Shown: piece by piece, positions 1-64,000 of the stretch
Layout of the letters: each line of letters opens with the position of its first letter
Position numbering within the stretch: position 1 is the first letter of the stretch
DNA from: Mesorhizobium shangrilense
Lineage (GTDB): Bacteria; Pseudomonadota; Alphaproteobacteria; Rhizobiales; Rhizobiaceae
Direction of reading: 5' to 3'
Assembly: GCF_040537815.1 (NCBI RefSeq)
Contig: NZ_JBEWSZ010000011.1
Location: 45,507 to 109,506, forward strand
DNA: 64,000 bases
Position numbers and translations under genes: made by a program
The notes under the pieces: generated by a model
The model's input: only the letters and a program-made list of their open reading frames with translations
What the model was told of the DNA's origin: nothing
Database searches by the model: none

Positions 1-1
1 C

Positions 2-352
2 GAACATTGGGGCACGATGCAGGATCACTGGGACTATCCCGTTGATGGCAAAGGGGATTGCAAGATCTACGCGCTGTTCAAGCGCAAGCTGTTGCTCGAC
101 GCCGGCTTTCCCAGGCAAGCCCTGCTGATGACGGTCGTTCACGACCTCCATGGCGAAGGCCATGCCATCCTGACGGTCAAGACAGACAAGGGCGACTTTG
201 TCCTCGACAACCTCGTCAACAACATCCGCTCATGGGACGCCACCGGCTATTATTTCGTCAAGCGCCAGTCGCAGCAGAACCCCAACATCTGGGTTTCGAT
301 CAATTCGCGTGGCGACGCGGCGGTCAACAAACATCAAAAGATCGTGAACTGA
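2..352 (+). CDS. Transglutaminase-like cysteine protease (BTLCP family), C-terminal part
   Basis: The gene is open at the left edge; the frame continues upstream of the first ATG at 17, so only its last 116 codons are present. It matches the bacterial transglutaminase-like cysteine proteinase (BTLCP, DUF920) family, small periplasmic or exported proteins often linked to surface-protein processing and c-di-GMP-controlled adhesion. The expected catalytic triad is visible in order: Cys in GDCKIYALFKRKLLL, His in GEGHAILTV and Asp in GDFVLDN. The tail after the Asp is short and ends normally. A strong terminator follows 30 bases downstream, so this is the end of a transcription unit. The substrate cannot be told from this fragment. 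Confidence 0.85.
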   Translation, partial: EHWGTMQDHWDYPVDGKGDCKIYALFKRKLLLDAGFPRQALLMTVVHDLHGEGHAILTVKTDKGDFVLDNLVNNIRSWDATGYYFVKRQSQQNPNIWVSINSRGDAAVNKHQKIVN

Positions 353-383
353 TCCCGGCCTGATAAGGGTCAGTCACGCGGCG

Positions 384-412
384 AGCGGGACCGTCACTGG
401 TCCCGCTTTTTT
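384..412 (+). terminator. Rho-independent terminator after the BTLCP gene
   Basis: A perfect 9-bp stem (AGCGGGACC, then GGTCCCGCT) closes a 6-base loop (GTCACT) and runs straight into six T residues. It ends the unit that enters from the left, ahead of rsgA. Confidence 0.9.
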
Positions 413-604
413 CTTGGAACATATCCCGCCCTCAGCATCGGTCGAACAGGCGCTTCCCGGTCGGCAACCGCGGCTTGAACGCGTCAAGCGCGCCAATGGC
501 CGCTTCGGCTTGCCAAACGCCGCCATGCCGCCCATACACGGCGGCCGATCGCCCGCCCGTCCGCGCCTCACCTGCCAGGGATTCTGTCCGATGTCTGCGA
601 TACC

Positions 605-1654
605 GTGCCCTTGGTCGAAGCCGTGACGGATCACGCGGCGCCACCACTGTCCCTCGAAGATCTGGGATGGACGGACTTCTTCGGCGACCAGCTGGAACCG
701 CATGAGGCGGACCTTATCCCGATGCGTATCGCCACGGTCCATCGCGACCGCCTGACCGGCCTGTCCCGCACAGGTCAGGTCGACCTGACGCTGCCGGCGC
801 AGGCCAACACTGGCGACTATGCCGTCGGCGACTGGGTGCTTGTCGACGCACATGACTACCTTGTGCGCCGCCGCCTGACCCGCAAGACGGTGCTGGAACG
901 CCGCACCCAGGGCGGCCGCACCCCGCAGCTTGCCGCCGCCAATGTCGACACGCTGTTCATCGTCACCTCCTGCAATGCCGACTTCAACCCAGCCCGGCTC
1001 GAACGCTATCTGGCGCTGGCCAATGAGGCCGGGACGACACCGGTCATCCTGCTGACCAAGGCCGATGCCGCTGAAGACGCTGAGGCCTACCAGAAGCAGG
1101 CCGAGGCACTGCAGCGGGGATTGGCGGTGGTGATGCTGAACCCGCGCACCGCGGATGCGGCGACCGCCCTGGCCGCATGGTGCGGCGTGGGACAGACTGT
1201 CGCGCTGATCGGCTCCTCCGGCGTCGGCAAATCGACGCTGGTCAACACGCTGGCAGGATCGGGCCAGCAATTGCCGCAGCTGACCGGCGGCATTCGCGAA
1301 CATGATGCCAAGGGGCGCCACACCACCACCTCCCGGTCGCTGCACGCCATTGCCGGCGGTGGCTGGGTGATCGATACGCCGGGCATGCGCACGCTGCAGG
1401 TCAGCGATGTCGCCTACGGCATCGACACGCTGTTCGCCGAGATCACCGAGCTTGCGCCACTGTGCAAATTCCGCGACTGCACCCACGTCCACGAGCCGGG
1501 CTGCGCGGTGCAGGCGGCGCTCAAGGCGGGTACGCTCGACCCGGAGCGCCTTGCCCGCTGGCGCAAGCTGTCCGACGAAAATCGCGGCAACACGCCGGTC
1601 CAGTCCGGACCGCGCGGCGGCAAGTCTCCGGCCGGTCGCGGCAAAAGGCGCTGA
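605..1654 (+). CDS. rsgA: Ribosome small-subunit-dependent GTPase RsgA
   Basis: This is a circularly permuted GTPase that acts late in 30S ribosomal subunit assembly. The motif order is diagnostic: G4 (LLTKAD, near residue 150) comes before G1 (GSSGVGKST, near 203) and G3 (DTPG, near 257). An N-terminal OB-fold region precedes them. A zinc knuckle of the form C-x4-C-x-H-x4-C (CKFRDCTHVHEPGC, about residues 286-299) follows. The tail is basic (GGKSPAGRGKRR), as expected for an RNA-binding protein. At 349 residues the length is normal. The exact start is uncertain: an ATG at 605 is used, but homologues usually begin closer to the LEDLGW segment. Confidence 0.93.
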   Translation: MPLVEAVTDHAAPPLSLEDLGWTDFFGDQLEPHEADLIPMRIATVHRDRLTGLSRTGQVDLTLPAQANTGDYAVGDWVLVDAHDYLVRRRLTRKTVLERRTQGGRTPQLAAANVDTLFIVTSCNADFNPARLERYLALANEAGTTPVILLTKADAAEDAEAYQKQAEALQRGLAVVMLNPRTADAATALAAWCGVGQTVALIGSSGVGKSTLVNTLAGSGQQLPQLTGGIREHDAKGRHTTTSRSLHAIAGGGWVIDTPGMRTLQVSDVAYGIDTLFAEITELAPLCKFRDCTHVHEPGCAVQAALKAGTLDPERLARWRKLSDENRGNTPVQSGPRGGKSPAGRGKRR

Positions 1655-1670
1655 ACGACCAGGGCTGAAT

Positions 1671-2318
1671 TCAGAGCCGCGCCGTGCGGAAAACCCGATC
1701 CCAGAATACGGATGTCACGCCGAAATTGGCGTTTTCGTCGATATGATGATGCACGGCGTGGCGACGCTTGAGCGTATAGAGATAGCTTGGATGGATGGGG
1801 TGCCAATGGTGGATCATGTGATGGATGCTGACGTACCACAGATAGCCCAGCATCAGCCCGCAGCTCACGGCACTTGCCGCCACGAAGCCTGAGAGCAGCC
1901 ACACCGGAAGGAACGCGACCAGCGCGTGGACCCCGAGGCTGAGCCAGGTCGGCGTGCCCACCGAGCTACGTTCCTCGACATGGTGCCGGTCGTGCAGGTC
2001 CTTGATATAGGGGACGTGATGCAGCACGAACCTGTGCAGGACGTATTCCGTCAGCGTCCACAGGACAAGACAGCCGACCACGATGGCGATCCAGCCCGGC
2101 GCCCTCTCCGCGCCGGCTTCAGTGAGGCCGGCGGCGGCGAGCACCAAGATCACGATAGGATACACGACGAAGTCGCTATAGTAGCCGATAAGACCGAGTT
2201 GCATCGAGGACGCCCCAGCTAGCCTTTGACGCCGCCAACCGGCGGATGCCCCCAGATTGCCTGCCTCGCGCGTGAGTCGCAATGCGGACGCAACCGACAT
2301 AGCGTCGCGGCCCATCAA
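1671..2318 (-). CDS. Fatty acid hydroxylase / sterol desaturase family membrane protein
   Basis: This is a di-iron membrane hydroxylase of the sterol desaturase superfamily, which hydroxylates or desaturates lipids at the cytoplasmic membrane. The histidine boxes are clear: HRFVLHH, HDRHH, HHMIHH and HAVHHH, set among hydrophobic segments around residues 50-75, 82-95 and 128-160. The length of 215 residues is typical of the small bacterial members. Translation could also begin at Met39, just before the conserved membrane part. It converges on rsgA, with 16 bases between the stop codons. The actual lipid substrate cannot be read from the sequence. Confidence 0.85.
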   Translation of the reverse strand: MMGRDAMSVASALRLTREAGNLGASAGWRRQRLAGASSMQLGLIGYYSDFVVYPIVILVLAAAGLTEAGAERAPGWIAIVVGCLVLWTLTEYVLHRFVLHHVPYIKDLHDRHHVEERSSVGTPTWLSLGVHALVAFLPVWLLSGFVAASAVSCGLMLGYLWYVSIHHMIHHWHPIHPSYLYTLKRRHAVHHHIDENANFGVTSVFWDRVFRTARL

Positions 2319-2383
2319 GGCAAGGTCGTGGCCCCAGGCCGCTTTTCATGCTGGCGACCCGATGCCGGACGCCTGCTTCCATG

Positions 2384-2527
2384 TCAGATGACGTAGAACA
2401 GCCAGCCGCCATCGGGATGCCCGGAGGCCGTCGTCAGGGTTGCGACCTTGACCAGCGACGCGATCATCGCCGCCATCATGACCAGGACCATGAAGGCGGC
2501 GGCAACCATCAGTTTGATCGATTTCAT
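2384..2527 (-). CDS. 47-residue single-span membrane peptide, copy 1
   Basis: This very small gene encodes a lysine start (MKSIKL), one hydrophobic helix (about residues 6-26) and a short tail ending in GGWLFYVI. Its reality is supported by a paralogue at 6071-6241 that shares the start, the helix, the SLVKVAT segment and the GH-x-x-x-GWL motif. The untranslated leader is also conserved between the two copies, including the CCTCAA and ATGAG blocks and a GGAGAAGGG stretch. Function is unknown. Single-span peptides of this size often modulate a larger membrane protein, but nothing here identifies a partner. Confidence 0.6.
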   Translation of the reverse strand: MKSIKLMVAAAFMVLVMMAAMIASLVKVATLTTASGHPDGGWLFYVI

Positions 2528-2576
2528 GATGCAATTCTCATTGAGGGTGTGACGATGCCCCCACCCTGATGTCCAG

Positions 2577-2610
2577 CCCTTCTCCAACATGAGTGTTGCA
2601 CCAACATTGC
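2577..2610 (-). repeat. Conserved leader/upstream block, copy A
   Basis: On the minus strand this holds GCAATGTTGGTGCAACACTC followed by ATGTTGGAGAAGGG. It lies about 50-85 bases upstream of small peptide copy 1. Related blocks occur at 5545-5580 and 6283-6300. Confidence 0.5.
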
Positions 2611-2721
2611 GCGGGCGGGCGGCATTGGCGGCGAATGCATGCCTGCGAATGCGGCTTGCGAGCGGGGGACGGCATGGCCTAGCATGCGGCCAGCGCACGT
2701 CAGCTCTTGGAGAAGAACTCG

Positions 2722-3048
2722 ATGTCCGACTCCGTGGTACGCGTGTCCATCTTGCGATGTGACGCTACCAGATTTGCGCTGTTGCGAAGCATGATGCTCG
2801 ACGCCGAGGCAGCCCTTCGGCCCGGCATCGAGGCAATGCCGGGACTGCTCCTCTTCTACGCCGGCGCGGACGAAGCAACATCGTCGCTGATCAATACCAG
2901 TGTTTGGGACACGCTGGAGCACGCCAGGCAACTCGATACCTTCCAGCCCATGCTGGATGCAGGAAAGCGATTTGTCGCTGAAGGCGCAACGTTTGAGCGG
3001 CCGATCATGCACTACGCCTCATTGTGGCGTTTTGGGCAACTCGCGTAA
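2722..3048 (+). CDS. Small dimeric alpha/beta-barrel protein (ABM-like)
   Basis: The 108-residue protein has the beta-alpha-beta-beta-alpha-beta pattern of ferredoxin-like dimeric barrels of the antibiotic-biosynthesis-monooxygenase type. Features are an opening strand VVRVSILRCD, a helix with ALLRSMML, then GLLLFYAGAD, SVWDTLEHA and a closing strand ASLWRF. The start at 2722 is preferred over an in-frame TTG at 2707 because GGAGAAG sits at ribosome-binding distance before it. It stands alone between oppositely oriented genes. Members of this fold include heme- and quinone-modifying enzymes and pure binding proteins, so the activity is not assignable. Confidence 0.65.
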   Translation: MSDSVVRVSILRCDATRFALLRSMMLDAEAALRPGIEAMPGLLLFYAGADEATSSLINTSVWDTLEHARQLDTFQPMLDAGKRFVAEGATFERPIMHYASLWRFGQLA

Positions 3049-3153
3049 GCATGGCAAAGCTCTTTGCTTTTGGCCATCCAGTTCGCCCGCACCCACCACT
3101 TCTCGCATTCGACCGACGGTCCAACTGAACGCGTCGCGTTGCGATGAACGGCT

Positions 3154-3678
3154 CTAGTATGCGGTCGCACCGTCTGCGACGGCGCGAAGAGCGTCTTGCT
3201 GGGGACGAACCAGCAGATAGAGGGCGGCGACGTGCGTGATCATCAACAGCGGCACATAGATGACGGGGATCGCGTAGGTGGCGCCAAACAGTCCTGCATG
3301 CGCCGGAAGGTCGGCCTCGATGGCGTGGTAGTAGTCGACGATGAGATCAACCATCCCCACGACATTGAAGGCGACGACGAACGTCCAAAAGAGCGGGCGT
3401 ATCCTCACCGTCAGCAGCGCCAGCATGGCCAGCAACCCCGTCGCGAAGTCGCCATAGGCGGCAAAGCTGGCGAAGCCCGCGGGCAGATCGGGGCTGACGA
3501 CGCCCGGCAGGATGAAGACCAGCCCGAAGAAGCGGAAGCTGTGCAACGTGGCAATGACACGTTGCGCCGCGACGCGGTCCATCGACCTGAGCCAGGGCCA
3601 GAGATAGGCCCCGAAGCACAGTAGCCACGCGACATAGCCAAGAACGAGATGGATCTGGAAAAGGATCTCCGTCGACAT
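3154..3678 (-). CDS. Multi-span membrane protein of unknown function
   Basis: The 174-residue protein has about five hydrophobic segments (near residues 8-28, 48-66, 78-95, 98-118 and 135-157). It begins right after a good ribosome-binding site (CAGGAG). It lies 12 bases downstream of the methyltransferase gene on the same strand, so the two are probably one operon controlled by the divergent LysR gene. The sequence resembles small DoxX- or DUF-type integral membrane proteins, but I do not recognise a specific family and no catalytic motif is seen. Confidence 0.75.
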   Translation of the reverse strand: MSTEILFQIHLVLGYVAWLLCFGAYLWPWLRSMDRVAAQRVIATLHSFRFFGLVFILPGVVSPDLPAGFASFAAYGDFATGLLAMLALLTVRIRPLFWTFVVAFNVVGMVDLIVDYYHAIEADLPAHAGLFGATYAIPVIYVPLLMITHVAALYLLVRPQQDALRAVADGATAY

Positions 3679-3690
3679 TCTGGTCTCCTG

Positions 3691-4521
3691 TCAGCTGTTG
3701 ATTGACGCGGGCTCGAACACCGCGGTCAGGATGCCGAGTCGGCCCTCCATGAGGTTTCGTCCCAGATTGGCCGCAAGTTCGGCGAAGTCCGGTCCCATCA
3801 CCACGCCGAGATTGGGCGAAGGCGGCGGCCCCGCCGCACGCAGCTGCGCGAACCAGGCCTTGGCGATCTCGGTGTCGTCCTGCCATGCCAGCATGCCGAA
3901 GCCGGCCGGTTCGATCGCCGCGCGCGTCGCTTCGGCTGTCAGGAGGAAACTCGTCGCCGGCGTTCTCGCCCAGGGAAGCGGATAGTGCGGCTCGCCTGCG
4001 CCCAACACGACGTCGAAGGTGGCAAACCTGCCGCCCGGCTTCAGCACGCGCCGAATCTCGCGATAGAGCCGCGCCCGGTCGGAGATGTTCATCGCCACAT
4101 GCTGCAGCAGCGCGATGTCGAAACGGCCGTCATCGAATGGAAGTTCCAGAGCGCTGGCGGTCTGGAACGACAGCTGCCCGCTTTGTCCAGTGCGCTCGCT
4201 TAGATAGCGCGCGGCATCGACGAAAGGCTCGCTGAGGTCCACCCCTGTAACCCGGCAGCCGTGGGTCGCGGCCAGAAAGCGCGCCGGCCCGCCGATGCCC
4301 GAGCCGACGTCCAGAACGGACATGCCGGCGGTGATGTCAGCCAATTGGGCAAGCTCGGCGGTCGCGGCAAGTCCACGGGTGTGGAACTGGTCGAGCGTGC
4401 CCAGTTGTTGGGGCGTCAGAAGCTGGTCCTCCGGACCGAGGGCAGCCAGTACCGTCTTCAGCCGCCCAGTCAGGCCGGTCGCGCGATAGTGGTCGCGCAC
4501 CCCATCAAGTTCATCGGTCAT
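3691..4521 (-). CDS. SAM-dependent methyltransferase (class I, UbiE-like)
   Basis: The Rossmann-type SAM-binding core is clear: motif I VLDVGSGIGGPARFL near residue 70, then the acidic VTGVDLS, ALELPFDDGRFD and LLQHVAMN, and LKPGGRFATFDVV. The length of 276 residues suits the UbiE/Methyltransf_11 group, which acts on quinones, lipids or other small molecules. It is the first gene of a two-gene operon with the membrane protein that follows. It is divergent from a LysR regulator only 78 bases away, which suggests LysR control. The substrate is unknown. Confidence 0.85.
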   Translation of the reverse strand: MTDELDGVRDHYRATGLTGRLKTVLAALGPEDQLLTPQQLGTLDQFHTRGLAATAELAQLADITAGMSVLDVGSGIGGPARFLAATHGCRVTGVDLSEPFVDAARYLSERTGQSGQLSFQTASALELPFDDGRFDIALLQHVAMNISDRARLYREIRRVLKPGGRFATFDVVLGAGEPHYPLPWARTPATSFLLTAEATRAAIEPAGFGMLAWQDDTEIAKAWFAQLRAAGPPPSPNLGVVMGPDFAELAANLGRNLMEGRLGILTAVFEPASINS

Positions 4522-4599
4522 AGCAAGATGCCTCCAAGGTTCAGCTCTTACTTAAACCCGCTTCCATAATTCGACTATCCGCTGTAATCACAACAACCC

Positions 4600-5508
4600 A
4601 TGAAGCAGAACTACACAATCCGGCACGGGGCGCTGGAGGGCGTCGAGGTGTTCCTGGCCGTCGCCAGGCACCGCAGCTTCCGCCGCGCCGCAGCCGATCT
4701 CGGCGTGACACCGTCCGCCGTGAGCCAGTCGGTGCGCACGCTGGAAGCGCGCATCGGTGCGGCGCTGTTTGCCCGCACGACGCGCAGTGTCGGCTTGACT
4801 GAAGCCGGCCAGCGGTTCCTCGACCGCGCCGGCCCGGCTTTCGAGGAGATCGTCGCGGCCGGCGAGGCCGCTCGTGATCTCGGCCAACGCCCGACCGGGC
4901 TGCTGCGCCTGTCCGTGCCCCGCGCCGTCGTGCCGCTGATCCTGGAGCCGATGATCGCGTCGTTCTGCCAGGCCTATCCCGAGATCGAACTGGAGATCGC
5001 CGCGAGCGACGAGATGGTCGATCTGGCGACCGGCGGGTTCGATGCCGGCATCCGCCTCGGCCAGTTCATCGCCGCCGACATGATCGCGGTGCGGCTGACG
5101 CCGTCCTTCCCGTTCGTGGTCGTCGGCAGCCCCGACTATTTCGAGCGCCATGGCCGCCCCGAGCGTGTGGAGGATTTGCGCCACCACGCCTGCCTGCGCT
5201 TGCGCCGCTCGAACGGCGCCATCGCGCCGTGGTCCTTCATCGACGGCAACGGGACGATCGAGGCAATGGTTTCAGGCCCGCTGATCGCGCATGACTATCC
5301 GACATTGGTCGGAGCGGCGATGCGGGGCGTGGGGCTGGCGCAGATCCCTCGACCGGTCGCCGAAGCTCCGATCGCCGCGGGAAAACTCAAGCCGGTGCTG
5401 GAAGGCATCTCCGCCACGACACCGGGCGTCTTCCTCTATCATCCCGGCAAGCGCCAGATCCTGCCCAAGCTGCGCGCCTTCATCGACCACGTCAAAGCCG
5501 GGGCGTGA
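4600..5508 (+). CDS. LysR-family transcriptional regulator
   Basis: This is a standard LysR regulator of 302 residues. An N-terminal winged helix-turn-helix (about 12-70; FRRAAADLGVTPSAVSQSVR is the recognition region) is followed by the two-lobed periplasmic-binding-like effector domain from about residue 95. The RRAAADLGVTPSAVSQ and DLATGGFDAGIRLG signatures are those of the CrgA/PecT-type branch. It is divergent from the methyltransferase/membrane-protein operon and probably controls that operon and itself. The 78-base intergenic region must hold both promoters. I see no unambiguous T-N11-A box there. Confidence 0.92.
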   Translation: MKQNYTIRHGALEGVEVFLAVARHRSFRRAAADLGVTPSAVSQSVRTLEARIGAALFARTTRSVGLTEAGQRFLDRAGPAFEEIVAAGEAARDLGQRPTGLLRLSVPRAVVPLILEPMIASFCQAYPEIELEIAASDEMVDLATGGFDAGIRLGQFIAADMIAVRLTPSFPFVVVGSPDYFERHGRPERVEDLRHHACLRLRRSNGAIAPWSFIDGNGTIEAMVSGPLIAHDYPTLVGAAMRGVGLAQIPRPVAEAPIAAGKLKPVLEGISATTPGVFLYHPGKRQILPKLRAFIDHVKAGA

Positions 5509-5544
5509 CACCGGCGTCGCGGAACCACTGGCCCATGGTCGGCG

Positions 5545-5580
5545 CCCTTCTCCAGCATGAGTGTTATGCGAGTATTGCAC
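5545..5580 (-). repeat. Conserved leader/upstream block, orphan copy C
   Basis: The minus strand reads GCAATACTCGCATAACACTC followed by ATGCTGGAGAAGGG, close to copy A at 2577-2610. Downstream of it on the minus strand there is no small peptide gene, only the 3' end of the LysR gene. It therefore looks like an orphan or remnant of a third copy. Confidence 0.45.
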
Positions 5581-5648
5581 CGGCGGAGGCTAGTGGATTG
5601 GGCAGGTAGGGCCAGAGAGCAACGCCGGCCAAGACCGAGAAAACCTTC

Positions 5649-5933
5649 CTAGAGCTCCTTCGCACGCAAACGAAAGACATGATTTGGGTCTGTATTTTCA
5701 CGCCATCCCCAACGACCCCATATTATTTCGACCATCATAGTTCGACCTGCGAAGAAAATCTCTAGTACGTCGCCAACTACCGGGGAATCTTCATCAATCA
5801 ACGTTCCTCCGTCGGATAAATCCCTTTCCGTTATCAATTTACCTGTCTTCAATATTACTCTCTGAACGATGTATGGCATATTCACTTCACTACCGTAGCC
5901 GATTACGCCATTTTCGTATGTTGGAACGCTCAT
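5649..5933 (-). CDS. Hypothetical 94-residue protein, AT-rich
   Basis: No family is recognised. The frame encodes a compact, mixed alpha/beta-looking protein with acidic and aromatic residues (GRWGWREN, DPNHVFRLRAKEL at the end) and no signal peptide or membrane span. Met19 (MPYIVQRVILKTGK) is an equally possible start, and neither start has a strong ribosome-binding site. Base composition is visibly lower in GC than the surrounding genes, and codons such as ATA and AAT are frequent, which suggests horizontal transfer. It lies alone between the LysR gene and the second membrane-peptide gene. Confidence 0.5.
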   Translation of the reverse strand: MSVPTYENGVIGYGSEVNMPYIVQRVILKTGKLITERDLSDGGTLIDEDSPVVGDVLEIFFAGRTMMVEIIWGRWGWRENTDPNHVFRLRAKEL

Positions 5934-6070
5934 TCCGAAACGTCACCAGTCTTGCCAAAAAGTACCGGCATCCACGCCTCGGGTAAAGGCGGCTGAAGGA
6001 GCGGTTGTAAGTTGTAAAATGGGTCATTGTATCGGAGCCTGAGACAGGCACCGCGCTCCATCGGCCAAGG

Positions 6071-6241
6071 TCAACGCCCCAGGCCGCTGTCCATGCGGAT
6101 GATGATGTTGAGCAACCAGCCGCTGCCCACATGCCCGGCGGCCGTCGACATGGTCGCGACCTTGACCAGCGACGCAACGATCGCCGCCATTATCACCAGG
6201 GCCATGAAGGCGGCGGCAATCATCAGATGGATCGATTTCAT
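6071..6241 (-). CDS. 56-residue single-span membrane peptide, copy 2
   Basis: This is a paralogue of the peptide at 2384-2527: MKSIHLMIAAAFM at the start, one hydrophobic helix to about residue 26, SLVKVAT, then GHVGSGWL. Its tail is nine residues longer (ending in RMDSGLGR). The two copies differ mostly by conservative changes (Ile for Val, Met for Leu), as expected for selected protein sequence rather than a random open frame. The leader is also conserved. It is 112 bases downstream of the MerR-family gene on the same strand, so the two may be co-transcribed. Function unknown. Confidence 0.62.
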   Translation of the reverse strand: MKSIHLMIAAAFMALVIMAAIVASLVKVATMSTAAGHVGSGWLLNIIIRMDSGLGR

Positions 6242-6282
6242 GGGTTATACTCATTTGAGGATGTGTCGCCCCCACCCTCTCG

Positions 6283-6300
6283 CCCTTCTCCAGCATGCGC
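6283..6300 (-). repeat. Conserved leader block, copy B
   Basis: The minus strand holds ATGCTGGAGAAGGGCGAG about 40-60 bases before small peptide copy 2, matching the same block in front of copy 1. The upstream half of the repeat (the GCAAT...ACACTC part) is not recognisable here. Confidence 0.45.
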
Positions 6301-6352
6301 TGCCATCGATCGGGGATTGCCTGGCCAGGAAGGGAAACGTCGGCGATGCCCC

Positions 6353-7432
6353 TTACAATGCGGGGCGCAGATAAAGAGCCGCGATCTTGCCTCGGCGGGT
6401 GAGGTTGAAACCCCATTCCATTTTGGCGTTGGCGAACTGCACATCATAGACATCCAGGCCGTATGAGACGCCCTTGAATGAAAGGGTCTTCAATTCTCCG
6501 GCCTGGTCCAGTTCGCCGCGGATGAAGTCTTTCTGCTCCACTGCCGCCGCGGCCAGGGCTGGCACCATGGCATCGAGATCAGGTTCGCCGCGCATATGTT
6601 GCTCAATCACGCGGCGCAGGATCGATTCACTGTCCGGCACCGGCGTCTGGTCCCGTACGCGCCGTTGAGCCTCGTCGTCGATGAGGCGCATCCGCTCCAG
6701 GCCCACCTTGACGGCGTGATCCTCAAATCCGTTCTGATGATGGATCAGGCCTCGCACCTGGCCATCTTCTAGCTGAAATGTCACCTGCACCGGCAGTGCC
6801 TTCATGAAGAACCCGGCATCGCTCTCCGGAAATATCTCGATGTCCGGCTGGCCGACGACCCGATAGAAAAGCTGGCCATCACGACGGGAGACGACAAAGA
6901 AAGTGCCGTCGTCGCTCTCATAGCCACCCGCGTAATCATCGTACAGGCTGGTGTTGGCGGCAATTTCGGTTCTCGGGCGCATCTGTTCGTAACGGCGCCA
7001 GGCGACGGTATCCTTGAGTGGCTCGGCCATGTTCGTTTCCTTTGCCAGGTTTGTGAGGTCGTCGATCGATGCGGTGGCGCCCGACCGGATCTTGGATTGC
7101 AGGACCTCGATCACCTGCAATCCGCGCTCGGCGCGCCTGCGCGCATCCGCCAGCGCATCGCGCTGCAGGGCGAGTATCTGCGTCAGATCGGCATTATGGC
7201 CGCGCAGCAGCTTCGCGATGTCCCGCAGCGTAAGACCAAGTGATTTGAGCGCCATTATTTCGCTCAGACGTGTGATCTCGTTACTGCCATACAGTCGCCA
7301 CTGCTTGAACGTGCGGCGCGGCGAGATCAGGCCATGCTGCTCATAGAGCCGAAGGGCTCGAACACTGATGCCGATCCGCTCCGAGCATTCCAGAGCCGTC
7401 AGCAATACTTCTTCCTGGGCGCCACCGTGCAT
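6353..7432 (-). CDS. MerR-family regulator with C-terminal ligand-binding extension
   Basis: Residues about 10-80 form a MerR winged helix (TALECSERIGISVRALRLYE, then HGLISPRR and WRLYGSNEITRLSEIMALKS). A dimerisation coiled coil follows (about 85-130), as in TipA-type proteins. The rest, to residue 359, is a long extension with FVVSRRDGQLFYRVVGQP and a strand-rich end (KTLSFKGVSYGLDVYDVQFANAKM), resembling a DUF3471-like beta domain. Such extensions bind small effectors. No cysteine metal-binding set typical of MerR or CueR is visible, so a metal sensor is unlikely. It is a candidate regulator of the nearby small peptide genes; that link is inferred from position only. Confidence 0.85.
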   Translation of the reverse strand: MHGGAQEEVLLTALECSERIGISVRALRLYEQHGLISPRRTFKQWRLYGSNEITRLSEIMALKSLGLTLRDIAKLLRGHNADLTQILALQRDALADARRRAERGLQVIEVLQSKIRSGATASIDDLTNLAKETNMAEPLKDTVAWRRYEQMRPRTEIAANTSLYDDYAGGYESDDGTFFVVSRRDGQLFYRVVGQPDIEIFPESDAGFFMKALPVQVTFQLEDGQVRGLIHHQNGFEDHAVKVGLERMRLIDDEAQRRVRDQTPVPDSESILRRVIEQHMRGEPDLDAMVPALAAAAVEQKDFIRGELDQAGELKTLSFKGVSYGLDVYDVQFANAKMEWGFNLTRRGKIAALYLRPAL

Positions 7433-7560
7433 CGAAAACTCCCTGTGGAATCCTCCATACGGTATGACGCTAGGTTCGGCTCAAGCGGAAAATTTGGCGA
7501 TTGTCGAAAAACCGACGGGCCTCAGCCCGACGCTTTCTGCGTTTGTGCGCGTGTTGTCGG

Positions 7561-8466
7561 CTAAAGCGCGCGGCGTAACGCCGGTGCCTGCTGCTGGATA
7601 TGATCCCACAGACGGTTCGCGATCGGCCCGTGCGGCCGGTCGCGGCGGCGCGCCACCACCAGCTCCTCGGTGCGGCCCGGCAGATGCCGGCCGGCAATGG
7701 ATTGCAGGCGTCCGTCACGCAGCTCGTCCTCGATCAGGAAGCGGGGCATGTGGCCCCATCCGAGGCCTTGCAGGATGATCTCCTTCTTCATGCCCTGGTC
7801 GGCCACCATGCATTGCGGCGCGCCTTCGATCATGAAGTAGTCCTGCCGTGGCGAATGACGGGCCGTGTCGCGCATCACGCATTGGGTGAAGGCGTGCATC
7901 TGGTCCGGCGTGATCGGCTGCCTGATATGCTCCGGCAGGAAGCCCGGCGCCACCACGGGAATGAACGGCACCTTGCACAAATCGACCCATTCCACCCGCG
8001 CATCGCTCTTGTCGACCCAGTGCAGGATCAGGTCGGCTTCACCATCGAAGAGGCGCTCCCGTGGACCGCCCACCGCTTCGAAATGCAGGTTCAGCCGCGT
8101 GCCCGGGCACTCGGCGAAGAACCGCCCAAGCATCCCCAGCACAACCGGGCGCGGGCAGAGGTCGCCGATCACCACATGGACATCGCTTTCCTCGCCCATG
8201 GAGAGCTGGGCGGCGTGGACACGCAGGCCCTCCAGTTCGCGCAACAGCGACTGTGCCCGGCGATGGAACGACAGCCCCGCCTCGGTCGGGCGCACGCGAT
8301 AGCCGCTGCGATCCAGAAGAATGAGGTCGAGCTGCCGCTCCAGCTTGGCGACGGCGGCGAACACCGCCGGGTGAGAGCGATTCAGCATTGCCGCCGCCGG
8401 CTGGAAGCCGCCGGTGCGGACCACGGCATCGAAGCATTGCAAATCGTGCAAGGTGAATTCGGCCAT
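7561..8466 (-). CDS. LysR-family transcriptional regulator
   Basis: This LysR regulator has 301 residues. The helix-turn-helix (about residues 5-65) contains FQPAAAMLNRSHPAVFAAVAK, and the effector domain starts near residue 95. It is divergent from the alpha/beta hydrolase gene, with 101 bases between starts. A clear inverted repeat in that gap is the likely binding site, so it probably controls the hydrolase and itself. The effector is unknown. Confidence 0.92.
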   Translation of the reverse strand: MAEFTLHDLQCFDAVVRTGGFQPAAAMLNRSHPAVFAAVAKLERQLDLILLDRSGYRVRPTEAGLSFHRRAQSLLRELEGLRVHAAQLSMGEESDVHVVIGDLCPRPVVLGMLGRFFAECPGTRLNLHFEAVGGPRERLFDGEADLILHWVDKSDARVEWVDLCKVPFIPVVAPGFLPEHIRQPITPDQMHAFTQCVMRDTARHSPRQDYFMIEGAPQCMVADQGMKKEIILQGLGWGHMPRFLIEDELRDGRLQSIAGRHLPGRTEELVVARRRDRPHGPIANRLWDHIQQQAPALRRAL

Positions 8467-8495
8467 GTCAGCTTTTACTACAGAGATTGTCCCAC

Positions 8496-8514
8496 CTTTG
8501 TAATATCAACAAAG
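8496..8514. promoter_or_regulatory. Probable LysR operator between the regulator and the hydrolase
   Basis: This is a perfect inverted repeat, CTTTGT - 7 bases - ACAAAG, in the 101-base divergent gap. It contains the T-N11-A core expected of LysR sites and is AT-rich at the centre. It lies 30 bases from the regulator start and 54 bases from the hydrolase start. Confidence 0.6.
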
Positions 8515-8567
8515 ACAGGTCGCGACTAGCATCTGCCTCATTCAACGTTCCAGAAGGACTCTTCGCC

Positions 8568-9359
8568 ATGAATGAGCTGAATTTCGCGACCATCGGCGAT
8601 GGCACGCGCATCGCCTACCGCTTCGACGGCGACGCCGGGAAGCCGGTGCTGGTGCTGTCCAACTCCATCGCCACCACGCTGCACATGTGGGATGGCCAAG
8701 TCGGCGAGCTATCGAAGCATTTCCGTGTCCTGCGCTACGATTTTCGCGGGCACGGCGGATCGAGCACTCCCGTTGGCGCTTATTCGCTCGATCGGCTTGG
8801 TCGCGACGTGCTCGAGTTGCTCGATGCACTCGGCCTTGAACGCGTGCACTTTCTCGGCCTGTCGCTGGGCGGCTTCGTTGGCCAATGGCTCGCCATCCAT
8901 GCGCCAGAGCGGATCGACCGGCTGATCCTCAGCAACACCTCGTCCCACCTTGCGCCGGCAAGCTATTTCGACGAGCGGATTGCCGCCGTACTGCAGGCTG
9001 ATGACATGTCGGAAACCGCTGAAGTCTTCCTCGGCAACTGGTTTCCGGCCCGGATGGTGGCGGCCAACGAGCCCATCATCGAGGAATTTCGCACCATGCT
9101 GCTGACCATCAACCGGCAGGGCCTGGCCGGCCTGTTCGCGGCGGTTCGCGACGCCGACCTTCGCCGCACCATAGCCCTGATCTCCCGGCCGACCCTGGTG
9201 ATCGCCGGCCGGCACGACACGGTGACAGCCCTGAGCCACAGCGAGTTGATCGCCGAAGCGGTGCCCGGAGCGAAGCTGGTCGTGCTGCCTGCGGTTCACC
9301 TGTCGAACGTCGAATACCCCGCCGAGTTCACGCAGGCCGTGCTCAAGTTTCTGCGCTGA
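8568..9359 (+). CDS. Alpha/beta hydrolase (3-oxoadipate enol-lactonase-like)
   Basis: The 263-residue alpha/beta-hydrolase resembles PcaD and related enol-lactonases or esterases. The nucleophile elbow GLSLGG (Ser near residue 95), the oxyanion strand region LSNSIATTLHMWDGQ, the acid in IAGRHDTVT and a C-terminal histidine in PAVHLSNVE make a complete catalytic triad. The ATG at 8568 is chosen because AGAAGGA precedes it by 9 bases; longer in-frame starts run into the operator region. No other beta-ketoadipate pathway gene is nearby, so the lactonase role is only a family resemblance. Expression is probably controlled by the divergent LysR gene. Confidence 0.85.
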   Translation: MNELNFATIGDGTRIAYRFDGDAGKPVLVLSNSIATTLHMWDGQVGELSKHFRVLRYDFRGHGGSSTPVGAYSLDRLGRDVLELLDALGLERVHFLGLSLGGFVGQWLAIHAPERIDRLILSNTSSHLAPASYFDERIAAVLQADDMSETAEVFLGNWFPARMVAANEPIIEEFRTMLLTINRQGLAGLFAAVRDADLRRTIALISRPTLVIAGRHDTVTALSHSELIAEAVPGAKLVVLPAVHLSNVEYPAEFTQAVLKFLR

Positions 9360-9431
9360 TCCGGAGCACGGTTGCGAGACTACCCGCGACGCAAAGCGGG
9401 CGGTTCAGAACCTGAACCGCCCGTGCATTGC

Positions 9432-9477
9432 CCTAAAGCGCGTCGCGTCTGAACGGAGCCATGCGACGCGCTTTAGG
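9432..9477. repeat. Rhizobial palindromic repeat, element 1
   Basis: Perfect 15-bp arms (CCTAAAGCGCGTCGC and its complement) surround a 16-base loop, between the hydrolase and the pseudocaspase gene. Palindromes with TAAAGCGCGTCGC are widespread in intergenic regions of Mesorhizobium and relatives. Here it could also terminate transcription from both sides. Confidence 0.8.
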
Positions 9478-9489
9478 CCTTTGTTTCTA

Positions 9490-9546
9490 TGCATGTCGTT
9501 CGCCCAAAACCGCTGCGCACTTTTGGGCGACATGCACTAGGGATCA
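9490..9546. repeat. Rhizobial palindromic repeat, element 2
   Basis: The element folds as TGCATGT ... ACATGCA around CGCCCAAAA ... TTTTGGGCG with a small bulge on the left arm. It abuts element 1, making a mosaic of about 115 bases. It ends 34 bases from the stop of the convergent pseudocaspase gene. Confidence 0.8.
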
Positions 9547-9579
9547 AGCCGCCGCGAGGTGGCTTGATCACAGCCCTGC

Positions 9580-12036
9580 CTATTTGCAGGGCGGCTCGCC
9601 CGGATGGCCGCAGGCGGGCTTCTTGCCACCTTGCGGTTGCGGCGGCCTTGGCTGTGCCTGCGGCTGCGGCTGCCGGTGCACCTGCTGCATCTGCTGCTTC
9701 GGCGGAGCATGGAACTCCGGTTTCGGCTGGGCGTGGAACTCCGGCTTCGGCTGGGCGTGGAACTCCGGCTTAGGCGGCCTGGGCTGGCTCTGCACCTTCA
9801 GTTGCGGATTGCCATTGTTGGCCTTGAATTTCTGCTGGCCATTGCCGCCACTGTTTCCGTTGGCGGGCAGCTTGCGGAACTTGGCACCCTTGCCATTGCC
9901 TTGATTGCCGATGCCTTGGCTCCCATTGCCCTGGCCATTGGCCTGGCCGTTCGTCTGGCCGTTGCCCTGGTTGTGAAGCTTCCTGGACTTGCCGTTGGGC
10001 GGGTTCTGGCCCGAATTCTGGCCGCCGTTGACCCCCGCTCCATTTGTCGTGGGCGTGCCATTGGCCCCCGGCACCTTGTGGAGCTTGGCGTTCTTGCCCG
10101 TTCCATTCTTGCCGGTTCCGTTCTGGCCGGCACCGTTCTGGCCCTGGCCATTGGCGCCGTTTTGCCCGTTTGCCACCGGATTGCCGGTCACCGCGTTTCC
10201 ACCGGCCGTACCCTGCTTGTTCAACAGCTTCCTGGACTTGTTGTTAGGCAGGTTCGGATTGTTGGACAGGTTCTGGCCGTTGAGCACCGGCTTGCCATTG
10301 ACCAGCGGCAGCGTCTTGCCGTCGGCGCCGGGCAGAGCATGACCGGTCAGCTTGTCGGCCGGCTTGGACAGCGGCTGCTGGCCACCCTGCCCCGGCTTCA
10401 GCGGCAGGCCGCCCGGGTTCTGCACTCCATTCTGCCCGTTGGTCTGCACATTTTTCTGCTTCGACAGAACCGCTTCCTTCTTCTGCAGGAAGGTCGGCAA
10501 CGCCACCTTGGCCGCAAGTGCCGCCGCACCGGCACCCACGGCGACACCGGTCAGCTTCTGGCCGGTGGTGAGGCCACCGCCCTGGTTGTTGTTCTCGTTG
10601 ATCGTCGTGTTGTTGATGATCGTGGTGTTGTGGATGTTGTTGAAGATGACATTGTCCGGCGGCGGGATGATGTCATGCGGCGGGTTGACCCACACAGGCA
10701 CGGGCACGAAGACCGGCGTCGGCAGCAGGAAGACACCGATCGGCGGCGGCGGCGGCGGCAGCTCGATGAAGTCGCGCGGCCGCTCCTGCAGGAAGATCAC
10801 GGCCACCGGAGGCGGCGGATCGAAGTCGAATTCCGGGTCATCGAAATAGAGCACCGGCCGGTCGACATAGATGATCTCTTCTTCTGGCGGCGGCGGCACG
10901 TCATAGTCATAGACGGCAAAACTCTCCGGCGGCTCAAGCTCCGCATCGAAATGCTCGAGACGGCGGCGCGCATCCCAGGCGTGAGGACCGTGCGGATAGC
11001 GCTCGAGATACGACCAATAGGCTTCCGGCGTATCCCTGAGCCAGGTCTCGCGCCAGGTGATCGCTTCGCGCCTTGCCGCCAGGATCGCGCGTACGCGCTT
11101 GGCCATCGGGTCATGCGGATAGGCGACGATGAAGTTCTCGTAGCCGCGCATCGTGTCGCGGTCGAGCGCCGCGACATAGGCGTCATGCGCGTCGAAGTCG
11201 CGGATCTCCTTGGTCCGGTTCGTCCGCACCTCGGCGGCCGAAACCTGTGGCGGGGGCGCATCCGGGCCACGGTCGAAGAAGACGAAGGGTTCCGTGACCT
11301 TGGAAGCGTTCCAGGGCACCTCGGCGCCATTGGTGACTTCGTTGACCCGCAGCCGCGTCCGGTCGAACACGTCGCCCAATGCCAGGCCGCCGTCACGCAT
11401 CATTTCGGCCAGTGCCTGGGCATAAGCGCCATAGGGACCCTTGCCCTCGGGCGCGACCGTGCCGGGAGCGGCATTGAAGGCCACCAGCATGTTCGGGTCG
11501 GGATCGACCAGCGCCAGGCCACCGGCGAGCGGCTGGTTCGTCTTCACGAAGGTATTCGGCCGCGCTGCGTCTAGGACGACGATGTTGACCTTGGTCGGCA
11601 GGGCCGCAAGCGGCTTGGTGAGATCGGACACCCGCACCGCCGTGATCGGCACGTCGGCGGCATTGTTTATCTGGGCATCGACCGGCACGAAGTAGTTCTC
11701 GCCTTCGAACTGCACGCCGTAGCCGGCGAGATAGACGAAGACGACCGCATCAGGCCCGGCGGCGGTGACCTTGGCCAGGAAATCACGATACGCGCCGCGC
11801 AGCGATTCCTGGTCGACGTCGCGCGCGCCGACCACATCGAAGCCGGCCGCCTGCAATGTCTGGGCGATAAGGCCGGCATCATTGGCCGTCGTGGCAAGCG
11901 CGCCAGACTGATAGGCGGCATTGCCGATGACGAAGGCGAGGCGTTTTTCGCCCTGTGCCATTGCCCCGGCGCTGGACCCGACCGCAAAGGCGACCAAGGC
12001 AAAGAAGAAAGTAAGATATTTCGAGATCTTCCACAT
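9580..12036 (-). CDS. Secreted caspase-family protein with substituted catalytic residues (pseudocaspase)
   Basis: The protein has 818 residues. A signal peptide (about 1-28, ending AMA) is followed by a caspase (peptidase C14) domain at about 31-250, recognisable from KRLAFVIGNAAYQ, NDAGLIAQTLQAAGFDV and ENYFVPVDA. The catalytic positions are changed: the usual SGHG motif reads AGYG (Tyr106 for His) and the usual DACR reads DAAR (Ala158 for Cys). Protease activity is therefore unlikely. Next come a proline-rich region (about 380-460) with PPPPPP tracts, a short hydrophobic segment (VAVGAGAAALAAKVALPTF) and a long Asn/Gly/Gln-rich low-complexity tail with PKPEFHAQ repeats. It probably acts as an exported binding or scaffold protein; that is inference. 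Confidence 0.8.
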   Translation of the reverse strand: MWKISKYLTFFFALVAFAVGSSAGAMAQGEKRLAFVIGNAAYQSGALATTANDAGLIAQTLQAAGFDVVGARDVDQESLRGAYRDFLAKVTAAGPDAVVFVYLAGYGVQFEGENYFVPVDAQINNAADVPITAVRVSDLTKPLAALPTKVNIVVLDAARPNTFVKTNQPLAGGLALVDPDPNMLVAFNAAPGTVAPEGKGPYGAYAQALAEMMRDGGLALGDVFDRTRLRVNEVTNGAEVPWNASKVTEPFVFFDRGPDAPPPQVSAAEVRTNRTKEIRDFDAHDAYVAALDRDTMRGYENFIVAYPHDPMAKRVRAILAARREAITWRETWLRDTPEAYWSYLERYPHGPHAWDARRRLEHFDAELEPPESFAVYDYDVPPPPEEEIIYVDRPVLYFDDPEFDFDPPPPVAVIFLQERPRDFIELPPPPPPIGVFLLPTPVFVPVPVWVNPPHDIIPPPDNVIFNNIHNTTIINNTTINENNNQGGGLTTGQKLTGVAVGAGAAALAAKVALPTFLQKKEAVLSKQKNVQTNGQNGVQNPGGLPLKPGQGGQQPLSKPADKLTGHALPGADGKTLPLVNGKPVLNGQNLSNNPNLPNNKSRKLLNKQGTAGGNAVTGNPVANGQNGANGQGQNGAGQNGTGKNGTGKNAKLHKVPGANGTPTTNGAGVNGGQNSGQNPPNGKSRKLHNQGNGQTNGQANGQGNGSQGIGNQGNGKGAKFRKLPANGNSGGNGQQKFKANNGNPQLKVQSQPRPPKPEFHAQPKPEFHAQPKPEFHAPPKQQMQQVHRQPQPQAQPRPPQPQGGKKPACGHPGEPPCK
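9707..9777 (-). repeat. Three tandem 24-base units in the pseudocaspase gene
   Basis: Three near-identical 24-base units (core GCGTGGAACTCCGGCTTCGG on the plus strand) encode PKPEFHAQ three times near the C-terminus. Copy number could vary between strains through slippage or recombination. Confidence 0.85.
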
Positions 12037-12443
12037 TCCGACTACCCATCGATTGAGAGCGACAATGGCTCTTAGAGAAGATATCCCCGCATGGATTACC
12101 GACAGCGACCAGCAAACCTGATGGCGAAGGGAGAAGATTTCTCCACGAGATCACTCCCCTTCTCGCTGGCCAAATTTGAACGTCACCGCCAGGCCGGTGA
12201 CCGGATCGCCGCGTCGCTGATTATCGCTCTCGAATTTTTTCCTCGGTATTTCCGGAGCGTAGAATTTTGTTTCTGGATTGTGCTCTTTACAAAGTCGCAA
12301 CAAGGCGACTTTGCGGCGCAGTATCGCCTGTTTCCCAGCCGACAGGGCAGGATTGCGGGCGTTCAAGGAAAAGTGATCGCGATTGCCGTTCGGCCGATGG
12401 CCAGGCCGAACTGGCGATAGCGGTTGGGGGCGGCCGACAGCGA
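12037..12443. other. 407-base gap, no gene seen
   Basis: The stretch carries the promoter of the minus-strand pseudocaspase gene on its left and the 3' flank of the DUF1003 gene on its right. A plus-strand open frame of about 109 codons (12091-12420) lacks a ribosome-binding site and any recognisable domain. No repeat or strong hairpin was found. Confidence 0.5.
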
Positions 12444-13001
12444 TCAGCGCGTCACAGATGCCGCCGACGCAATCACCTGCTTGTGCACTTCGGTCGTCAA
12501 GGTCTCGACGCGCTCCGTGAGCGCCTTGATCGTTTCCGTCAGTTGCGTGTTCTGCTTGACTAGGTCGACGAGCATGGTCGTCTGGTGGGCGGCGACGGCA
12601 AGCCGCTCGTCGCTGGCACGGGCGAGGTCCTCGCGGTGCAAGGCGTCGGCTTCGGCGTGCACCTTGTCCCGGTCGGACTGGCGCGTCTGCGCCAGGAGGA
12701 TCAGCGGCGCGGCATAAGCGGCTTGCAGACTGAAAGCGAGGTTCAGCAGGATAAACGGGTAAACGTCGAACTGGGTCACGCCGACGATGTTGACGAGCAT
12801 CCATATGCCAACGATCACGGTCTGGACGATGAGGAAGGTGGGCGTGCCGAAGAAGCGGGCGAACTTCTCCGCTTTCAGCGCGAACCAGTCGTCCCCATAG
12901 AGCGAGTGCAGATGCACGTGAGGCCGGTGGAAGCGGAAGTGATGCCGATCCCCCCTGTTACTCTTGTGCGTGTCATGATCTGGATTGGTTTTGTCAGTCA
13001 T
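12444..13001 (-). CDS. DUF1003 family membrane protein
   Basis: The 185-residue protein has a hydrophilic, histidine-rich N-terminus (HHFRFHRPHVHLHSLYGD), then the DUF1003 core with two membrane helices (about residues 55-75 and 82-105). A charged C-terminal region (about 110-180) looks like a coiled coil (DLVKQNTQLTETIKALTER). The start at 13001 is preferred over a longer frame to 13082 because a GAGGGATCA stretch precedes it and the family homology begins soon after. DUF1003 proteins are widespread and uncharacterised, often called cyclic-nucleotide-binding-like without proof. No operon partner is evident. Confidence 0.85.
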   Translation of the reverse strand: MTDKTNPDHDTHKSNRGDRHHFRFHRPHVHLHSLYGDDWFALKAEKFARFFGTPTFLIVQTVIVGIWMLVNIVGVTQFDVYPFILLNLAFSLQAAYAAPLILLAQTRQSDRDKVHAEADALHREDLARASDERLAVAAHQTTMLVDLVKQNTQLTETIKALTERVETLTTEVHKQVIASAASVTR

Positions 13002-13250
13002 GGTGGCTGATCCCTCATTCGTCCCCGTCTCGGCGCCCCGCTGCCAGACGCGTCCGAGCAAATACCATGACGTTTTGCGCAATTGTGACGCAGCCGGCCT
13101 TTCCCCGGCTGTTCACCAAAATGTCATCCGGCGAGGCCAGTCATGGCTTTGGCCCGACGGGCAAGGTGACCGCTACCGAGAGGCCGCGGTTGACACGGTG
13201 CGTCCGGGAATCGGATGTCTCAGCAGTTGGTGGCTGTTTGCAGATCCGTT

Positions 13251-14462
13251 TCAAAAGCCATCGACGGAGAACAAATTGCTTGAGGCCCTGTGGCGCGTCA
13301 CAAGCGTGACGACATCTCGCTGTTTGGAGGTACCCGTCTTGGCGAAGATCGCCTTGAGATGGGTTTGGATAGTGGAGCGCGAGACGCCGAGACGCTCGGC
13401 AATTTCCGACAGCGTGCCGCCGCGTTCGAACTCCAGGATCAGGCTGGCTTCCGCTTTGGTCAATCCAAAATGCTGGCGCAGATTTCCCATGAGCGCGGAA
13501 GGGTCCTCGCTTGCCCGAGGACGCAGTATGACCAAGGCTACGGTTTTGGGGGCAAAAACCGACAAGAGGCCGGCCGGCAACGCATTCGTTTGATCGATCG
13601 CGATGGGAATACATGTCACGACATGACTTCCCGAGGCGGAATTGACGATCAGATCGTTTAGTCTCGCCCGGCCGTCATCGAGGGTGCAACTGTTTCGGAC
13701 AAGCCGAACAAAGGCGGCGTTTGCTCCCGCATCATTGATCTGAACGATATCGTGCGCCCTGACCAGGATGAGGCCGGTATCTGCCAGAAGTTTGTTCGCG
13801 GGGCCATTTGAAGCAAGTAGGCGGCAGTCCTCATCCACCACAATCGCCGCATCGACGAGCTGATCGATCAATCCACGTCCTCCCGGCAGATGAAAAATTG
13901 GGTTGGTGAGGCGGTTGACTTCGAGCGCGGTTCGAAGAGCGGGCACCAGGGTTTGCAGCAAAGCCTGGCCCCGTGCATGCATCTGTTCGCGATAGCGAGA
14001 ATCATGGTGCACGGCTAAAAAGGCATATCGGCCTCTGTGCGCGGCAAATTTCAAGGCTGTCGCGTCGTCGCATTCACGCTCGGGGTTCACAAGATCAGCA
14101 AAGAACTCTGTCTCCCTGAACAACCTGTCGGGGTAGAGTTCTGATGCTCTCTTGAACGAAGACATGCTCATTTCGTTCACCCCTTTGGTCCAGGGGTTTA
14201 TCTTCCAATAATGATCGCCATAGTATTTTATAGTCTGATCGCTGAAACCGGAATAGACGACCTGGCGTACTGACATGTCGTCTTTTTCAATGACCTGAAA
14301 CAGGACTTTTGAACCTGGAACCATGCTCTGCAGGGAATGGGCGACATCGGCCCAGCGGTTTGCATCGCAGGCAGCGGCGCTAATGACCGCCTTGAGTTCC
14401 GCGATCTCGGACGCCAAACGCTTCTCACCCGACAACATGATCGCCCGCGCTGCTTCCGTCAT
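13251..14462 (-). CDS. LuxR-type transcriptional regulator with N-terminal sensor region
   Basis: The last 70 residues of this 403-residue protein form a LuxR/FixJ helix-turn-helix: LTKAEASLILEFERGGTLSE, then IAERLGVSRSTIQTHLKAIF. The preceding 320 residues look like one or two PAS/GAF-like sensor folds, with VVYSGFSD near 70 and IVVDEDCRLLASNGPA near 210. There is no receiver domain, so it is not a two-component response regulator. No luxI-type synthase is in the window, and I cannot assign an autoinducer pocket. This domain order is common in rhizobia for orphan LuxR-type regulators. It is monocistronic, with poorly coding flanks on both sides. Confidence 0.85.
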   Translation of the reverse strand: MTEAARAIMLSGEKRLASEIAELKAVISAAACDANRWADVAHSLQSMVPGSKVLFQVIEKDDMSVRQVVYSGFSDQTIKYYGDHYWKINPWTKGVNEMSMSSFKRASELYPDRLFRETEFFADLVNPERECDDATALKFAAHRGRYAFLAVHHDSRYREQMHARGQALLQTLVPALRTALEVNRLTNPIFHLPGGRGLIDQLVDAAIVVDEDCRLLASNGPANKLLADTGLILVRAHDIVQINDAGANAAFVRLVRNSCTLDDGRARLNDLIVNSASGSHVVTCIPIAIDQTNALPAGLLSVFAPKTVALVILRPRASEDPSALMGNLRQHFGLTKAEASLILEFERGGTLSEIAERLGVSRSTIQTHLKAIFAKTGTSKQRDVVTLVTRHRASSNLFSVDGF

Positions 14463-15059
14463 CGGATTTCATCCAACCCGACCTTCGCATCGGGTCGAGT
14501 TAATCTGACGGCGATGAAAATTGAAGTCTACCCGCATTTTCCCAAGATTGATCTTGTCTGGATGGACGATCTGGAACCCGATATGGCCAAGCCTCGATTG
14601 ATGAACCGTCACGCCTGAACTCAATATCCTTTAGCGATATCTGATGATCATGCATCCCTCGTTTGGAGGATGCAAGGACGGTACTGCACTGCCAGTTTTG
14701 CCGCGATCTGTTGTATCGGCGAAAACGCGCTACCGGCAGCGCAGAGTGCATATCAGTGTTATCAAAGCGCCTGGCGTTAGGCTTCTGTATCGCGATTTCT
14801 GCATCTCCGGAGCTCGCTAAAGACGCGGCGTGCGCAGCCGAAGATAACCTGCAAGCCCAATGCTACAAGCGCTCCCAGATGCTTCAGCAAATGTTAGGTA
14901 TGAAAGACACAACGTTGATCTTCAATCACCTGGCGTTTGCTACAACGCAGGCCGCAATCGCTCATGGCGCTAGCAAAACCATGAGAAGGCAATTGCGCGC
15001 CTAGCGGATTGTTTCTGGATGCTTTCGGATGCGCTTCTGTTGCTATGGCTACCCAGACA
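14463..15059. other. 597-base gap, no confident gene
   Basis: The region upstream of the LuxR-type gene contains its promoter. A plus-strand open frame (14663-15004, 113 codons) has five cysteines but no domain, no clear ribosome-binding site and no neighbour it fits with. Its translation looks like chance coding. A short inverted repeat (GCATCC ... GGATGC) lies near 14653-14675. Nothing else stands out. Confidence 0.5.
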
Positions 15060-15395
15060 TCAACTGCACCGCCCCGTGCCATGATCATCAAACCGGCAAA
15101 CGGAGCCATTGGCCAGCTTGACAGAGTGGGCATCGAGCATTTCGCCATGAATTGTCGGTGTGCCCTTGAGTTCAGCCGGACATGCCCCCTGCACAACGAT
15201 TTTCCCCACCGCCTTCCAGGTCTTGCCATTGGGCTTCACAAATTTCTGGCACCCGTCGACGCTGGTCTTGTGGAGCTTGAGAACTGATGTCGCGGCGTTC
15301 GCCGTGGACACCGAGCTGACGGCCCCGAATGCGACAATGACCGCCAGCGCAACACTTCTCACAATCTCGCCTTGGGGTACGAGGGTGAATTTCAT
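15060..15395 (-). CDS. Small secreted cysteine-containing protein
   Basis: The 111-residue protein has a Sec signal peptide (about residues 1-34: a positive start, the hydrophobic stretch VALAVIVAFGAVSSVS and the cleavage motif ANA). The mature part is about 77 residues and contains four cysteines, which probably form two disulfides in the periplasm or outside the cell. The start at 15395 is supported by CAGGAG nine bases upstream; a longer frame to 15518 has no such site. No family is recognised. It lies near two other small exported proteins on the opposite strand. Confidence 0.7.
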   Translation of the reverse strand: MKFTLVPQGEIVRSVALAVIVAFGAVSSVSTANAATSVLKLHKTSVDGCQKFVKPNGKTWKAVGKIVVQGACPAELKGTPTIHGEMLDAHSVKLANGSVCRFDDHGTGRCS

Positions 15396-15782
15396 CTTAA
15401 TGAACTCCTGAAACCATGATTGGCCCCACCACTGTATGACGGCTGGTTTGGGTCGCCCCCCCCGATTGGATGATGTGCGCATCCCAACGCTTCCAGCCAG
15501 GCCCAAATCTCGCAACATCCCCCGAACAGGGGGTGTGGAAGAAGACCGATACGACGTCGTCGCCCTACAACGATCTGGCCGCCGACAAGCTCAACATCGC
15601 GATCGGATACAAACACTCTCTCTGACCATACCGGCCGATGCCGCCGGCTGATGGCCTCGGTCTGTCCGTCTTCCCAGGCGACGCCCTTTCGGGTGCCGAC
15701 CCGTCCCGATTTCGTGAAGGAACGCGTCGCGTGAGAAAGCCGTTCTTGTCCGTGCTGTCTCGCATGAACAGGAGGCATCCTT
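15396..15782. other. 387-base divergent gap with one stress promoter
   Basis: The gap carries the promoter of the minus-strand secreted protein on its left and the EcfG-type promoter at 15719-15744 on its right. Between them I see only chance open frames; several overlap on both strands and none has a domain. Confidence 0.5.
15719..15744 (+). promoter_or_regulatory. EcfG (general stress response) promoter 1
   Basis: GGAAC - 17 bases - CGTT matches the alphaproteobacterial EcfG sigma consensus exactly, about 40 bases before the start codon at 15783. The preceding bases (TCCCGATTTCGTGAAGGAAC, including the -35) are identical to those at promoter 2. Confidence 0.8.
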
Positions 15783-16115
15783 ATGAGCAGGCAACGAGTA
15801 GTCATCAATTCCGTCGTGCTGGCATTGGCCGCCGGCACCTTCTCATTGACCACCAACGCCGATGCCGCGGTCGTCAAGCATCACCTTGTCCATCACGTCG
15901 CGGCCCGTCACGACACTGGGCATCGGCACGTCGTTCGCCGTTATGTACGTACCGGGATCCCGGCCGGCGGCGTTTGGACCGACGACGACTGGGTCGCCGA
16001 TAATGGCTGGATAGGCGGCTACAACAACGGTTACGGCGACTACGGTCGCCATGGCGACGACTATTGCGGCCCCATCCAGTGGACGATCGACCGCTGCTAC
16101 ACCTACGCTTATTGA
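15783..16115 (+). CDS. Small secreted His/Tyr/Gly-rich protein, copy 1
   Basis: The 110-residue exported protein has a signal peptide of about 28 residues (VVLALAAGTFSLTTNADA). The mature region is rich in His, Tyr, Gly and Asp and ends with two cysteines in DDYCGPIQ and DRCYTY. A strong ribosome-binding site (AGGAGG) precedes the ATG. It shares the DDYC-x-P-x-Q block, the signal peptide style and the promoter with the next gene, so the two arose by duplication. The EcfG promoter points to induction under stress or in stationary phase. The biochemical role is unknown. Confidence 0.78.
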   Translation: MSRQRVVINSVVLALAAGTFSLTTNADAAVVKHHLVHHVAARHDTGHRHVVRRYVRTGIPAGGVWTDDDWVADNGWIGGYNNGYGDYGRHGDDYCGPIQWTIDRCYTYAY

Positions 16116-16233
16116 TTCCGCATTCGACCGCGAGCACTCCCGCTGTGAAGGACAATGTGCGGGACAGCCATGTTGCGGCGTGGCTGTCTGCCGTTCCACT
16201 CGGCGCCTGCCTACGCCATCCCGATTTCGTGAA

Positions 16234-16259
16234 GGAACATGTCAAGATGAGCCGTCGTT
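16234..16259 (+). promoter_or_regulatory. EcfG (general stress response) promoter 2
   Basis: GGAAC - 17 bases - CGTT again, about 46 bases before the start at 16305. The 20 bases ending at the -35 are the same as in promoter 1, but the spacer differs. The promoter was thus duplicated with the gene and kept. Confidence 0.8.
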
Positions 16260-16304
16260 TTCCTCTCATGCATAGTACCGCATCAACAACGCGGAGTTAC
16301 GACG

Positions 16305-16631
16305 ATGAAAAAACGGATTGTATTCGCAAGCACTCTTGTGCTGGCATTGGCAGCAAGCACTGTCTCATTTAGCTCCATCGCCGACGCGGCGATTATCAGG
16401 CACCATGGCGGCGGCCATTCGATGGGTCATTTCAGTGGTGGGCAGGTCATGCGCCATTTCAATGGCGGGCATCGATTCGCTTTTCGCCGTGGCCATGGAC
16501 ACCGCTGGGCCCGCGGCGGCGGCGGTTATTACGGTGGCTACTATGACGACTATTGCGATCCCGTTCAGCTGGCGCTTGGTCTCTGTATCCCCTACTACTA
16601 CGCCCCGTATGGCCCCTTCGGCGTGCTGTGA
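16305..16631 (+). CDS. Small secreted His/Gly/Tyr-rich protein, copy 2
   Basis: The protein has 108 residues, with a signal peptide to about residue 28 (STLVLALAASTVSFSSIADA). The mature part contains His/Gly/Arg-rich stretches (HHGGGHSMGH, RRGHGHRWARGGGG) followed by GGYYDDYCDPVQ, then LCIPYYY. The DDYC-x-P-x-Q segment and the spacing to the second cysteine match copy 1. High His and Tyr content could bind metal, but this is only a guess. It lies 190 bases after copy 1, with its own EcfG promoter between them. Confidence 0.78.
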   Translation: MKKRIVFASTLVLALAASTVSFSSIADAAIIRHHGGGHSMGHFSGGQVMRHFNGGHRFAFRRGHGHRWARGGGGYYGGYYDDYCDPVQLALGLCIPYYYAPYGPFGVL

Positions 16632-16716
16632 CCTCTAACCGGCCATGGCGTCGACGACCGGGCGGCCATGGCCCGGATGAGTTCCTCCCGGGGCTGCGAT
16701 GCGACGCAGTGGAAGC

Positions 16717-17256
16717 CTAGGGTCTGGCCGCGAAGTCGAAGCGGCAATGGTCGTGCCCTTCGCAGGCACACCGCACCTCCCCCGCTTCGACGTTGCTCGG
16801 TAGCGCAACCGAATTGCCTAGCAGGAACGAGAACGCGCCGGTGACGAAACCCTCGAACATGTAGCAGACGCGCTGGCCCGTCGATTGCCCGGCGCGCTGC
16901 CCGGCCTCCAGAGCGAAAATCGAATTTCGCAGGCTGATTGAGCCGCGACGGTCGGCGGTGTCCAGGACGTCGATGGAGAACTGGCCCCAGCCGCGCTGCG
17001 ACAGGCGCTGGAAATAGTGGCGGAACGTCGCCTCAGGATCGAGGCCCTTGTCGCGCAACTGCGCCCCGCACCATTCGATGGCGGATTTCGCCGTCGCTGT
17101 GCGAAGCATGGCGCGATAGGCCTCGCGGCCAAGGGCTTCCTCGACCGCGAGATGATTGTTCACCAGGAAGTGCCTGGGCAGGTAGACCATCGGCAGTCCG
17201 TCGGTCCGCCAGATGCCGCTGGTTTCGTCGACATCGATGGGAACCGCGGGCTGCAC
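16717..17256 (-). CDS. V4R-domain protein (small-molecule-binding 4-vinyl reductase-like)
   Basis: The 179-residue cytosolic protein ends with the V4R pattern: GFVTGAFSFLLG, then EAGEVRCACEGHDHCRF, where the Cys-x-Cys-x4-His-Cys set resembles the metal or ligand site of V4R proteins. V4R domains are found in bacteriochlorophyll 4-vinyl reductase accessory proteins and in XylR-type aromatic sensors. Here it stands alone with no DNA-binding domain. The start is a GTG at 17256. It is the last gene of the operon that begins with the FAH-family gene, 21 bases after the amidohydrolase, so it probably helps bind or sense that pathway's substrate (inference). Confidence 0.7.
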   Translation of the reverse strand: MQPAVPIDVDETSGIWRTDGLPMVYLPRHFLVNNHLAVEEALGREAYRAMLRTATAKSAIEWCGAQLRDKGLDPEATFRHYFQRLSQRGWGQFSIDVLDTADRRGSISLRNSIFALEAGQRAGQSTGQRVCYMFEGFVTGAFSFLLGNSVALPSNVEAGEVRCACEGHDHCRFDFAARP

Positions 17257-17277
17257 GACCCTCGCCCAGGCTGCCGA

Positions 17278-18552
17278 TCAAGCCGCTTGCCGCTGCGAAG
17301 CGACCGAGGCGGAGTGGTCCTTGTAGAGCTCGCCATCCTTCATGATGACGACGAGGTTCTTCTCATGCACCATCATGTCGAGGTCCTTCAGCGGGTCGCC
17401 ATTGACCAGCAGCAGGTCGGCGATGAAGCCTTCCTTGACCATGCCGAGCTCGTCGCCAAGGCCCATCACCTGGCCGCCGAGCCGCGTGCCGCACTGCAGC
17501 GCCTCGCTTGGCGAATATCCCAGCAGGTCGACGAAATGCTTGAGGTCGCGGGCGTTGGTGCCCTGCGGCGTCTGCGCGAAACCATAGTCGCCGCCGATCA
17601 GTGCGCGCACGCCGCGCTTGCGCAATTCGGTGTAGACCTTACGGCTGTCGTCGAGGATGCGCTGCATGCCGAACTTCACCGCCATCTCATGGGTGAAGCC
17701 GAAGGGCTCGCCCTCGTAGAGCGTGCCGTAGATGATGCCGATGGCCGGGCCGACGAAGATGCGGTCCTTGGCCGATTCCAGCGCATCCAGCGCTTCCTCG
17801 TCGGCGGATTCGCAGTGGTAGATGACGTCGACGCCGCACTTCACCGCGCGCTTCACCGAACCGGCGGCGCGGGCATGGCAGTTGATCTTCTTGCCGAAGT
17901 CACGCGCCACCGACACCGCCGTCATCACCTCGGCCTCGCTCATGACGGTAAGCCCGCCATGCGCCGCCGGGCTGAGATCATCACCCGAAATGTTGATCTT
18001 GATATTATCGGCGCCCTCGCGGCAGCACAGCCGCACCGCCTTGGTGATCTCCTCGACGCCGTCGGCGATCATGCCGAAGCTCTCGTGATACATGTGCTGC
18101 TGGCGCTCGTCGCCGAGACCGCCGGTCACCGTGATTTCTGGGCTGCCGGCACGCATGCGCGGCCCCGGCAGCCGGCCGGCGTTGATCTCGTTGCGGATGA
18201 CGATGTCGAGCCTCAGCTTCGAGGTCGCGGCGCTGTAGGCGCTGGTGAAGCCATGGTCGAGCAGCGTCTTGGCATTGCGCATGGTGAGCAGCAGATGCTC
18301 CTCGGGCGGGATCAGGCCGAGATCGGAATCCTTGATCGCGCCACCGAAGGAAATGTGGGCATGGCCTTCGACAAGGCCCGGCATCAACGTCATGCCGCGG
18401 CATTCGACGGTGGTGGCACCCTCGCCGGACAATTGTCCCGGCGTGCGCGCAATGGCGCTGATGCGGCCATTCTCGACCAGCAGATCGGCTGGAAAGGCGT
18501 CAGCGCCCGTGCCATCCCAGATCATGGCATTGCGGAACATCACTCTTGTCAT
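17278..18552 (-). CDS. Amidohydrolase family protein (imidazolonepropionase/prolidase-like)
   Basis: This 424-residue metal-dependent hydrolase has the TIM-barrel amidohydrolase pattern. An N-terminal beta-sandwich strand (MFRNAMIWDGTG) leads to the first metal motif GLVEGHAHISF (near residue 60). Then come INCHARAAGSVKRAVKCGVD, HCESADEEAL and a late aspartate in IGGDYGFAQT, with C-terminal LGDELGMVKEGFIADLLLVN typical of the family. It belongs to the carboxypeptidase Sgx9260/prolidase-like amidohydrolases that cleave amide or lactam bonds of small compounds. It sits 27 bases after the FAH-family gene in the same operon. The natural substrate is unknown. Confidence 0.88.
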   Translation of the reverse strand: MTRVMFRNAMIWDGTGADAFPADLLVENGRISAIARTPGQLSGEGATTVECRGMTLMPGLVEGHAHISFGGAIKDSDLGLIPPEEHLLLTMRNAKTLLDHGFTSAYSAATSKLRLDIVIRNEINAGRLPGPRMRAGSPEITVTGGLGDERQQHMYHESFGMIADGVEEITKAVRLCCREGADNIKINISGDDLSPAAHGGLTVMSEAEVMTAVSVARDFGKKINCHARAAGSVKRAVKCGVDVIYHCESADEEALDALESAKDRIFVGPAIGIIYGTLYEGEPFGFTHEMAVKFGMQRILDDSRKVYTELRKRGVRALIGGDYGFAQTPQGTNARDLKHFVDLLGYSPSEALQCGTRLGGQVMGLGDELGMVKEGFIADLLLVNGDPLKDLDMMVHEKNLVVIMKDGELYKDHSASVASQRQAA

Positions 18553-18579
18553 GACATCGTCCTCTGAAAGTTGGCGGGT

Positions 18580-19464
18580 TTATTGATTGACGGCCTGCGC
18601 GGCGAGGACGTCGTCGGCAACGACATTGGACAGGATGCCGACGTCTTCCAGTTCCACCTCGCAAATGTCGCCATGCTTCATGAACAGCTGCGGCTTGCGC
18701 GCCATGCCGACGCCCGACGGCGTGCCGGTGACGATGACGTCGCCCGGCTCCAGCGTGATCGCTTCGCTGATGATCGAGATCAGCGACACGACATCGAAGA
18801 TCATGTCGCTGGTCGAGGCGTTCTGCACGACCTCGCCGTTGAGGCGTGTCTGGATGCGCAGCCCCTTGCCGCCCGGCGGCAGCTCGTCCGCCGTCACGAA
18901 GACCGGCCCGAACGATCCGGTGCCGTCGAAATTCTTGCCGACGGTCCATTGCGGCGACTTGGTCTGGAAGTCGCGGATCGAGGCGTCGTTGAAGATGGAA
19001 TAGCCGGCGACATGGCTTAGCGCCTGACTGCGGGCGATGTGGCGGCCGGCCTTGCCGATGACAGCCACCATCTCCCCCTCATAGTCGAGCTGGACCGAAG
19101 CCTCCGGCCGGCGGATGGCCGCGCCATGGCCGATCAGGCTGGTCGAGAAGCGGGCGAACAGCGTCGGATAGGTCGGCGGCACGAAGCCGCTCTCGATCGA
19201 ATGGTCGACATAGTTCAGGCCGACGCAGATGATCTTGCCCGGCGCCGATATCGGCGGCAGCCACTGCACTGATTGCGGATCGACGCGCCGCCCCTTGGCC
19301 AGCCGTTCGCCGGCCGCCTGCAGCGCATCCGGGCCCTCGGCAATGAGTTCCTCCAGCCGTCCGGGAAACGTCGCGTCGCTCTCGTTGATGCCGCGGAACT
19401 CGCCTCCCGGCAATGCAATCGCCAATCCCGAACCCTGCGGCGACCTATAGGCTGCAAATCTCAC
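18580..19464 (-). CDS. Fumarylacetoacetate hydrolase (FAH) family protein
   Basis: This is the first gene of a three-gene catabolic operon. The FAH fold is identified by CVGLNYVDHSIESG, the metal ligands in LDYEGEMVAVIGKAGRHI, then FNDASIRDFQ, TVGKNFDGTG and VIVTGTPSGVGMARKP. At 294 residues it fits the group of acylpyruvases, oxaloacetate decarboxylases and 2-keto-acid hydrolases. It probably cleaves a C-C bond in a diketo or keto-acid intermediate produced by the downstream amidohydrolase (inference from context). A FadR-type operator lies 50 bases upstream of the start. Confidence 0.88.
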   Translation of the reverse strand: MRFAAYRSPQGSGLAIALPGGEFRGINESDATFPGRLEELIAEGPDALQAAGERLAKGRRVDPQSVQWLPPISAPGKIICVGLNYVDHSIESGFVPPTYPTLFARFSTSLIGHGAAIRRPEASVQLDYEGEMVAVIGKAGRHIARSQALSHVAGYSIFNDASIRDFQTKSPQWTVGKNFDGTGSFGPVFVTADELPPGGKGLRIQTRLNGEVVQNASTSDMIFDVVSLISIISEAITLEPGDVIVTGTPSGVGMARKPQLFMKHGDICEVELEDVGILSNVVADDVLAAQAVNQ

Positions 19465-19513
19465 TGGTCACGTCCCTGTTTGTGAAGGCTGGACTTTGTG
19501 CAGAAATTATATA

Positions 19514-19525
19514 TCTGTCAACAGA
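19514..19525. promoter_or_regulatory. FadR/GntR-type operator, site 1
   Basis: TCTGT-CA-ACAGA is a perfect inverted repeat within a longer AT-rich palindrome-like stretch (TATA ... ATATA). It lies between the FAH operon start (19464) and the GntR gene start (19609). The T-x-TGT-CA-ACA-x-A pattern fits FCD-domain GntR sites and recurs at 24238-24249. Confidence 0.75.
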
Positions 19526-19608
19526 GAATATATTATTTTGCATTCTGACTTCTGCCGGGCATATTGTATGACGGCATCCGATGGACAGATTCGGCCGCGG
19601 GCAAACGA

Positions 19609-20310
19609 ATGGCTAGAGAAGGCTCGATCAATCTCACCCAGGGCGCGTATGAGGATTTGCGCGCCGACCTTTTGTCGTGCCGGATCGCGCCCGGCAGCCG
19701 GCTCAAGGTGCAGGAACTATGCGACAGGCTGTCGGTCAGCCTCGGCGCCATCCGCGAGGCGCTGTCGCGCCTGACCTCGGAAGGCCTTGTGGTGGCCGAG
19801 CCGCAGCGTGGCTTTCGCGCCGCGCCGATCTCGGCCGAAGACCTGCTCGACCTCACCAAGACGCGCATCCAGATCGAGACGCTGTGCATCCGCCGCGCCA
19901 TAGAGGTCGGCGACGTGGCCTGGGAATCGCAGCTGGTCGCCGCACTGCACCGGCTGTCGCGCACGCCCGAGCATACGCCCGACGATCCCGTGCTTTCGAG
20001 CGACGAATGGGCGACCGCGCACGCGGCCTTCCACAAGGCGCTGGTCGGCGGCTGCGACAGCCACTGGCTGCTGCGCCTGCGCGACCAGCTTTATGACCAG
20101 AGCGAGCGCTATCGCCGCAGGTCTGTCTCGCTGGCGCCCAACGCCCGCAACATCAGCAAGGAGCATCAGGATCTGGCCGGCGCCGTGCTCGACCGCGACG
20201 CGGACAAGGCCGCGGCGTTGCTGGCCTCGCATCTGGCTGTCACCACCGACATCCTGCTGGCGGCCGAAGCCGACGACCTGCCGGCGCGCAAGACGATTGA
20301 GCGGGCATAG
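19609..20310 (+). CDS. GntR-family regulator, FadR (FCD-domain) subgroup
   Basis: The 233-residue regulator has a winged helix at about 8-70 (GAYEDLRADLLSCRIAPGSR and SLGAIREALSRLTSEGLV). The all-helical FCD ligand domain follows, with KTRIQIETLCIRRAIE, HAAFHKALVGGCDS and EHQDLAGAVLDRDADKAAAL; its histidines and acidic residues usually hold a metal and a carboxylate effector. The ATG at 19609 is preferred over a TTG at 19564 because homology starts there. It is divergent from the FAH/amidohydrolase/V4R operon and convergent with the polyamine-type ABC operon. It probably controls both through the two matching operators. Confidence 0.9.
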   Translation: MAREGSINLTQGAYEDLRADLLSCRIAPGSRLKVQELCDRLSVSLGAIREALSRLTSEGLVVAEPQRGFRAAPISAEDLLDLTKTRIQIETLCIRRAIEVGDVAWESQLVAALHRLSRTPEHTPDDPVLSSDEWATAHAAFHKALVGGCDSHWLLRLRDQLYDQSERYRRRSVSLAPNARNISKEHQDLAGAVLDRDADKAAALLASHLAVTTDILLAAEADDLPARKTIERA

Positions 20311-20338
20311 CGTTTCATTCGCGTTCCTCGGACAACAA

Positions 20339-20374
20339 GCAAGACGCCGCCCGCTCAAACGGGCGGCGTCTTGC
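20339..20374. terminator. Strong bidirectional hairpin between convergent genes
   Basis: A 15-bp perfect stem (GCAAGACGCCGCCCG and its complement) with a 6-base loop (CTCAAA) lies between the GntR stop (20310) and the binding-protein stop (20384). There is no clear T run, so termination is inferred from strength and position. Confidence 0.75.
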
Positions 20375-20383
20375 GTGTCAGGC

Positions 20384-21430
20384 TTACTGGCGCAGATTGG
20401 TCCAGATGCGGTCATACGCCCGGGTCGCCTTCTCGTCGCATGACGGCGCAAACGAGATCTTCAGGTCGGCCGGCGGATTGAACTCGGGCGAGCCGCCGAT
20501 GTCCGGCGACAGGTACTTGTTCGATCCGGCGATGGCGCTCTGGTAGCCGGTGTATTTCTGCTGCAGCGCAATGTTTTCGGGGTCCATCAGGAAGTTGAGG
20601 AACTTCTTGGCATTGTCGACATTGGGCGCTGTCGAAGGCACCGCGACATTGTCCATCCAGCCAACCACGCCTTCCTTGGGATAGACATATTTGACCGTCG
20701 GCTTCTGCTGCCGTGTCGCCAGCGCCTTGCCCGACCACTGCTCGTGCATGACCGTCTCGCCGGCAACCTGGCGCTCGACGATCCCATCGGAATTGTAGAC
20801 CTTCACGAAGGGCTTCTGCGCCTGCAGCAAGGCGTCGAGTTCCTTGAGGTCCGCTGGGTTGCTGTTGCACTGGTCCTTGCCGAGATAGACCAGCGCCAGC
20901 GACATCACTTCGCTGGGCGAGCCGAACATGCCGACCTTGCCCTTGAGTTCCGCGGGCGGATCGAACAGCGGCTTCAAACTGTCGGTCGGCCCCTTGTAGA
21001 CGGCGGTGTCGACCGAGAAGGAAGTGGTGCCCCAGACCCACGGCACGGTGTATTTCGCATCGGGATCCCAGGGCCGGTGCTGCCATTTCGGATCGACATT
21101 CTTGAAGTTCGGCATCGCCCCCGCGTCGACTTCCTGGAACAGCTTCTGCTTGACGAAGATCGGCACGAAATCGTTGCTGATGATCATCACGTCATAGCCG
21201 GCCGCGCCCGAGCTCAGCTTGGCGAGCGCGGTCTCGTTGGAATCATAGGTGTCGATGGTGACCTTGATCCCGGTCTCCGCCTCGAACTTCTTGATCATCT
21301 CGTCCGACGTGTAGTCAGTCCAGTTGTAGATGTGCAGCTCGCCGGCATCGGCGAGTGCCGTGGTGGTGATCGCCCCCATCATGGCGGCGGCCAGGGCTAG
21401 TCCAGAAAATCCTTCTTTCCATTTGGTCAT
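20384..21430 (-). CDS. ABC transporter substrate-binding protein, spermidine/putrescine type
   Basis: This 348-residue periplasmic protein is of the PotD/PotF class. A signal peptide (to about residue 28, ending ALADA) is followed by LHIYNWTDYTSDEMIKKFEA, which is diagnostic for this class. Then come KVTIDTYDSNETALAKLSSG, PWVWGTTSFSVD and the C-terminal LMDPENIALQQKYTGYQSAI. Ligand-contact aromatics and acids (Trp and Tyr in YNWTDY, Asp in VGWMDNVAVPS) are present, so an amine or polyamine-like cargo is plausible. It is the last gene of the operon in the order ATPase, permease, permease, binding protein. Confidence 0.92.
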   Translation of the reverse strand: MTKWKEGFSGLALAAAMMGAITTTALADAGELHIYNWTDYTSDEMIKKFEAETGIKVTIDTYDSNETALAKLSSGAAGYDVMIISNDFVPIFVKQKLFQEVDAGAMPNFKNVDPKWQHRPWDPDAKYTVPWVWGTTSFSVDTAVYKGPTDSLKPLFDPPAELKGKVGMFGSPSEVMSLALVYLGKDQCNSNPADLKELDALLQAQKPFVKVYNSDGIVERQVAGETVMHEQWSGKALATRQQKPTVKYVYPKEGVVGWMDNVAVPSTAPNVDNAKKFLNFLMDPENIALQQKYTGYQSAIAGSNKYLSPDIGGSPEFNPPADLKISFAPSCDEKATRAYDRIWTNLRQ

Positions 21431-21463
21431 TGTCGTTCTCCTCTGATCTGGTTCTTTGTTTTT

Positions 21464-22267
21464 CTAGGCAAACCTGTTGCGTCGTCCGACGAGCAGCGCC
21501 GCCGCGACGAAGACGATGGAAACGGCAAGAAGGATGGTGGAGATGGCGTTGACCTCGGGCGTCACGCCAAGCCGCATCATGCCGTAGATGTAGACGGGCA
21601 AGGTGGTCGATCCCGCGCTCGACACCATCATCGAGATCAGGAAATCATCGAGCGAGACGACGAAGGCCATGATGGCGCCGGCCGAGATCGCCGGGACCAG
21701 CAAAGGCAGCGTGACACGGCGAAACAGCCGCCACTCGTCGGCATAGAGGTCGCGGCCCGCCTCCTCCAATGTCCCGCCCATGTCGCGCAGCCGCGCCTGG
21801 ATCGGCAGCAGCGCGAACGGGATGCAGAAGACCGTGTGGGCGATCATCAGGTTGATCAGCCCGTGATGCATGCCGAGCCCCGAAAAGAAGATCAGCGTGG
21901 TGATCGCCACGACGATCTCCGGCACCACCAGCGGCATCGCGATCAACGCGGTTGCGGCGCCGCGCCCGAAGCGCAACCGGCCGCGTTCCAGCGCCAGCGC
22001 GCCAGCGGTGGCGATCGCCGTCGAGGCGATGGTGGCGACGACAGCGACGACGACGCTGTTGAAGGCGGCGTCGCGGATCGCGCCATTGTTGGCGACCGCC
22101 ACGAACCATTTGAAACTGAAGCCGGCCCATACGGTGACCAGCCGGCTCGAATTGAAGGCGTAGATCACCAGGATCAGCAGCGGCGCGTAGAAGAACAGGA
22201 ATATGAGAGCGGTGTAGGCGGACAGGCCGGGCGTATGCCGCCAGTCGAAGGGTTTCGCGCCGTTCAT
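21464..22267 (-). CDS. ABC transporter permease, PotC-like
   Basis: The 267-residue membrane protein has six predicted helices. The permease signature EEAGRDLYADEWRLFRRVTL, followed by LPLLVPAISAGAIMAFVVSL and DDFLISMMVS, contains the EAA loop that docks on the ATPase and closely matches PotC. It overlaps the stop of the PotB-like gene by four bases, as expected for coupled translation. It forms the second half of the transmembrane channel. Confidence 0.92.
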   Translation of the reverse strand: MNGAKPFDWRHTPGLSAYTALIFLFFYAPLLILVIYAFNSSRLVTVWAGFSFKWFVAVANNGAIRDAAFNSVVVAVVATIASTAIATAGALALERGRLRFGRGAATALIAMPLVVPEIVVAITTLIFFSGLGMHHGLINLMIAHTVFCIPFALLPIQARLRDMGGTLEEAGRDLYADEWRLFRRVTLPLLVPAISAGAIMAFVVSLDDFLISMMVSSAGSTTLPVYIYGMMRLGVTPEVNAISTILLAVSIVFVAAALLVGRRNRFA

Positions 22268-23133
22268 CGCCGCTCCTCCTGTGCCCTGCGCGAACGGATG
22301 ACGAAGACCGCCAGCACCACGACAGTCACGACCGTCGAGAGCGCGGCGCCAAAAGGCCAGTTTCGCGATGATGTGAATTGCATCTGGATCAGGCTGCCGA
22401 TCAGCAGCTTCTTGCCACCGCCGAGCAGGTCCGGCGCCAGGAACGAGCCCAGCGCCGGCGCGAACACCAGCGTGGCGCCGGCCAGCGCGCCGGGCCTCGC
22501 CAGCGGCCAGACGATACGGCGGAAGACGGCGGCACGGCTGGCATAGAGATCGTGCGCGGCCTCGATCAGCCGGGGGTCGATGCGCTCTAGCGTCGAATAG
22601 ATCGGCAGCACCATGAAGGGCAGGAAGGTGTAGACGAGGCCGAGCAGGATCGACCCGTCATTGTAGAGCAGCGGCAAGGGATCGGAGATGATGCCGGCAT
22701 GGCGCAACGCACCGTTCGCCAGGCCCTCGTCGCGCAGGATCAGGATCCAGCAATAGGTGCGGATCAGCGTGTTGATCCAGAACGGCAGCGTGACGGCGAA
22801 CAACAGGATGCGCCGCCGCTCGGGCGTCTGGCAGACGATGTACCAGGCGACCGGCAGCCCGAGCACAAGGCAGATGCCGGTGGTGGCGATGGCCAGGTAG
22901 ACCGAGCGCAGGATGATCAGCGCATAGCTCGGCGAAAACACCAGGCTGTCGTCGAAATCGCGCTGGTAGAGGAACTGCAGATAGGCGTCGAATGTCGCCG
23001 GCGCGGTCACCCCTCCATAGGGGTTGGCCGTCATGAAGGAATAGCCGACCGCCAGGAACAGCGGCAGGACCATGAAAATGCCGATGACCAGCATGGCCGG
23101 CGCGATCAGCAGGTAGGTGCGTTTCTCGCCCAT
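22264..23133 (-). CDS. ABC transporter permease, PotB-like
   Basis: The 289-residue membrane protein has six helices and the EAA motif IEAAHDLYASRAAVFRRIVW, then PLARPGALAGATLVF. The start at 23133 (MGEKRTYLLIAPAM) is chosen because it places the first helix correctly and lies just after the stop of the ATPase gene at 23141. A longer in-frame extension would overlap that gene deeply. It pairs with the PotC-like permease. Confidence 0.9.
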   Translation of the reverse strand: MGEKRTYLLIAPAMLVIGIFMVLPLFLAVGYSFMTANPYGGVTAPATFDAYLQFLYQRDFDDSLVFSPSYALIILRSVYLAIATTGICLVLGLPVAWYIVCQTPERRRILLFAVTLPFWINTLIRTYCWILILRDEGLANGALRHAGIISDPLPLLYNDGSILLGLVYTFLPFMVLPIYSTLERIDPRLIEAAHDLYASRAAVFRRIVWPLARPGALAGATLVFAPALGSFLAPDLLGGGKKLLIGSLIQMQFTSSRNWPFGAALSTVVTVVVLAVFVIRSRRAQEERR

Positions 23134-23140
23134 CGCCGCC

Positions 23141-24139
23141 TCAGTTCGCCAGTTCGCGTTCGACGTCGCGCGCCCAGTCGACGACGACCATGTCGCCGGT
23201 CGAGAGCACCACCCCCCCGCGAGAGCGCGAATGCAGCCTTGCCCCCTCGTCGAGGACAACTTCATAGAGCGTGTCGGAGCCGAGGAAGGTGATGGCCGAG
23301 ACCGCGCCCCTGGCGTGGCCGCTAGCGCCATCCGATGCCGGCGACACGACGATGTGTTCGGGGCGCACGACGATGGTCTTCGCCGGATCGCGGCCAAGGG
23401 CGGCACCGGGCAAGAGGTTGGACTCGCCGATGAAGTCGGCGACGAAGCGGTCCTGCGGATTGTCGTAGATGTCCCGGGGCGTACCGACCTGCAGCACGTG
23501 GCCATTGCGCATCACCGCGATCCGGTCGGACATGGCCAGCGCCTCCTCCTGGTCGTGGGTGACGAGCACGAAGGTGATGCCGGTTTCGCGCTGCAGCCGC
23601 TTCAACTCGCTCTGCATGCCCTTGCGCAGTTTGAGGTCGAGCGCCGACAGCGGCTCGTCGAGCAGCAGCACGCTGGGTTTCGGAGCGAGGGCACGCGCCA
23701 GCGCGACGCGCTGCTGCTGGCCGCCCGACAGTTGCGCCGGGCGGCGCGTGGCGAAGCCGTCGAGCCGCACCATCTCCAGCGCTTGGCCAACGCGCTCGTC
23801 CACCAGCGACTTCGGCGCGCGCTGCATCTCCAGCCCGAACGCGACATTCTCGGCCACGCTCATATGCGGGAACAGCGCATAGCTCTGGAACACGGTGTTG
23901 ACCGGCCGCTTCTGCGGCGGCAAGGCCGCGACATCGGCGCCGGCAATGCGGATGGCGCCGGAGCTCGGCACTTCGAAGCCGCCAATCAGGCGCAGCAAGG
24001 TCGTCTTGCCGCAACCGGACGGGCCGAGCAGGGTGAAGAACTCATTGTCGTAGATATCGAGGCTGACATCCTTCAGCGCATGGACGGGATCGGCATCCCT
24101 GGTCACGAAGGATTTTGACACGCTTTGGATGTCGATCAT
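23141..24139 (-). CDS. ABC transporter ATP-binding protein, PotA-like
   Basis: This is the first gene of the polyamine-type operon, with 332 residues. Visible motifs are Walker [17 protein letters not shown], the Q loop, the signature [16 protein letters not shown], Walker [12 protein letters not shown] and the switch histidine in VTHDQEEAL. The C-terminal regulatory TOBE domain (about 240-330) has [19 protein letters not shown] and VRPEHIVV. The start at 24139 has CAGGAA upstream. Its promoter region carries the second FadR-type operator, so it is likely regulated together with the FAH operon. Confidence 0.92.
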
Positions 24140-24237
24140 GACCGGCGAAATTCCTGGACTGCGTTGAGATGGCCTTGCGTATCGAAGGGGCATCGCGGCC
24201 GTTCGATCCGCACCTAAAAATTCGCCTCAAAATTATA

Positions 24238-24249
24238 TTTGTCAACAAA
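24238..24249. promoter_or_regulatory. FadR/GntR-type operator, site 2
   Basis: TTTGT-CA-ACAAA is a perfect inverted repeat in front of the PotA-like gene, about 100 bases upstream of its start. The flanks repeat those of site 1: AATTATAT before, and AATATATT with a T run and TTGC after. This points to the same regulator. Confidence 0.75.
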
Positions 24250-24417
24250 TAATATATTGTTTTTGCGTTGTGCGCACAAAAGCCTTGGCGAGCGCATCGA
24301 CCCGCCATCACCGCTTCGGCGTGTGACATCGTTTCAGGGTTGTGGCCGCACCCCGCCCGATGCGCGGGCGGATCACCGCACCCGCGTCAATGCCTCGTCA
24401 CTGCCCTGTCCGGAACC

Positions 24418-25509
24418 TCAGAGAACCTTGCCGCTCCGGGGATCGAGCAGGTGCATATGGGCCATGCCGAACGACAGCGTCGCCATTTCGCCGGGTTTCG
24501 GCGTCGATGCGGGATCGATCCGCGCCGTTGCCTCGCCGCCGGCGATAACAACATGCAGCAACGTCTCCATGCCCATCGGCTCGACCACCTCGACCCCAGC
24601 CTTGACGTCGACGACATCGGGGCGCTCGCGCCGCTCGGTGATGTGCTCGGGACGCATGCCGAACTCCAGCTCGCGCCCGGCATGGCCGGCATAGCGTGCG
24701 GTGCGGGCGGCAGGAACGGCAAGTTCGGTACCATCCGCCAGCACGACCGCGAGCCGGTCGCCACGCGCTTCCAGGCGGCACTTGAAGAAGTTCATGCCGG
24801 GGCTGCCGATGAAGCCTGCGACAAACCGGCTCGCCGGCTCGTGATAGAGATCGTTGGGCGGCCCGATCTGTTCGATGCGCCCCTTGTTCATCACCACCAC
24901 GCGATCGGCCAGCGTCATCGCCTCGACCTGGTCATGGGTGACGTAGACGGTCGTCGTGGCGACCATCTGGTGCAGCTTCTTGATCTCGGCGCGCATCTTG
25001 CCCCGCAGCTTGGCGTCGAGGTTGGAAAGCGGCTCGTCGAACAGGAACACCTTTGGCTGGCGCACCATGGCGCGGCCCATGGCGACGCGCTGGCGCTGGC
25101 CGCCGGACAGCTGGTGCGGCTTGCGCTGCAGGAGTTCGCTGAGGTCGAGCATTTCAGCGACACGCGCGATGCGCTGCGTCACCTCGGCGGCAGGCACTTT
25201 GCGGATGCGCAGGCCGAAAGCCATATTCTCAGCCACCGTCATCTGCGGATAGAGCGCGTAGCTCTGGAAGACCATGGCGATATCGCGGTCCCTGGCCTGG
25301 ACGTCGTTGACCAGCCGGCCGCCGATAAGGATCTCGCCGCCGCTCGGCCTGTCCAGTCCCGCCACCATGCGCAGCGTCGTCGACTTGCCGCACCCGGACG
25401 GTCCGACGAGGACGACGAACTCGCCCTCGGCGATCTCGAGGTCGATATCGTGCACCACCTTGAGGTTCTGATAGCTCTTCGAGATCTTGCGCAGTTCCAC
25501 ATCGGCCAT
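24418..25509 (-). CDS. ABC transporter ATP-binding protein, sugar type (UgpC/MsmK-like)
   Basis: The 363-residue ATPase is of the carbohydrate-uptake CUT1 group. It shows Walker A GPSGCGKSTTLRMVAGL, signature LSGGQRQRVAMGRAMVR, Walker B FLFDEPLSNLD and switch His in VTHDQVEAM. A long C-terminal MalK-like regulatory domain (about 235-363) contains DLYHEPASRFVAGFIGSP and FGMRPEHI. The start at 25509 (MADVELRKI) is used because a GGGAAGGGAA stretch precedes it. It is the last gene of the sugar operon, four bases after the ROK gene, and powers the two permeases at the operon's head. Confidence 0.93.
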   Translation of the reverse strand: MADVELRKISKSYQNLKVVHDIDLEIAEGEFVVLVGPSGCGKSTTLRMVAGLDRPSGGEILIGGRLVNDVQARDRDIAMVFQSYALYPQMTVAENMAFGLRIRKVPAAEVTQRIARVAEMLDLSELLQRKPHQLSGGQRQRVAMGRAMVRQPKVFLFDEPLSNLDAKLRGKMRAEIKKLHQMVATTTVYVTHDQVEAMTLADRVVVMNKGRIEQIGPPNDLYHEPASRFVAGFIGSPGMNFFKCRLEARGDRLAVVLADGTELAVPAARTARYAGHAGRELEFGMRPEHITERRERPDVVDVKAGVEVVEPMGMETLLHVVIAGGEATARIDPASTPKPGEMATLSFGMAHMHLLDPRSGKVL

Positions 25510-25513
25510 GGTG

Positions 25514-26440
25514 CTATTCCCTTCCCGGCGCGAACATGTCGAGCGCCAGTGCCGCGGCGCCAATCACGCCGGCATCATTGCCATGCTCCACCGTCACGAT
25601 GGCCGGCGGGCGGCCGGGCTTCAGCAGCACGAAATCCCTGACATTGCGGGCAATGCGATCGGTGAAGAACGGCCCGGCCAGCGACAGGCCGCCGCCGATG
25701 ATCGCCGCTTCGATATTGAGCATGTTGGACATGATGCCGATCATCTGGCCCAGCCAGCGCGCCACCTCGTCGACCACCTGCAGCGCGATCGGCTCACCCT
25801 CCTTGGCGAGATCGCAGACCATCTTGGCATTCGCCGCATCGGTGTCAGGCTTGAGCTGGCGATAGCGGTTGACCAGCGCACGGGCGCTGGCCAGGTTCTC
25901 GACCATGCCCGGCACCGGGTCGGCAATGTCGGTACGGGCCGGGTCGAGCGAGATGCAGCCTAGCTGCGGCGGCAGCCCGTCCGGCCCGTCGATGACCTTG
26001 CGGTCGATGACCATCGCGCCGCCAATGCCGGTGCCCAGCGTGATCAGTGCGAAGCGGGAAAACGGACGCCCGGCGCCATGCCGCATCTCGCCATGGGTGG
26101 CGCAGACCGCATCGTTGCGAACAATGGCGGGCACGCCGAAATGGGCGCTGAACAGTTTTGACAGCGAGCCCTTCAGCAGAGCGGGGATCGCCGGGCAGCG
26201 GCCATTGAGCATGCCTGTCTCGGGATTTGGCGTGCCGGGCACGCCGATGCCGATCGTGGTGATCGCCGGAAACGCCCGCGTCAGTTCTTCGGTGGCTTTG
26301 GTGACCTGACCGACGAAATCCTCGAACTCGATATCGCGGTGCACCGGGACAGCGCCGCGCATCAGCACCTTGCCCGAACCGTCGACGGCGCCAAGCTTGA
26401 CCAGGCTGCCGCCAATGTCGATTCCGATCGCGACTGTCAT
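25514..26440 (-). CDS. ROK-family sugar kinase-like protein lacking the zinc motif
   Basis: The 308-residue ROK fold protein has phosphate-1 IGIDIGGSLVKLGAV at the start, the catalytic Asp in VRNDAVCATHGE (near 110) and LITLGTGIGGAMVIDRKV. The usual ROK zinc region (E-x-x-GH ... C-x-C-G-x-x-G-C-x-E) is replaced by PPQLGCISLDPART and IADPVPGMVENLAS. Neither the His nor the Cys set is present. It may still phosphorylate a sugar or may be a sensor. It overlaps the SIS gene by four bases (ATGA), so the two are translationally coupled in a sugar ABC operon. Confidence 0.82.
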   Translation of the reverse strand: MTVAIGIDIGGSLVKLGAVDGSGKVLMRGAVPVHRDIEFEDFVGQVTKATEELTRAFPAITTIGIGVPGTPNPETGMLNGRCPAIPALLKGSLSKLFSAHFGVPAIVRNDAVCATHGEMRHGAGRPFSRFALITLGTGIGGAMVIDRKVIDGPDGLPPQLGCISLDPARTDIADPVPGMVENLASARALVNRYRQLKPDTDAANAKMVCDLAKEGEPIALQVVDEVARWLGQMIGIMSNMLNIEAAIIGGGLSLAGPFFTDRIARNVRDFVLLKPGRPPAIVTVEHGNDAGVIGAAALALDMFAPGRE

Positions 26441-27483
26441 CAGGGCTCCTTGCGGATGCGCACGTTCAACCGGCGTCCGAGATTGGGATAGATCATCTTG
26501 TCGGGATCGATGCCGCGCGCGATCGCCAGCTCGCAGCCATACCATTGCAGCGGGATCGGCGCCCAGCAACCGGCCAGCCATTGCTGTTCCGGCGCCAGCG
26601 GCCAGCTGACATCGAGGTCGAAGCGGGTCGGATGTCCCGAAAGGTTGAGGACCACCGCGCGCGGCCCGAGCTCGGCCAGTGCCTCGCCCAGATTGGCGGC
26701 CACCTTGGCCTCGGTCTCGGTCTGCGCGATGGCGATCACCAGGCTCTTGTCGGTGGTGCCGTAGACATGGCCATGCAGCGCCTCCTCCGTATCGAAGGCG
26801 GCGGTCGGCACGCCGCTGATCTCGGCGATCTTCAGCGATGCCTCGAGCGCGGTGCCGAGATGCGTCGCCTGCCCGGCAACCAATATGTAGTCGGGAACGC
26901 CGAAGCGGGTGATCAGGTCCTTGGCGGCGGCCAGGCCGGTTTCGGCCGTCCGCTCCAGCTGGCCGACCAACCCCGACAGATCGCACGTCTTGTCGGCAAG
27001 CCTGGCGGCAACCGCCAGCACTGAGATGACGGTGGCGGTGTAGCCCATGGTCTTGGGGCCAACGGTTTCGGGACCGATCGGCATAACGATGATCTCGGCG
27101 CCCGTTTCGGTGATCAGGCTGTCGGCCTCACCGGTGATGACAAGCGTCGGAAAGCCGCTGGCGACCGACAGGCGCACAGCCTCGATGGTGGTGATGCTCA
27201 TGCCCGACTGCGAGGCGGCGAGAACCAGCGTGCGCTGGCCGGTTTGTTTTGGCGGCAGGCGCAGGAAGGCCTCCGGCTCCTTGGCGATCACCGACGCGCC
27301 GGTCCCTTCCTCCAGCGCCTCGGCGCCGGCCAGCAGCGCGTTCATCGACGACCCGGTGCCGAGCAGCACGATCCGCTCGGGCTTTTGGCTGAGGCAAGCG
27401 AAACTGTTGATGTCCGCGCCGATGGCGGCGGGGAGCGACGCAAGGGTCGACGGCTGCCGGCGGATGTAATTGCCTATCTGCAT
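26440..27483 (-). CDS. SIS-domain protein (sugar isomerase/deaminase, AgaS/FrlB-like)
   Basis: The 347-residue protein contains two SIS (phosphosugar-binding) domains. The first has ERIVLLGTGSSMNALLAGAE and VLAASQSGMSITTIEAV; the second, from about residue 195, has YILVAGQATHLGTALEASLK, then IAEISGVPTAAFDTEEALHG. The GTGSS loop, serines in SQSG and the Glu-rich FDTEEALHGH are the sites that bind phosphosugars and deaminate or isomerise them in GlmS-, AgaS- and FrlB-type enzymes. There is no glutaminase domain, so it is not GlmS. With the ROK protein and the ABC genes it points to an amino sugar or fructosamine-like substrate (inference). Confidence 0.87.
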   Translation of the reverse strand: MQIGNYIRRQPSTLASLPAAIGADINSFACLSQKPERIVLLGTGSSMNALLAGAEALEEGTGASVIAKEPEAFLRLPPKQTGQRTLVLAASQSGMSITTIEAVRLSVASGFPTLVITGEADSLITETGAEIIVMPIGPETVGPKTMGYTATVISVLAVAARLADKTCDLSGLVGQLERTAETGLAAAKDLITRFGVPDYILVAGQATHLGTALEASLKIAEISGVPTAAFDTEEALHGHVYGTTDKSLVIAIAQTETEAKVAANLGEALAELGPRAVVLNLSGHPTRFDLDVSWPLAPEQQWLAGCWAPIPLQWYGCELAIARGIDPDKMIYPNLGRRLNVRIRKEP

Positions 27484-27547
27484 GTCAATGTTCCATCAGT
27501 TCGAAAGTGTCGGTGTTTGAAAATCTGTCGCGTCAGGTGGCGCCGGT

Positions 27548-28420
27548 CTATTTGCTGTAGCCCTTGCTCAGGCCGCTGATGAACTGCCGCGAGAACAGGG
27601 TGAACAGCACCACCAGCGGCACCGCGCCGAGTGTCAGCGCTGCCAGAAGTGCCGGATAGTCGTTCATGAACTGCCCGACGAATTGCTGCACGCCGAGCGT
27701 CACCGTCTGGTTCTGCTTGCTTGGCGCCAGGATCAGCGGGAACCAGAGGTCGTTCCACACCGGCAGCATGGTCAGCGCGGCCACAGCGGCGAGACCGGGC
27801 CTGACCAGCGGCAGCACGATCCAGAAGGTGCGCAACTCACTCGCACCATCCATGCGGGCCGCTTCCTTGAGGTCAGTGGGCACGGTGCGGAAATAGGTGA
27901 CCATCAGCGTCACCGCGATCGGGATGCTCATGGCGGTGTAGACGAGGATGAGCGCTACCAGCGTGTCCATCAGCTTCCACGCCATCATCATCTGGATGAT
28001 GGGAATGGTGCCCAGCCGGATCGGCAGCATGATGCCGAGCACGAACAGCCCGCCGATGAGCGAGGTGATGCGCACGCGGTATTCGACCAGCGCGAAAGCG
28101 GCGAGCGTCGACACCACGATCGTCAACACGATCGTGGTCACGGTGACGACCAGACTGTTGCGGTAGTTGACAATGAAATTGCCGCGCGTGAAGACCCGCT
28201 TGTAGCCTTCGAGGCTGAAGGTTTTGGCCGTCGGAAGGTCGAACGGCCCACCAAAAATCGCCGGCGTCGTCTTCAGCGAATTGATGATGACGATCAGCAC
28301 CGGCCCGATGGCAAGCAGGACGAACAGGATCAGCAGCGCATGCACGATGATGCGCTCGAAGGTCCAGGGTTCGCTGCCCTGGCGGCGCGCACGTGGCATG
28401 GCGAGGTCTGGGGCGCTCAT
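27548..28420 (-). CDS. Sugar ABC transporter permease, MalG-like
   Basis: The 290-residue protein has six helices and a MalG-type N-terminal segment. The EAA loop reads LKEAARMDGASELRTFWIVL, followed by PLVRPGLAAVAALTMLPVW. It begins 10 bases after the MalF-like gene and precedes the SIS gene by 64 bases. It forms the channel with its partner. Confidence 0.92.
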   Translation of the reverse strand: MSAPDLAMPRARRQGSEPWTFERIIVHALLILFVLLAIGPVLIVIINSLKTTPAIFGGPFDLPTAKTFSLEGYKRVFTRGNFIVNYRNSLVVTVTTIVLTIVVSTLAAFALVEYRVRITSLIGGLFVLGIMLPIRLGTIPIIQMMMAWKLMDTLVALILVYTAMSIPIAVTLMVTYFRTVPTDLKEAARMDGASELRTFWIVLPLVRPGLAAVAALTMLPVWNDLWFPLILAPSKQNQTVTLGVQQFVGQFMNDYPALLAALTLGAVPLVVLFTLFSRQFISGLSKGYSK

Positions 28421-28430
28421 GTCAGCTCTC

Positions 28431-29318
28431 CTAGACCGAGTAGGATTTCAGGCGGCGCTGCACCAGCCAGAAGTAGACGGCTGTCACCACCAGCACGGTG
28501 GTGAAGATCACCGTCGCCACCGCCGCGCCGAGATCGAGATCGGCAAGCTGCCCGCTCGAGCCGAAGAAGGTGCGGTAGAAATAGGTGCCGAGGATGTCCG
28601 TGCTGTAATTCGGCCCGGGCGCCGAACCGTTCAGCGCGAACACCAGGTCGAAGCCGTTGAATGTCCAGATATAGGTGAGGATGGCGATCAGCCCGAATTG
28701 CGGCGCGATCAGCGGAAACTTGATCTTCCAGAAGGTCGTCCAGCCGCCGGCGCCGTCGATATTTGCGGCCTCGACAAGCTCGTTGGGCACCGCCAGCAGG
28801 GCGCTGTAGAGAAAGACCATCGGTATCCCGAAATACTGCCACACCGACATCAGCGAGATGGTGGTGAGCGCGGTCGATTCGGTGCCCAGCAGCGGAAAGC
28901 CGACCAGCCCCCACAGCGGATTGATGATCAGGCGCCAGACGAAGCCGACGATCACCACCGACAGCGTCGCCGGAATGAACAGGAGCGTGCGGTAGATGCC
29001 TTCCGAGCGCGCAAGCTTGCCCGAGGTCAGCAGCGCCGCCAGCAGCAGCCCCATCGGGACTTCGACAATGAGATGGATGGCGAAATACTGCATGTTGTTG
29101 AGCAACGCATTCCAGAAGCGGGCGCTGATGGTCGGGTGGGTGAAAAGACGTTCGTAATTGGCGAGGCCGACGAAGGTGTCACCCGAGGCGCCATTGGTCT
29201 GGAAGAAGCTCATGACGATCGAGGTCGCCAGCGGCAGCACGGCAAAGACCAGGTAGACGGCCAGGGCCGGCAGCACGAACAGCAGCAGGTTTCTGTAGGC
29301 GGCAGCGGGAGATATCAA
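28431..29318 (-). CDS. Sugar ABC transporter permease, MalF-like
   Basis: The 295-residue protein has six helices, opening with YRNLLLFVLPALAVYLVFAV. The EAA loop is LVEAANIDGAGGWTTFWKIK, then FPLIAPQFGLIAILTYIWTF and NGFDLVFALN, typical of CUT1 permeases. It is preceded by a hairpin that separates it from the binding-protein gene, which may lower permease expression relative to the binding protein. Confidence 0.92.
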   Translation of the reverse strand: MISPAAAYRNLLLFVLPALAVYLVFAVLPLATSIVMSFFQTNGASGDTFVGLANYERLFTHPTISARFWNALLNNMQYFAIHLIVEVPMGLLLAALLTSGKLARSEGIYRTLLFIPATLSVVIVGFVWRLIINPLWGLVGFPLLGTESTALTTISLMSVWQYFGIPMVFLYSALLAVPNELVEAANIDGAGGWTTFWKIKFPLIAPQFGLIAILTYIWTFNGFDLVFALNGSAPGPNYSTDILGTYFYRTFFGSSGQLADLDLGAAVATVIFTTVLVVTAVYFWLVQRRLKSYSV

Positions 29319-29368
29319 CGGATGACCTCATGTTCACGCCGGCGGGGATGCGCGGCGTGCCCGAGAGA

Positions 29369-29395
29369 TTACGCGCGGCCGGTTGCCGCGCGTAA
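29369..29395 (-). terminator. Hairpin between binding-protein and permease genes (attenuator-like)
   Basis: An 11-bp perfect stem (TTACGCGCGGC and its complement) with a 5-base loop lies 11 bases from the binding-protein stop. There is no T run, so partial termination or 3' mRNA protection is more likely than full termination. Confidence 0.6.
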
Positions 29396-29406
29396 CCTGC
29401 CCTGGA

Positions 29407-30675
29407 TTACTTCTTTTGCGGTCCGTACCAGGATGCAAGCCCGGTCTGCAGCTCGGTGGCGACCTGCTGCGGCGTGACGTCCAGCTTGGTGTACATCACC
29501 TGCAGCAGGCGCCAGGTCTCGTCGTCGAGCGGCGGCGTGCCGGCGCTCAGGCGATCAAGCGCCAGGCGTGGCGTGAGCTGTGCGCCCTTCTTCAGATCGG
29601 CGAAATCCTGCGCCAGCTTGTTCTTGTAGGCGACCGGCTTGTTGCCCATGGCAAAGAAGCCAGGCGCGGCATTGACGTAGAGTTCCTGGAATTCAGGCCC
29701 GGCAACCCAGTCGAGGAAGGTTTTGGCCGCTTCCTTGTGCGTGCTCTTGGCATTGATGCCGATGCCCATGTCCGGCATTTCCTGCAGGTAACGCTGGTCG
29801 CCGGCCTTCGGCACCGGCGGCCCGAACACGCCGACATTGAGGCCGGTCGAGGTCGCCTGGTTGATGTCCCACGAGCCGTCGGGAAGGATCGCCGCCTTGC
29901 CCAGTGTGAACAGCTGCGTCATGTCGGCATAGTTCAGGCTCTCCTGCCCGGCAGGCAGGAACGGCTTCCAGGCCGCGAAGGCGGCGATGGCATCGACGAA
30001 CTCGGGATCGGTCAGCTTCTTCTTGCCGTCGATCAGGCCAAGCCGGCCCTCCTCGCCTTTCCAGTAGGCCGGGCCGATGCTGTAGAGACCGTTATAGGCG
30101 AGCTGCCAGGATTCGGCCGCTCCGTAGGCCAGCGGCGTGTAGCGGCCGTCCTTCTTGATTGCCTTCAAGACATCGATGAACTCGGCGCTGGTGGTCGGCA
30201 CCTTCAGCCCCAGTTCCTTAAAGATATCGGCATTGTAGTAGAAGCCGGCCAGCACGGCGGCGACCGGCAGGCAGTAAGTCTTGTCGTCGGCGCCGCTCCA
30301 CGCAGCCCTGGAGGTCTTGTCGAAATTCGCCAGGCCCGGCAACCCTTCAAGAGATTCGAAATAGCCGCGTTTGATCCATTCGCGGTTCACGTCGAACGGC
30401 CGGCAGGTGATCAGGTCGCCACCGGCGCCGCCCTCGACCTGCGACTGGATGGCGGCGTTGTATTCATTGGTGTTGATCGGCGCGAACTCGACCTTGATGT
30501 CGGGATGCTTGGCTTCGAAGGCCGGCAGGATCGTGTCCTGCCAGACCGCGATGTCCTCGGTGCGCCAGCTGTTCAAGGTGATGGTGACAGGGTCGGCATA
30601 GGCAATGCCGACGCCACTGGAAAACATCACGCTGACAGTCATTGCCAGCGGGATCGATGCACGTATCGAACGCAT
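29407..30675 (-). CDS. Sugar ABC transporter substrate-binding protein
   Basis: This 422-residue protein of the SBP_bac_1 (CUT1) class heads the sugar operon. It has a signal peptide (about residues 1-28, ending IAYA) and then TITLNSWRTEDIAVWQDTIL, EAKHPDIKVEFAPIN, YGAAESWQLAYNGLY and LYVNAAPGFFAMGNKP. The start at 30675 follows a strong GAGGGAGGAG ribosome-binding site; the longer in-frame extension crosses the operator. The order binding protein, MalF, MalG, SIS, ROK, ATPase suggests uptake and first-step processing of one sugar or amino sugar. Confidence 0.92.
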   Translation of the reverse strand: MRSIRASIPLAMTVSVMFSSGVGIAYADPVTITLNSWRTEDIAVWQDTILPAFEAKHPDIKVEFAPINTNEYNAAIQSQVEGGAGGDLITCRPFDVNREWIKRGYFESLEGLPGLANFDKTSRAAWSGADDKTYCLPVAAVLAGFYYNADIFKELGLKVPTTSAEFIDVLKAIKKDGRYTPLAYGAAESWQLAYNGLYSIGPAYWKGEEGRLGLIDGKKKLTDPEFVDAIAAFAAWKPFLPAGQESLNYADMTQLFTLGKAAILPDGSWDINQATSTGLNVGVFGPPVPKAGDQRYLQEMPDMGIGINAKSTHKEAAKTFLDWVAGPEFQELYVNAAPGFFAMGNKPVAYKNKLAQDFADLKKGAQLTPRLALDRLSAGTPPLDDETWRLLQVMYTKLDVTPQQVATELQTGLASWYGPQKK

Positions 30676-30750
30676 TTTGGGCTCCTCCCTCAACACGGTG
30701 CTTCGTGTGGATTCACGATTTTGCACTGTTGCCCCGGACCATACATACTG

Positions 30751-30773
30751 ATACATCTTGTGACAAGTGGTAT
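30751..30773. promoter_or_regulatory. Probable HutC-type GntR operator in the divergent promoter region
   Basis: The 23-base imperfect palindrome reads ATAC-at-CTTGT-g-ACAAG-tg-GTAT, with 9 of 11 pairs matched about the central G. It lies between the sugar ABC operon and the oxidoreductase gene. The likely protein is the GntR/HutC regulator that is second gene of the rightward operon. Confidence 0.7.
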
Positions 30774-30862
30774 TGTGTTGTCTTTTCCACAGCGATAGGC
30801 GCCTTTCGGTTCGAACACCGCCGGATCGCCAAGATACCGGATCAAATTTTGGGGAGGATTTT

Positions 30863-31903
30863 ATGATTGGAGTTGGAATTCTGGGCTCGGGCTTCATCGC
30901 CGAGACCTACGCGGACTCGCTGCTCGACGTGCGCAACGCCGAGCTCGTGGCCTGCTATTCGCGCGGCTTCGAGCGCGCCACCGCCTTCGCCAGGAAATGG
31001 GGGCCCAAGGTCAGCGCTCACAAGGACATGGATGCGCTCTGCGCCGATCCGGCGGTCAATCTTGTGGTCATCGCCCTGCCTAACGAGATCCATCTCGAAG
31101 CGGTCAGGATCGCCGCCAGCCACGGCAAGGCCGTGATCTGCACCAAGCCGCTGGCGCGCACGGAAAGGGAAGCGCGGGAGATCCTCGAGATCGTTCGGCG
31201 CGCCGGCGTCTGGCACGGCTATGCCGAGAGCGCGGTTTTTTCGCCCAACATCGAAAAGGCCTATCAGATGGTGAAGGCGGGCGGCATCGGCGACCTCCTG
31301 ACGATGCGGGCCCGCGAGGCCCATTCGGGGCCGCACGCGCCGCACTTCTGGAACGCCGAGCTTGCCGGCGGCGGCGCGCTGCTCGACATGGGCTGCCACA
31401 CCGTGGAAAGCGCCCGTCACTTCTTTGGCAAGGACAATCCGGTGACCGAGGTGATGGCCTGGGGTGCCACAATGGTGCATGGCGACAAGACCACGGGAGA
31501 GGACACGGCGATCGCGCTGTTGAAATTCGCCGGCGGCCAGCTCGCCACCATCGAATCGTCCTGGATCGAAAAGGGCGGCATGCAGCTTCGCCACGAACTG
31601 GTCGGCTCCGCCGGCCGCATCGTCACCGACACTTCGGTCGGTCCGGTCTGGGGGTTCGTCGAGAAACCGGTGGGTTATCTGGTGGAGAAGGCGGACGCCG
31701 AGACCGGTTGGGTGTATCCCGTTCCAGAGGAAACCCGGGCATACGGCTTTTCGCAGCAGATGCGCCACTTCTGCGACCACTTCGCGGCGGGGACGGTGCC
31801 GTCGGAGACGTTCGAGGATGGCGTCATCGTCAACCGGATAATTGACGCCTGCTACCGTTCGATGCGAACGGGCGTGTGGGAAAAGATAGGGGCGGATGGG
31901 TGA
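30863..31903 (+). CDS. Gfo/Idh/MocA-family oxidoreductase
   Basis: The 346-residue NAD(P)-dependent sugar dehydrogenase has an N-terminal Rossmann motif (GVGILGSGFIAETYADSL), the catalytic EKP-like motif present as CTKPLARTEREAREIL, and GGGALLDMGCHTVESARHFF with the usual active-site Asp and His. The start at 30863 follows GGGGAGGA. Members oxidise or epimerise sugars, polyols or inositols and often accompany ABC sugar operons. It is divergent from the sugar ABC operon and shares its operator. The GntR gene starts inside its stop codon (GTGA). Confidence 0.9.
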   Translation: MIGVGILGSGFIAETYADSLLDVRNAELVACYSRGFERATAFARKWGPKVSAHKDMDALCADPAVNLVVIALPNEIHLEAVRIAASHGKAVICTKPLARTEREAREILEIVRRAGVWHGYAESAVFSPNIEKAYQMVKAGGIGDLLTMRAREAHSGPHAPHFWNAELAGGGALLDMGCHTVESARHFFGKDNPVTEVMAWGATMVHGDKTTGEDTAIALLKFAGGQLATIESSWIEKGGMQLRHELVGSAGRIVTDTSVGPVWGFVEKPVGYLVEKADAETGWVYPVPEETRAYGFSQQMRHFCDHFAAGTVPSETFEDGVIVNRIIDACYRSMRTGVWEKIGADG

Positions 31904-32673
31904 CTGAGATGGAAGGCTCCCCGCTACAGTCGGACGGACCGGAGCCGCTGTGGCGGCTGGCCGCCGATGCGATCCTGCAGGAGATCGCCACCGGCAAGCT
32001 GGCGTCGGGCGCGCGTCTGCCGCCCGAGCGCGACCTGTTCACGCGCATGTCGATCAGCAGGGTCACCTTGCGCCGGGCCCTGCAAAGCCTGGTCGAGGAA
32101 GGCGTGCTGACGCCTTCCCATGGGCGCGGCTGGTATGTCTCGGCCAAGGTGCCGAAGGAATTTCCCAACACGCTGGAATCCTTCAGCGAGACCGCGCGGC
32201 GCCTGGGTCTTACGCCCTCCTCCGACGTGCTGCGCGCCGAGGAAGCGCCGGCCTCGCTGGACGAGGCCGAGGAGCTTTCCATCGCGCCCGGCGCGACCCT
32301 GTTTCATCTGGAGAGAATCCGGCGCCTCGACCAGGTTCCGGTCGCCGTCGACACCTCGTTCTTCGCCGCCGCCTTGGTTCCCGACCTCGGCAGCGTCGAC
32401 TTCAAGACGGCGTCGCTGTTCGGCCTGCTGATCAATGCCGGCGTCGACCTCGCCCGCGCCGAGACAACCATCGAGGCCCACGGCGCCGATCCCGTGCTGG
32501 CAGGCCATCTCGACATCGACGTTGGCAAATCCACGCTGGTCATGCGCCAGCTCATCGTCGATGCCGCTGGCCGCCCGCTGCTGTCCTCGACCATCCGCTA
32601 CGCCGGCGACCGCTATCGCCTGCGCACCTCGTTCTCCCGGACCGGAAGGACCACCGGCCGCAATCCGGGGTGA
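31900..32673 (+). CDS. GntR-family regulator, HutC (UTRA-domain) subgroup
   Basis: The 257-residue regulator has an N-terminal winged helix (PLWRLAADAILQEIATGKLA, then LPPERDLFTRMSISRVTLRR and GVLTPSHGRGWYVS). A UTRA effector domain from about residue 95 contains TLFHLERIRRLDQVPVAVDT, STLVMRQLIVDAAGRPL and LSSTIRYAGDRYRL. UTRA domains bind phosphosugars or related ligands, consistent with control of the neighbouring sugar operon. A GTG at 31900 overlapping the previous TGA is preferred; an ATG at 31909 and a GTG at 31876 are alternatives. It probably binds the palindrome at 30751-30773. Confidence 0.88.
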   Translation: MTEMEGSPLQSDGPEPLWRLAADAILQEIATGKLASGARLPPERDLFTRMSISRVTLRRALQSLVEEGVLTPSHGRGWYVSAKVPKEFPNTLESFSETARRLGLTPSSDVLRAEEAPASLDEAEELSIAPGATLFHLERIRRLDQVPVAVDTSFFAAALVPDLGSVDFKTASLFGLLINAGVDLARAETTIEAHGADPVLAGHLDIDVGKSTLVMRQLIVDAAGRPLLSSTIRYAGDRYRLRTSFSRTGRTTGRNPG

Positions 32674-32706
32674 TCGAAGCGGATCGCGTTAGAGCCGTTG
32701 CGGCGG

Positions 32707-33864
32707 TCAGCTGGCGCTCGCCGCGGCGGCCTTGGGGCGTACGCCGCGTCCGAACTCGACGTCCCAGCTGCGCTCCGCTGGTGCGCCCTCACCCTTCAGC
32801 CCAAGTTTGGGGAACAGCAGTTCGGCAACGTTGAACGCCTCTTCCAGATGCGGGTAGCCGGACGCGATGATCGTCTCGATGCCGATCTCCTGATACTCGC
32901 GAATGCGCGCGGCGACATTGTCGGGATTGCCGACCAGCGCCGTTCCCGCGCCGCCACGCACCAGCCCCGGTCCCGCCCACAAATTGGGACCGATGACCAG
33001 CTTATCGCGTCGGCCCTGGTGAAGCGCCGACATGCGCTTCTGCCCGACGGATTCGGAGATGTGGACAAAACCGTTCTGGGCTTCGGCGATCAGGTCGTCG
33101 GTGACGTGGCTGATCAGCCGATCGGCGGCGGCCCAGGCCGCCTCCTCGGTTTCGCGCACGATCAGGTGGATGCGAAGGCCGAAGCGGATCGTCCGGCCCT
33201 GCGCGGCAGCAGCCTTCCTGACGCGATCGATCTTTTCGGCAAGCTGGTCCACCGGTTCGCCCCAGCTCAGATAGGCGTCGACATGCTTGGCGGCGATTGC
33301 GATGCCGGCGTCCGAAGAACCTCCGAACCAGAGCGGCGGATGCGGATGCTGAACCGGCGGGAAGGAAATGTCGGTACCGTGGGCCGACAGGTACTTGCCC
33401 TCGAAATCCGCCGGCTCGCCCGAAAGGATGCGCCGCCAGATCGTCAGGAACTCGTCGGTCTGCGCGTAACGCTCGTCATGGCTGAGCTTGTTGCCGTCGC
33501 CCGCTAGGTCGGCCGGATCCGCACCCGTGACGACATTGAGCAGGACGCGGCCATTGGAAATGCGGTCCAGCGTGGCCGCATGACGCGCAAACAGCGCCGG
33601 CGTTCCGCTGCCCGGCCGAAGCGCCACAAGGAATTTCAGCCGTTCGGTGAGCGGGATCAACCCAGCCGCCACGATCCAGGCGTCCTCGCACCGTGTTCCG
33701 GTGGGCAGGAGCACGCCCTTGAAGCCAAGCCGGTCGGCGGCCTGGGCGATCTCCTTGAGATAGCCGAAGGTTGCCGGGCGGTGCCGCTCGTCGGTGCCGA
33801 GATAGGGTCCATCGCCATGCGTCGGCAGGTACCAGTAGAGATCGAGCGGTTTGCTGGACATCAA
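32707..33864 (-). CDS. ssuD: FMNH2-dependent alkanesulfonate monooxygenase
   Basis: The 385-residue TIM-barrel flavin-dependent monooxygenase of the luciferase superfamily releases sulfite from alkanesulfonates using reduced FMN. Recognisable parts are [60 protein letters not shown] and [20 protein letters not shown], all close to SsuD. It is the last gene of the operon with tauABC-type transport genes. The required NAD(P)H:FMN reductase (SsuE) is not seen in the window and must come from elsewhere. The C-terminus ([16 protein letters not shown]) is slightly extended. Confidence 0.93.
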
Positions 33865-33892
33865 ATTGTTCCTTCAGCGATGCGGAATGCGG

Positions 33893-33914
33893 GGGCAAGC
33901 GTCAGAGCTTGCCC
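33893..33914 (-). terminator. Hairpin between permease and monooxygenase genes
   Basis: An 8-bp stem (GGGCAAGC and its complement) with a 6-base loop overlaps the permease stop codon, 29 bases before the monooxygenase start. It is probably a weak attenuator or mRNA-stability element. Confidence 0.45.
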
Positions 33915-34750
33915 TTCCAGGGGATGAGCCGGTGCTCCAGCCAGCGCATGCCGCTGGTGAAGGCGAAGGCCAGGATGGCGATAACGATGAGGCCGACGAA
34001 GACGACATCGGTGGCGAGGAAATTGGCCGCCGACATGATCATGTAGCCAAGGCCCGACTGGGCGGCGATCAGTTCGGCCGCGACCAGCGTCGACAAGCCG
34101 GCGCCAATGGCAATCTTCAGGCCGGTCATGATTTCCGGCAGTGCGGACGGCAGGATGATGCTGGTGAACAGTTGCAGGCGGCTGGCGCCAAGCGACAGCG
34201 CGGCATTGATCCGTTCAATCGGTACGGAGCGGACCCCGGCCTGCGCGGCAAAGCAGATCGGGGCAAAGGTCGACAGCGACAGGAGCACGATCTTGGAGGT
34301 CTCGCCGATGCCCAGCCAGATGATCAGCAGCGGCAAATAGGCCAAAGGCGGCAGGCCCCAGTAGAGATCGATCGGCACGCTGAAGATGCCCTTGACCCAG
34401 CGGTTGAGCCCCATCAGCAAGCCCAGCGGAATGCCAAGGAAAATGCCGACGCCGAGTGCCGCGGCGATGCGGCCAAGGCTGGCCAGAGTGTGGTCGAGCA
34501 GCGTGCCGTTGGCATAGCCGTCGGCCCAGACGGCGCTGAACTGGGTCAGCACCTCGGACGGCGACGGCAGGAACAGCGGCGACGCCCATTCGAAATGCGC
34601 GGCGAGGAACCACAAGGCGATCAGCGCAGCCAGCGTGGCCAGGCTGATGCCGAGCGTGCTTGTCGATGCGGCCCGGCGGGGTCGAGAGGACGGCGCGCGC
34701 TTGGCCGTCGAGGACGAAAATGAAGTTGGGGAATTGGCGGCAAGCGTCAT
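33902..34750 (-). CDS. tauC: Sulfonate ABC transporter permease, TauC/SsuC-like
   Basis: The 282-residue membrane protein has a cytoplasmic basic N-terminus ([11 protein letters not shown]) and about six helices. The EAA loop of the taurine/sulfonate/nitrate group reads [20 protein letters not shown], then [20 protein letters not shown]. Its start overlaps the stop of the ATPase gene (ATGA). It could equally be called SsuC. I use the tau name because the binding protein resembles TauA and the ATPase TauB. Confidence 0.85.
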
Positions 34751-35541
34751 TGCAAGGTTCCTGTGCGTGCGCCTTCCGGCTGGTGGATGAGCGAGCGGAT
34801 TTCCTGCCTGAGTTCGATGAAACGCGGATGCGACTGGATCGGCCCGATGTCGCCACTCTCCGCGAACTCACGCACGAAATCGGCTTCGAACCGGGCAACG
34901 ATACGGCCTGGCCGGGGCGACATCACAACGATGGTCGTGCCGAGCGTGAGGGCTTCCTCGATCGAATGGGTGATGAACAGGATCTGCTTGCCGGTCTTGG
35001 CCCAGACCGAGGCCAGAAGCTGCTGCATGGTCTCGCGCGTCAGGCTGTCGAGCGCGCCAAACGGCTCGTCCATCAGGAGGATCTTCGGATCGGTGGCCAG
35101 CGCCCGCGCGATGCCGACGCGCTGGCGCATGCCGCCGGACAGTTCGTAGGGCGGCTTTTCGGCGAAATCGGCGAGCCCCACCAGTTCCAGCAGGCGCCTT
35201 GATTGCTCGTGGCGTTCGCCACGCGACACGCCCCGGTATTTCAGGCCGAGCGCAACATTGTCCAGAACGCTGGCCCAGGGCAGCAAGGTGTCCTTCTGGA
35301 ACACCACGCCACGATCGCCGCCTGGCGCGACGATCTCTTTTCCGTCCAGCGTGATCGAGCCTTCGCTGAGCGGCAGGAAGCCGGCGATCGCGTTGAGCAA
35401 TGTCGACTTGCCGCATCCGGAAGCACCGACCGCGACGACGATGGAGTCTGGAGCGATGTCGAGCGAGACGTGATCGAGCGCGTGCACCTCCTGGCCGTCC
35501 GAGGCTGGAAAGGTGACGCTGGCGTCGCGGATTCGAAGCAT
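34747..35541 (-). CDS. tauB: Sulfonate ABC transporter ATP-binding protein, TauB-like
   Basis: The 264-residue single-domain ATPase shows Walker [18 protein letters not shown], signature [16 protein letters not shown], Walker [17 protein letters not shown] and the switch histidine in [10 protein letters not shown]. There is no regulatory TOBE domain, as usual for nitrate/sulfonate systems. The start at 35541 ([11 protein letters not shown]) has CGGAGG upstream; a longer frame would run through the hairpin region. It is preceded by an 11-bp hairpin separating it from the binding-protein gene. Confidence 0.9.
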
Positions 35542-35552
35542 GGTGGCCTCCG

Positions 35553-35579
35553 GGCTGGCTGGGTTTTCCCCAGCCAGCC
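35553..35579 (-). terminator. Hairpin between tauA and tauB (attenuator-like)
   Basis: An 11-bp perfect stem (GGCTGGCTGGG and its complement) with a 5-base loop lies between the binding-protein stop and the ATPase start. It resembles the hairpin in the sugar operon and may set a high binding-protein to transporter ratio. Confidence 0.65.
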
Positions 35580-35597
35580 GAGTTTCTTTCAGGGATT

Positions 35598-36605
35598 TCA
35601 GTTCGAGGCCTTGGCGGCATCCGCATATTGCGGATCGGCGGCTGAGGCGTAGCTGTCCTTGATGGTGGTGATCTTCTTCTGGTCCTTCAGGAAGCCCGCC
35701 GTATCCTTGAGGATTTTCGCAACGGCGCTCTTGTCGCCGCCGCCCAGCCATTTGTCGGACGCCTGCTCGTCAAGCGGCGGAACGACCGTCGTCTTCAGCT
35801 GCTCCGAATTCTCGGCCGCCGTGCCGCCCTGCAATTTCGCGATCGCCTTGGCGTTCTCGGACTCCGGCCCCCAGCCTGCCGGGTTGCTCAGATAGGACGT
35901 GGTGTAGCCGTCGATCAGCCGGACATACTGGCCGAGGAAGTCGGGATTGGCCTTGGCGAATTTGCCGGTCACAACCAGCGCGCTGAAGGTCGGCGCGCCG
36001 CGATCGGCGACCTGGCCGGCGGTGAGCAGGACCTTGCCGTTCTTCTTGAGCTCGGAGAGTGCCGGATCCCAGACGAAGGCGCCATCGATGTCGCCGCGCT
36101 TCCAGGCCGCGACGATCTCGGGTTGCGGAATGGCGATGACCTGGGTTTCCTTCTCGGAAATACCTTCCTGCTTGAGCACGGCGAGAAGCTGGTAATGGTC
36201 GGTCGAGACGGGCGCCGCTGCAAGCTTCTTGCCGCGCAAATCGGCCGGCGACTTGATATCGGGCCGCACCACCAGGGCCTCGCCGTCACGCGAGACCGAG
36301 GAGATGTAGAACGCCTTCACGTCGATGCCCTTGCTGACGGCCGCGGCGAACGGGCTCGATCCGACATCGCCGATCTGGACATCGCCGGATGCGATTGCCG
36401 CGAAGATGTCGGCACCGGAATTGAAGCGGCGGAATTCGATGTTCCAGCCGGTCTTCTTGGCAAGATCGCCATTGGCGATGCCGAGATTATAAGGGTTGGC
36501 GCCGGTCTGGTAGGCGATGACGACTTTCTTCTCGTCGGCATGTGCCACAGCGGATGTGGCCGCCAGGGCAAGCCCGACAAGGGCAGCGGAAATCAGTTTT
36601 CGCAT
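35598..36605 (-). CDS. tauA: Taurine/sulfonate ABC transporter substrate-binding protein
   Basis: The 335-residue periplasmic protein has a signal peptide (about residues 1-23, ending AHA). Then come [20 protein letters not shown], the [20 protein letters not shown] segment, [33 protein letters not shown] and [19 protein letters not shown]. These are hallmarks of TauA among aliphatic sulfonate binders. It heads the operon tauA-tauB-tauC-ssuD. A TATAAT -10 hexamer on the minus strand lies at 36686-36691, about 80 bases upstream, in an AT-rich stretch that is the likely promoter. No Cbl- or CysB-like regulator gene is adjacent. Confidence 0.92.
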
Positions 36606-36987
36606 GGGATCCTAATCCTTTGAACAGAGGGCACAGCCTCGATTGCCAGCCCTGATCGAGGGGCCGAGAATTAAAGTCCACTAATATTATAGACTTAGAC
36701 AGAAATGAAATTCCGAAAACCGGCGCATGATTGAAAAAGAAATCAACCCAGGCCGTCACCTTGCGGCATGCACACGCAAATTGCGCCGGGCGCGGCCTGG
36801 AGGAAGCCATGTCGGACGCAGATCCATGCGACACCGGCGGTCGCGCCGCACGAGCGAGATTTGACGGTCGCCTTCCATCTTCCCGGGACATTCGCGCGTT
36901 TTTTTTGGAGATATTTTTATGGGATGTCGAAATCGCGGATCGGCCGGCGTTCTTGGGCTATCGATATCAAACCGTGGGGCCGACTTG
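36606..36987. other. Gap upstream of tauA; promoter and a doubtful 59-codon frame
   Basis: The left part is the AT-rich tauA promoter region. On the plus strand an open frame at 36810-36988 (starting MSDADPCDTGG) has a good ribosome-binding site (GGAGGAAG) and stops in a TGATG overlap with the MAPEG remnant, but it has no recognisable domain and may be remnant DNA. An eight-T run lies at about 36900. Confidence 0.4.
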
Positions 36988-37128
36988 ATGAATTTTCCCA
37001 TTACCTCTCTTTACGCGATCCCACATGTGCTCCCCTTGGCCGAGGGTCATGACGCTGGGCCGCTTTGGCTCCATGCCGCCGGCGCGCTGCTCGTGGCGCT
37101 TGCTGTCGCGGCACCCCTTCGCACCTGA
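36988..37128 (+). pseudogene. Remnant of a MAPEG-family membrane protein (internal deletion)
   Basis: The 46-codon frame begins MNFPITSLYA, which matches the conserved start of YecN-type MAPEG proteins. It jumps directly to LPLAEGHDAGPLWLHAAGAL, then LVALAVAAP, which matches the middle of the same family. The expected segment between (helix 1 end, the RRxHRV-like loop and the NP-x-L-x-R-x-x-R-x-H-x-N-F-x-E-Y motif) and the C-terminal helices are missing. I read this as a deletion remnant. A genuine small membrane peptide is less likely. Confidence 0.4.
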
Positions 37129-37163
37129 CACCCCCCGAAAACTGCTCAACACAGGAGACTGAC

Positions 37164-37517
37164 ATGCAGTATATGGCGCTGATCTACAGCGACCCTTCGC
37201 TCGAGCCCGCCTATGGCTCGCCTGAATTCGAGGCCATGATGAAAGACTACTTCGCCTTCGACAAGGCCTTGAGGGCGGCGGGCGCCCATGTGGCGGGCGA
37301 AGAACTGACGGGTGTCGAGACGGCCACCAGCCTGAAGATTCGCAACGGCAAGGTGGAGACCATGGACGGTCCCTTCGCCGAGACCAAGGAACGCCTTGGC
37401 GGGTTCTACATCTTCGATGTTCCCGACCTCGACGCCGCCTTGCGCTTCGCCGCCATGATCCCGTCGGCGCCCTATGGGACGATCGAGGTGCGGCCGGTGA
37501 TGAAACACAACTCCTGA
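37164..37517 (+). CDS. YCII-related (DGPF-domain) protein
   Basis: The 117-residue dimeric ferredoxin-like protein carries the family name motif DGPF in ETMDGPFAETKERLGGFY, flanked by QYMALIYSDPS and PDLDAALRFAAMIPSAPYG, ending in IEVRPVM. A ribosome-binding site (AGGAGA) precedes the ATG. The stop overlaps the start of the sigma factor gene (TGATG), so the two proteins are coupled. DGPF proteins are the usual partners of ECF42-group sigma factors. Their exact role (co-regulator or target) is not settled. Confidence 0.92.
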   Translation: MQYMALIYSDPSLEPAYGSPEFEAMMKDYFAFDKALRAAGAHVAGEELTGVETATSLKIRNGKVETMDGPFAETKERLGGFYIFDVPDLDAALRFAAMIPSAPYGTIEVRPVMKHNS

Positions 37518-38773
37518 TGCCGGCAGCCGTCCCCGACCATGGATCTGTTTCTCGCGCCATCGAGGCGCTGGTGCGGACGGATCGGGGGCGGCTTCTGTCG
37601 GCACTGATCGCCCGGCTGAAGAATTTTCAGCTGGCCGAGGATGCGCTGCAGGACGCGCTGGCCTCGGCGGTGGTGCATTGGGGCCGGGCGGGCCTGCCCG
37701 CCTCGCCCCTGGGCTGGCTGCTGAAGGCCGCGATGCGCAAGGCGATCGACCGCTTGCGCAAATCGGCCCGTGAAAACAGCAAGGCCGCCGAGATCGCTCT
37801 GCTCTCTGTCGCGGAAGCGGCGGAGACCACCACCGAGGAAATACCCGACGAGCGCCTGCGTCTGATCTTCACCTGCTGCCACCCGGCGCTGGAACCAAAG
37901 ACCCGGGTCGCGCTGACCCTGCGCACCTTGGGCGGGCTGAGCACGGCCGAAATTGCTTGCGCTTTCCTCGACAACGAAACCACGATGGGCCAGCGCCTGT
38001 CGCGGGCGCGCACAAGGATACTCGCCGCAGGCATCCCCTATGTCGTACCCCAACCGGAGGCCTGGTCTGAACGGCTGCAATCCGTGCTGACGGTTGTCTA
38101 TCTCATCTTCAACCAGGGCTATTCCGGCCCAGACGAGCATCGGGCACGGCGGCTGAGCGAAGAAGCCATCTATCTTGCCCGCATGTTGAATGATCTCAGT
38201 CCCGGCCATGCCGAAATCGAAGGGCTGCTGGCGCTGATGCTGATCACCGAAGCGCGCCGCGCGGCGCGGCTGGATGCCGGCGGGACCAGCGTTCCCATCG
38301 CCTTGCAGGACCGAGAGCTCCGGTATGGCGCCCGGATTGCCGAAGGATTGGGACTGCTCGATGTCGCGGTGGCGCGCCGCGCCGCTGGGCCGTTTCAGGT
38401 CAAGGCGGCGATTGCCGCCTTGCATGCCCAGTCGGAACCGCCCGACTGGATGCAGATCGTCCTGCTCTACGACAGCCTGTTGCGGATGGAACCGACCCCC
38501 GTGGTGCGGTTGAACCGCGCGGTGGCGCTGGCGGAAGCCGGCGCGCTGGAGGCTGCCTTGTGCGTGCTGGGTTCGCTCGGTCCCGTGCTTGCAACCTATC
38601 AGCCCTTTCATGCGGCGCATGCCGAACTGCTGTCCCGCTCGGGCCAGACCGATGCAGCCCGTGCCGCCTATAATCGTGCGATTGAGCTCGCGTCCAACCC
38701 ATCCGACGCGGCCTTTCTCACGTGTCGCCGGGACCTGGTCGCGCACCAGGCCGTGGAGGGAACGGCCAACTGA
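37517..38773 (+). CDS. ECF-family RNA polymerase sigma factor, ECF42-type with C-terminal extension
   Basis: The 418-residue protein has sigma region 2 at about 10-80 (LSALIARLKNFQLAEDALQD and RKAIDRLRKSARENSKA). Region 4 follows at about 110-175 (LTLRTLGGLSTAEIACAFLD and TMGQRLSRARTRI). A long extension of about 240 residues contains VYLIFNQGYSG, LLALMLITEARRAARLD and LYDSLLRMEPTPVVRLNRAV; it is helical and TPR-like. That architecture and the upstream DGPF gene define the ECF42 group, which lacks a classical anti-sigma factor. The extension is thought to be needed for activity. No adjacent target promoter pair was identified. Confidence 0.9.
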   Translation: MPAAVPDHGSVSRAIEALVRTDRGRLLSALIARLKNFQLAEDALQDALASAVVHWGRAGLPASPLGWLLKAAMRKAIDRLRKSARENSKAAEIALLSVAEAAETTTEEIPDERLRLIFTCCHPALEPKTRVALTLRTLGGLSTAEIACAFLDNETTMGQRLSRARTRILAAGIPYVVPQPEAWSERLQSVLTVVYLIFNQGYSGPDEHRARRLSEEAIYLARMLNDLSPGHAEIEGLLALMLITEARRAARLDAGGTSVPIALQDRELRYGARIAEGLGLLDVAVARRAAGPFQVKAAIAALHAQSEPPDWMQIVLLYDSLLRMEPTPVVRLNRAVALAEAGALEAALCVLGSLGPVLATYQPFHAAHAELLSRSGQTDAARAAYNRAIELASNPSDAAFLTCRRDLVAHQAVEGTAN

Positions 38774-39199
38774 TGCCGAAGGATCGGGAAGGATTTGACT
38801 TTCCTCGGCTTTTCGAAATGTTCCGGCCCGACGGCATACCACAGTTCAACCTGCCTGCTTTGTTTCGACAACTGGAGGTATGCATGCGGATGCTTGCTGA
38901 CAGAGCAAGAATTGGTCGCAAATATCTGCGGTGCGCTGTCGAGCCGAGAGCCTCGTACAATTTTCCCAACCCAACTCGCGGCTAGATCAACGATGCAATG
39001 TTGATATCCAAGAGCAACGGGCGTCGGCCACGGCATGCCAGGAGGTGCTGTTTTCTGCAGCCTTTTCAATTGTTTAAACGTAAAATCCGCCACATCCGTT
39101 ACATTTTTAAGCAAGGTTTCTACATTAACTAAATATTAACATTCCGCTTAACTTTCCAGGATTTTTACTTAGGGTACTTGGAAATAGGGCAATTCTTCA
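38774..39199. other. 426-base AT-rich region upstream of the polysaccharide locus
   Basis: A 70-codon open frame (38773-38985, MPKDREGFDF) begins inside the sigma stop codon (TGATG) but has no recognisable domain. The right half, 39050-39170, is strongly AT-rich and holds the promoter of the GT26 gene with a CtrA-type box. Confidence 0.5.
39125..39140. promoter_or_regulatory. CtrA-type box in front of the polysaccharide operon
   Basis: TTAA - 7 bases - TTAAC is an exact match to the alphaproteobacterial CtrA consensus. A further TTAAC follows at 39148-39152. The site lies 60 bases before the GT26 start codon, a position suited to direct control. Confidence 0.55.
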
Positions 39200-40141
39200 A
39201 TGCGCGTACCTCTACAAGATTCTCAAAAGGATGAGGCCCCCACCAGCGGGCCGGATCCATTGAGGCAACGCGTGAAGTCTGCGGCTCATGAGACCTTCCA
39301 TTATCCCCGCCCACATCGTCAGGCTTCGGCCGGGCGCACAAGCATGACGGGCACACAGCAAGACGCGGTTCCCTTCGAGGAGAGCCTTCCCGCTTTGCCA
39401 ACCGTCACGCTTGGCGGGCTGCCGATCACGGTGATCGACCGGCAAAGCGCTGCCCTCCTGATGATGGCGGCGGCACGGGGGCACCTCGCCGGCAGCCGTC
39501 CCTACTATTTCACCTCCGCCAATGGCGATGTCATTGCCCAGGCGCGCGCCAATGCGGAAATCTCCGCGCTGTTCCGTACCGCCGACCAGATCTTCGCCGA
39601 CGGTCAGCCGCTTGTTTTCGCCTCACGCCTGCTGTGCCGCGTGCATCTCCCGGAACGGGTGGCCACCACCGACCTTTTCCACGATGTCGCCGGGCTCGCC
39701 GAACAGGAGGGCGCCACCTTCTACCTGCTGGGGGCGACCGAGGCCGAAAACAACAAGGCTGTCGCGGGGATCAGGGCCAGATACCCCCGCCTGCGCATCG
39801 CCGGCCATTGCCACGGCTATCTTTCCGGCGAAGCACTCGAAGAGAAGCTCGACGAAATCAACGCGCTCGCACCGGACATATTGTGGTTGGGCCTTGGCGT
39901 TCCCAGGGAGCAGATCTTTGTCCGCGACTTCGGCTCGCGGCTCTCGAATGTCGGGGTCATCAAGACGTCGGGCGGGCTTTTCGACCACCTTGCCGGCAAG
40001 GTTCCGCGCGCGCCGCTCTGGGTTCAGAAGGCCGGCTTCGAATGGCTATGGCGCATGGCGATGGAGCCGCGCCGGCTTTTCTGGCGCTATTTCACCACCA
40101 GCCCCCAGGCGATCTACGCCATATTGAGGTATTCCAGATGA
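39200..40141 (+). CDS. WecG/TagA/CpsF-family glycosyltransferase (GT26)
   Basis: The 313-residue GT26 enzyme has an unusual polar N-terminus of about 65 residues. The family core follows: VTLGGLPITVIDRQSAALLM, YYFTSANGDVIAQARANAEI, ADGQPLVFASRLL with the catalytic Asp, LLGATEAENNKAVAGIRARY, LWLGLGVPREQIFVRDFG and GVIKTSGGLFDHLAGKVPRA. GT26 enzymes transfer N-acetylmannosamine, its uronic acid or glucose to a lipid-linked sugar on the cytoplasmic face. It therefore adds an early residue of the polysaccharide. Its stop overlaps the start of the oxidoreductase gene (ATGA). Confidence 0.9.
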   Translation: MRVPLQDSQKDEAPTSGPDPLRQRVKSAAHETFHYPRPHRQASAGRTSMTGTQQDAVPFEESLPALPTVTLGGLPITVIDRQSAALLMMAAARGHLAGSRPYYFTSANGDVIAQARANAEISALFRTADQIFADGQPLVFASRLLCRVHLPERVATTDLFHDVAGLAEQEGATFYLLGATEAENNKAVAGIRARYPRLRIAGHCHGYLSGEALEEKLDEINALAPDILWLGLGVPREQIFVRDFGSRLSNVGVIKTSGGLFDHLAGKVPRAPLWVQKAGFEWLWRMAMEPRRLFWRYFTTSPQAIYAILRYSR

Positions 40142-41352
40142 TCCCCCGTTCGCTGCCCGCGGGTATAGACACCGAGATCGCCATCGTCGGCGGAGGGCTT
40201 TCCGGCACGATCGCAGCGACCGTGCTCGGACGCTCCGGCTATCGCGTTACGCTGATCGACCGCTACCCGGTCTTTCCACACGAATTCCGCGTCGAGAAGA
40301 TCGCCGGTGACCAGATCGAAAAACTGCGCCGCATCGGCCTCCTGGACAGGCTTTCCGCATCCGCCGTCGCATTCGACGAGATCGTCAACATCCGCAACGG
40401 GCGTATCCTGGACCGCACGCAGGCGCGCCATTACGGCATTTTCTACGAAGACCTGGTCAACGCCATGCGCGCCGAACTGCCTGAAACCGTGCGCTTCATC
40501 GCCGGTCGGGTGAACGGACTGGAGGCGGGCGCTGATCGCCAGCGCGTGTCGATCCTCGGACAGGGCGACGTGACGGCACGACTGCTGGTGCTCGCCACCG
40601 GCATGGGCGACATCTTGAAGCGCGACCTCGGCATCGGGCGCAGGTTCGTCCACCAGCGGCAGTCGCTGACCTTCGGCTTCAATCTCCGCCCGGTGGGAGC
40701 AAGCGCCTTCAGGCACCCTGCCCTCACCTATTACGGCCAGCGCGTCACCGATGGCATCGACTACCTGAACTTCTTCCCTGCCGCCGACGTCACCCGCGCC
40801 AATCTCTTCGTGTTCCGCGAGCACAACGACCCATGGGTGAAGGCGCTTCGCGAGCATCCGAGGGAAACGCTCATCGACACACTGCCCGGCCTCGTCAAGA
40901 CATTCGGCGATTTCGAAGTCATCGACAAGGTCGAAAGCTGGCTGACCGACATCACGGTGGCGCAGAATTGCGTGCGGGACGGCGTCGTCCTGATCGGCGA
41001 CGCCTATCAGACATCCTGCCCGGCCGCTGGAACGGGCGTCAGCCGGTTGCTCACCGATGTCGAGCAACTGTGCACGGTGCACGTGCCGCAATGGATGGCC
41101 TCGCCTGGCATGGCATCAGCGAAGATCGCGACCTTCTACGCAGACCCGGTAAAGCAGGCGATGGATGCACACGGGCTGCATCTGGCGCAATTCCGCCGCA
41201 GCCTGACCATCCAGAACGACCTGCGCTGGCGCGCGCGCCGGCAGCTTCACTTCAGCCGCCGCCGCATTTTGCATGGCATCAACGCCATAAGCCCGACTTT
41301 CGCCGCCAGGCTGCGCGGGTTGAAGAGACCGGCCGCCGAACCGGCGACCTGA
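40138..41352 (+). CDS. FAD-dependent oxidoreductase of the polysaccharide locus
   Basis: The 404-residue flavoprotein has an N-terminal dinucleotide fold (EIAIVGGGLSGTIAATVLGR, then SGYRVTLIDRYPVF). The second flavin motif near residue 285 is GVVLIGDAYQTSCPAAGTGV, then SRLLTDVEQL, as in the FAD/NAD(P) monooxygenase and halogenase superfamily (PF01494-like). The halogenase W-x-W-x-I-P motif is not seen. The basic C-terminus (RWRARRQLHFSRRRILHG) could contact membrane lipids. It is translationally coupled to the GT26 gene, so it probably modifies the sugar or its lipid carrier. The reaction is unknown. Confidence 0.83.
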   Translation: MIPRSLPAGIDTEIAIVGGGLSGTIAATVLGRSGYRVTLIDRYPVFPHEFRVEKIAGDQIEKLRRIGLLDRLSASAVAFDEIVNIRNGRILDRTQARHYGIFYEDLVNAMRAELPETVRFIAGRVNGLEAGADRQRVSILGQGDVTARLLVLATGMGDILKRDLGIGRRFVHQRQSLTFGFNLRPVGASAFRHPALTYYGQRVTDGIDYLNFFPAADVTRANLFVFREHNDPWVKALREHPRETLIDTLPGLVKTFGDFEVIDKVESWLTDITVAQNCVRDGVVLIGDAYQTSCPAAGTGVSRLLTDVEQLCTVHVPQWMASPGMASAKIATFYADPVKQAMDAHGLHLAQFRRSLTIQNDLRWRARRQLHFSRRRILHGINAISPTFAARLRGLKRPAAEPAT

Positions 41353-41419
41353 TCGCGCAACGACGCCATCCAGACGCGGCGCACTTCAGCTTGTTTCGAT
41401 TTCAGGTTCTGTCGGCCTC

Positions 41420-41563
41420 AGAGACTGTTTCGAAATTTGCTCTGGCAGCCATATGGTGGTGGTTTCGGGAACCGGAGCGCAACGGACATTTCGGTCCGTG
41501 AACACCGGAAGCGCAGAAAACGCCATCAGATGGCGGCCAGAGTAGAGTTTCCAAACAGTCTCT
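41420..41563. repeat. MITE-like inverted-repeat element
   Basis: The 144-base element has 11-bp perfect ends (AGAGACTGTTT and its complement) within imperfect arms of about 27 bases that continue to CTCTGGC / GCCAGAG. It also holds an inner perfect hairpin (ACGGAC-ATTTCG-GTCCGT, 41482-41499). It has no coding capacity. Its right end touches the stop codon of the acetyltransferase gene. It may be a non-autonomous mobile element or a structured RNA terminator. Confidence 0.7.
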
Positions 41564-42717
41564 CAGGACCCGGCCGCCTCATCGGTAGGCGCCGGCGACG
41601 CCGCCTCGCGACCGGGCTTGGCCTTCTTTCCATGCGAGCCGAGCACGCGCCGCGCCAGCGCCTTGGCCGCCGGCAGTTTCTCCACCGTCATGTGCGCGGC
41701 ATAGCCGAGCGGGCTGCCGGCCCGAAAAATCTGCCACATGGGCGAAGGCCGTCCGCCGAAGATGCGCTTATAGGGTTCGTCACCGATGGTGAAATCCAGC
41801 GAATGGTCGCCGCGCTCGATGCAGTCGCGCGCGATCTGCTCGAACATCAGGCTGCCGATCGACTGCTTCCGGTAGCCGGCTTCGTCGAAACCGCCGAGAA
41901 TGACGAGAAGCGAGCCCCTATGTTCGAGGCCGAGCGCGCCGGCGATCGGCCGGTCGTCCATCCAGAACGTATAGGTGCGGGCGAAACCGCCGCATCCTTC
42001 GTTGGCGACAGTCAGATAGAAGTCGAAATAGGCAGATGACTGCAGCAGGTCGGCGGGCCCGTCGCTGCCGTCGAAGCGCTTGCCGCGATAGACCTTGAGC
42101 GCGTCGAAGGTCGTGCGGATATCGGCGGCGCTGCCCGCGCACTCAAACCGCGCGCTTCCCATCCGGCCGAGTTGCCGGGTCTTCTTGTCGAGCTCCTTGC
42201 GGTAGGACTGGTCGAGCTGATGTTCCCGCCAGGCGGCGAATGTCGGCTCCAGCGTGCCTGAATAGGCGCTCATGCCCATACTCTCGCGCTTGTCGATGTC
42301 GAACAGGCGCTCGAGCGGCAGTGAATCATCGGCCAGCTTGCCGATGCGCAGCAGATCATAGGGTTTCAGATGCCCGCGGATGGCGGCGATCGCGCTTCTG
42401 TCCGCCAGGATATCGGACAAGGTCTCCGCGTCGGTCACCGGTGACACATAGTCGGAAACGCGCATGTCGGCGAACTCAACGACCTTAAGCAGTGTGTATC
42501 GGCGCCTGACCAGGGGCAGGACCATCGCAAGCTTTCCGCCTGGGCCGTCGCGCACGACGATGATCAGCGGCGTGGCACCGCCTTGCCGTACGAGCCTTTC
42601 GTACAGCTGCGTCAGCCATATGGGGTGCTGGAATGCGGTCGCCGCCGAATTGGCGAAGAGCTCAACATATTCCTTCGATCGGAAATCGAACGAATCTTCG
42701 ACAGTGACTTCAAACAT
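41563..42717 (-). CDS. GNAT acyltransferase, CelD/FemAB-like
   Basis: The 384-residue protein belongs to the GNAT_Acetyltransf_6 (CelD/BcsL, FemAB-like) group. An N-terminal half carries WLTQLYERLVRQGGATPLII and LAMVLPLVRRR. The second GNAT fold contains SYRKELDKKTRQLGRMG, FARTYTFWMDDRPIAGALGL and AGYRKQSIGSLMFEQIARD, ending in LDFTIGDEPYKRIFGGRPSP. This group is tied to polysaccharide acylation or aminoacylation. It is on the opposite strand from its neighbours. The poorly conserved C-terminal tail (PGREAASPAPTDEAAGS) ends inside the adjacent inverted repeat. Confidence 0.85.
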   Translation of the reverse strand: MFEVTVEDSFDFRSKEYVELFANSAATAFQHPIWLTQLYERLVRQGGATPLIIVVRDGPGGKLAMVLPLVRRRYTLLKVVEFADMRVSDYVSPVTDAETLSDILADRSAIAAIRGHLKPYDLLRIGKLADDSLPLERLFDIDKRESMGMSAYSGTLEPTFAAWREHQLDQSYRKELDKKTRQLGRMGSARFECAGSAADIRTTFDALKVYRGKRFDGSDGPADLLQSSAYFDFYLTVANEGCGGFARTYTFWMDDRPIAGALGLEHRGSLLVILGGFDEAGYRKQSIGSLMFEQIARDCIERGDHSLDFTIGDEPYKRIFGGRPSPMWQIFRAGSPLGYAAHMTVEKLPAAKALARRVLGSHGKKAKPGREAASPAPTDEAAGS

Positions 42718-43014
42718 GTGATCCGAAACCGGCCGGATTGGGGGCCTGATCTATCGACGATGTCTTGCGGTCCACGTCAAGATGAATCGCAAGGATTGTT
42801 GTAATCTTGGTGTATGCAGGACGCTGGCCGTGGGTAGCAGTCCTGTTGTGAATTGAGCCGGCGAGCGCCGGTTCGGGACGGCCCTGGTAAAAGTTTCCCC
42901 CAGAAATGCTCGAATGGACCTCGAGTGTAACCCCAAGGTAAGTTTTTTCAGCCAAGTCATTTCTTTTCAAGTGCCTGGAACGCGAGCAACAATACCACCG
43001 CGAACGGGAACGAC

Positions 43015-44496
43015 ATGCTGCCGATCGACGTCATTGTCCCACGATCCAACCCTCGCCAGTGGCAAGGCGTCGCCATAGAACGGCTTCGTGCGGATGGTCA
43101 CGATGTGGCCGTATTGCATCAGCCCGGGTCGGAACGCTGGCCAATTGCCGCCAATGCCGCCTTTGCGTTCGAACAGCGCCTCTTCCGGCGGCGCCATCCC
43201 AATCTGGGAGCCCCGCTGCGCGAGATCCAGGCACGGTCCGCCAGCCGCCCCGCCGCGCTGAGGCTGGACCTTGCCGGCAATGCGGCCACGTCGGAGGTGC
43301 CGACCGTCGGCCTTCTGTTCGATGGATCCCGCTCCGATCTCGCGGCGGCGACAGCCGTGGCCGCCGGAAGATTGCCTGTGATCGAGGCCGTCCTCGACGG
43401 CAAGACGGTCGTCGGCCGCGCACGGCCGATGGTGGACAAGCGCGAATCCGCGGCACTCGGCACCGAGGACGTGCTCGCCCGCGCCATCACCCTCGTGGTC
43501 TCGGTCGCCAGGGCGTTTGCCGAAGGCCGGCTCTCCAGGGGCGAACGGATGCCTGACGCCCCGGCTCGCGGCGAAGCCGCCACGACGCGGTTCGCCTCCG
43601 CCTATCTGGGCTCGGCACTGCCACGCCTCGGCCAGGAGGTCATCCGGCGCGCGCGCTTCCGCCATGCGCATTGGCGCGTCGGCTACCGCTTCACCGATGC
43701 GCCAGGCGTGGCGGAAACCGGCAGGCTCGGAAGCGGCTGGTCGGTTCTGCCCGACCCCAGCGACCATTTCTACGCGGATCCCTTTCCGTTCCAGTGGCAG
43801 GGCCGGTCCTTCCTCTTCGTCGAGGATTATCCTCATGCGACCGGCAAGGCCGTGATTTCCGTTGTCGCGTTTGACGCTGGCGGCGTCCCCGGGCAGCCGC
43901 GCGTCGTGCTGGAGGAGCCGCACCACCTCTCCTACCCGCAGGTATTCGAGCGCGATGGCGTGATCTGGATGCTTCCGGAGGCCAGCGGCAGCGGCAGGCT
44001 CACCCTCTACCGCGCCGAGGATTTCCCGAACCGCTGGGTTGCCGAAACCGTATTGGTCGAAGGCGAGATTTCCGATGCAACGCTGCTCGAACATGACGGG
44101 CTGCTCTGGCTGTTCGCCACCGATCGCGACGGCTATGGGAGCACCTCCGACATGCTTGTCGTTTTCTCAGCTCCAGCACTCGCCGGTCCGTGGAAAGCGC
44201 ATCCGATGAACCCGATCCTGATCGACCATCGCCTGGCGCGTCCGGGCGGTGCCTTCGCTCGCGACAAGAAGGGCCGCCTCGTCCTCCCGGTCCAGGACGG
44301 AACGCTAGGCTATGGCGGCGGGCTCGGCCTGTCCGAACTGTTCGAACTCGACCAGCGGACGGTACGGCTTTCGGCGCCTCGCCTGATCGACACCGATGGC
44401 GACTGGCCCTACCCGAAAATCCACACGCTCAACCGCTCGGGCAGGCTAGAAGTGATCGACGGGATAGTGGCGGTGCGGAAACACTCAGGAAACTAG
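43015..44496 (+). CDS. Glucosamine inositolphosphorylceramide transferase-like protein (GINT1-related)
   Basis: In this 493-residue protein the second half (about 230-490) is a beta-propeller with repeated blades: HFYADPFPFQWQGRSFLFVE, YPQVFERDGVIWMLPEASGS, SDATLLEHDGLLWLFATDRD and HPMNPILIDHRLARPGGAFA, then VLPVQDGTLGYGGGL. This matches the family named after plant GINT1. The first half has VGLLFDGSRSDLAAATAVAA and DGKTVVGRARPMVDKRE, like the formyltransferase-type N-terminal part of such proteins. It probably handles a nucleotide sugar or glycolipid. It lies between two transferase genes of the polysaccharide locus and is the least characterised enzyme of the set. Start at 43015 has only a weak ribosome-binding site. 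Confidence 0.75.
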   Translation: MLPIDVIVPRSNPRQWQGVAIERLRADGHDVAVLHQPGSERWPIAANAAFAFEQRLFRRRHPNLGAPLREIQARSASRPAALRLDLAGNAATSEVPTVGLLFDGSRSDLAAATAVAAGRLPVIEAVLDGKTVVGRARPMVDKRESAALGTEDVLARAITLVVSVARAFAEGRLSRGERMPDAPARGEAATTRFASAYLGSALPRLGQEVIRRARFRHAHWRVGYRFTDAPGVAETGRLGSGWSVLPDPSDHFYADPFPFQWQGRSFLFVEDYPHATGKAVISVVAFDAGGVPGQPRVVLEEPHHLSYPQVFERDGVIWMLPEASGSGRLTLYRAEDFPNRWVAETVLVEGEISDATLLEHDGLLWLFATDRDGYGSTSDMLVVFSAPALAGPWKAHPMNPILIDHRLARPGGAFARDKKGRLVLPVQDGTLGYGGGLGLSELFELDQRTVRLSAPRLIDTDGDWPYPKIHTLNRSGRLEVIDGIVAVRKHSGN

Positions 44497-44543
44497 AGCA
44501 TGATCCCGAAAGTAGAATCCGGCTTTCGGAAAAGATCATGCTC
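44496..44543. repeat. Rhizobial palindromic repeat (GAGCATGATC type)
   Basis: The arms GAGCATGATC and GATCATGCTC enclose a second pair, CCGAAAG and CTTTCGG. This is a dispersed palindrome common in Mesorhizobium genomes. It begins at the last base of the GINT-like stop codon. Confidence 0.8.
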
Positions 44544-44561
44544 GAACAAAGAGGTGGAGCC

Positions 44562-44584
44562 CCATCCCGATTCTATCGGGATGG
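44562..44584. repeat. Perfect palindrome overlapping the end of the GT4 gene
   Basis: The arms CCATCCCGAT and ATCGGGATGG surround a 3-base loop. It completes the dispersed element starting at 44496. Its bases encode the last residues of the convergent glycosyltransferase, including its stop codon. Confidence 0.8.
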
Positions 44585-45679
44585 AATAGGCTCTAGCAGT
44601 TTCTCGTAACCGGCGCACATCTTTGCCAGCGAATATTTGTCCCTGAGCCGGCGTCCCGCCGCCGAAAGCCTGGCCATGGCTTCCGGTCTGGCGATCATCT
44701 CGGCCAGCCCCCTGGCCATGCCCTTGGCGTCGGCCTCGACGAAGATCGCCGCCGGCTCGCCGTCCTCGGTGGTCAGCACCTCCCGCATGACGGGAAGGTT
44801 GCCCGTCACGATCGGCAGACCGGAAATCGCCGCCTCCACGCAGGCAAGGCCAAAGGTTTCCATCATGGATGGAAATGCGTAGGCATCGCCTGCCGCCAGG
44901 AATTCGAAGATGCGCGTTGGCGGCACCTCGCCGACCAGATGCAATCGATCAGCCACGCCCCGGCTTTCGGCGAAGGCGACAAGCGTGTCCTGCTCCGGCC
45001 CGACACCGGCGAGCGCCACATGGACATCGGGCAGGTGTTCGAGCGCGCCGACGAGCGCGATCTGGTTCTTCATCTGTGTCAGCCGACCGGACGAGACCGC
45101 GAGCCAGACATTCTCCGGCAAGCCGAAGGCATTGCGCGCCGCCGCCTTGTCGAACTCTCCGGTCGGCACGGGAACGCCATGATCGATGCGCCGGATGCGG
45201 CGCCGATAGGCTTGCGGATAGTGGTCGAATTGCTGTTCGGTCCAGGCTGAGTTGACGACATTCGTCTCGTAGAGGCCGACCACGCCCATCAGCTTGTCGA
45301 CCTGGGAAAGCAGGCCCATGACCCCGCCGGTGTGGGGTTGGCCGCTCTGGTTGGCGACGATGTGCCTGACGCCGGCCAGCCGCGCGCCGATCGTGCCGAA
45401 GATGTTGCCATAGTGCTGGTAGGTGATGACGGCGTCCGGCCGCGCCTTGCGCAGATAGCGCGCCAGGCCGATGGCTGCCCGGATCTGCCCCGGCAATCCG
45501 CCGGGACGCTCGGTCAGGATGAAATCCGCTGTTGTGTCGTGGTCGAAGGCGTCCGTCTTGCGGTACATGAAGACGGTGCGCACATCGTGTCCGCGCGCCC
45601 GCAATCCCTCACCCACCATGTCGGAGACGCGCTGCGCGCCGGCTGCCTCGGCCTGGGTCTGGACCTGGACGATCTTCAC
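44573..45679 (-). CDS. Glycosyltransferase family 4
   Basis: The 368-residue GT-B enzyme has acceptor-side N-terminal QTQAEAAGAQRVSDMVGEGL, then LAVSSGRLTQMKNQIALVGA. The nucleotide-sugar domain has ADRLHLVGEVPPTRIFEFLA, then AGDAYAFPSMMETFGLACVE with the E-x7-E motif, and AISGLPIVTGNLPVM. It probably adds a hexose to the lipid-linked repeat unit. The start overlaps the flippase stop (ATGA). The stop lies inside a dispersed palindrome, so the C-terminal residues EPIPSR come from repeat sequence. Confidence 0.9.
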   Translation of the reverse strand: MKIVQVQTQAEAAGAQRVSDMVGEGLRARGHDVRTVFMYRKTDAFDHDTTADFILTERPGGLPGQIRAAIGLARYLRKARPDAVITYQHYGNIFGTIGARLAGVRHIVANQSGQPHTGGVMGLLSQVDKLMGVVGLYETNVVNSAWTEQQFDHYPQAYRRRIRRIDHGVPVPTGEFDKAAARNAFGLPENVWLAVSSGRLTQMKNQIALVGALEHLPDVHVALAGVGPEQDTLVAFAESRGVADRLHLVGEVPPTRIFEFLAAGDAYAFPSMMETFGLACVEAAISGLPIVTGNLPVMREVLTTEDGEPAAIFVEADAKGMARGLAEMIARPEAMARLSAAGRRLRDKYSLAKMCAGYEKLLEPIPSR

Positions 45680-47076
45680 GTGCGGCCCCGCAGCACCACG
45701 CGCGGAACATGTATTCCATGCCCCATCGTGAAGCCGAAGATGGATGGGTTTATGCCTATCCTGCGTCGGGCGATCGACACGGCCGTGGCGGTCCAGGCAA
45801 TGACCGTTCCGGCGATGCTGACCGCCGCGCCGACGGGGCCGAAGTAATAGGTCGTCACGGCCGTAGCCGCGAGACCCAGGACATTGACGATCACCAGCAG
45901 CTTGAGCAGCGCATGCTGCAGGCCGGTCAATTGCAGCAGGATTTCGATGGGGCCACAGGCGGTGCCGAACGCCGCGCCGATGCCGAAGATGACGAGCGTC
46001 GCCCGCATGGTGGGCGTGTCATAGGCCGGATTGAAGATGGACAGGATGAAGCCGCCGAACATCCAGAACGCCAGCGCGACGCAGAGCGCGATGGCAAAGC
46101 CGCCAAGTGCCGCGAGGCTGGTGATGCGCTGAACATGCGCCCTGTCGCCACTGTAGAAGGCGCTCGATATCTGCGGCGCCAGCGCCTGGTTGATGCCGTT
46201 GAGCGCAAGCGTCACGAACCGCGTGGTGCGGTCCGCCACGAAGATCGCGCCGGCCGGCGCCGGACCCAGAATCGCGGCGACGAGCAAGGTGCTGACCTGG
46301 CCGAGCGCCGGCGGCAGCGAGGTGACGCCCCACAGGCCAAGCGTCACCGTGTTGAATTCCCGCTTCTGGTCTTGCGTAAGCGGGCCTCGATCAGCGCGCG
46401 CCGTGTCGCGCATCAGAAGCACGGTTTGCGGAACGACCGACAGGATGAGCAGCCAGGCCGTCAGATGCGTCGCCGTGACCGCGCCCATCTCGACATGCAT
46501 GAAATGGCAGACGACAACGGCGGCTATCGTCAACGCACGCCATATGATGTCACGCGGCAGCAGACCGAATATCAGCGCGTTCTTGGCCCGGAAGGCGCCC
46601 GACGTGAATTCCGACCAGCCGAGCGCGAAGGACAAGATAGCCGCAGCCAGGCACAGCGAGAACCATTCCGGCGTTCCCTGGCCGATGAACGGCAGGAACC
46701 CGACCAGGAAGATGAGCAGGCTGGAGACGAAGAGGCCGGCCAGCGCCACGAGAATGGCGCGGGCCATCAGGCCATGCGCCGAGTTGTGGTCGTCGAGCCC
46801 GACATATTGTGGCCAGAACCGCAATACGGTGCTCTGCTGGCCGACCGAGGCGAAGAAGGACACAAGGCTGGCGCCGGCAAAGGTTGCGCTGAAAAGGCCG
46901 AACTGCCTTTCGTCCATCACCATCGCCACGGCCACGAACATGAGGAAGGAGAGACCGGCACTGGCGAGCTTGATGACCCCGGCGACCGCGCCGCTCCTGG
47001 CAAGCGCCCCGATAGACATGCGCATGCCGACTGCGGCGCTCCCAGCGGCTTTGCCATTGTCCATGTCTTGATCCAA
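45676..47076 (-). CDS. Polysaccharide flippase, Wzx/MATE-like
   Basis: The 466-residue protein has 12-14 hydrophobic helices spread over its whole length and a short charged loop near residue 230 (RADRGPLTQDQKREF). It fits the polysaccharide transporter family (PST/Wzx) that moves the lipid-linked repeat unit across the inner membrane. Conserved-looking segments are FGLFSATFAGASLVSFFASV and SSAFYSGDRAHVQRITSLAA. It begins a two-gene minus-strand unit with the GT4 gene and is divergent from the Wzc-like gene. Confidence 0.87.
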   Translation of the reverse strand: MDQDMDNGKAAGSAAVGMRMSIGALARSGAVAGVIKLASAGLSFLMFVAVAMVMDERQFGLFSATFAGASLVSFFASVGQQSTVLRFWPQYVGLDDHNSAHGLMARAILVALAGLFVSSLLIFLVGFLPFIGQGTPEWFSLCLAAAILSFALGWSEFTSGAFRAKNALIFGLLPRDIIWRALTIAAVVVCHFMHVEMGAVTATHLTAWLLILSVVPQTVLLMRDTARADRGPLTQDQKREFNTVTLGLWGVTSLPPALGQVSTLLVAAILGPAPAGAIFVADRTTRFVTLALNGINQALAPQISSAFYSGDRAHVQRITSLAALGGFAIALCVALAFWMFGGFILSIFNPAYDTPTMRATLVIFGIGAAFGTACGPIEILLQLTGLQHALLKLLVIVNVLGLAATAVTTYYFGPVGAAVSIAGTVIAWTATAVSIARRRIGINPSIFGFTMGHGIHVPRVVLRGRT

Positions 47077-47239
47077 GGCCGGCTCCCATAGCGATCGGCG
47101 ATGGCCTTACCCCCGCGGTAGGCGAACCGACGCTGAAACCTGTCCCTAAATAGTACAAAAATTTGTAATCGCGCCAGCACGAACGCTTCGCATGGTTACC
47201 GATGCTCCCATGCATTTTCTGTGAAACAAGCGGGTAACC

Positions 47240-47255
47240 TTAACGGAAGACTAAC
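47240..47255. promoter_or_regulatory. Near-match CtrA-type box in the flippase/Wzc divergent region
   Basis: TTAA - 7 bases - CTAAC differs from the CtrA consensus at one position. It lies 63 bases upstream of the Wzc-like start. Support comes mainly from the exact match upstream of the GT26 gene. Confidence 0.35.
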
Positions 47256-47317
47256 AATAATCGCCGATGGTGGGGGTGTAGAGTGACGTTGGGATGCTGT
47301 GGCTCTGCTGAGGAAAG

Positions 47318-49624
47318 ATGATGAGGCCAGCCAGGATCGACGATCGCACTCTGCCGCCTTTGTTTGACATAGGCATGGTATGGGCGATCCTTTGGGGACG
47401 TCGCTTGATGGTGCTTGCCATCGCCGGCGCCGCCTTGCTGCTGACGCTCGCCTATCTTGCCGTGACAAGTCCGAGCTATACGGCAACCGCCTCGATCTTG
47501 ATCGACCCGCGCGACTCGCGCGCCACCAACTTCAACAATGTCCTGCCTGGGATCGGCTCCGACAGCGCCGCCATAGCAAGCCAGGTCTTCGTCATTGAAT
47601 CGCAGGACCTGCTGGGCGCCGTGTTCGACAGCGAGGGCTTGCTGAACGACCCTGAATTTTCAGGTCGCGGCCTCGTATCGCGTCTTTTCTCCATATTCGG
47701 GTCGAGCCCGGCTGCTGCCTCGCGGGACGCGGCCTTCAGGCGCTTTCAAAAAGCCGTGACGGTCGACCGCGAAGGGCTCACCTACGTCATCAACATCAGT
47801 GTCGCGTCGCCGTCCCCGGACAAGGCTGCCCGCATCGCCAACGCCATCGTCGACCGCTACAAGGCGGGCCTTTCCGGAGAACGGGAAACCGCCAACAGCG
47901 ATGTGAATTCCCTGCTCAATGACAGGATCACGGGCCTGCAGAAGAACGTCAGCGATGCCGAGCACGCGGTCGAGGATTTCAAGACGCAGCACAACATCGT
48001 CAATTCGACCGATGGCGGCACGCTGCAGTCACAGCTCGACCAGCTTACCGCGCAGCTGATCACCGCTCAGGGCGATGCCGACCAGGCCAAGGACAGATAC
48101 AATCAGGCAGTGGCGGCGGGCACGTCGCCGGCGGGCCTCGCCAAGCTCTCGGAAATCCTTTTCTCCAACTCGGCCGTCAAATTGCGCGACGACTACAACC
48201 AGCGCGCCACCGAGCTCGCCAATCTCGAAACCATGTACGGGCCGCGCCACCCGGCAATCGCCCGGCTCAAGTCCGAAATGGACCGCATGAGCCGGCTGAT
48301 GGCCGCCGAGGCCGAGCGCATCAGGCAACAGCTGAAGGCGAGCTATGACCTGGCCGCGCAAAATGTCGGGAAGCTGCAGGCCAAGCTCAACGCCTTGCGT
48401 CAGCAGTCCACCGACCAGAGCGTCGCGCAGGTGCAACTGCGGCAACTCGATTCCAAGGCGCAGGCCGCCCGCGCCGTGCTCGACGACTTTCTCAAGCGCG
48501 CGCAGGAGACGTCGCAGATGCAGGGCGTCCAGACGTCCGAGGCACGCACCATCAGCGCCGCCATGCCACCGGTGCAGCCGACCTGGCCGAAGCCGGCCCT
48601 GCTCCTGCCGGTGGGCGCCGTGCTGGGCCTCATGGCCGGATGTGGTCTCGCCTTGGCGTTCGGACCGGTGCGTCGTCCGGAAGAGGACCCGCAAATCCCC
48701 AGCGAAGAAATCGCGCCTGCGATAGAGCCAATGGAAAACACCGCGCACCCCGTGTCCCGGGCCGTGCCGGTTCCCGCCAATTTCGGAGAATATCGCCTGC
48801 CGGGCGTCGCCGGCGGGACGCATTCGAGCATCAAGATTCCGCAAGGCACGCCCGAACAGGTCGTCCCGGCGATCAAGCCAAGGGAAAACACCGCACCCGT
48901 TACATCGCGAGCAGTGCCGGTGCCCGCAAATTTCGGAAAGTACCGCCTGCCCGGGGTCGCCGGCGGAGTGCATTCAAGCATCAGGGCGATGCGGACAGCG
49001 CTGTTTCAGGACAGCAGCGAAACGCTTTCGCGAGATGTCCTCAAGCTGATGCGGCAGATCATCCTGCATCTGAACGACCATCCCATGCCGTTCGTGCTGC
49101 TTGTTTCCTCGACGCAGAGCAGTGTCGAGGCAAGGCTTGCCGGCGCGATGGTCGGGATCGGCCTGCAGCACGCCGACCAGAGTGTGCTTGTGATCGACAT
49201 TGACGGCCAGCCGGACCGGCCCGGACTGTTCGTCGATGCGGCGAGCGGCCTGCGCACGATCGTCTGCAGCTCCGCGGCGCAGAAGAATCCGGAAGCCAGC
49301 GGGCTCCACACCGTTCGCGGCATCCTGGCCGAGGCCGGGACCGCATTTGATTTCGTTGTCGTGATCGCCCCGTCCTTCAGCGAAAACGGCTGGACGCCGG
49401 AACTGTTCGCCCGGGCGGATCTCGTGCTGCTGGCGTTGCGCCCATCCGAGCCTGCGTCGCAAGCCGCCGAACTGCTCGAGCGACATCTTGGCATCGGCCA
49501 GATCGGCCGCAGCGCCACCCTGGTGATCGATGCCGACAGAACGGCGCCAACCGAGGCGAGGTCGATGCACGATGCCCCAGCCCAGGTCGGCCAATGGCGC
49601 CGCAGCTCCGGTGCAAGGACCTGA
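47318..49624 (+). CDS. Wzc/GumC-like polysaccharide co-polymerase with degenerate kinase domain
   Basis: The 768-residue protein has a first membrane helix near residues 30-50 and the Wzz chain-length motif YTATASILIDPRDSR. A periplasmic coiled coil follows (about 190-390, with LIAAQ-rich heptads such as LSEILFSNSAVKLRDDYNQR). A second helix lies near 428-450 after PPVQPTWPKPALLLPVGAVL. Two 50-residue tandem repeats follow. The final domain resembles the BY-kinase ATPase (FVLLVSSTQSSVEARLAGAM, then LVIDIDGQPDRPGLF) but lacks the Walker A lysine and the C-terminal tyrosine cluster. It is probably a regulator of chain length without kinase activity. Confidence 0.85.
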   Translation: MMRPARIDDRTLPPLFDIGMVWAILWGRRLMVLAIAGAALLLTLAYLAVTSPSYTATASILIDPRDSRATNFNNVLPGIGSDSAAIASQVFVIESQDLLGAVFDSEGLLNDPEFSGRGLVSRLFSIFGSSPAAASRDAAFRRFQKAVTVDREGLTYVINISVASPSPDKAARIANAIVDRYKAGLSGERETANSDVNSLLNDRITGLQKNVSDAEHAVEDFKTQHNIVNSTDGGTLQSQLDQLTAQLITAQGDADQAKDRYNQAVAAGTSPAGLAKLSEILFSNSAVKLRDDYNQRATELANLETMYGPRHPAIARLKSEMDRMSRLMAAEAERIRQQLKASYDLAAQNVGKLQAKLNALRQQSTDQSVAQVQLRQLDSKAQAARAVLDDFLKRAQETSQMQGVQTSEARTISAAMPPVQPTWPKPALLLPVGAVLGLMAGCGLALAFGPVRRPEEDPQIPSEEIAPAIEPMENTAHPVSRAVPVPANFGEYRLPGVAGGTHSSIKIPQGTPEQVVPAIKPRENTAPVTSRAVPVPANFGKYRLPGVAGGVHSSIRAMRTALFQDSSETLSRDVLKLMRQIILHLNDHPMPFVLLVSSTQSSVEARLAGAMVGIGLQHADQSVLVIDIDGQPDRPGLFVDAASGLRTIVCSSAAQKNPEASGLHTVRGILAEAGTAFDFVVVIAPSFSENGWTPELFARADLVLLALRPSEPASQAAELLERHLGIGQIGRSATLVIDADRTAPTEARSMHDAPAQVGQWRRSSGART
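48716..48985 (+). repeat. Tandem duplication inside the Wzc-like gene
   Basis: Two 120-base copies (48716-48835 and 48866-48985) are separated by 30 bases. Each encodes PAI-x-P-x-ENTA ... SRAVPVPANFG-x-YRLPGVAGG-x-HSSI. It is a 150-base period duplication in the cytoplasmic linker between the second helix and the ATPase-like domain. The identity is high enough for recombination to change the copy number. Confidence 0.85.
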
Positions 49625-49627
49625 TCC

Positions 49628-50755
49628 ATGCGGATGGTCGAGTGGCCGCCGCTGCTGTCCCGGCGAACCGCGCTGACATTTGCAGGCGGAGCCCTGCTCG
49701 CCGCCCTGCCCTTCCCTGCCTCGGCCATGCTGCCGGCGGCGCGCGCCGTTCCGTCACGCGGCTTCAATCTTCCACTGTGGTTCGAGCGCGAAGACGGAAC
49801 AGCGCCCGCCACGGCAACCCTGGAAAAGCTGCGCCAATCCGGTTTCAAAACGATCCGGCTGCCGGTGAACGGCGATCTCGTCTCGACCGGTGGCACGGCG
49901 ACGCTGAACCGCATTCATGAGGGGATCGCTGAGCTTGTCGGGCATGGCTTCGCCGTGCTCGTGGACATGCATCCTTCCGCCGATCTCCACGCCGCCTTCA
50001 AGTCCGATCCGGCAAGCGCGGCCAAGCAGGTCGTGCAAGCCTGGACGGCGCTGCGTCCCGTCATTGCCGATCTCCCGGCAAGCTCGGTCTTTCCGGAACT
50101 GCTGAACGAGCCGCCCATGGAGCAGGCCGCATGGCTGGCGCTGCGGCAGCAACTGGCCGAGACCCTGCGCGCCAGATGCCCTGATCATACGCTGGTCTGG
50201 GGTCCGGCGCGTTTTCAGGGCATATGGGAATTGCTCGATGCGCCGCCGCTCGCCGACGACAACCAGATCGCGGCCATCCACTATTACGCGCCGATGGCGT
50301 TCACCCATCAATGCGAGAACTGGGATGCGTCGCCCCTGGCTCGCATCGCCAACCTGCCCTTCCCCGCGACAAAGGACACGCCAGGGGTGCGCGACCTTGT
50401 CTCCAGGCTGCGGACGGCAGGCGACGACGAGGCCGCATCCCTGGTGGAGGACGAACTGTCGGCCCCCTGGACAGCGGCGCGGATCGCTTCGGATTTTGCC
50501 GGGCTTGCCCGCTGGTCCACGGAGCATGACTGCCCGGTCATGCTGAACGAGTTCGGCGTGCTCAATTTCTGCGTCGATCCAGAAAGCCGCACAACCTGGG
50601 TCCGCACTGTCCGCAAGGCGGCCGAAGCAAGCAATGTCGGCTGGACCTATTGGGAACTCGACCAGGGTTTCGGCATCATCAAAAGCAGGCAGAGCGTCGA
50701 CGGGTTCGACAGCGCGATGATCGCAGCCCTGCTCGGTGGCGAGGGCCTGCCATGA
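49628..50755 (+). CDS. Secreted glycoside hydrolase family 5 (cellulase-like)
   Basis: The 375-residue enzyme has a twin-arginine signal (LSRRTALTFAGGALLAALPF). The GH5 barrel shows RGFNLPLWFEREDG, FKTIRLPVNGD, the general acid Glu in PELLNEPPM (near residue 160), HYYAPMAFTHQ and the nucleophile Glu in VMLNEFGVLNF (near 305), then WTYWELDQGFG. The catalytic pair is intact. It starts three bases after the Wzc-like gene and overlaps the polymerase gene (ATGA). It probably trims or edits the polysaccharide in the periplasm, as similar glycanases do in succinoglycan and alginate loci. Confidence 0.9.
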   Translation: MRMVEWPPLLSRRTALTFAGGALLAALPFPASAMLPAARAVPSRGFNLPLWFEREDGTAPATATLEKLRQSGFKTIRLPVNGDLVSTGGTATLNRIHEGIAELVGHGFAVLVDMHPSADLHAAFKSDPASAAKQVVQAWTALRPVIADLPASSVFPELLNEPPMEQAAWLALRQQLAETLRARCPDHTLVWGPARFQGIWELLDAPPLADDNQIAAIHYYAPMAFTHQCENWDASPLARIANLPFPATKDTPGVRDLVSRLRTAGDDEAASLVEDELSAPWTAARIASDFAGLARWSTEHDCPVMLNEFGVLNFCVDPESRTTWVRTVRKAAEASNVGWTYWELDQGFGIIKSRQSVDGFDSAMIAALLGGEGLP

Positions 50756-52305
50756 GCATTACCGGGGCATATCAGACGATCAGTCTGCGCGACCCGGGTG
50801 CGCCAACGGTCGAGGCGCTGCTGCATGTCTGCGTGGCGCTGATGGTTGTTGGCCTGTCGGTTTCGTCCTTCGCGGTCTGGACGCCGTTCGGGGTTGTCGC
50901 GACCTTCATATTGACGCTGATCGTTTCAAATGCCGTGCCCGCGGGCATTCCTGTCGTGATCATCTGCGCCTTTCTCTACCAGAACCTCGTGGTCGCGTGG
51001 TTCACACCCTACATCCCCGACAACAACACGTTCGACGCCTTGCGCGGCACCAACTTCGTCATTCTGATGACCGCCTTCTGCATCTTCTTCGCGGCGTCGT
51101 TCCAGCACCGCGTGCGCGGCCTGACCGAACTGCGCCCATGGCTGTTGCTGAGCATCGTTTTGTGCGGAACGATCTGCTTTTATTTCGCCCTGGGCGCCGT
51201 ACATGGCGGCGCCAAGGACGCGGTCGTCTATTTCCGCAACACGATCACGCCGCTCGCCTGCTTCCACATCGCGGTCCTGGCCGCCAGCCTCTATCCGGTC
51301 GACCTGCGCAAGAGCATGCTGTGGCTCTGCGCAGGCGCGGTCATCTATGGCTATGTCGAGCTGATCTTCACCATGGATTTCCTTGGCCTGTTCCATGGCG
51401 ACCTCTACATCGAGCGCGACATTGCCAGGCAGATCGAAACCGGCGTCTGGGAAAAGGCGCTGCAGGAAACCGGCTTCGTGTTCCGGGGCCTGCAGGACGT
51501 GATGACGACGACCTTCTTCAACACACCGATGTTCAACGACATCCTGCCCAGCATCTTCCGCATAGGCGGGCCAAACTTCCATCCGATCAGCTATGCCTAT
51601 GGGCTGAGCATCATGGCGGCCTGGCTGCTGTTCAAGGGGCGCTGGCTGGTGCCGATCGCGGCCTTGCCGCTGTTACTGGTCATTGGGTCCAAGGGCGCGA
51701 CCTTCATGCTGCTTGTCGCGCTCGGCGCGCGCCTGGTCTACGGCCCCTCGCGCGCCAACCTGACGCTCGCCGGCGTGGTTGCCCTGGCCACGACCTGGAC
51801 GATGGCGGCAATCGCCTATGGTGCGACGCATGGCGACTACCACGTGCTCGGCCTCGCCGCCGGCATGCGCGACTTCCTGAGCAATCCGCTTGGGCAGGGA
51901 TTGGGGCTTGGCGGCAATCTGTCGAGCACATCGATCAATCTCGACTGGGCCGACGCGCAGGCAGCCGGCGCAGCCTCGGTGCCCGTCGAGAGCGCGGTTG
52001 GCGTCATGCTCTACCAGATGGGAATCGGCAGCTTGGTCTTCTTCGGCTTCCTGGTGGCGCTCGCGGTGGCGGTGCGCCGGCAGCTGATCGATACAGGCGA
52101 CCCGGATTTCCTGTTCGGCTTCGTCGGCATCGTCACCATCTCGGCCAATGCCGTGCTGCAGGAAGAGGCCTTCTACTCGCCCCTTGCGCTCGGCTTTTGC
52201 CTGCTGCTCGTCGGTGTGTCGCTGGGAACACGCTGGCGCGAACTGGCGGCGGAGAGAGCGGAAGCTTTGGCGCCGGTCAGGGACCGAACACCACAAGCTC
52301 CGTGA
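50752..52305 (+). CDS. O-antigen ligase/Wzy-like polysaccharide polymerase
   Basis: The 517-residue integral membrane protein has about 11-12 helices, starting VEALLHVCVALMVVGLSVSS. A large periplasmic loop lies roughly between residues 210 and 285 (FHGDLYIERDIARQIETG, then FNTPMFNDILPSIFRIGG). A later signature (LGLAAGMRDFLSNPLGQGLG, then LGGNLSSTSINLDW) resembles the conserved G-x-GLG region of polymerases and ligases. In a Wzx/Wzy pathway it would join repeat units on the periplasmic face. Its 3' end overlaps the convergent GNAT gene by 29 bases. Confidence 0.85.
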   Translation: MSITGAYQTISLRDPGAPTVEALLHVCVALMVVGLSVSSFAVWTPFGVVATFILTLIVSNAVPAGIPVVIICAFLYQNLVVAWFTPYIPDNNTFDALRGTNFVILMTAFCIFFAASFQHRVRGLTELRPWLLLSIVLCGTICFYFALGAVHGGAKDAVVYFRNTITPLACFHIAVLAASLYPVDLRKSMLWLCAGAVIYGYVELIFTMDFLGLFHGDLYIERDIARQIETGVWEKALQETGFVFRGLQDVMTTTFFNTPMFNDILPSIFRIGGPNFHPISYAYGLSIMAAWLLFKGRWLVPIAALPLLLVIGSKGATFMLLVALGARLVYGPSRANLTLAGVVALATTWTMAAIAYGATHGDYHVLGLAAGMRDFLSNPLGQGLGLGGNLSSTSINLDWADAQAAGAASVPVESAVGVMLYQMGIGSLVFFGFLVALAVAVRRQLIDTGDPDFLFGFVGIVTISANAVLQEEAFYSPLALGFCLLLVGVSLGTRWRELAAERAEALAPVRDRTPQAP

Positions 52306-53161
52306 AGGTCAGGTCTCCAAGCGAGGGAGGCTTCGGCCCTTTGAAATACTTCACGCCCTTCTTCGCGAAATAGTGCCCGACCAGGCCCGCGACCGGCTCG
52401 TTGGCGTCGACCGCGCAAAGCAGGATTCCGCGCCGCAACAGGTAGCGCCCCACGGCGCCGGCGCATTCAGCGAGATCCGAGAGCGAACGGCAATAGACGA
52501 CCTGGCACGACGGGATGAAGTGGTGCACGATCCGTCGCCGCATCAGCACCAGCGGAAACGCCGCACCGTCGCGGATGCAGATCAACGACAGGCAGCCTAG
52601 CGCGGCATGCTCCAGCAGCATGTATCGCTCCGCCTCGGACAGCATCGCCATTTCGAAGAGGTCGGCGCGGGCCTCCAGCACGCGCCAAGAACCCTTCACC
52701 GGATTCAAGGCGGGCAGGAAGGCAAACTGTCCATGCGAAAAAAGCTTGAAGCCGAATGCCTTGTTGAGCTTCACCGTCGACGGCGCCGGAGAAATGTTGA
52801 CATAGGTTACATCCTTCCGCTTGAGCACCATCGCGATCATCTTGGTGGCGTAGGGGCGGAATTCCGTGTCGACCGACCAGCTTGAAAGGTTGCAGCGGAT
52901 TTCATCGCCGCCCTCGCCCTGGTAGCGCGTGTAGAGGCTCAGCAACACGCCGACGACTTGGCCCGCCTTTGCCAGCGCAATGCCGTATCGCGGCAGGTCG
53001 TCGACGGCGGGCCGCCGCGACTGGCGGGCCAGCGCCCGTGCCCAATAGTCCCGGCTGCGCGTCGGAAAGCCCCGGCGCAGGCAATCGATGACGCCTTCCC
53101 AATCGTCTTCGCGGATTGGTCTGCATTCAACATCAGCAGGAAGCGCGCCAAGTACCGCCAT
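52277..53161 (-). CDS. GNAT-family acetyltransferase
   Basis: The 294-residue protein has an N-terminal GNAT fold (VECRPIREDDWEGVIDCLRR, IALAKAGQVVGVLLSLYTR, SSWSVDTEFRPYATKMIAMV and LKRKDVTYVNISPAPSTVKL, then NKAFGFKLFSHGQF). A second half of similar style carries MRRRIVHHFIPSCQVVYCRS. It probably acylates a sugar of the repeat unit. It is convergent with the polymerase gene and overlaps it. The promoter region to the right is short and AT-rich. I do not recognise a closer family. Confidence 0.75.
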   Translation of the reverse strand: MAVLGALPADVECRPIREDDWEGVIDCLRRGFPTRSRDYWARALARQSRRPAVDDLPRYGIALAKAGQVVGVLLSLYTRYQGEGGDEIRCNLSSWSVDTEFRPYATKMIAMVLKRKDVTYVNISPAPSTVKLNKAFGFKLFSHGQFAFLPALNPVKGSWRVLEARADLFEMAMLSEAERYMLLEHAALGCLSLICIRDGAAFPLVLMRRRIVHHFIPSCQVVYCRSLSDLAECAGAVGRYLLRRGILLCAVDANEPVAGLVGHYFAKKGVKYFKGPKPPSLGDLTFTELVVFGP

Positions 53162-53424
53162 AGTCCACTCGAGAATACAACCATGTCATTTAGAGATTTT
53201 CACCTGCAACCCGTGATAGTGAAAAACCATTAAAAATCCTTGCTGTCCTGGCCCGATTCATCTTCACATCACGACAGGTTGATGACCGCGAAGCAGCAGC
53301 AACTTCGCCGCTTCGGCGCCCAAGGCGTAGCCTGCGCAGCCTTGGAGAGGCTCCGGCCTCGGGGCGGAAGAACGCCGCGGGGACAGCCTCCCTGACCTCC
53401 AGTCTTGTAACGACACGCGATGTT

Positions 53425-54987
53425 TCAGGCCCTGGACGCCAGCACCCTTTGGGCGAAATGCGTCGGATTTGCACCGCCCTCAAGATCGCCGGCCAGAAGG
53501 TATTGAGTGATTTCATTCAGCGGCATCGGCTGGCCAAACAGATATCCCTGCTGCACGAAACAGCCGCAACTGGTCAGCCTGAGCGCCTGGCTCTCGGTCT
53601 CGATCCCTTCGGCGACGATATGCAGTTCCAGGGCCTGTGCGAGTTGAACGATTGCCTTGACCACGGCTTCGGCCTGCCGGTCGGCGCTGATGTCCCGGGC
53701 GAAAGAGCGATCGATCTTGATGACGTCCAACGGCAATCGCCTGATGTATGAAAGGCTCGAATAACCCGCTCCAAAATCGTCGAGGGCAATTCGGATGCCG
53801 AGCGCGCGAAAATGCGAAAGGCGCTCCTCGGCCTGATCGAAATCGATGAGCAGCAGGCTTTCCGTGATTTCGAGTTGAAGCGCGGAAGGCGGAAAACGAT
53901 AACGGGCCAGCGTCCTGGCGATCTGCTCGACCACCGAAGGGGACCGCAGGTGGCGCGTCGACAGATTGATCGACACATAATCGAGATGACCTTCGCGGAT
54001 CAGCGGGTACATCTCCCGGCAACAGCGATCGATCATCGCCTGGCCGAGTTCGACGATCAGTGAACTCTCCTCGGCCAGAGGGATAAACAGCCCGGGCAGG
54101 ATGAGCCCGCGCTCGGCATGCTGCCATCGTGCGAGCGCTTCCACCCCAACGACCGAGTTGCTCTGGGTGGAGATGATCGGCTGATACCAGGGCTCGATCT
54201 CTCCCGCCGCCACCGCGTTGCGCAATTCCGCTTCCAGGCCCTGGCGGCTCTCAAGCTCGGCCGCCATCGTGTCGTCGAATTCGGTCCATGTCGAACGCCC
54301 CGCCGACTTGGAGCGGTACAAGGCTATGTCGGCAAATCGCTGCAGCGTTGGCGAATCCGCCGCGTCGCGGGGGAAGCTGGCAATGCCGACCGAACAACTG
54401 ACGATCAACTGCAGGCGACCGCAATCGATGGGCTTGCCCATGGCCTCCATGACCTTGGTCGCGATCTCGCGGGCACGCTCGCTGTGAACCGGCGTCACGC
54501 AGATGACGCCGAATTCGTCACCACCCAGCCGGCCGGCCAGTTCCTGCCCCCCGCAGATTGCACGCAACCGGTCCGCAACCCCCAGCAGCACCGCATCTCC
54601 GACAGCGTGACCGTAATTGTCGTTGATCTCCTTGAACCGGTCGAGGTCTACAAACAGAAGCTGTACCGACCCGCCCTGAAGCTGCGCCGCACGGATGGCC
54701 GCGTCGAGGTCGCGAGCGAAACTGAACCGGTTGGCGAGCGTTGTCAGAGGATCGCGCTCCGCCAGGAACATGGCCTGCTGGCGCGAGGCCTCCAGTTCGT
54801 GCGTGCGGTCGAGGACGCGCATTTCCAGGTCGTTGGCCAGCACCGTCAGGTGGCTGTTGGCGTTATACAGTTCGAGTGACTTCGCCTCGAGCAGCCATTC
54901 CGCCTCTTCACGTGCTCGCCGTTCGCGTTGCAGACGCCGTTCGAGACGCGCAACGCGGTCGCCGGTGGGATCGGTTTCCGACAGCAT
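53425..54987 (-). CDS. GGDEF-EAL c-di-GMP enzyme
   Basis: The 520-residue protein starts with a coiled-coil N-terminus (about residues 1-75) with no sensor or membrane helix. The diguanylate cyclase domain follows, with an intact GGDEF at 155-159 (LFVDLDRFKEINDNYGHAVG precedes it). The phosphodiesterase domain has EALARWQHAERG, LEITESLLL, LDDFGAGYSSL and VIKIDRSFARDI, all catalytic residues being present. Both activities may therefore be intact. Its start directly follows the H-NOX stop codon (TAG then ATG, no gap), so the two are co-transcribed and probably partners. Confidence 0.93.
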   Translation of the reverse strand: MLSETDPTGDRVARLERRLQRERRAREEAEWLLEAKSLELYNANSHLTVLANDLEMRVLDRTHELEASRQQAMFLAERDPLTTLANRFSFARDLDAAIRAAQLQGGSVQLLFVDLDRFKEINDNYGHAVGDAVLLGVADRLRAICGGQELAGRLGGDEFGVICVTPVHSERAREIATKVMEAMGKPIDCGRLQLIVSCSVGIASFPRDAADSPTLQRFADIALYRSKSAGRSTWTEFDDTMAAELESRQGLEAELRNAVAAGEIEPWYQPIISTQSNSVVGVEALARWQHAERGLILPGLFIPLAEESSLIVELGQAMIDRCCREMYPLIREGHLDYVSINLSTRHLRSPSVVEQIARTLARYRFPPSALQLEITESLLLIDFDQAEERLSHFRALGIRIALDDFGAGYSSLSYIRRLPLDVIKIDRSFARDISADRQAEAVVKAIVQLAQALELHIVAEGIETESQALRLTSCGCFVQQGYLFGQPMPLNEITQYLLAGDLEGGANPTHFAQRVLASRA

Positions 54988-55542
54988 CTAGGCTATCGCA
55001 CCTGTCTTCTGGATCGAGAAACGAACGAACTTGTCGCCACAGTCTTCGTGCGCGCTTCGCTCTATCCGCACGGTCTCGCCATAGATTTGAGCCGCGCCAA
55101 GAATGAGGCCGGAGGCAAGAGCCTCGAAGGGACGGCTGCTGCGGTAGTCGAGATGCATTGCCCCATCACCGAGGCGCTCGGCCTGGAATTCGGGCAGCTC
55201 GGCATCGGGGTAGAGTTTTCGCACCTCCACATGGATGTGCCTGTCGATGCTTTCGAGGAAATCGAACAGAGTGGCTGCCGTCCTGAAGAAATCAGGGAAG
55301 GAAGCCTTGAAACGTCCGATCAAGTGTTGGCCGAACAGACCCAGCAACTCGTTTGGCGGCGTGTGGCTCTGCGCGGACAATGTGGTGACGAGAGATTGCA
55401 TCTCCTTGTGGTCATAAGTACCCACGGCAGTGTAGGCGCCGCCACTCGGCAGATCGGAAGCCTCGATGAGGTCATCCACCGCATCCGCTCCGTAGGTCTG
55501 CTCCACGAAACCCAGCAATTCCGTGAATACCATGCCCTTCAT
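54988..55542 (-). CDS. H-NOX (heme NO/O2-binding) sensor protein
   Basis: The 184-residue H-NOX protein has MKGMVFTELLGFVEQTYG at the start, the proximal heme ligand His104 in HVEVRKLYPDAELPEF, and the heme propionate motif Y-x-S-x-R (Tyr133, Ser135, Arg137). I cannot see the distal-pocket tyrosine that marks O2-binding forms, so it may be an NO-specific sensor. That needs modelling. The start at 55542 is preferred to a GTG at 55554 because homologues begin MKG. It forms an operon with the GGDEF-EAL gene, an arrangement known in several proteobacteria where NO lowers or raises c-di-GMP. Confidence 0.92.
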   Translation of the reverse strand: MKGMVFTELLGFVEQTYGADAVDDLIEASDLPSGGAYTAVGTYDHKEMQSLVTTLSAQSHTPPNELLGLFGQHLIGRFKASFPDFFRTAATLFDFLESIDRHIHVEVRKLYPDAELPEFQAERLGDGAMHLDYRSSRPFEALASGLILGAAQIYGETVRIERSAHEDCGDKFVRFSIQKTGAIA

Positions 55543-55952
55543 CTTGCCCCTCACCCGGCTATTCGATCTGCGTCAATCTTGAGCCTAGACCGCGCCACGC
55601 AATGTATAAATAACAGCATAATTAAGAATTAATGGACGCCCTTCTGTCATATCACAGTTATCAATCCAGGAGTTGCCAACGTCATCGCAATGCTGACTAC
55701 GGTCTGTATCGACAGGCATTCGATGATGCATGCAACCTTGTACACGTAACGCGGGAATAGACATGATCCAGGCTTTCTGATTCTCACCGATTTGCTCCTG
55801 AAGATCCAAAAAGCCTGCGGTGACCGCACGGATCGCGCAATCCCGGCCTGTTGCTTGCGCCGGCCAGGCAGCCTTGTTGCCGCAACGGCTGGCATGATAG
55901 CTGACCCGCTTCCCGGGGAAGTAAAACCGATCGTTGGAAAGAGAGGCGCCCG
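55543..55952. other. 410-base gap, promoter of the H-NOX operon, no gene
   Basis: The first 100 bases (about 55595-55640) are AT-rich and hold the minus-strand promoter. The remainder has no convincing open frame on either strand. It also contains the upstream region of the frameshifted DUF2493 gene. No repeat was found. Confidence 0.5.
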
Positions 55953-56391
55953 ATGCCTGTTCTGGTGTGCAGCGGTCGGGATTTCGTCGATCGCAATTGG
56001 TCGTTCCGGGAGCTGGATCGGATTGACCGCGATGAAGCCGGCATATCCATGGTCATTCATGGCTGTGCCCAGGGCGCCGACAGGCTCGCGGGCGAATGGG
56101 CAACTGATCGTGGGCGATCGGTTCGCCGAATTTCCCGCCGACTGGAAACCCATGGCAGGGCGGCTGGACCGATAAGGCACAGACAAATGATCGATGAAGG
56201 CGCGCCGGATCTGGTCGTCGCCGTCCTTGGTGGGCGGGGGCACGGCAAACATGGTCTCGCAAGCCAGGGCCGCCGGCATCCGCGTCATCGAGGTCACCGC
56301 CTTGAAGAGGAAGCGCAATGGACAGGTGGAGCAGTCCAACGGTTTTCCGTCCGGAATTGCGCACGACAAAGAGTTAGGCCGGCTGGGATGA
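55953..56391 (+). pseudogene. DUF2493 (SLOG-superfamily) gene, frameshifted
   Basis: The first part reads [20 protein letters not shown], then [19 protein letters not shown], the family start. The frame is then off by one over about 40 bases (the expected FAEFPADWK is in another frame). It returns for [20 protein letters not shown], then [11 protein letters not shown], and is lost again at a GGGGG run near 56238, after which [18 protein letters not shown] appears in the third frame. At least three indels are needed to restore it, so it is a decayed gene unless the sequence has errors. SLOG proteins bind nucleotides or ADP-ribose derivatives. Confidence 0.75.
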
Positions 56392-56440
56392 CCGGCGGCT
56401 TCAGGGAGATGCGTCTAGTTCCATGCCGTCCATGGCTGTA

Positions 56441-57073
56441 TCACGCTTTCGGGCGCCCCGCAGGATCGTGTGTCGGCCCGGTCGTGTCCGGGGCCATCTT
56501 CCTACGATCCAGGGATCGCGCCAGCCTGCCGAGTTCGATCGCCGCCGAGCCGGTCCGTTCCTTGTCTCCAGTGGCAATCAGGTCGAGCAGCAGCCCGGTG
56601 ATCGCCGAATGGATCAGCGAGGCATGGGCCAAGGCTTCCTTGCGGTCATAGCCCTGCCTTTCGAGACTTCGGGCGATGTAGTTGACCCATGCCTCCATGA
56701 TTTTCGCGCGCACCGGGCCGGGCAGCCCGACATCGGTGGCCGCGATGGCGATCGCTTCCAGCTGGAGCCGCACTCTGGCGAGCTCTGCCTCCTCCGACTG
56801 GATCTCCCAAAGGCGCAGAACGAAATCCTCAAGCGTGGCTCCGTCCTGGTCCAGGATTTCAACCGGCCCCATCTGCTCGCGCTCAAGCGTGTTGAGCACT
56901 TCGCTGATCATCCCCTCTTTCGAGCCGAAATGGTGCAACAGCGTTGGAGGCGTGACGCCCAGGTCCTTCGCAAGCGAGCGTAAGGAAAGGCTGCCCAATC
57001 CTGTTTGCGCAAGGTTGTCGATGATCCTTTGCAACAAGGCTGCACGGTTTTTCGGGTCTGGCGGTCGTCCCAC
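56441..57073 (-). CDS. TetR-family transcriptional regulator
   Basis: The 210-residue regulator has a helix-turn-helix at about 10-55 ([20 protein letters not shown], then [16 protein letters not shown]) followed by an all-helical effector domain. It is divergent from the dipeptide-type ABC operon and most likely represses it. An inverted repeat lies between the two genes. Its C-terminus ([18 protein letters not shown]) is polar and disordered-looking. The effector is unknown, but the operon suggests a peptide or a product of the M24 enzyme. Confidence 0.9.
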
Positions 57074-57116
57074 GTGATCTTCCCCCCGGTTGGTTTTTGA
57101 CGCTTGACATATAACC

Positions 57117-57143
57117 TAACGATTGTAAGGGTAACAAGTGTTA
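57117..57143. promoter_or_regulatory. Probable TetR operator upstream of the dipeptide-type operon
   Basis: The inverted repeat reads TAAC-ga-TTGT - 7 bases - ACAA-gt-GTTA, 43 bases from the binding-protein start and 44 from the TetR start. Eight of ten pairs match. The spacing suits a TetR dimer of dimers or an extended dimer site. Confidence 0.6.
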
Positions 57144-57185
57144 ATTTAACGACTGCGCAGAAGCGCAGCAGGGGAGCACGATGTG

Positions 57186-58769
57186 ATGAAGAGCACAAAC
57201 AAGGTCCGCATGTCGGATCGCATGTTCGCGCGATTTCGAGAGAAACGAGGCTGGATGCCCGCTTTTGCGGTTTGCCTCGGCGCCGGTCTGATGGTCGCTG
57301 GACCGCAGGCGGTGAGTGCCGAGACGCCACAGGTAGGGGGTACATTACGCGCGGCATGGGTGGGCGGTGGGGCGGCGGACAAGCTCGATCCAACCACCTG
57401 GCTGACCATTATGGAATTGGCGCGGATCTCGGCCGTGTTCGACCGCCTGACGAAGATCAACGAGAACGGCAAGCCCGAATTGATGTTGGCGCAAGCGATC
57501 GCGCCGAACGCGGATGCGAGCGTCTGGACAGTGAAATTGCGCCCTGGGGTCAAGTTCCACGACGGCACGCCGCTGACTGCCAGGGACGTGCTTTACTCGT
57601 TCAAATCCGCGGTGGCGCGCGGCTATTTCGCTGGCGCGAACTTTTCGATGATCGACCTCGAAAAAAGCCGGGTCGTGGACGACCTGACGGTCGAATTCGT
57701 CTTGAATGCCCCCAATGCCGAGTTCGACCGTGTCGTCTCGGATGCAAGTGCGTCGATCATCAAGGACGGGACCACCGATTTCTCAACGACGGCAATCGGA
57801 ACCGGGCCTTACAAGATCGTCAACTGGGTTCCCGGCGTCCGCACGGAACTGGCCCGAAACGAGGCCTATTGGGGAAGTCCGGTGGCGCTGGACAAGCTCG
57901 ACATGATCGAGATCGACGACGATAACGCTCGGATCAACGCGCTTCTCTCGGGCCAGATCGATCTTGCCGTGAATGTCCCGCCCTATTTCGCGGCGCAGCT
58001 TGAAGGGGCGTCCGGATATTCCGTCGTCTATGGCAGTGGCTCCACCGCCCCGGCCTTTTACATGCGCCAGGACAAGCCGCCCTTCGACAAGGTCGAAGTG
58101 CGCCAGGCGCTGCGCCTGGCCATCGATCGCAAGAAATGTGTCGAAGTGGCGCTCGATGGTCGTGGCACCGTGGGGAACGACCTCTTCGGCCCCTCCCATC
58201 CCTCCTACGCCCGCGACATTCCGCAGCGGGAATACGATCCGGAAGGCGCACGCAAGCTGCTCGACAAGGCCGGTGTCGGCGAGCTCGAGGTAGAGCTTGT
58301 GACCGCCCCGGTCGTGGGCATGCTGGAATGCGCGACGGTGTTCAAGGAAAGCGCCAAGAAGGCGGGGATCGACATCTCGATCCGACAGATCAGTCCCGCC
58401 GACCTTTACAACACCCAGTCGGTCTATCTCCAGGTGCCATTCGGAACGACTGAATGGAAGGGCGTTTCCTTCCAGGAAATGGCCCGTACCGGGTTGCTTC
58501 AGGCCTCTTATGCCAACGAGACGGCGAACAAGAAACCAGCCTTTGACGCGGCCTTCGCCAAAGCCGAGGCAGAGCTCGACCCCAACGCCCGAAACGGCCA
58601 GTTCGCGGCCTTGCAACGCTCGCTCTGGGACGATGGCGGATACATCGTCTGGGGCATCCAGACCCCGGTCACGGCGTTCAGCGACAGCGTCGGAGGTTAT
58701 GAGGGGCTGGCTGGCGCCGAAGTCGGCTTCCTGCCGTCCGGTCTGGGCAATCTCTGGATCAAGCACTGA
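57186..58769 (+). CDS. Dipeptide/oligopeptide ABC transporter substrate-binding protein (SBP_bac_5)
   Basis: The 527-residue protein has a signal region with an extended positive N-terminus (about residues 1-44, ending SAE). The class-C binding-protein core has VGGTLRAAWVGGGAADKLDP, AQAIAPNADASVWTVKLRPG, VKFHDGTPLTARDVLYSF, TTAIGTGPYKIVNWVPG and YDPEGARKLLDKAG. It is the DppA/OppA/NikA type that binds peptides or other large polar ligands. It leads the operon binding protein, DppB, DppC, fused ATPase and M24 peptidase. The start at 57186 follows GGGGAG. Confidence 0.92.
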   Translation: MKSTNKVRMSDRMFARFREKRGWMPAFAVCLGAGLMVAGPQAVSAETPQVGGTLRAAWVGGGAADKLDPTTWLTIMELARISAVFDRLTKINENGKPELMLAQAIAPNADASVWTVKLRPGVKFHDGTPLTARDVLYSFKSAVARGYFAGANFSMIDLEKSRVVDDLTVEFVLNAPNAEFDRVVSDASASIIKDGTTDFSTTAIGTGPYKIVNWVPGVRTELARNEAYWGSPVALDKLDMIEIDDDNARINALLSGQIDLAVNVPPYFAAQLEGASGYSVVYGSGSTAPAFYMRQDKPPFDKVEVRQALRLAIDRKKCVEVALDGRGTVGNDLFGPSHPSYARDIPQREYDPEGARKLLDKAGVGELEVELVTAPVVGMLECATVFKESAKKAGIDISIRQISPADLYNTQSVYLQVPFGTTEWKGVSFQEMARTGLLQASYANETANKKPAFDAAFAKAEAELDPNARNGQFAALQRSLWDDGGYIVWGIQTPVTAFSDSVGGYEGLAGAEVGFLPSGLGNLWIKH

Positions 58770-58790
58770 TCGCAGGGAGAGCGGGATCGC

Positions 58791-59777
58791 ATGATGAGCC
58801 TGAAACCGACCTTTGGCGCCAACACGATAAGCCGGTTCCTGTTGACCCGGTCCATTTCCGGGGCCGGCCTCGTCTTCGTGGTCTGCCTGGCGACCTTCAT
58901 TGCCGTAACCCTGCTGCCCGGCGACGCAGCCAATTTCGTCTCCGGGCGCTCGGCCAGTCCCGAGAGGCTGGCCGAGGTGCGCGAACGTCTCAACCTCAAC
59001 GATCCCGTCGCCCAGCGCTTCCTTCGCTGGGGGCTGAAGGCGGTGCAGGGCGATCTGGGGCCGGCGCTCACTTCGCCGAGGCCGGTTTCCGAGATCATCA
59101 CGCCCCGGCTGCGAAACAGCCTGATCCTGGCGGGCATTGCGGCGACGCTCTTGGTGCCGCTCGCCGTGGCGACCGGCGCCCTTGCCGGCGCGCTGGCCGG
59201 CGGAGGCATGGATCGCAGCCTGTCGGTCATCTCGCTGGTCCTGCTGTCGATGCCGGAGTTCTTCCTGGGGACGCTGCTGGCCTATTGGCTTGGCGTCAAA
59301 TGGCATCTGTTCCCGCCCATCGCGCTCTTCGATGCGGCGCAAGGTCCATGGAGCAACCCTGCGGTTCTTGTACTGCCATGCCTCACACTGGTCATCACCA
59401 ATCTGGGCTATCCGGCACGGATCATCCGCGCCAACGTGGCGGAAGCGATGAGCGGGCGAGTGGTCCTGACCGCGCGGCTCAACGGGATTCCCGAGGGCCG
59501 TATCGTCTGGAAATACGCGCTGCGCAACTGTCTCGCGCCGGGCATCCAGGTCATCTCGCTCACCCTGCTCTACCTCCTGGGCGGCATCATCGTGGTCGAG
59601 AACGTGTTCCAGTTCCCTGGCATCGGAACGCTCGCGGTCGAAGCCACCCAGCAACGCGACTTGAATGTCGTGCTTGGCCTCGTCGCCACGATCACCGTGA
59701 TCTACGCGCTGGTCATGCTGCTGACCGACACGCTGATCATCCTGGTGACGCCCAAGCTGCGAACTTTGAGGTTCTGA
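58791..59777 (+). CDS. Dipeptide-type ABC transporter permease, DppB-like
   Basis: The 328-residue membrane protein is of the DppB/OppB group. Features are a first helix near residue 25, the substrate-dwelling loop LPGDAANFVSGRSASPERLA, the EAA loop RANVAEAMSGRVVLTARLNG, then IPEGRIVWKYALRNCLAPGI, and a C-terminal VVENVFQFPGIGTLAVEATQ. Two ATGs (58791, 58794) are adjacent; the first is used. It precedes the DppC-like gene by two bases and they form a channel together. Confidence 0.92.
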   Translation: MMSLKPTFGANTISRFLLTRSISGAGLVFVVCLATFIAVTLLPGDAANFVSGRSASPERLAEVRERLNLNDPVAQRFLRWGLKAVQGDLGPALTSPRPVSEIITPRLRNSLILAGIAATLLVPLAVATGALAGALAGGGMDRSLSVISLVLLSMPEFFLGTLLAYWLGVKWHLFPPIALFDAAQGPWSNPAVLVLPCLTLVITNLGYPARIIRANVAEAMSGRVVLTARLNGIPEGRIVWKYALRNCLAPGIQVISLTLLYLLGGIIVVENVFQFPGIGTLAVEATQQRDLNVVLGLVATITVIYALVMLLTDTLIILVTPKLRTLRF

Positions 59778-59779
59778 GA

Positions 59780-60613
59780 ATGCGTTTAAGGGAATTGAGC
59801 CCAAGCGGCGTTGTCGGAACAGGCATCGTGCTCGGAGTCGTCGCGATTGCATTGTTCGGCCCCGTTTTCTTCAGCGGTTCGACCGAAATCGTCGGGCGAC
59901 CGTTCATGATGCCGACACCGGGGCATCCACTGGGCCTCGACGGCTATGGCCGCGACGTGCTGACCCGATTGATGAATGGCGGGTTCACCATCCTGCTTCT
60001 GGTCACGGCCACCACGGCGCTCGTCTATGCCGTGGGCGCGCCCGTTGGGCTGTTCACGGCATTGCACAGCCGGGCACTGAGCGCATCGGCTCTCTGGCTC
60101 TTCGACTGCCTGCTGGCCTTTCCGCCGTTGTTGCTGGTTCTCCTCCTGGCGGCCTCGACCGCTGGGGGTGTCACCGCGGCGGTGATCGCGGTGGCGGCGA
60201 GCCAGGTGCCCTGGGTCACGCGCCTCGTACGCGCCGCGGCAAGCGAGGTGGCGACCAGCGGCTATGTCGACGCGGCCCGCCTGCGCGGTGAAAGCACCTG
60301 GTCGATCATGTGGCGCGAACTGCTGCCCAATATCCGCGCGACGATGCTGGCTGACCTGGGCCTGAGGATCACGGTCTCGATCCTGCTCATCACGAGCGCC
60401 AGCTTTCTCGGCGTGGGGCTGCGCCCGCCTACAGCCGACTGGGGCCTGATGGCGGCCGAAAACCGCAACGGGCTGGCACTGCAGCCCTGGGCAGTGCTCG
60501 CGCCAGCAGCGATGATCGCCCTGCTGACAGTTGGCGTGAACCTGATGTTCGACGCGTGGCCCAGGACCTCCGGGCGTCGCTACGGTGCCGAATTGCCGGA
60601 GAATGACGCATGA
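59780..60613 (+). CDS. Dipeptide-type ABC transporter permease, DppC-like
   Basis: The 277-residue membrane protein is of the DppC/OppC group. It has the short N-terminal region before helix 1, PGHPLGLDGYGRDVLTRLMN, and the EAA loop GYVDAARLRGESTWSIMWRE, then LLPNIRATMLADLGLRI, followed by SASFLGVGLRPPTADWGLMA. The ATG at 59780 is chosen because it lies two bases after the DppB stop and puts the first helix at the usual place. Its stop overlaps the start of the ATPase gene (ATGA). Confidence 0.92.
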   Translation: MRLRELSPSGVVGTGIVLGVVAIALFGPVFFSGSTEIVGRPFMMPTPGHPLGLDGYGRDVLTRLMNGGFTILLLVTATTALVYAVGAPVGLFTALHSRALSASALWLFDCLLAFPPLLLVLLLAASTAGGVTAAVIAVAASQVPWVTRLVRAAASEVATSGYVDAARLRGESTWSIMWRELLPNIRATMLADLGLRITVSILLITSASFLGVGLRPPTADWGLMAAENRNGLALQPWAVLAPAAMIALLTVGVNLMFDAWPRTSGRRYGAELPENDA

Positions 60614-62454
60614 AGGCGCTGGATCACACCCGGCACGGGGCGGCCTTGGCGGTTCACGATCTGTCGATCGGCCTTGTCAACGGGTCCGCCATTGTCGAAA
60701 ACGTGGGGTTCGCACTCCCCCCCGGAGGCTCCCTTGGCATCGTCGGCGAATCCGGCAGCGGCAAGACGACGCTGGCGATGGCCCTCGTCGGCCATACCGG
60801 CCCGGGCATCAGGATCGCTAGTGGCCGGGTCGAAATCGCTGGCCGCGACATCCTCGCCGCCAACCCCAAAGAGGTGGCCGCGCTGCGCGGGCGGCAGATC
60901 GCCTATGTGCCGCAAGACGCCCCGAGCGCTCTCAACCCGTCGATGCGCGCTGGCGACATCGTGGCCGAGATGCTGCGCATCCATGCGCCCGAACGCTACG
61001 GTCCCGACAGCATTGCAAGAGCCATGGGTCTCGTCGACCTGCCCTCGGACTCCGCGTTCCTGAAGCGTTATCCGCATCAATTGTCGGGCGGCCAGCAGCA
61101 GCGCCTTGCCATCGCGGCCGCCATGGCGGCCGAGCCGAGGGTCCTGGTGCTGGACGAGCCCACGACCGGGCTCGACATGATCACCCAGAAGCGCATTCTC
61201 GATGAGGTGGGACGCCTGCGCGCGCGCACCGGCGTCGCGGTGGTGGTGATCAGCCACGACCTGGAGGTTGTCGAAGAACTCTGCGGCGCCACGCTCGTGC
61301 TCTATGCCGGGCGGGTGGTGGAGCAAGGGCCGACGAGGGCCCTGCTGAAAGTGCCCGCGCATCCCTACACCCGCGGCTTGATCGGGGCGGTGGCGCGCCC
61401 AGGCTTCCGGCCGCGCGGCATGCATGGCAGCGCGCCCCCGCCCAACCGCCGCAGAGGTGGCTGCCTTTTCTCGCCGCGCTGTCCGCAAGCCCGTGACGAG
61501 TGTCGCGCCGAGACCCCCCTGCCCCAAAAGGCCGGGCCTGAGCACTGGGTGAGCTGCCCTTTTCATGCCGAGGCCACGATCGCCGATCCGGTCCCGGTCG
61601 GAGAGAGGAAGGACGACACAGCTTGCGAAAATCCAGTGCTCGACATCCGCGACCTGACGGTCGCCTATCGTGGCCAGAGGGTTTTGAAAGACGTCTCGCT
61701 GACGATCCATCGAGGCGAGCGCGTTGCGCTCTTGGGCCAATCGGGAAGCGGCAAGACCACGCTCGGCCGTTGCGTCGCCGGGCTTGTCGATCGTGAAGCG
61801 GGTGATATCCGCCTGAACGGCACTTCGCTTTCGCCACGGGTCTCCCGGCGCACGCGCGATCAGCTTCGGGCGGTGCAGATGGTGCTGCAAAACCCCTATG
61901 TGTCATTCAATCCGCAATTCACCATCGGTGCGACGCTGGAGCGCGCCATGCGCATGCTCTGCGATCCCGGCCGGGCCGGACAGGCCGGCCGGCCCCAACT
62001 CCTTCACCTGCTGGAACGTGTTCGTCTGCCGGCCGAGGCGGCCGATGCCTATCCCGCACAGCTTTCCGGTGGCGAACTGCAACGCGCCGCGATTGCCCAG
62101 GCGCTGGCCTGCGGCCCGGATCTGATCATCTGCGATGAGGCAACCTCGGCACTCGATGTGTCGGTCCAGGCCGTGGTCATCGAACTGCTGCGTGATCTCA
62201 CCGAACAAGAGGGCGTATCGCTGCTCGTCATTTCCCACGATCTGGGCGTCGTCGGCAGCATCTCCGACCGCATCTACGTGCTCGATCAGGGTGTGATCGT
62301 CGAGCACGCACCCACCCCGATCCTGCTTGCCGCACCAAAAAGCGATCTTGCCCGACGTCTGATCGCGTCGCGCCCGGACACGGCCGCGGGCAGCACAGGT
62401 TTCCATGCAACGTCTCAGAGGACAGAAAACAGACATGATCCGCTTCACCCGTGA
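60610..62454 (+). CDS. Fused DppD-DppF ABC transporter ATPase (two nucleotide-binding domains)
   Basis: The 614-residue protein combines both ATPase subunits that are usually separate. Domain 1 (about 10-325) has [44 protein letters not shown] and the oligopeptide-transporter C-terminal insert with FSPRCPQARDEC. Domain 2 (about 345-600) has ALLGQSGSGKTTLGRCVAGL, LSGGELQRAAIAQALA and IICDEATSALDVSVQAV. Both Walker pairs are intact. Fused forms are common in rhizobia. The 3' end overlaps the M24 gene by 20 bases. Confidence 0.93.
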   Translation: MKALDHTRHGAALAVHDLSIGLVNGSAIVENVGFALPPGGSLGIVGESGSGKTTLAMALVGHTGPGIRIASGRVEIAGRDILAANPKEVAALRGRQIAYVPQDAPSALNPSMRAGDIVAEMLRIHAPERYGPDSIARAMGLVDLPSDSAFLKRYPHQLSGGQQQRLAIAAAMAAEPRVLVLDEPTTGLDMITQKRILDEVGRLRARTGVAVVVISHDLEVVEELCGATLVLYAGRVVEQGPTRALLKVPAHPYTRGLIGAVARPGFRPRGMHGSAPPPNRRRGGCLFSPRCPQARDECRAETPLPQKAGPEHWVSCPFHAEATIADPVPVGERKDDTACENPVLDIRDLTVAYRGQRVLKDVSLTIHRGERVALLGQSGSGKTTLGRCVAGLVDREAGDIRLNGTSLSPRVSRRTRDQLRAVQMVLQNPYVSFNPQFTIGATLERAMRMLCDPGRAGQAGRPQLLHLLERVRLPAEAADAYPAQLSGGELQRAAIAQALACGPDLIICDEATSALDVSVQAVVIELLRDLTEQEGVSLLVISHDLGVVGSISDRIYVLDQGVIVEHAPTPILLAAPKSDLARRLIASRPDTAAGSTGFHATSQRTENRHDPLHP

Positions 62455-63658
62455 CGAATACGAGGCCCGTTGGAAAAAAGTCCATGCCGAGATGAAGCGG
62501 CTCGGCTTTGAAGCCGCCGTCATCTGGTCGCGCAGCGGCGGCGGTTATGATCGCGCCGGCAATGTTCTCTGGCTCACCGACTATGCCACCCATGCCTCGG
62601 GCCAGGAGCCGAACTTCGGTTGGAACGTAGGGTCGTCGTTCGCCGCCGTCCTGATGCGGCCAGGGTACGAGCCGGAACTGCATACGATCGAGTCGCTCGC
62701 CGGCATTCCTGACGGGACGGTTGCCTGCGGCGAGAAGCATCAGCACGACAATCTCGCCGCCGGAGTTGCGCAGCGGGTCCGCGGACTCGGCCTCACCGAG
62801 AACATCTGCTACGTCGGTGACGACACTCTGCCGGTGGATTTCCACCGGTTGATGATCGCAGCCGCTCCCGAGATCCGATGGACGCCTTGCGACCATCTGC
62901 TGTACCGGCCGCAGCTGATCAAATCGCCGGCCGAGCTCGACGCCTATCGCGAAGCCGGCGAAGTCGCCGGCAAGGCACTTGGTGCGATGATGGAGGCATT
63001 GATCGGTGGCGAGATGGAAACCGAGGCGGCGGCACGCGCGGCCGGTATCATCATGCGGGCCGGTGGCGGATTCCACCGCGTTTCGGTGAACCACGGGCCA
63101 GCGTCTCGCGCGCAGATGTGGAGCGATCCGTTCTACAGCTTTTCGAAAAGCCGCCCGCAGAACGGCGATATCGTCCGCGGTTGGGTCTACGGCCCGATCA
63201 TGCACGGCTATTGGATCGATCCCGGTCGAACGGCGGTGTGCGGCAACAAGCCGAGCGCGGCACAGAAGCGGGTGATCGAGGATTGTGCCATGGTCGTGGA
63301 AGAGGTGCGAGCCATGTACAAGCCCGGCCTTACCGCCCGCGATATTGGCAGAGCCGGTGACAAGCTGGCGCAAAAGGTCGGCTTCTTCGATTCCGAACAG
63401 GGGCTGGGCCAATGGCCGATCTACGGCCATGGCACCGGAACATTCTGGCAGTTTCCCGTGCCGGTTTTCGCGAAAGAGGCCGAAACGCTCGATCCCGAAA
63501 TCCAGCTGGTCGATACGCCCTACCAAGCTGGCATGGTGGTATCGTCGGAGTTCTTCCTGAGCGATCCGGAGGGGGGCTCGGCGGCTTTCGAGCAGAACTT
63601 CATCATAACCGAGACCGGTCAGGAATTGCTGACCAAGACTCCAATGATCTGGTGGTGA
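62435..63658 (+). CDS. M24-family peptidase (creatinase/Xaa-Pro aminopeptidase-like)
   Basis: The 407-residue pita-bread fold protein has an N-terminal creatinase-like domain (EYEARWKKVHAEMKRLGFEA, then VIWSRSGGGYDRAGNVLWL). The catalytic domain from about residue 170 has IVRGWVYGPIMHGYWIDPGR, IYGHGTGTFWQFPV and SSEFFLSDPEGGSAAFEQNF. Of the five M24 metal ligands, one Asp, a His and two Glu are present, but the first Asp (usually in a V-x-D-x-G motif) is replaced in GWVYG. Metal binding and peptidase activity are therefore uncertain, and a creatinase- or lyase-type reaction is possible. It is the last gene of the dipeptide operon. Confidence 0.85.
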   Translation: MIRFTRDEYEARWKKVHAEMKRLGFEAAVIWSRSGGGYDRAGNVLWLTDYATHASGQEPNFGWNVGSSFAAVLMRPGYEPELHTIESLAGIPDGTVACGEKHQHDNLAAGVAQRVRGLGLTENICYVGDDTLPVDFHRLMIAAAPEIRWTPCDHLLYRPQLIKSPAELDAYREAGEVAGKALGAMMEALIGGEMETEAAARAAGIIMRAGGGFHRVSVNHGPASRAQMWSDPFYSFSKSRPQNGDIVRGWVYGPIMHGYWIDPGRTAVCGNKPSAAQKRVIEDCAMVVEEVRAMYKPGLTARDIGRAGDKLAQKVGFFDSEQGLGQWPIYGHGTGTFWQFPVPVFAKEAETLDPEIQLVDTPYQAGMVVSSEFFLSDPEGGSAAFEQNFIITETGQELLTKTPMIWW

Positions 63659-63685
63659 TCGGGCCTCCTGGAGTATCCGTGTTGG

Positions 63686-64000
63686 TCAAGGAAGGGATTG
63701 GGTCCAGTTTCGACCATCCCTGAGTAAAGCGTTTGCGAGGAGGATAAGCCTCCTCATGATGGCGGTGATTGCGACCTTGAAGGGTTTGCCTGCCGCTGTG
63801 AGCTGATCGTACTTGGCCTTGAGATCAGGATTGAAGCGCATGGCGAGGAGAGCAGGCATGTAGAGTGCCTGTCGGAGATTGGCCCGTCCGCCGCGGATGA
63901 ATGCGCGGCCGGTCCATTGCCCTGATTGCCGAGTGACCGGCGCGAGGCCTGCGAGGGAAGCGGCCTGAGCCTGGCCGAGCGCGCCGAGTTCGGGCATGTC
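63686..64000 (-). mobile_element. IS110-family transposase, C-terminal part, cut by the window edge
   Basis: The frame is open at the right edge. The residues DMPELGALGQAQAASLAGLA, GRAFIRGGRANLRQALYMPA, and ALLAMRFNPDLKAKYDQL with AVITAIMRRLILLANALL-like ending (ITAIMRRLILLANALLRDGR) match the Transposase_20 domain of IS110/IS116/IS902. IS110 elements have no terminal inverted repeats, so the left end must lie somewhere in 63659-63686. The insertion is just downstream of the M24 gene and does not break it. Confidence 0.88.

Follow-up and report, generated by a model that had tools for sequence, protein, structure and literature searches.

A probable tandem-box operator shared by a catabolic operon and a Pot-type transporter operon on either side of a CsiR-like regulator gene in Mesorhizobium shangrilense

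We analysed a stretch of 64,000 nucleotides from M. shangrilense, hereafter the window. The locus comprises two leftward operons, one encoding three putative catabolic proteins and the other a Pot-type ABC transporter, and a rightward gntR gene. The genes and the hairpin are as follows.

16717..17256, minus strand, DUF5943 protein with a V4R-like C terminus, third gene of operon 1 (Pfam DUF5943, 133.5 bits, cut-off 27)
17278..18552, minus strand, amidohydrolase, Xaa-Pro dipeptidase-like, second gene of operon 1 (Amidohydro_1, 64.9 bits, cut-off 25)
18580..19464, minus strand, FAH-family hydrolase, first gene of operon 1 (FAA_hydrolase, 229.6 bits, cut-off 23.9)
19609..20310, plus strand, CsiR-like GntR/FCD regulator (GntR, 61.8 bits, cut-off 27; FCD, 76.2 bits, cut-off 24.3)
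20339..20374, minus strand, terminator-like hairpin of 16 pairs after PotD, the longest stem of five such matches in the window (3.7 expected)
20384..21430, minus strand, PotD-type binding protein (NF007048, 183.8 bits, below the cut-off of 582)
21464..22267, minus strand, PotC-type permease (NF007047, 229.6 bits, below the cut-off of 326)
22264..23133, minus strand, PotB-type permease (NF007044, 229.9 bits, below the cut-off of 348)
23141..24139, minus strand, PotA-type ATPase, first gene of operon 2 (TIGR01187 potA subfamily, 367.6 bits, above the cut-off of 355.6)

The third gene of operon 1 had been called a V4R gene in the original prediction; its V4R match of 27.2 bits lies below the Pfam cut-off of 31, and DUF5943 is the family that it matches instead. 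The literature search for DUF5943 gave no papers, and the listings retrieved for combinations of GntR, amidohydrolase, FAH, and V4R held nothing useful. The amidohydrolase belongs to its superfamily, with a metal site (HxH, Lys, His, His, Asp) that aligns with solved relatives, and it scored 200.3 bits against the Xaa-Pro dipeptidase equivalog model, under the cut-off of 500. The closest M20 relative in the own genome, with 52% identity, is located elsewhere. Among the NCBIfam models for the transporter, the potA subfamily cut-off was exceeded, and the PotA, B, C, and D proteins all remained below their equivalog cut-offs (386.5 bits against 482 for PotA). An amide- or lactam-containing amine is plausible as the putative substrate.

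As originally described, the gntR gene (19609-20310) is flanked by the FAH operon on one side and the pot operon on the other. Its product was assigned to the GntR/FCD family because both domains scored above the Pfam cut-offs, and the closest NCBIfam model was CsiR (154.9 bits, below the equivalog cut-off of 218). In the recognition helix, Gln and Leu stand where base-reading arginines occur. The G-reading position is Leu in the regulator and Arg in only one of 75 homologue rows, two of which (L017 and L023) have helices that look misplaced.

Two palindromes, TCTGT-CA-ACAGA at 19514 and TTTGT-CA-ACAAA at 24238, had been reported, and both were found there, as the 12-mers TCTGTCAACAGA (19514-19525, site 1) and TTTGTCAACAAA (24238-24249, site 2) of the 64-kb window. 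The common longer context claimed for them is present, with AATTATAT in front and AATATATT and a T run behind, but its left part is shifted by 2 bp between sites 1 and 2, measured from GTCAA. For TNTGTNNACANA, 0.14 occurrences would be expected in 64 kb and two were found; two copies were seen in 1 of 100 shuffles. Throughout the own genome (8,354,476 bases), the 21-bp TNTGTCAACANANAATATATT with up to three mismatches matched at both window sites only, and its reversed control gave no match. The spaced pattern AAATTATATN{8,16}AATATATT was likewise confined to the two window sites, with zero matches for the reversed pattern. Chance likeness, earlier judged improbable, is excluded by these two copies and by the distribution in the genus.

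For that distribution, 146 genomes of the genus were scanned with a pattern designed from the already known sites, which gave three one-mismatch matches in the 146 genomes when reversed. Twelve genomes carry the amidohydrolase, and the same twelve have two exact sites; the other 134, without the amidohydrolase, have no exact site. The gntR gene, the site, and the enzymes co-occur in this set. The scan also resulted in five stray one-mismatch sites, two of which lie at genes from the same clade that are related to gntR (50-51%). In a wider search, a class sample of 385 genomes had an amidohydrolase match at 1e-190 only in the own genome, and among 17 genomes of the family to which L042 belongs, a close copy was found only in the L042 genome. 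Distant relatives with 50-55% identity were present in seven non-genus genomes in a set of 248, and plasmid-borne relatives with less than 60% identity on eight plasmids. One plasmid neighbourhood of a distant amidohydrolase relative has a sugar-type ABC operon downstream.

Gene order in relatives bears on the claim that both operons form one regulon with a common cis element. In L045, all seven structural genes lie in a single array, FAH-AHY-DUF5943-PotA-B-C-D, behind one site, and no position in the interval from DUF5943 to PotA exceeded 7.3 bits with the box matrix described below. L044 has the same single-array order up to its contig edge, and the transporter genes of L042 form a separate operon that carries its own site and box. 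Because the L045 array sits behind one site and the L042 pot operon has its own copy, and with the genus profile of 12/12 against 0/134, the one-regulon claim is well supported by comparative sequence evidence.

We derived the operator motif from the promoters of 48 outgroup homologues, a set that excludes Mesorhizobium loci, near duplicates, and homologues below 40% identity. The resulting palindrome was AAAATnnATTTT, with a width-12 log-likelihood of 196 versus 24-29 in six shuffled sets. Six papers were found for AAAATCGATTTT, and judged by their titles none concerns GntR regulators. A scoring matrix trained on 41 promoters (the 48 minus seven further close relatives), and thus blind to both window sites, gives two boxes at each site, with ranks from 2 to 6 among 63,987 window positions. 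The candidate boxes and the first-proposed palindromes, for which no strand is assigned, are as follows.

19503..19516, candidate operator box 1L, GAAATTATATATCT, 11.4 bits, rank 6 of 63,987
19514..19525, first-proposed palindrome 1, TCTGT-CA-ACAGA, between boxes 1L and 1R and overlapping both; TTGACA on the minus strand (19521-19516)
19524..19537, candidate operator box 1R, GAGAATATATTATT, 12.7 bits, rank 4, 21 bp from 1L
24229..24242, candidate operator box 2L, AAAATTATATTTGT, 14.0 bits, rank 2 of 63,987
24238..24249, first-proposed palindrome 2, TTTGT-CA-ACAAA, between boxes 2L and 2R and overlapping both; TTGACA on the minus strand (24245-24240)
24248..24261, candidate operator box 2R, AATAATATATTGTT, 13.4 bits, rank 3, 19 bp from 2L

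The box pair is spaced by 19 bp at the pot operon (site 2) and by 21 bp, not 19, at the FAH operon (site 1). Among the 28 of 48 outgroup promoters with a box of at least 14 bits, the second-best box lies at ±19 bp in 11 and at ±18 bp in four. Ten held-out promoters, hand-picked from 30 plasmid records, were also scored; eight reach 12 bits and two have no box of 12 bits, as is also the case for several training promoters. The window boxes (11.4-14.0 bits) are weaker than those of many homologues. The top window position, 16915-16928 (17.2 bits), lies inside the DUF5943 gene and was rejected as a box because the five relatives compared, out of eight, all keep the protein letters and not the box letters.

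Between the boxes of both sites, TTGACA faces the leftward operon as a possible -35 hexamer. Relative to the outgroup box, GTCAA lies 5' in 12 of the 28 promoters and TTGAC 3' in four, never reversed, as a -35 hexamer would behave. Since a standard sigma-70 promoter was searched for at both sites and found at neither, the -35 reading rests on these orientation counts. The left boxes contain TATAAT-like sequence, shifted by 2 bp from one site to the other, which may be the -10 of the leftward promoters.

The common element had been interpreted as a canonical FadR-type operator, TNTGT-CA-ACANA (GT-N2-AC), which would bind one GntR dimer per operon. The window 12-mers do have five symmetric arm pairs, the GT-N2-AC spacing has a precedent at some FadR-subfamily sites in passages of PMC4494728, and GTCAA is kept at orthologous sites. 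However, orthologous sites do not keep the symmetry: all arm pairs are present in just 13 of the 24 contexts from Mesorhizobium and in none of the 5 from the outgroup. The 12-mer was rejected as operator core. The motif learned from the outgroup is a different palindrome, a tandem AAAATnnATTTT without the conserved symmetric GT-N2/3-AC of FadR-type operators; Leu replaces the G-reading Arg45; and the placement of GTCAA and TTGAC around the box fits a -35 hexamer. We consider a FadR-type operator unlikely, and the operator first proposed is probably wrong.

The shared sequence could also be a mere copy of an AT-rich promoter, in which case GntR would control its own gene and the FAH operon, and pot would be regulated independently. 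The likeness takes in -35- and -10-like sequence, and the T run at site 2 varies among relatives, as expected of a decaying copy. Against this, site 2 boxes outscore those of site 1 with a matrix blind to both and are conserved in those Mesorhizobium relatives that were read, the separate L042 transporter operon also has a box, and the site 2 core is invariant in 30 of 40 columns versus 2 of 54 in the 3' flank. We consider this reading quite improbable. That a different regulator of the same genome binds the element is conceivable given its 53 FCD matches, but it is extremely unlikely: the motif recurs upstream of the clade's own genes in other lineages, gntR, site, and enzymes are found together, and the 19 other FCD regulators with a located helix reach at most 8.0 bits upstream (loci were available for 30 of the 53 matches, and the helix was located in 20, the target included). 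We regard it as likely that the two operons are one regulon of the intervening CsiR-like FCD repressor, whose operator would consist of paired A/T palindromes AAAATnnATTTT 19 or 21 bp apart.

The nearest known system, by NCBIfam model, is CsiR/GlaR, the GntR/FCD repressor of glutarate catabolism in E. coli and Pseudomonas putida. Like E. coli CsiR, the regulator has no Arg at the G-reading helix position (Val in E. coli, Leu here). Hydroxyl-radical footprinting in E. coli defined two primary sites, TTGTN5TTTT and ATGTN5TTTT, separated by six nucleotides (PMC6265302); in the K-12 sequence these boxes are 19 bp apart, start to start, and one scores 14.3 bits with the clade matrix. For P. putida, the relevant part of PMC6667623 gives two protected regions, one covering -10/-35. 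Tandem boxes with such a period over a promoter also occur here, with a spacing of 19 bp at site 2 and of 21 bp at the other site. Unlike CsiR, the regulator falls under the model cut-off (154.9 versus 218), the boxes are AAAATnnATTTT rather than WTGTN5TTTT, and the target genes differ. The canonical FadR subfamily (TKGT/ACMA) and Atu1419 share the protein fold class but read G via Arg45, whereas our regulator has Leu and a G-free motif; sections of PMC7797058 describe two palindromes, a tetramer, and an essential contact of Arg45 with G for Atu1419. NanR, with cooperative binding of three dimers to repeats (in part of PMC8012715), and BioR, with the site TTATMKATAA (in part of PMC4494728), are FadR-subfamily precedents for unusual sites, although their sequences and spacing differ from the boxes here, and NanR requires an N-terminal extension (same part of PMC8012715).

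The shared sites, their restriction to cluster-bearing genomes, the clade motif with its spacing, and the single array elsewhere were computed; from them we infer binding, repression, cooperativity, inducer, and substrate as parts of a model. The link between the boxes and the GntR protein encoded here is correlative, and this repressor probably binds both copies of the switch. It would sit on the tandem boxes over both promoters, as a tetramer or as a pair of cooperating dimers, and keep RNA polymerase off the promoter that it covers. Through box 1R it would also regulate its own gene. Release would come from a pathway intermediate, probably an organic acid from the amidohydrolase/FAH steps, by analogy with glutarate for CsiR.

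More broadly, it seems fairly likely that a widespread FCD/GntR clade, with many members next to FAH-type catabolic genes and with the G-reading Arg replaced, reads the G-free AAAATnnATTTT in 19-bp-phased tandem arrays. The cluster described here would be one of its regulons, for a new import-and-amide-cleavage pathway whose genes form a single array in some lineages and are split elsewhere into two operons, the operator having been copied. This would provide a concrete operator and a co-regulated gene set for a clade of regulators that would escape motif searches built on GT..AC. The transporter would also be tied to specific enzymes, so that a single ligand screen may cover the regulator, the binding protein, and the pathway.

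Both sequences that the original prediction placed before the two operons were found in the window, where the features are the following:

19503-19537: site 1, before the FAH operon (FAH, amidohydrolase, and DUF5943 genes)
19514-19525 and 24238-24249: the predicted 12-mer palindrome, TNTGT-CA-ACANA
19609-20310, forward strand: gntR, encoding a CsiR-like GntR/FCD regulator
24229-24261: site 2, before the pot operon (PotA, B, C, and D)
24268-24279: perfect palindrome TTGTGCGCACAA, just past site 2
24418-32673: sugar-type ABC operon that includes ROK, SIS, and HutC-type GntR genes (sequence-based names; the ATPase alone was scanned)

Within the 8.35-Mb genome, a search for the 21-bp form that tolerated up to three mismatches matched solely at the two sites, the reversed pattern gave no match at the same tolerance, and the gapped pair AAATTATAT...AATATATT matched at the same two places. 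Chance is excluded as the origin of the shared sequence, and this search confirmed its presence at both operons.

Homologues were collected with the GntR protein as the query (42 loci; 297 genomes of the order). Nine named loci (L033-L041) have a gntR 93-97% identical to that of the window, and the arrangement DUF5943-amidohydrolase-FAH / gntR / PotD-C-B-A with both sites is complete in eight of them. The ninth, L038, retains gntR (93%) and the end of PotD alone, and its site is lost. Among 146 genomes of the genus, gntR was present in 13 and the amidohydrolase in 12; exactly two exact sites occurred in the same 12 genomes, our own included, and none in the remaining 134. The reversed pattern gave three one-mismatch matches among the 146 genomes. 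As the search pattern was derived from sites already seen, the informative parts of this count are the absences and two genomes, G321 and G425, with contexts outside the named loci. Of the 13 gntR genomes, the one without the amidohydrolase (G427) also lacks the site and is probably the one to which L038 belongs; its gntR, with promoter and operator replaced, is a natural orphan of the regulon.

Five more sites, each with one mismatch, were found in five genomes (G319, G331, G337, G341, and G369), and none contains the left part AAATTATAT. At L077 and L082, two of the five, the near-identical site is located at a gntR gene that shares 50-51% identity with that of the window; in L077 it separates this gene from a divergently oriented FAH gene. 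The likeliest reading of these two sites is that they serve related regulators as operators, which supports the motif. The other three had no gntR-type neighbor within the 3 kb examined. L077 and L082 appear to be paralogs of the window regulon, with a nearly identical operator, and cross-talk is possible in a genome that has both kinds.

The 12-mer had been proposed as a FadR-type operator. All five arm pairs are kept in 13 of 24 distinct Mesorhizobium contexts and in none of five outgroup (non-Mesorhizobium) contexts. In Atu1419, the operator has an essential G that is read by Arg45 of the recognition helix, and binding is abolished when this G is changed to A (PMC7797058); FadR-subfamily statistics associate an Arg at HTH position 28 with a preference for G (PMC4494728). 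The recognition helix of the window GntR is SVSLGAIREAL, and alignment by eye assigns its Leu, and a Gln ten residues earlier, to the two Arg positions. In 75 homologue rows, Arg occupies the Leu position once, in a 30% relative, and the Gln position twice (Gln in 15). A G-free operator is therefore expected.

A palindrome search of 48 non-Mesorhizobium homologue promoters resulted in AAAATnnATTTT at width 12, with a log-likelihood of 196 versus 24-29 for six shuffled promoter sets. The matrix was built from 41 of the 48 promoters, with close relatives omitted, and scanned over the 64 kb. Rank 1 fell inside the DUF5943 gene; ranks 2 to 6 of 63,987 (24229, 24248, 19524, 19526, and 19503) all fell at the two sites, which indicates two A/T-palindromic boxes per site, spaced 19 bp at site 2 and 21 bp at site 1. 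A box scoring 14 bits or more occurred in 28 of the 48 outgroup promoters. In 11 of these 28, the runner-up box up to 45 bp away was offset by ±19, and in four by ±18; the mean score was -10.7 at -19 and -11.4 at +19, with other offsets from -16 to -30. In a held-out set of 10 plasmid records, hand-picked from 30, eight had a box of at least 12 bits within 200 bp upstream, and in nine the best promoter position was the best of the whole 6.5-kb locus; other tiles reached 12 bits in 3 of 283 cases. For the own-genome control, 30 of 53 FCD matches were taken, 20 of which yielded a recognition helix; the target scored 12.7 bits upstream, and the 19 remaining FCD regulators reached at most 8.0. In place of the FadR-type operator, CsiR-type tandem A/T boxes across both promoters become the candidate operator. 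In two metagenome-assembled loci, L044 and L045, the gntR promoter has one more box (TATAATATATTATC, 14.0 bits in L045), which lies 37 bp away from the main box and is a third element roughly in phase with the 19-bp period.

The 12-mer is the stretch between the boxes, overlapping both, and it includes TTGACA on the strand of the operons. Among the 28 outgroup promoters, GTCAA stands 5' of the box in 12 and TTGAC 3' in four, one promoter having both; the orientation is away from the box in every case, and the opposite one was never found. A -35 hexamer belonging to a promoter on the corresponding side would be oriented in this way, and GTCAA/TTGAC may be one; a search for standard sigma-70 promoters found none at either of the two sites.

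Other lineages carry the same genes in different arrangements:

L045, 10726-11853; L044, 6092-6796; L042, 10769-11890: ArgE/DapE-type M20 deacylase beside gntR
L042, 14944-14957: box upstream of PotB (19.5 bits), with GTCAA immediately before
L046, 6153-9815: FAH and amidohydrolase genes with an amino-acid permease between them

In L045, the FAH, amidohydrolase, DUF5943, and PotA, B, C, and D genes are consecutive on one strand, divergent from gntR; the promoter contains boxes, and none of the eight best-scoring positions (lowest 7.3 bits) lies between DUF5943 and PotA. L044 has the same order up to the contig end within PotC. In L042, with a gntR 73% identical to that of the window, the transporter genes are organized as in the window, in an operon of their own that converges on gntR; PotA was not found in that operon, nor FAH beside gntR. 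The record is titled Mycobacterium sp. KBS0706, a doubtful name, as its amidohydrolase groups with Inquilinus proteins. The L045/L044 array and the split operon of L042 with its box argue that enzymes and transporter belong together. Thus, the predicted single regulon for both operons is well supported by comparative evidence (12 of 146 genomes, the L045 array, and L042). The element is present twice in both lineages with enzymes and transporter split, which may share one split, the gene order being alike. The T run is variable among relatives after site 2 and nearly invariant after site 1, which fits site 2 having arisen as a copy of the gntR-FAH promoter segment.

Among structures, those of Xaa-Pro dipeptidase and arginine carboxypeptidase come closest to the amidohydrolase, in which the metal-site residues are kept, and the nearest relatives of the FAH protein are FAH-family decarboxylases and diketo-acid hydrolases. 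In an alignment with PotD, the binding protein retains the Trp and Asp of the amine end and not all of the residues at the opposite end. The M20 deacylase was not found at the Mesorhizobium locus and is possibly a lost pathway member. In five loci examined, relatives of the regulator adjoin FAH and aromatic-type catabolism genes. Together with the permease, these likenesses and neighbors suggest a pathway in which an amine- or amino-acid-like amide is imported, the amide is cleaved, and a keto-acid intermediate is hydrolyzed. L046 is from Granulicella, an acidobacterium, and an operator of this type precedes its FAH, permease, and amidohydrolase genes; no DUF5943 or Pot gene was found there, and the cluster suggests transfer between phyla.

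The palindrome just past site 2, at whose position relatives have CACACGAAAGTGTG-like inverted repeats, may terminate the sugar operon or serve as an additional operator. The L042 pot operon is adjoined by a ROK-like gene and by a HutC-type regulator with 82% identity, so the neighborhood may have moved as a block.

The nearest named family of the window GntR is CsiR/GlaR (154.9 bits, below the cut-off of 218). E. coli CsiR has two primary boxes, TTGTN5TTTT and ATGTN5TTTT, with six nucleotides between them, and two secondary sites, and glutarate releases it (PMC6265302). Like the window GntR, CsiR does not have the Arg (Val in CsiR). Our matrix gave 14.3 bits at the second of these CsiR boxes, the second-best position in an 11-kb K-12 stretch. 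In the K-12 sequence, the two primary boxes lie 19 bp apart, start to start, an external and experimentally anchored match to the box spacing found here.
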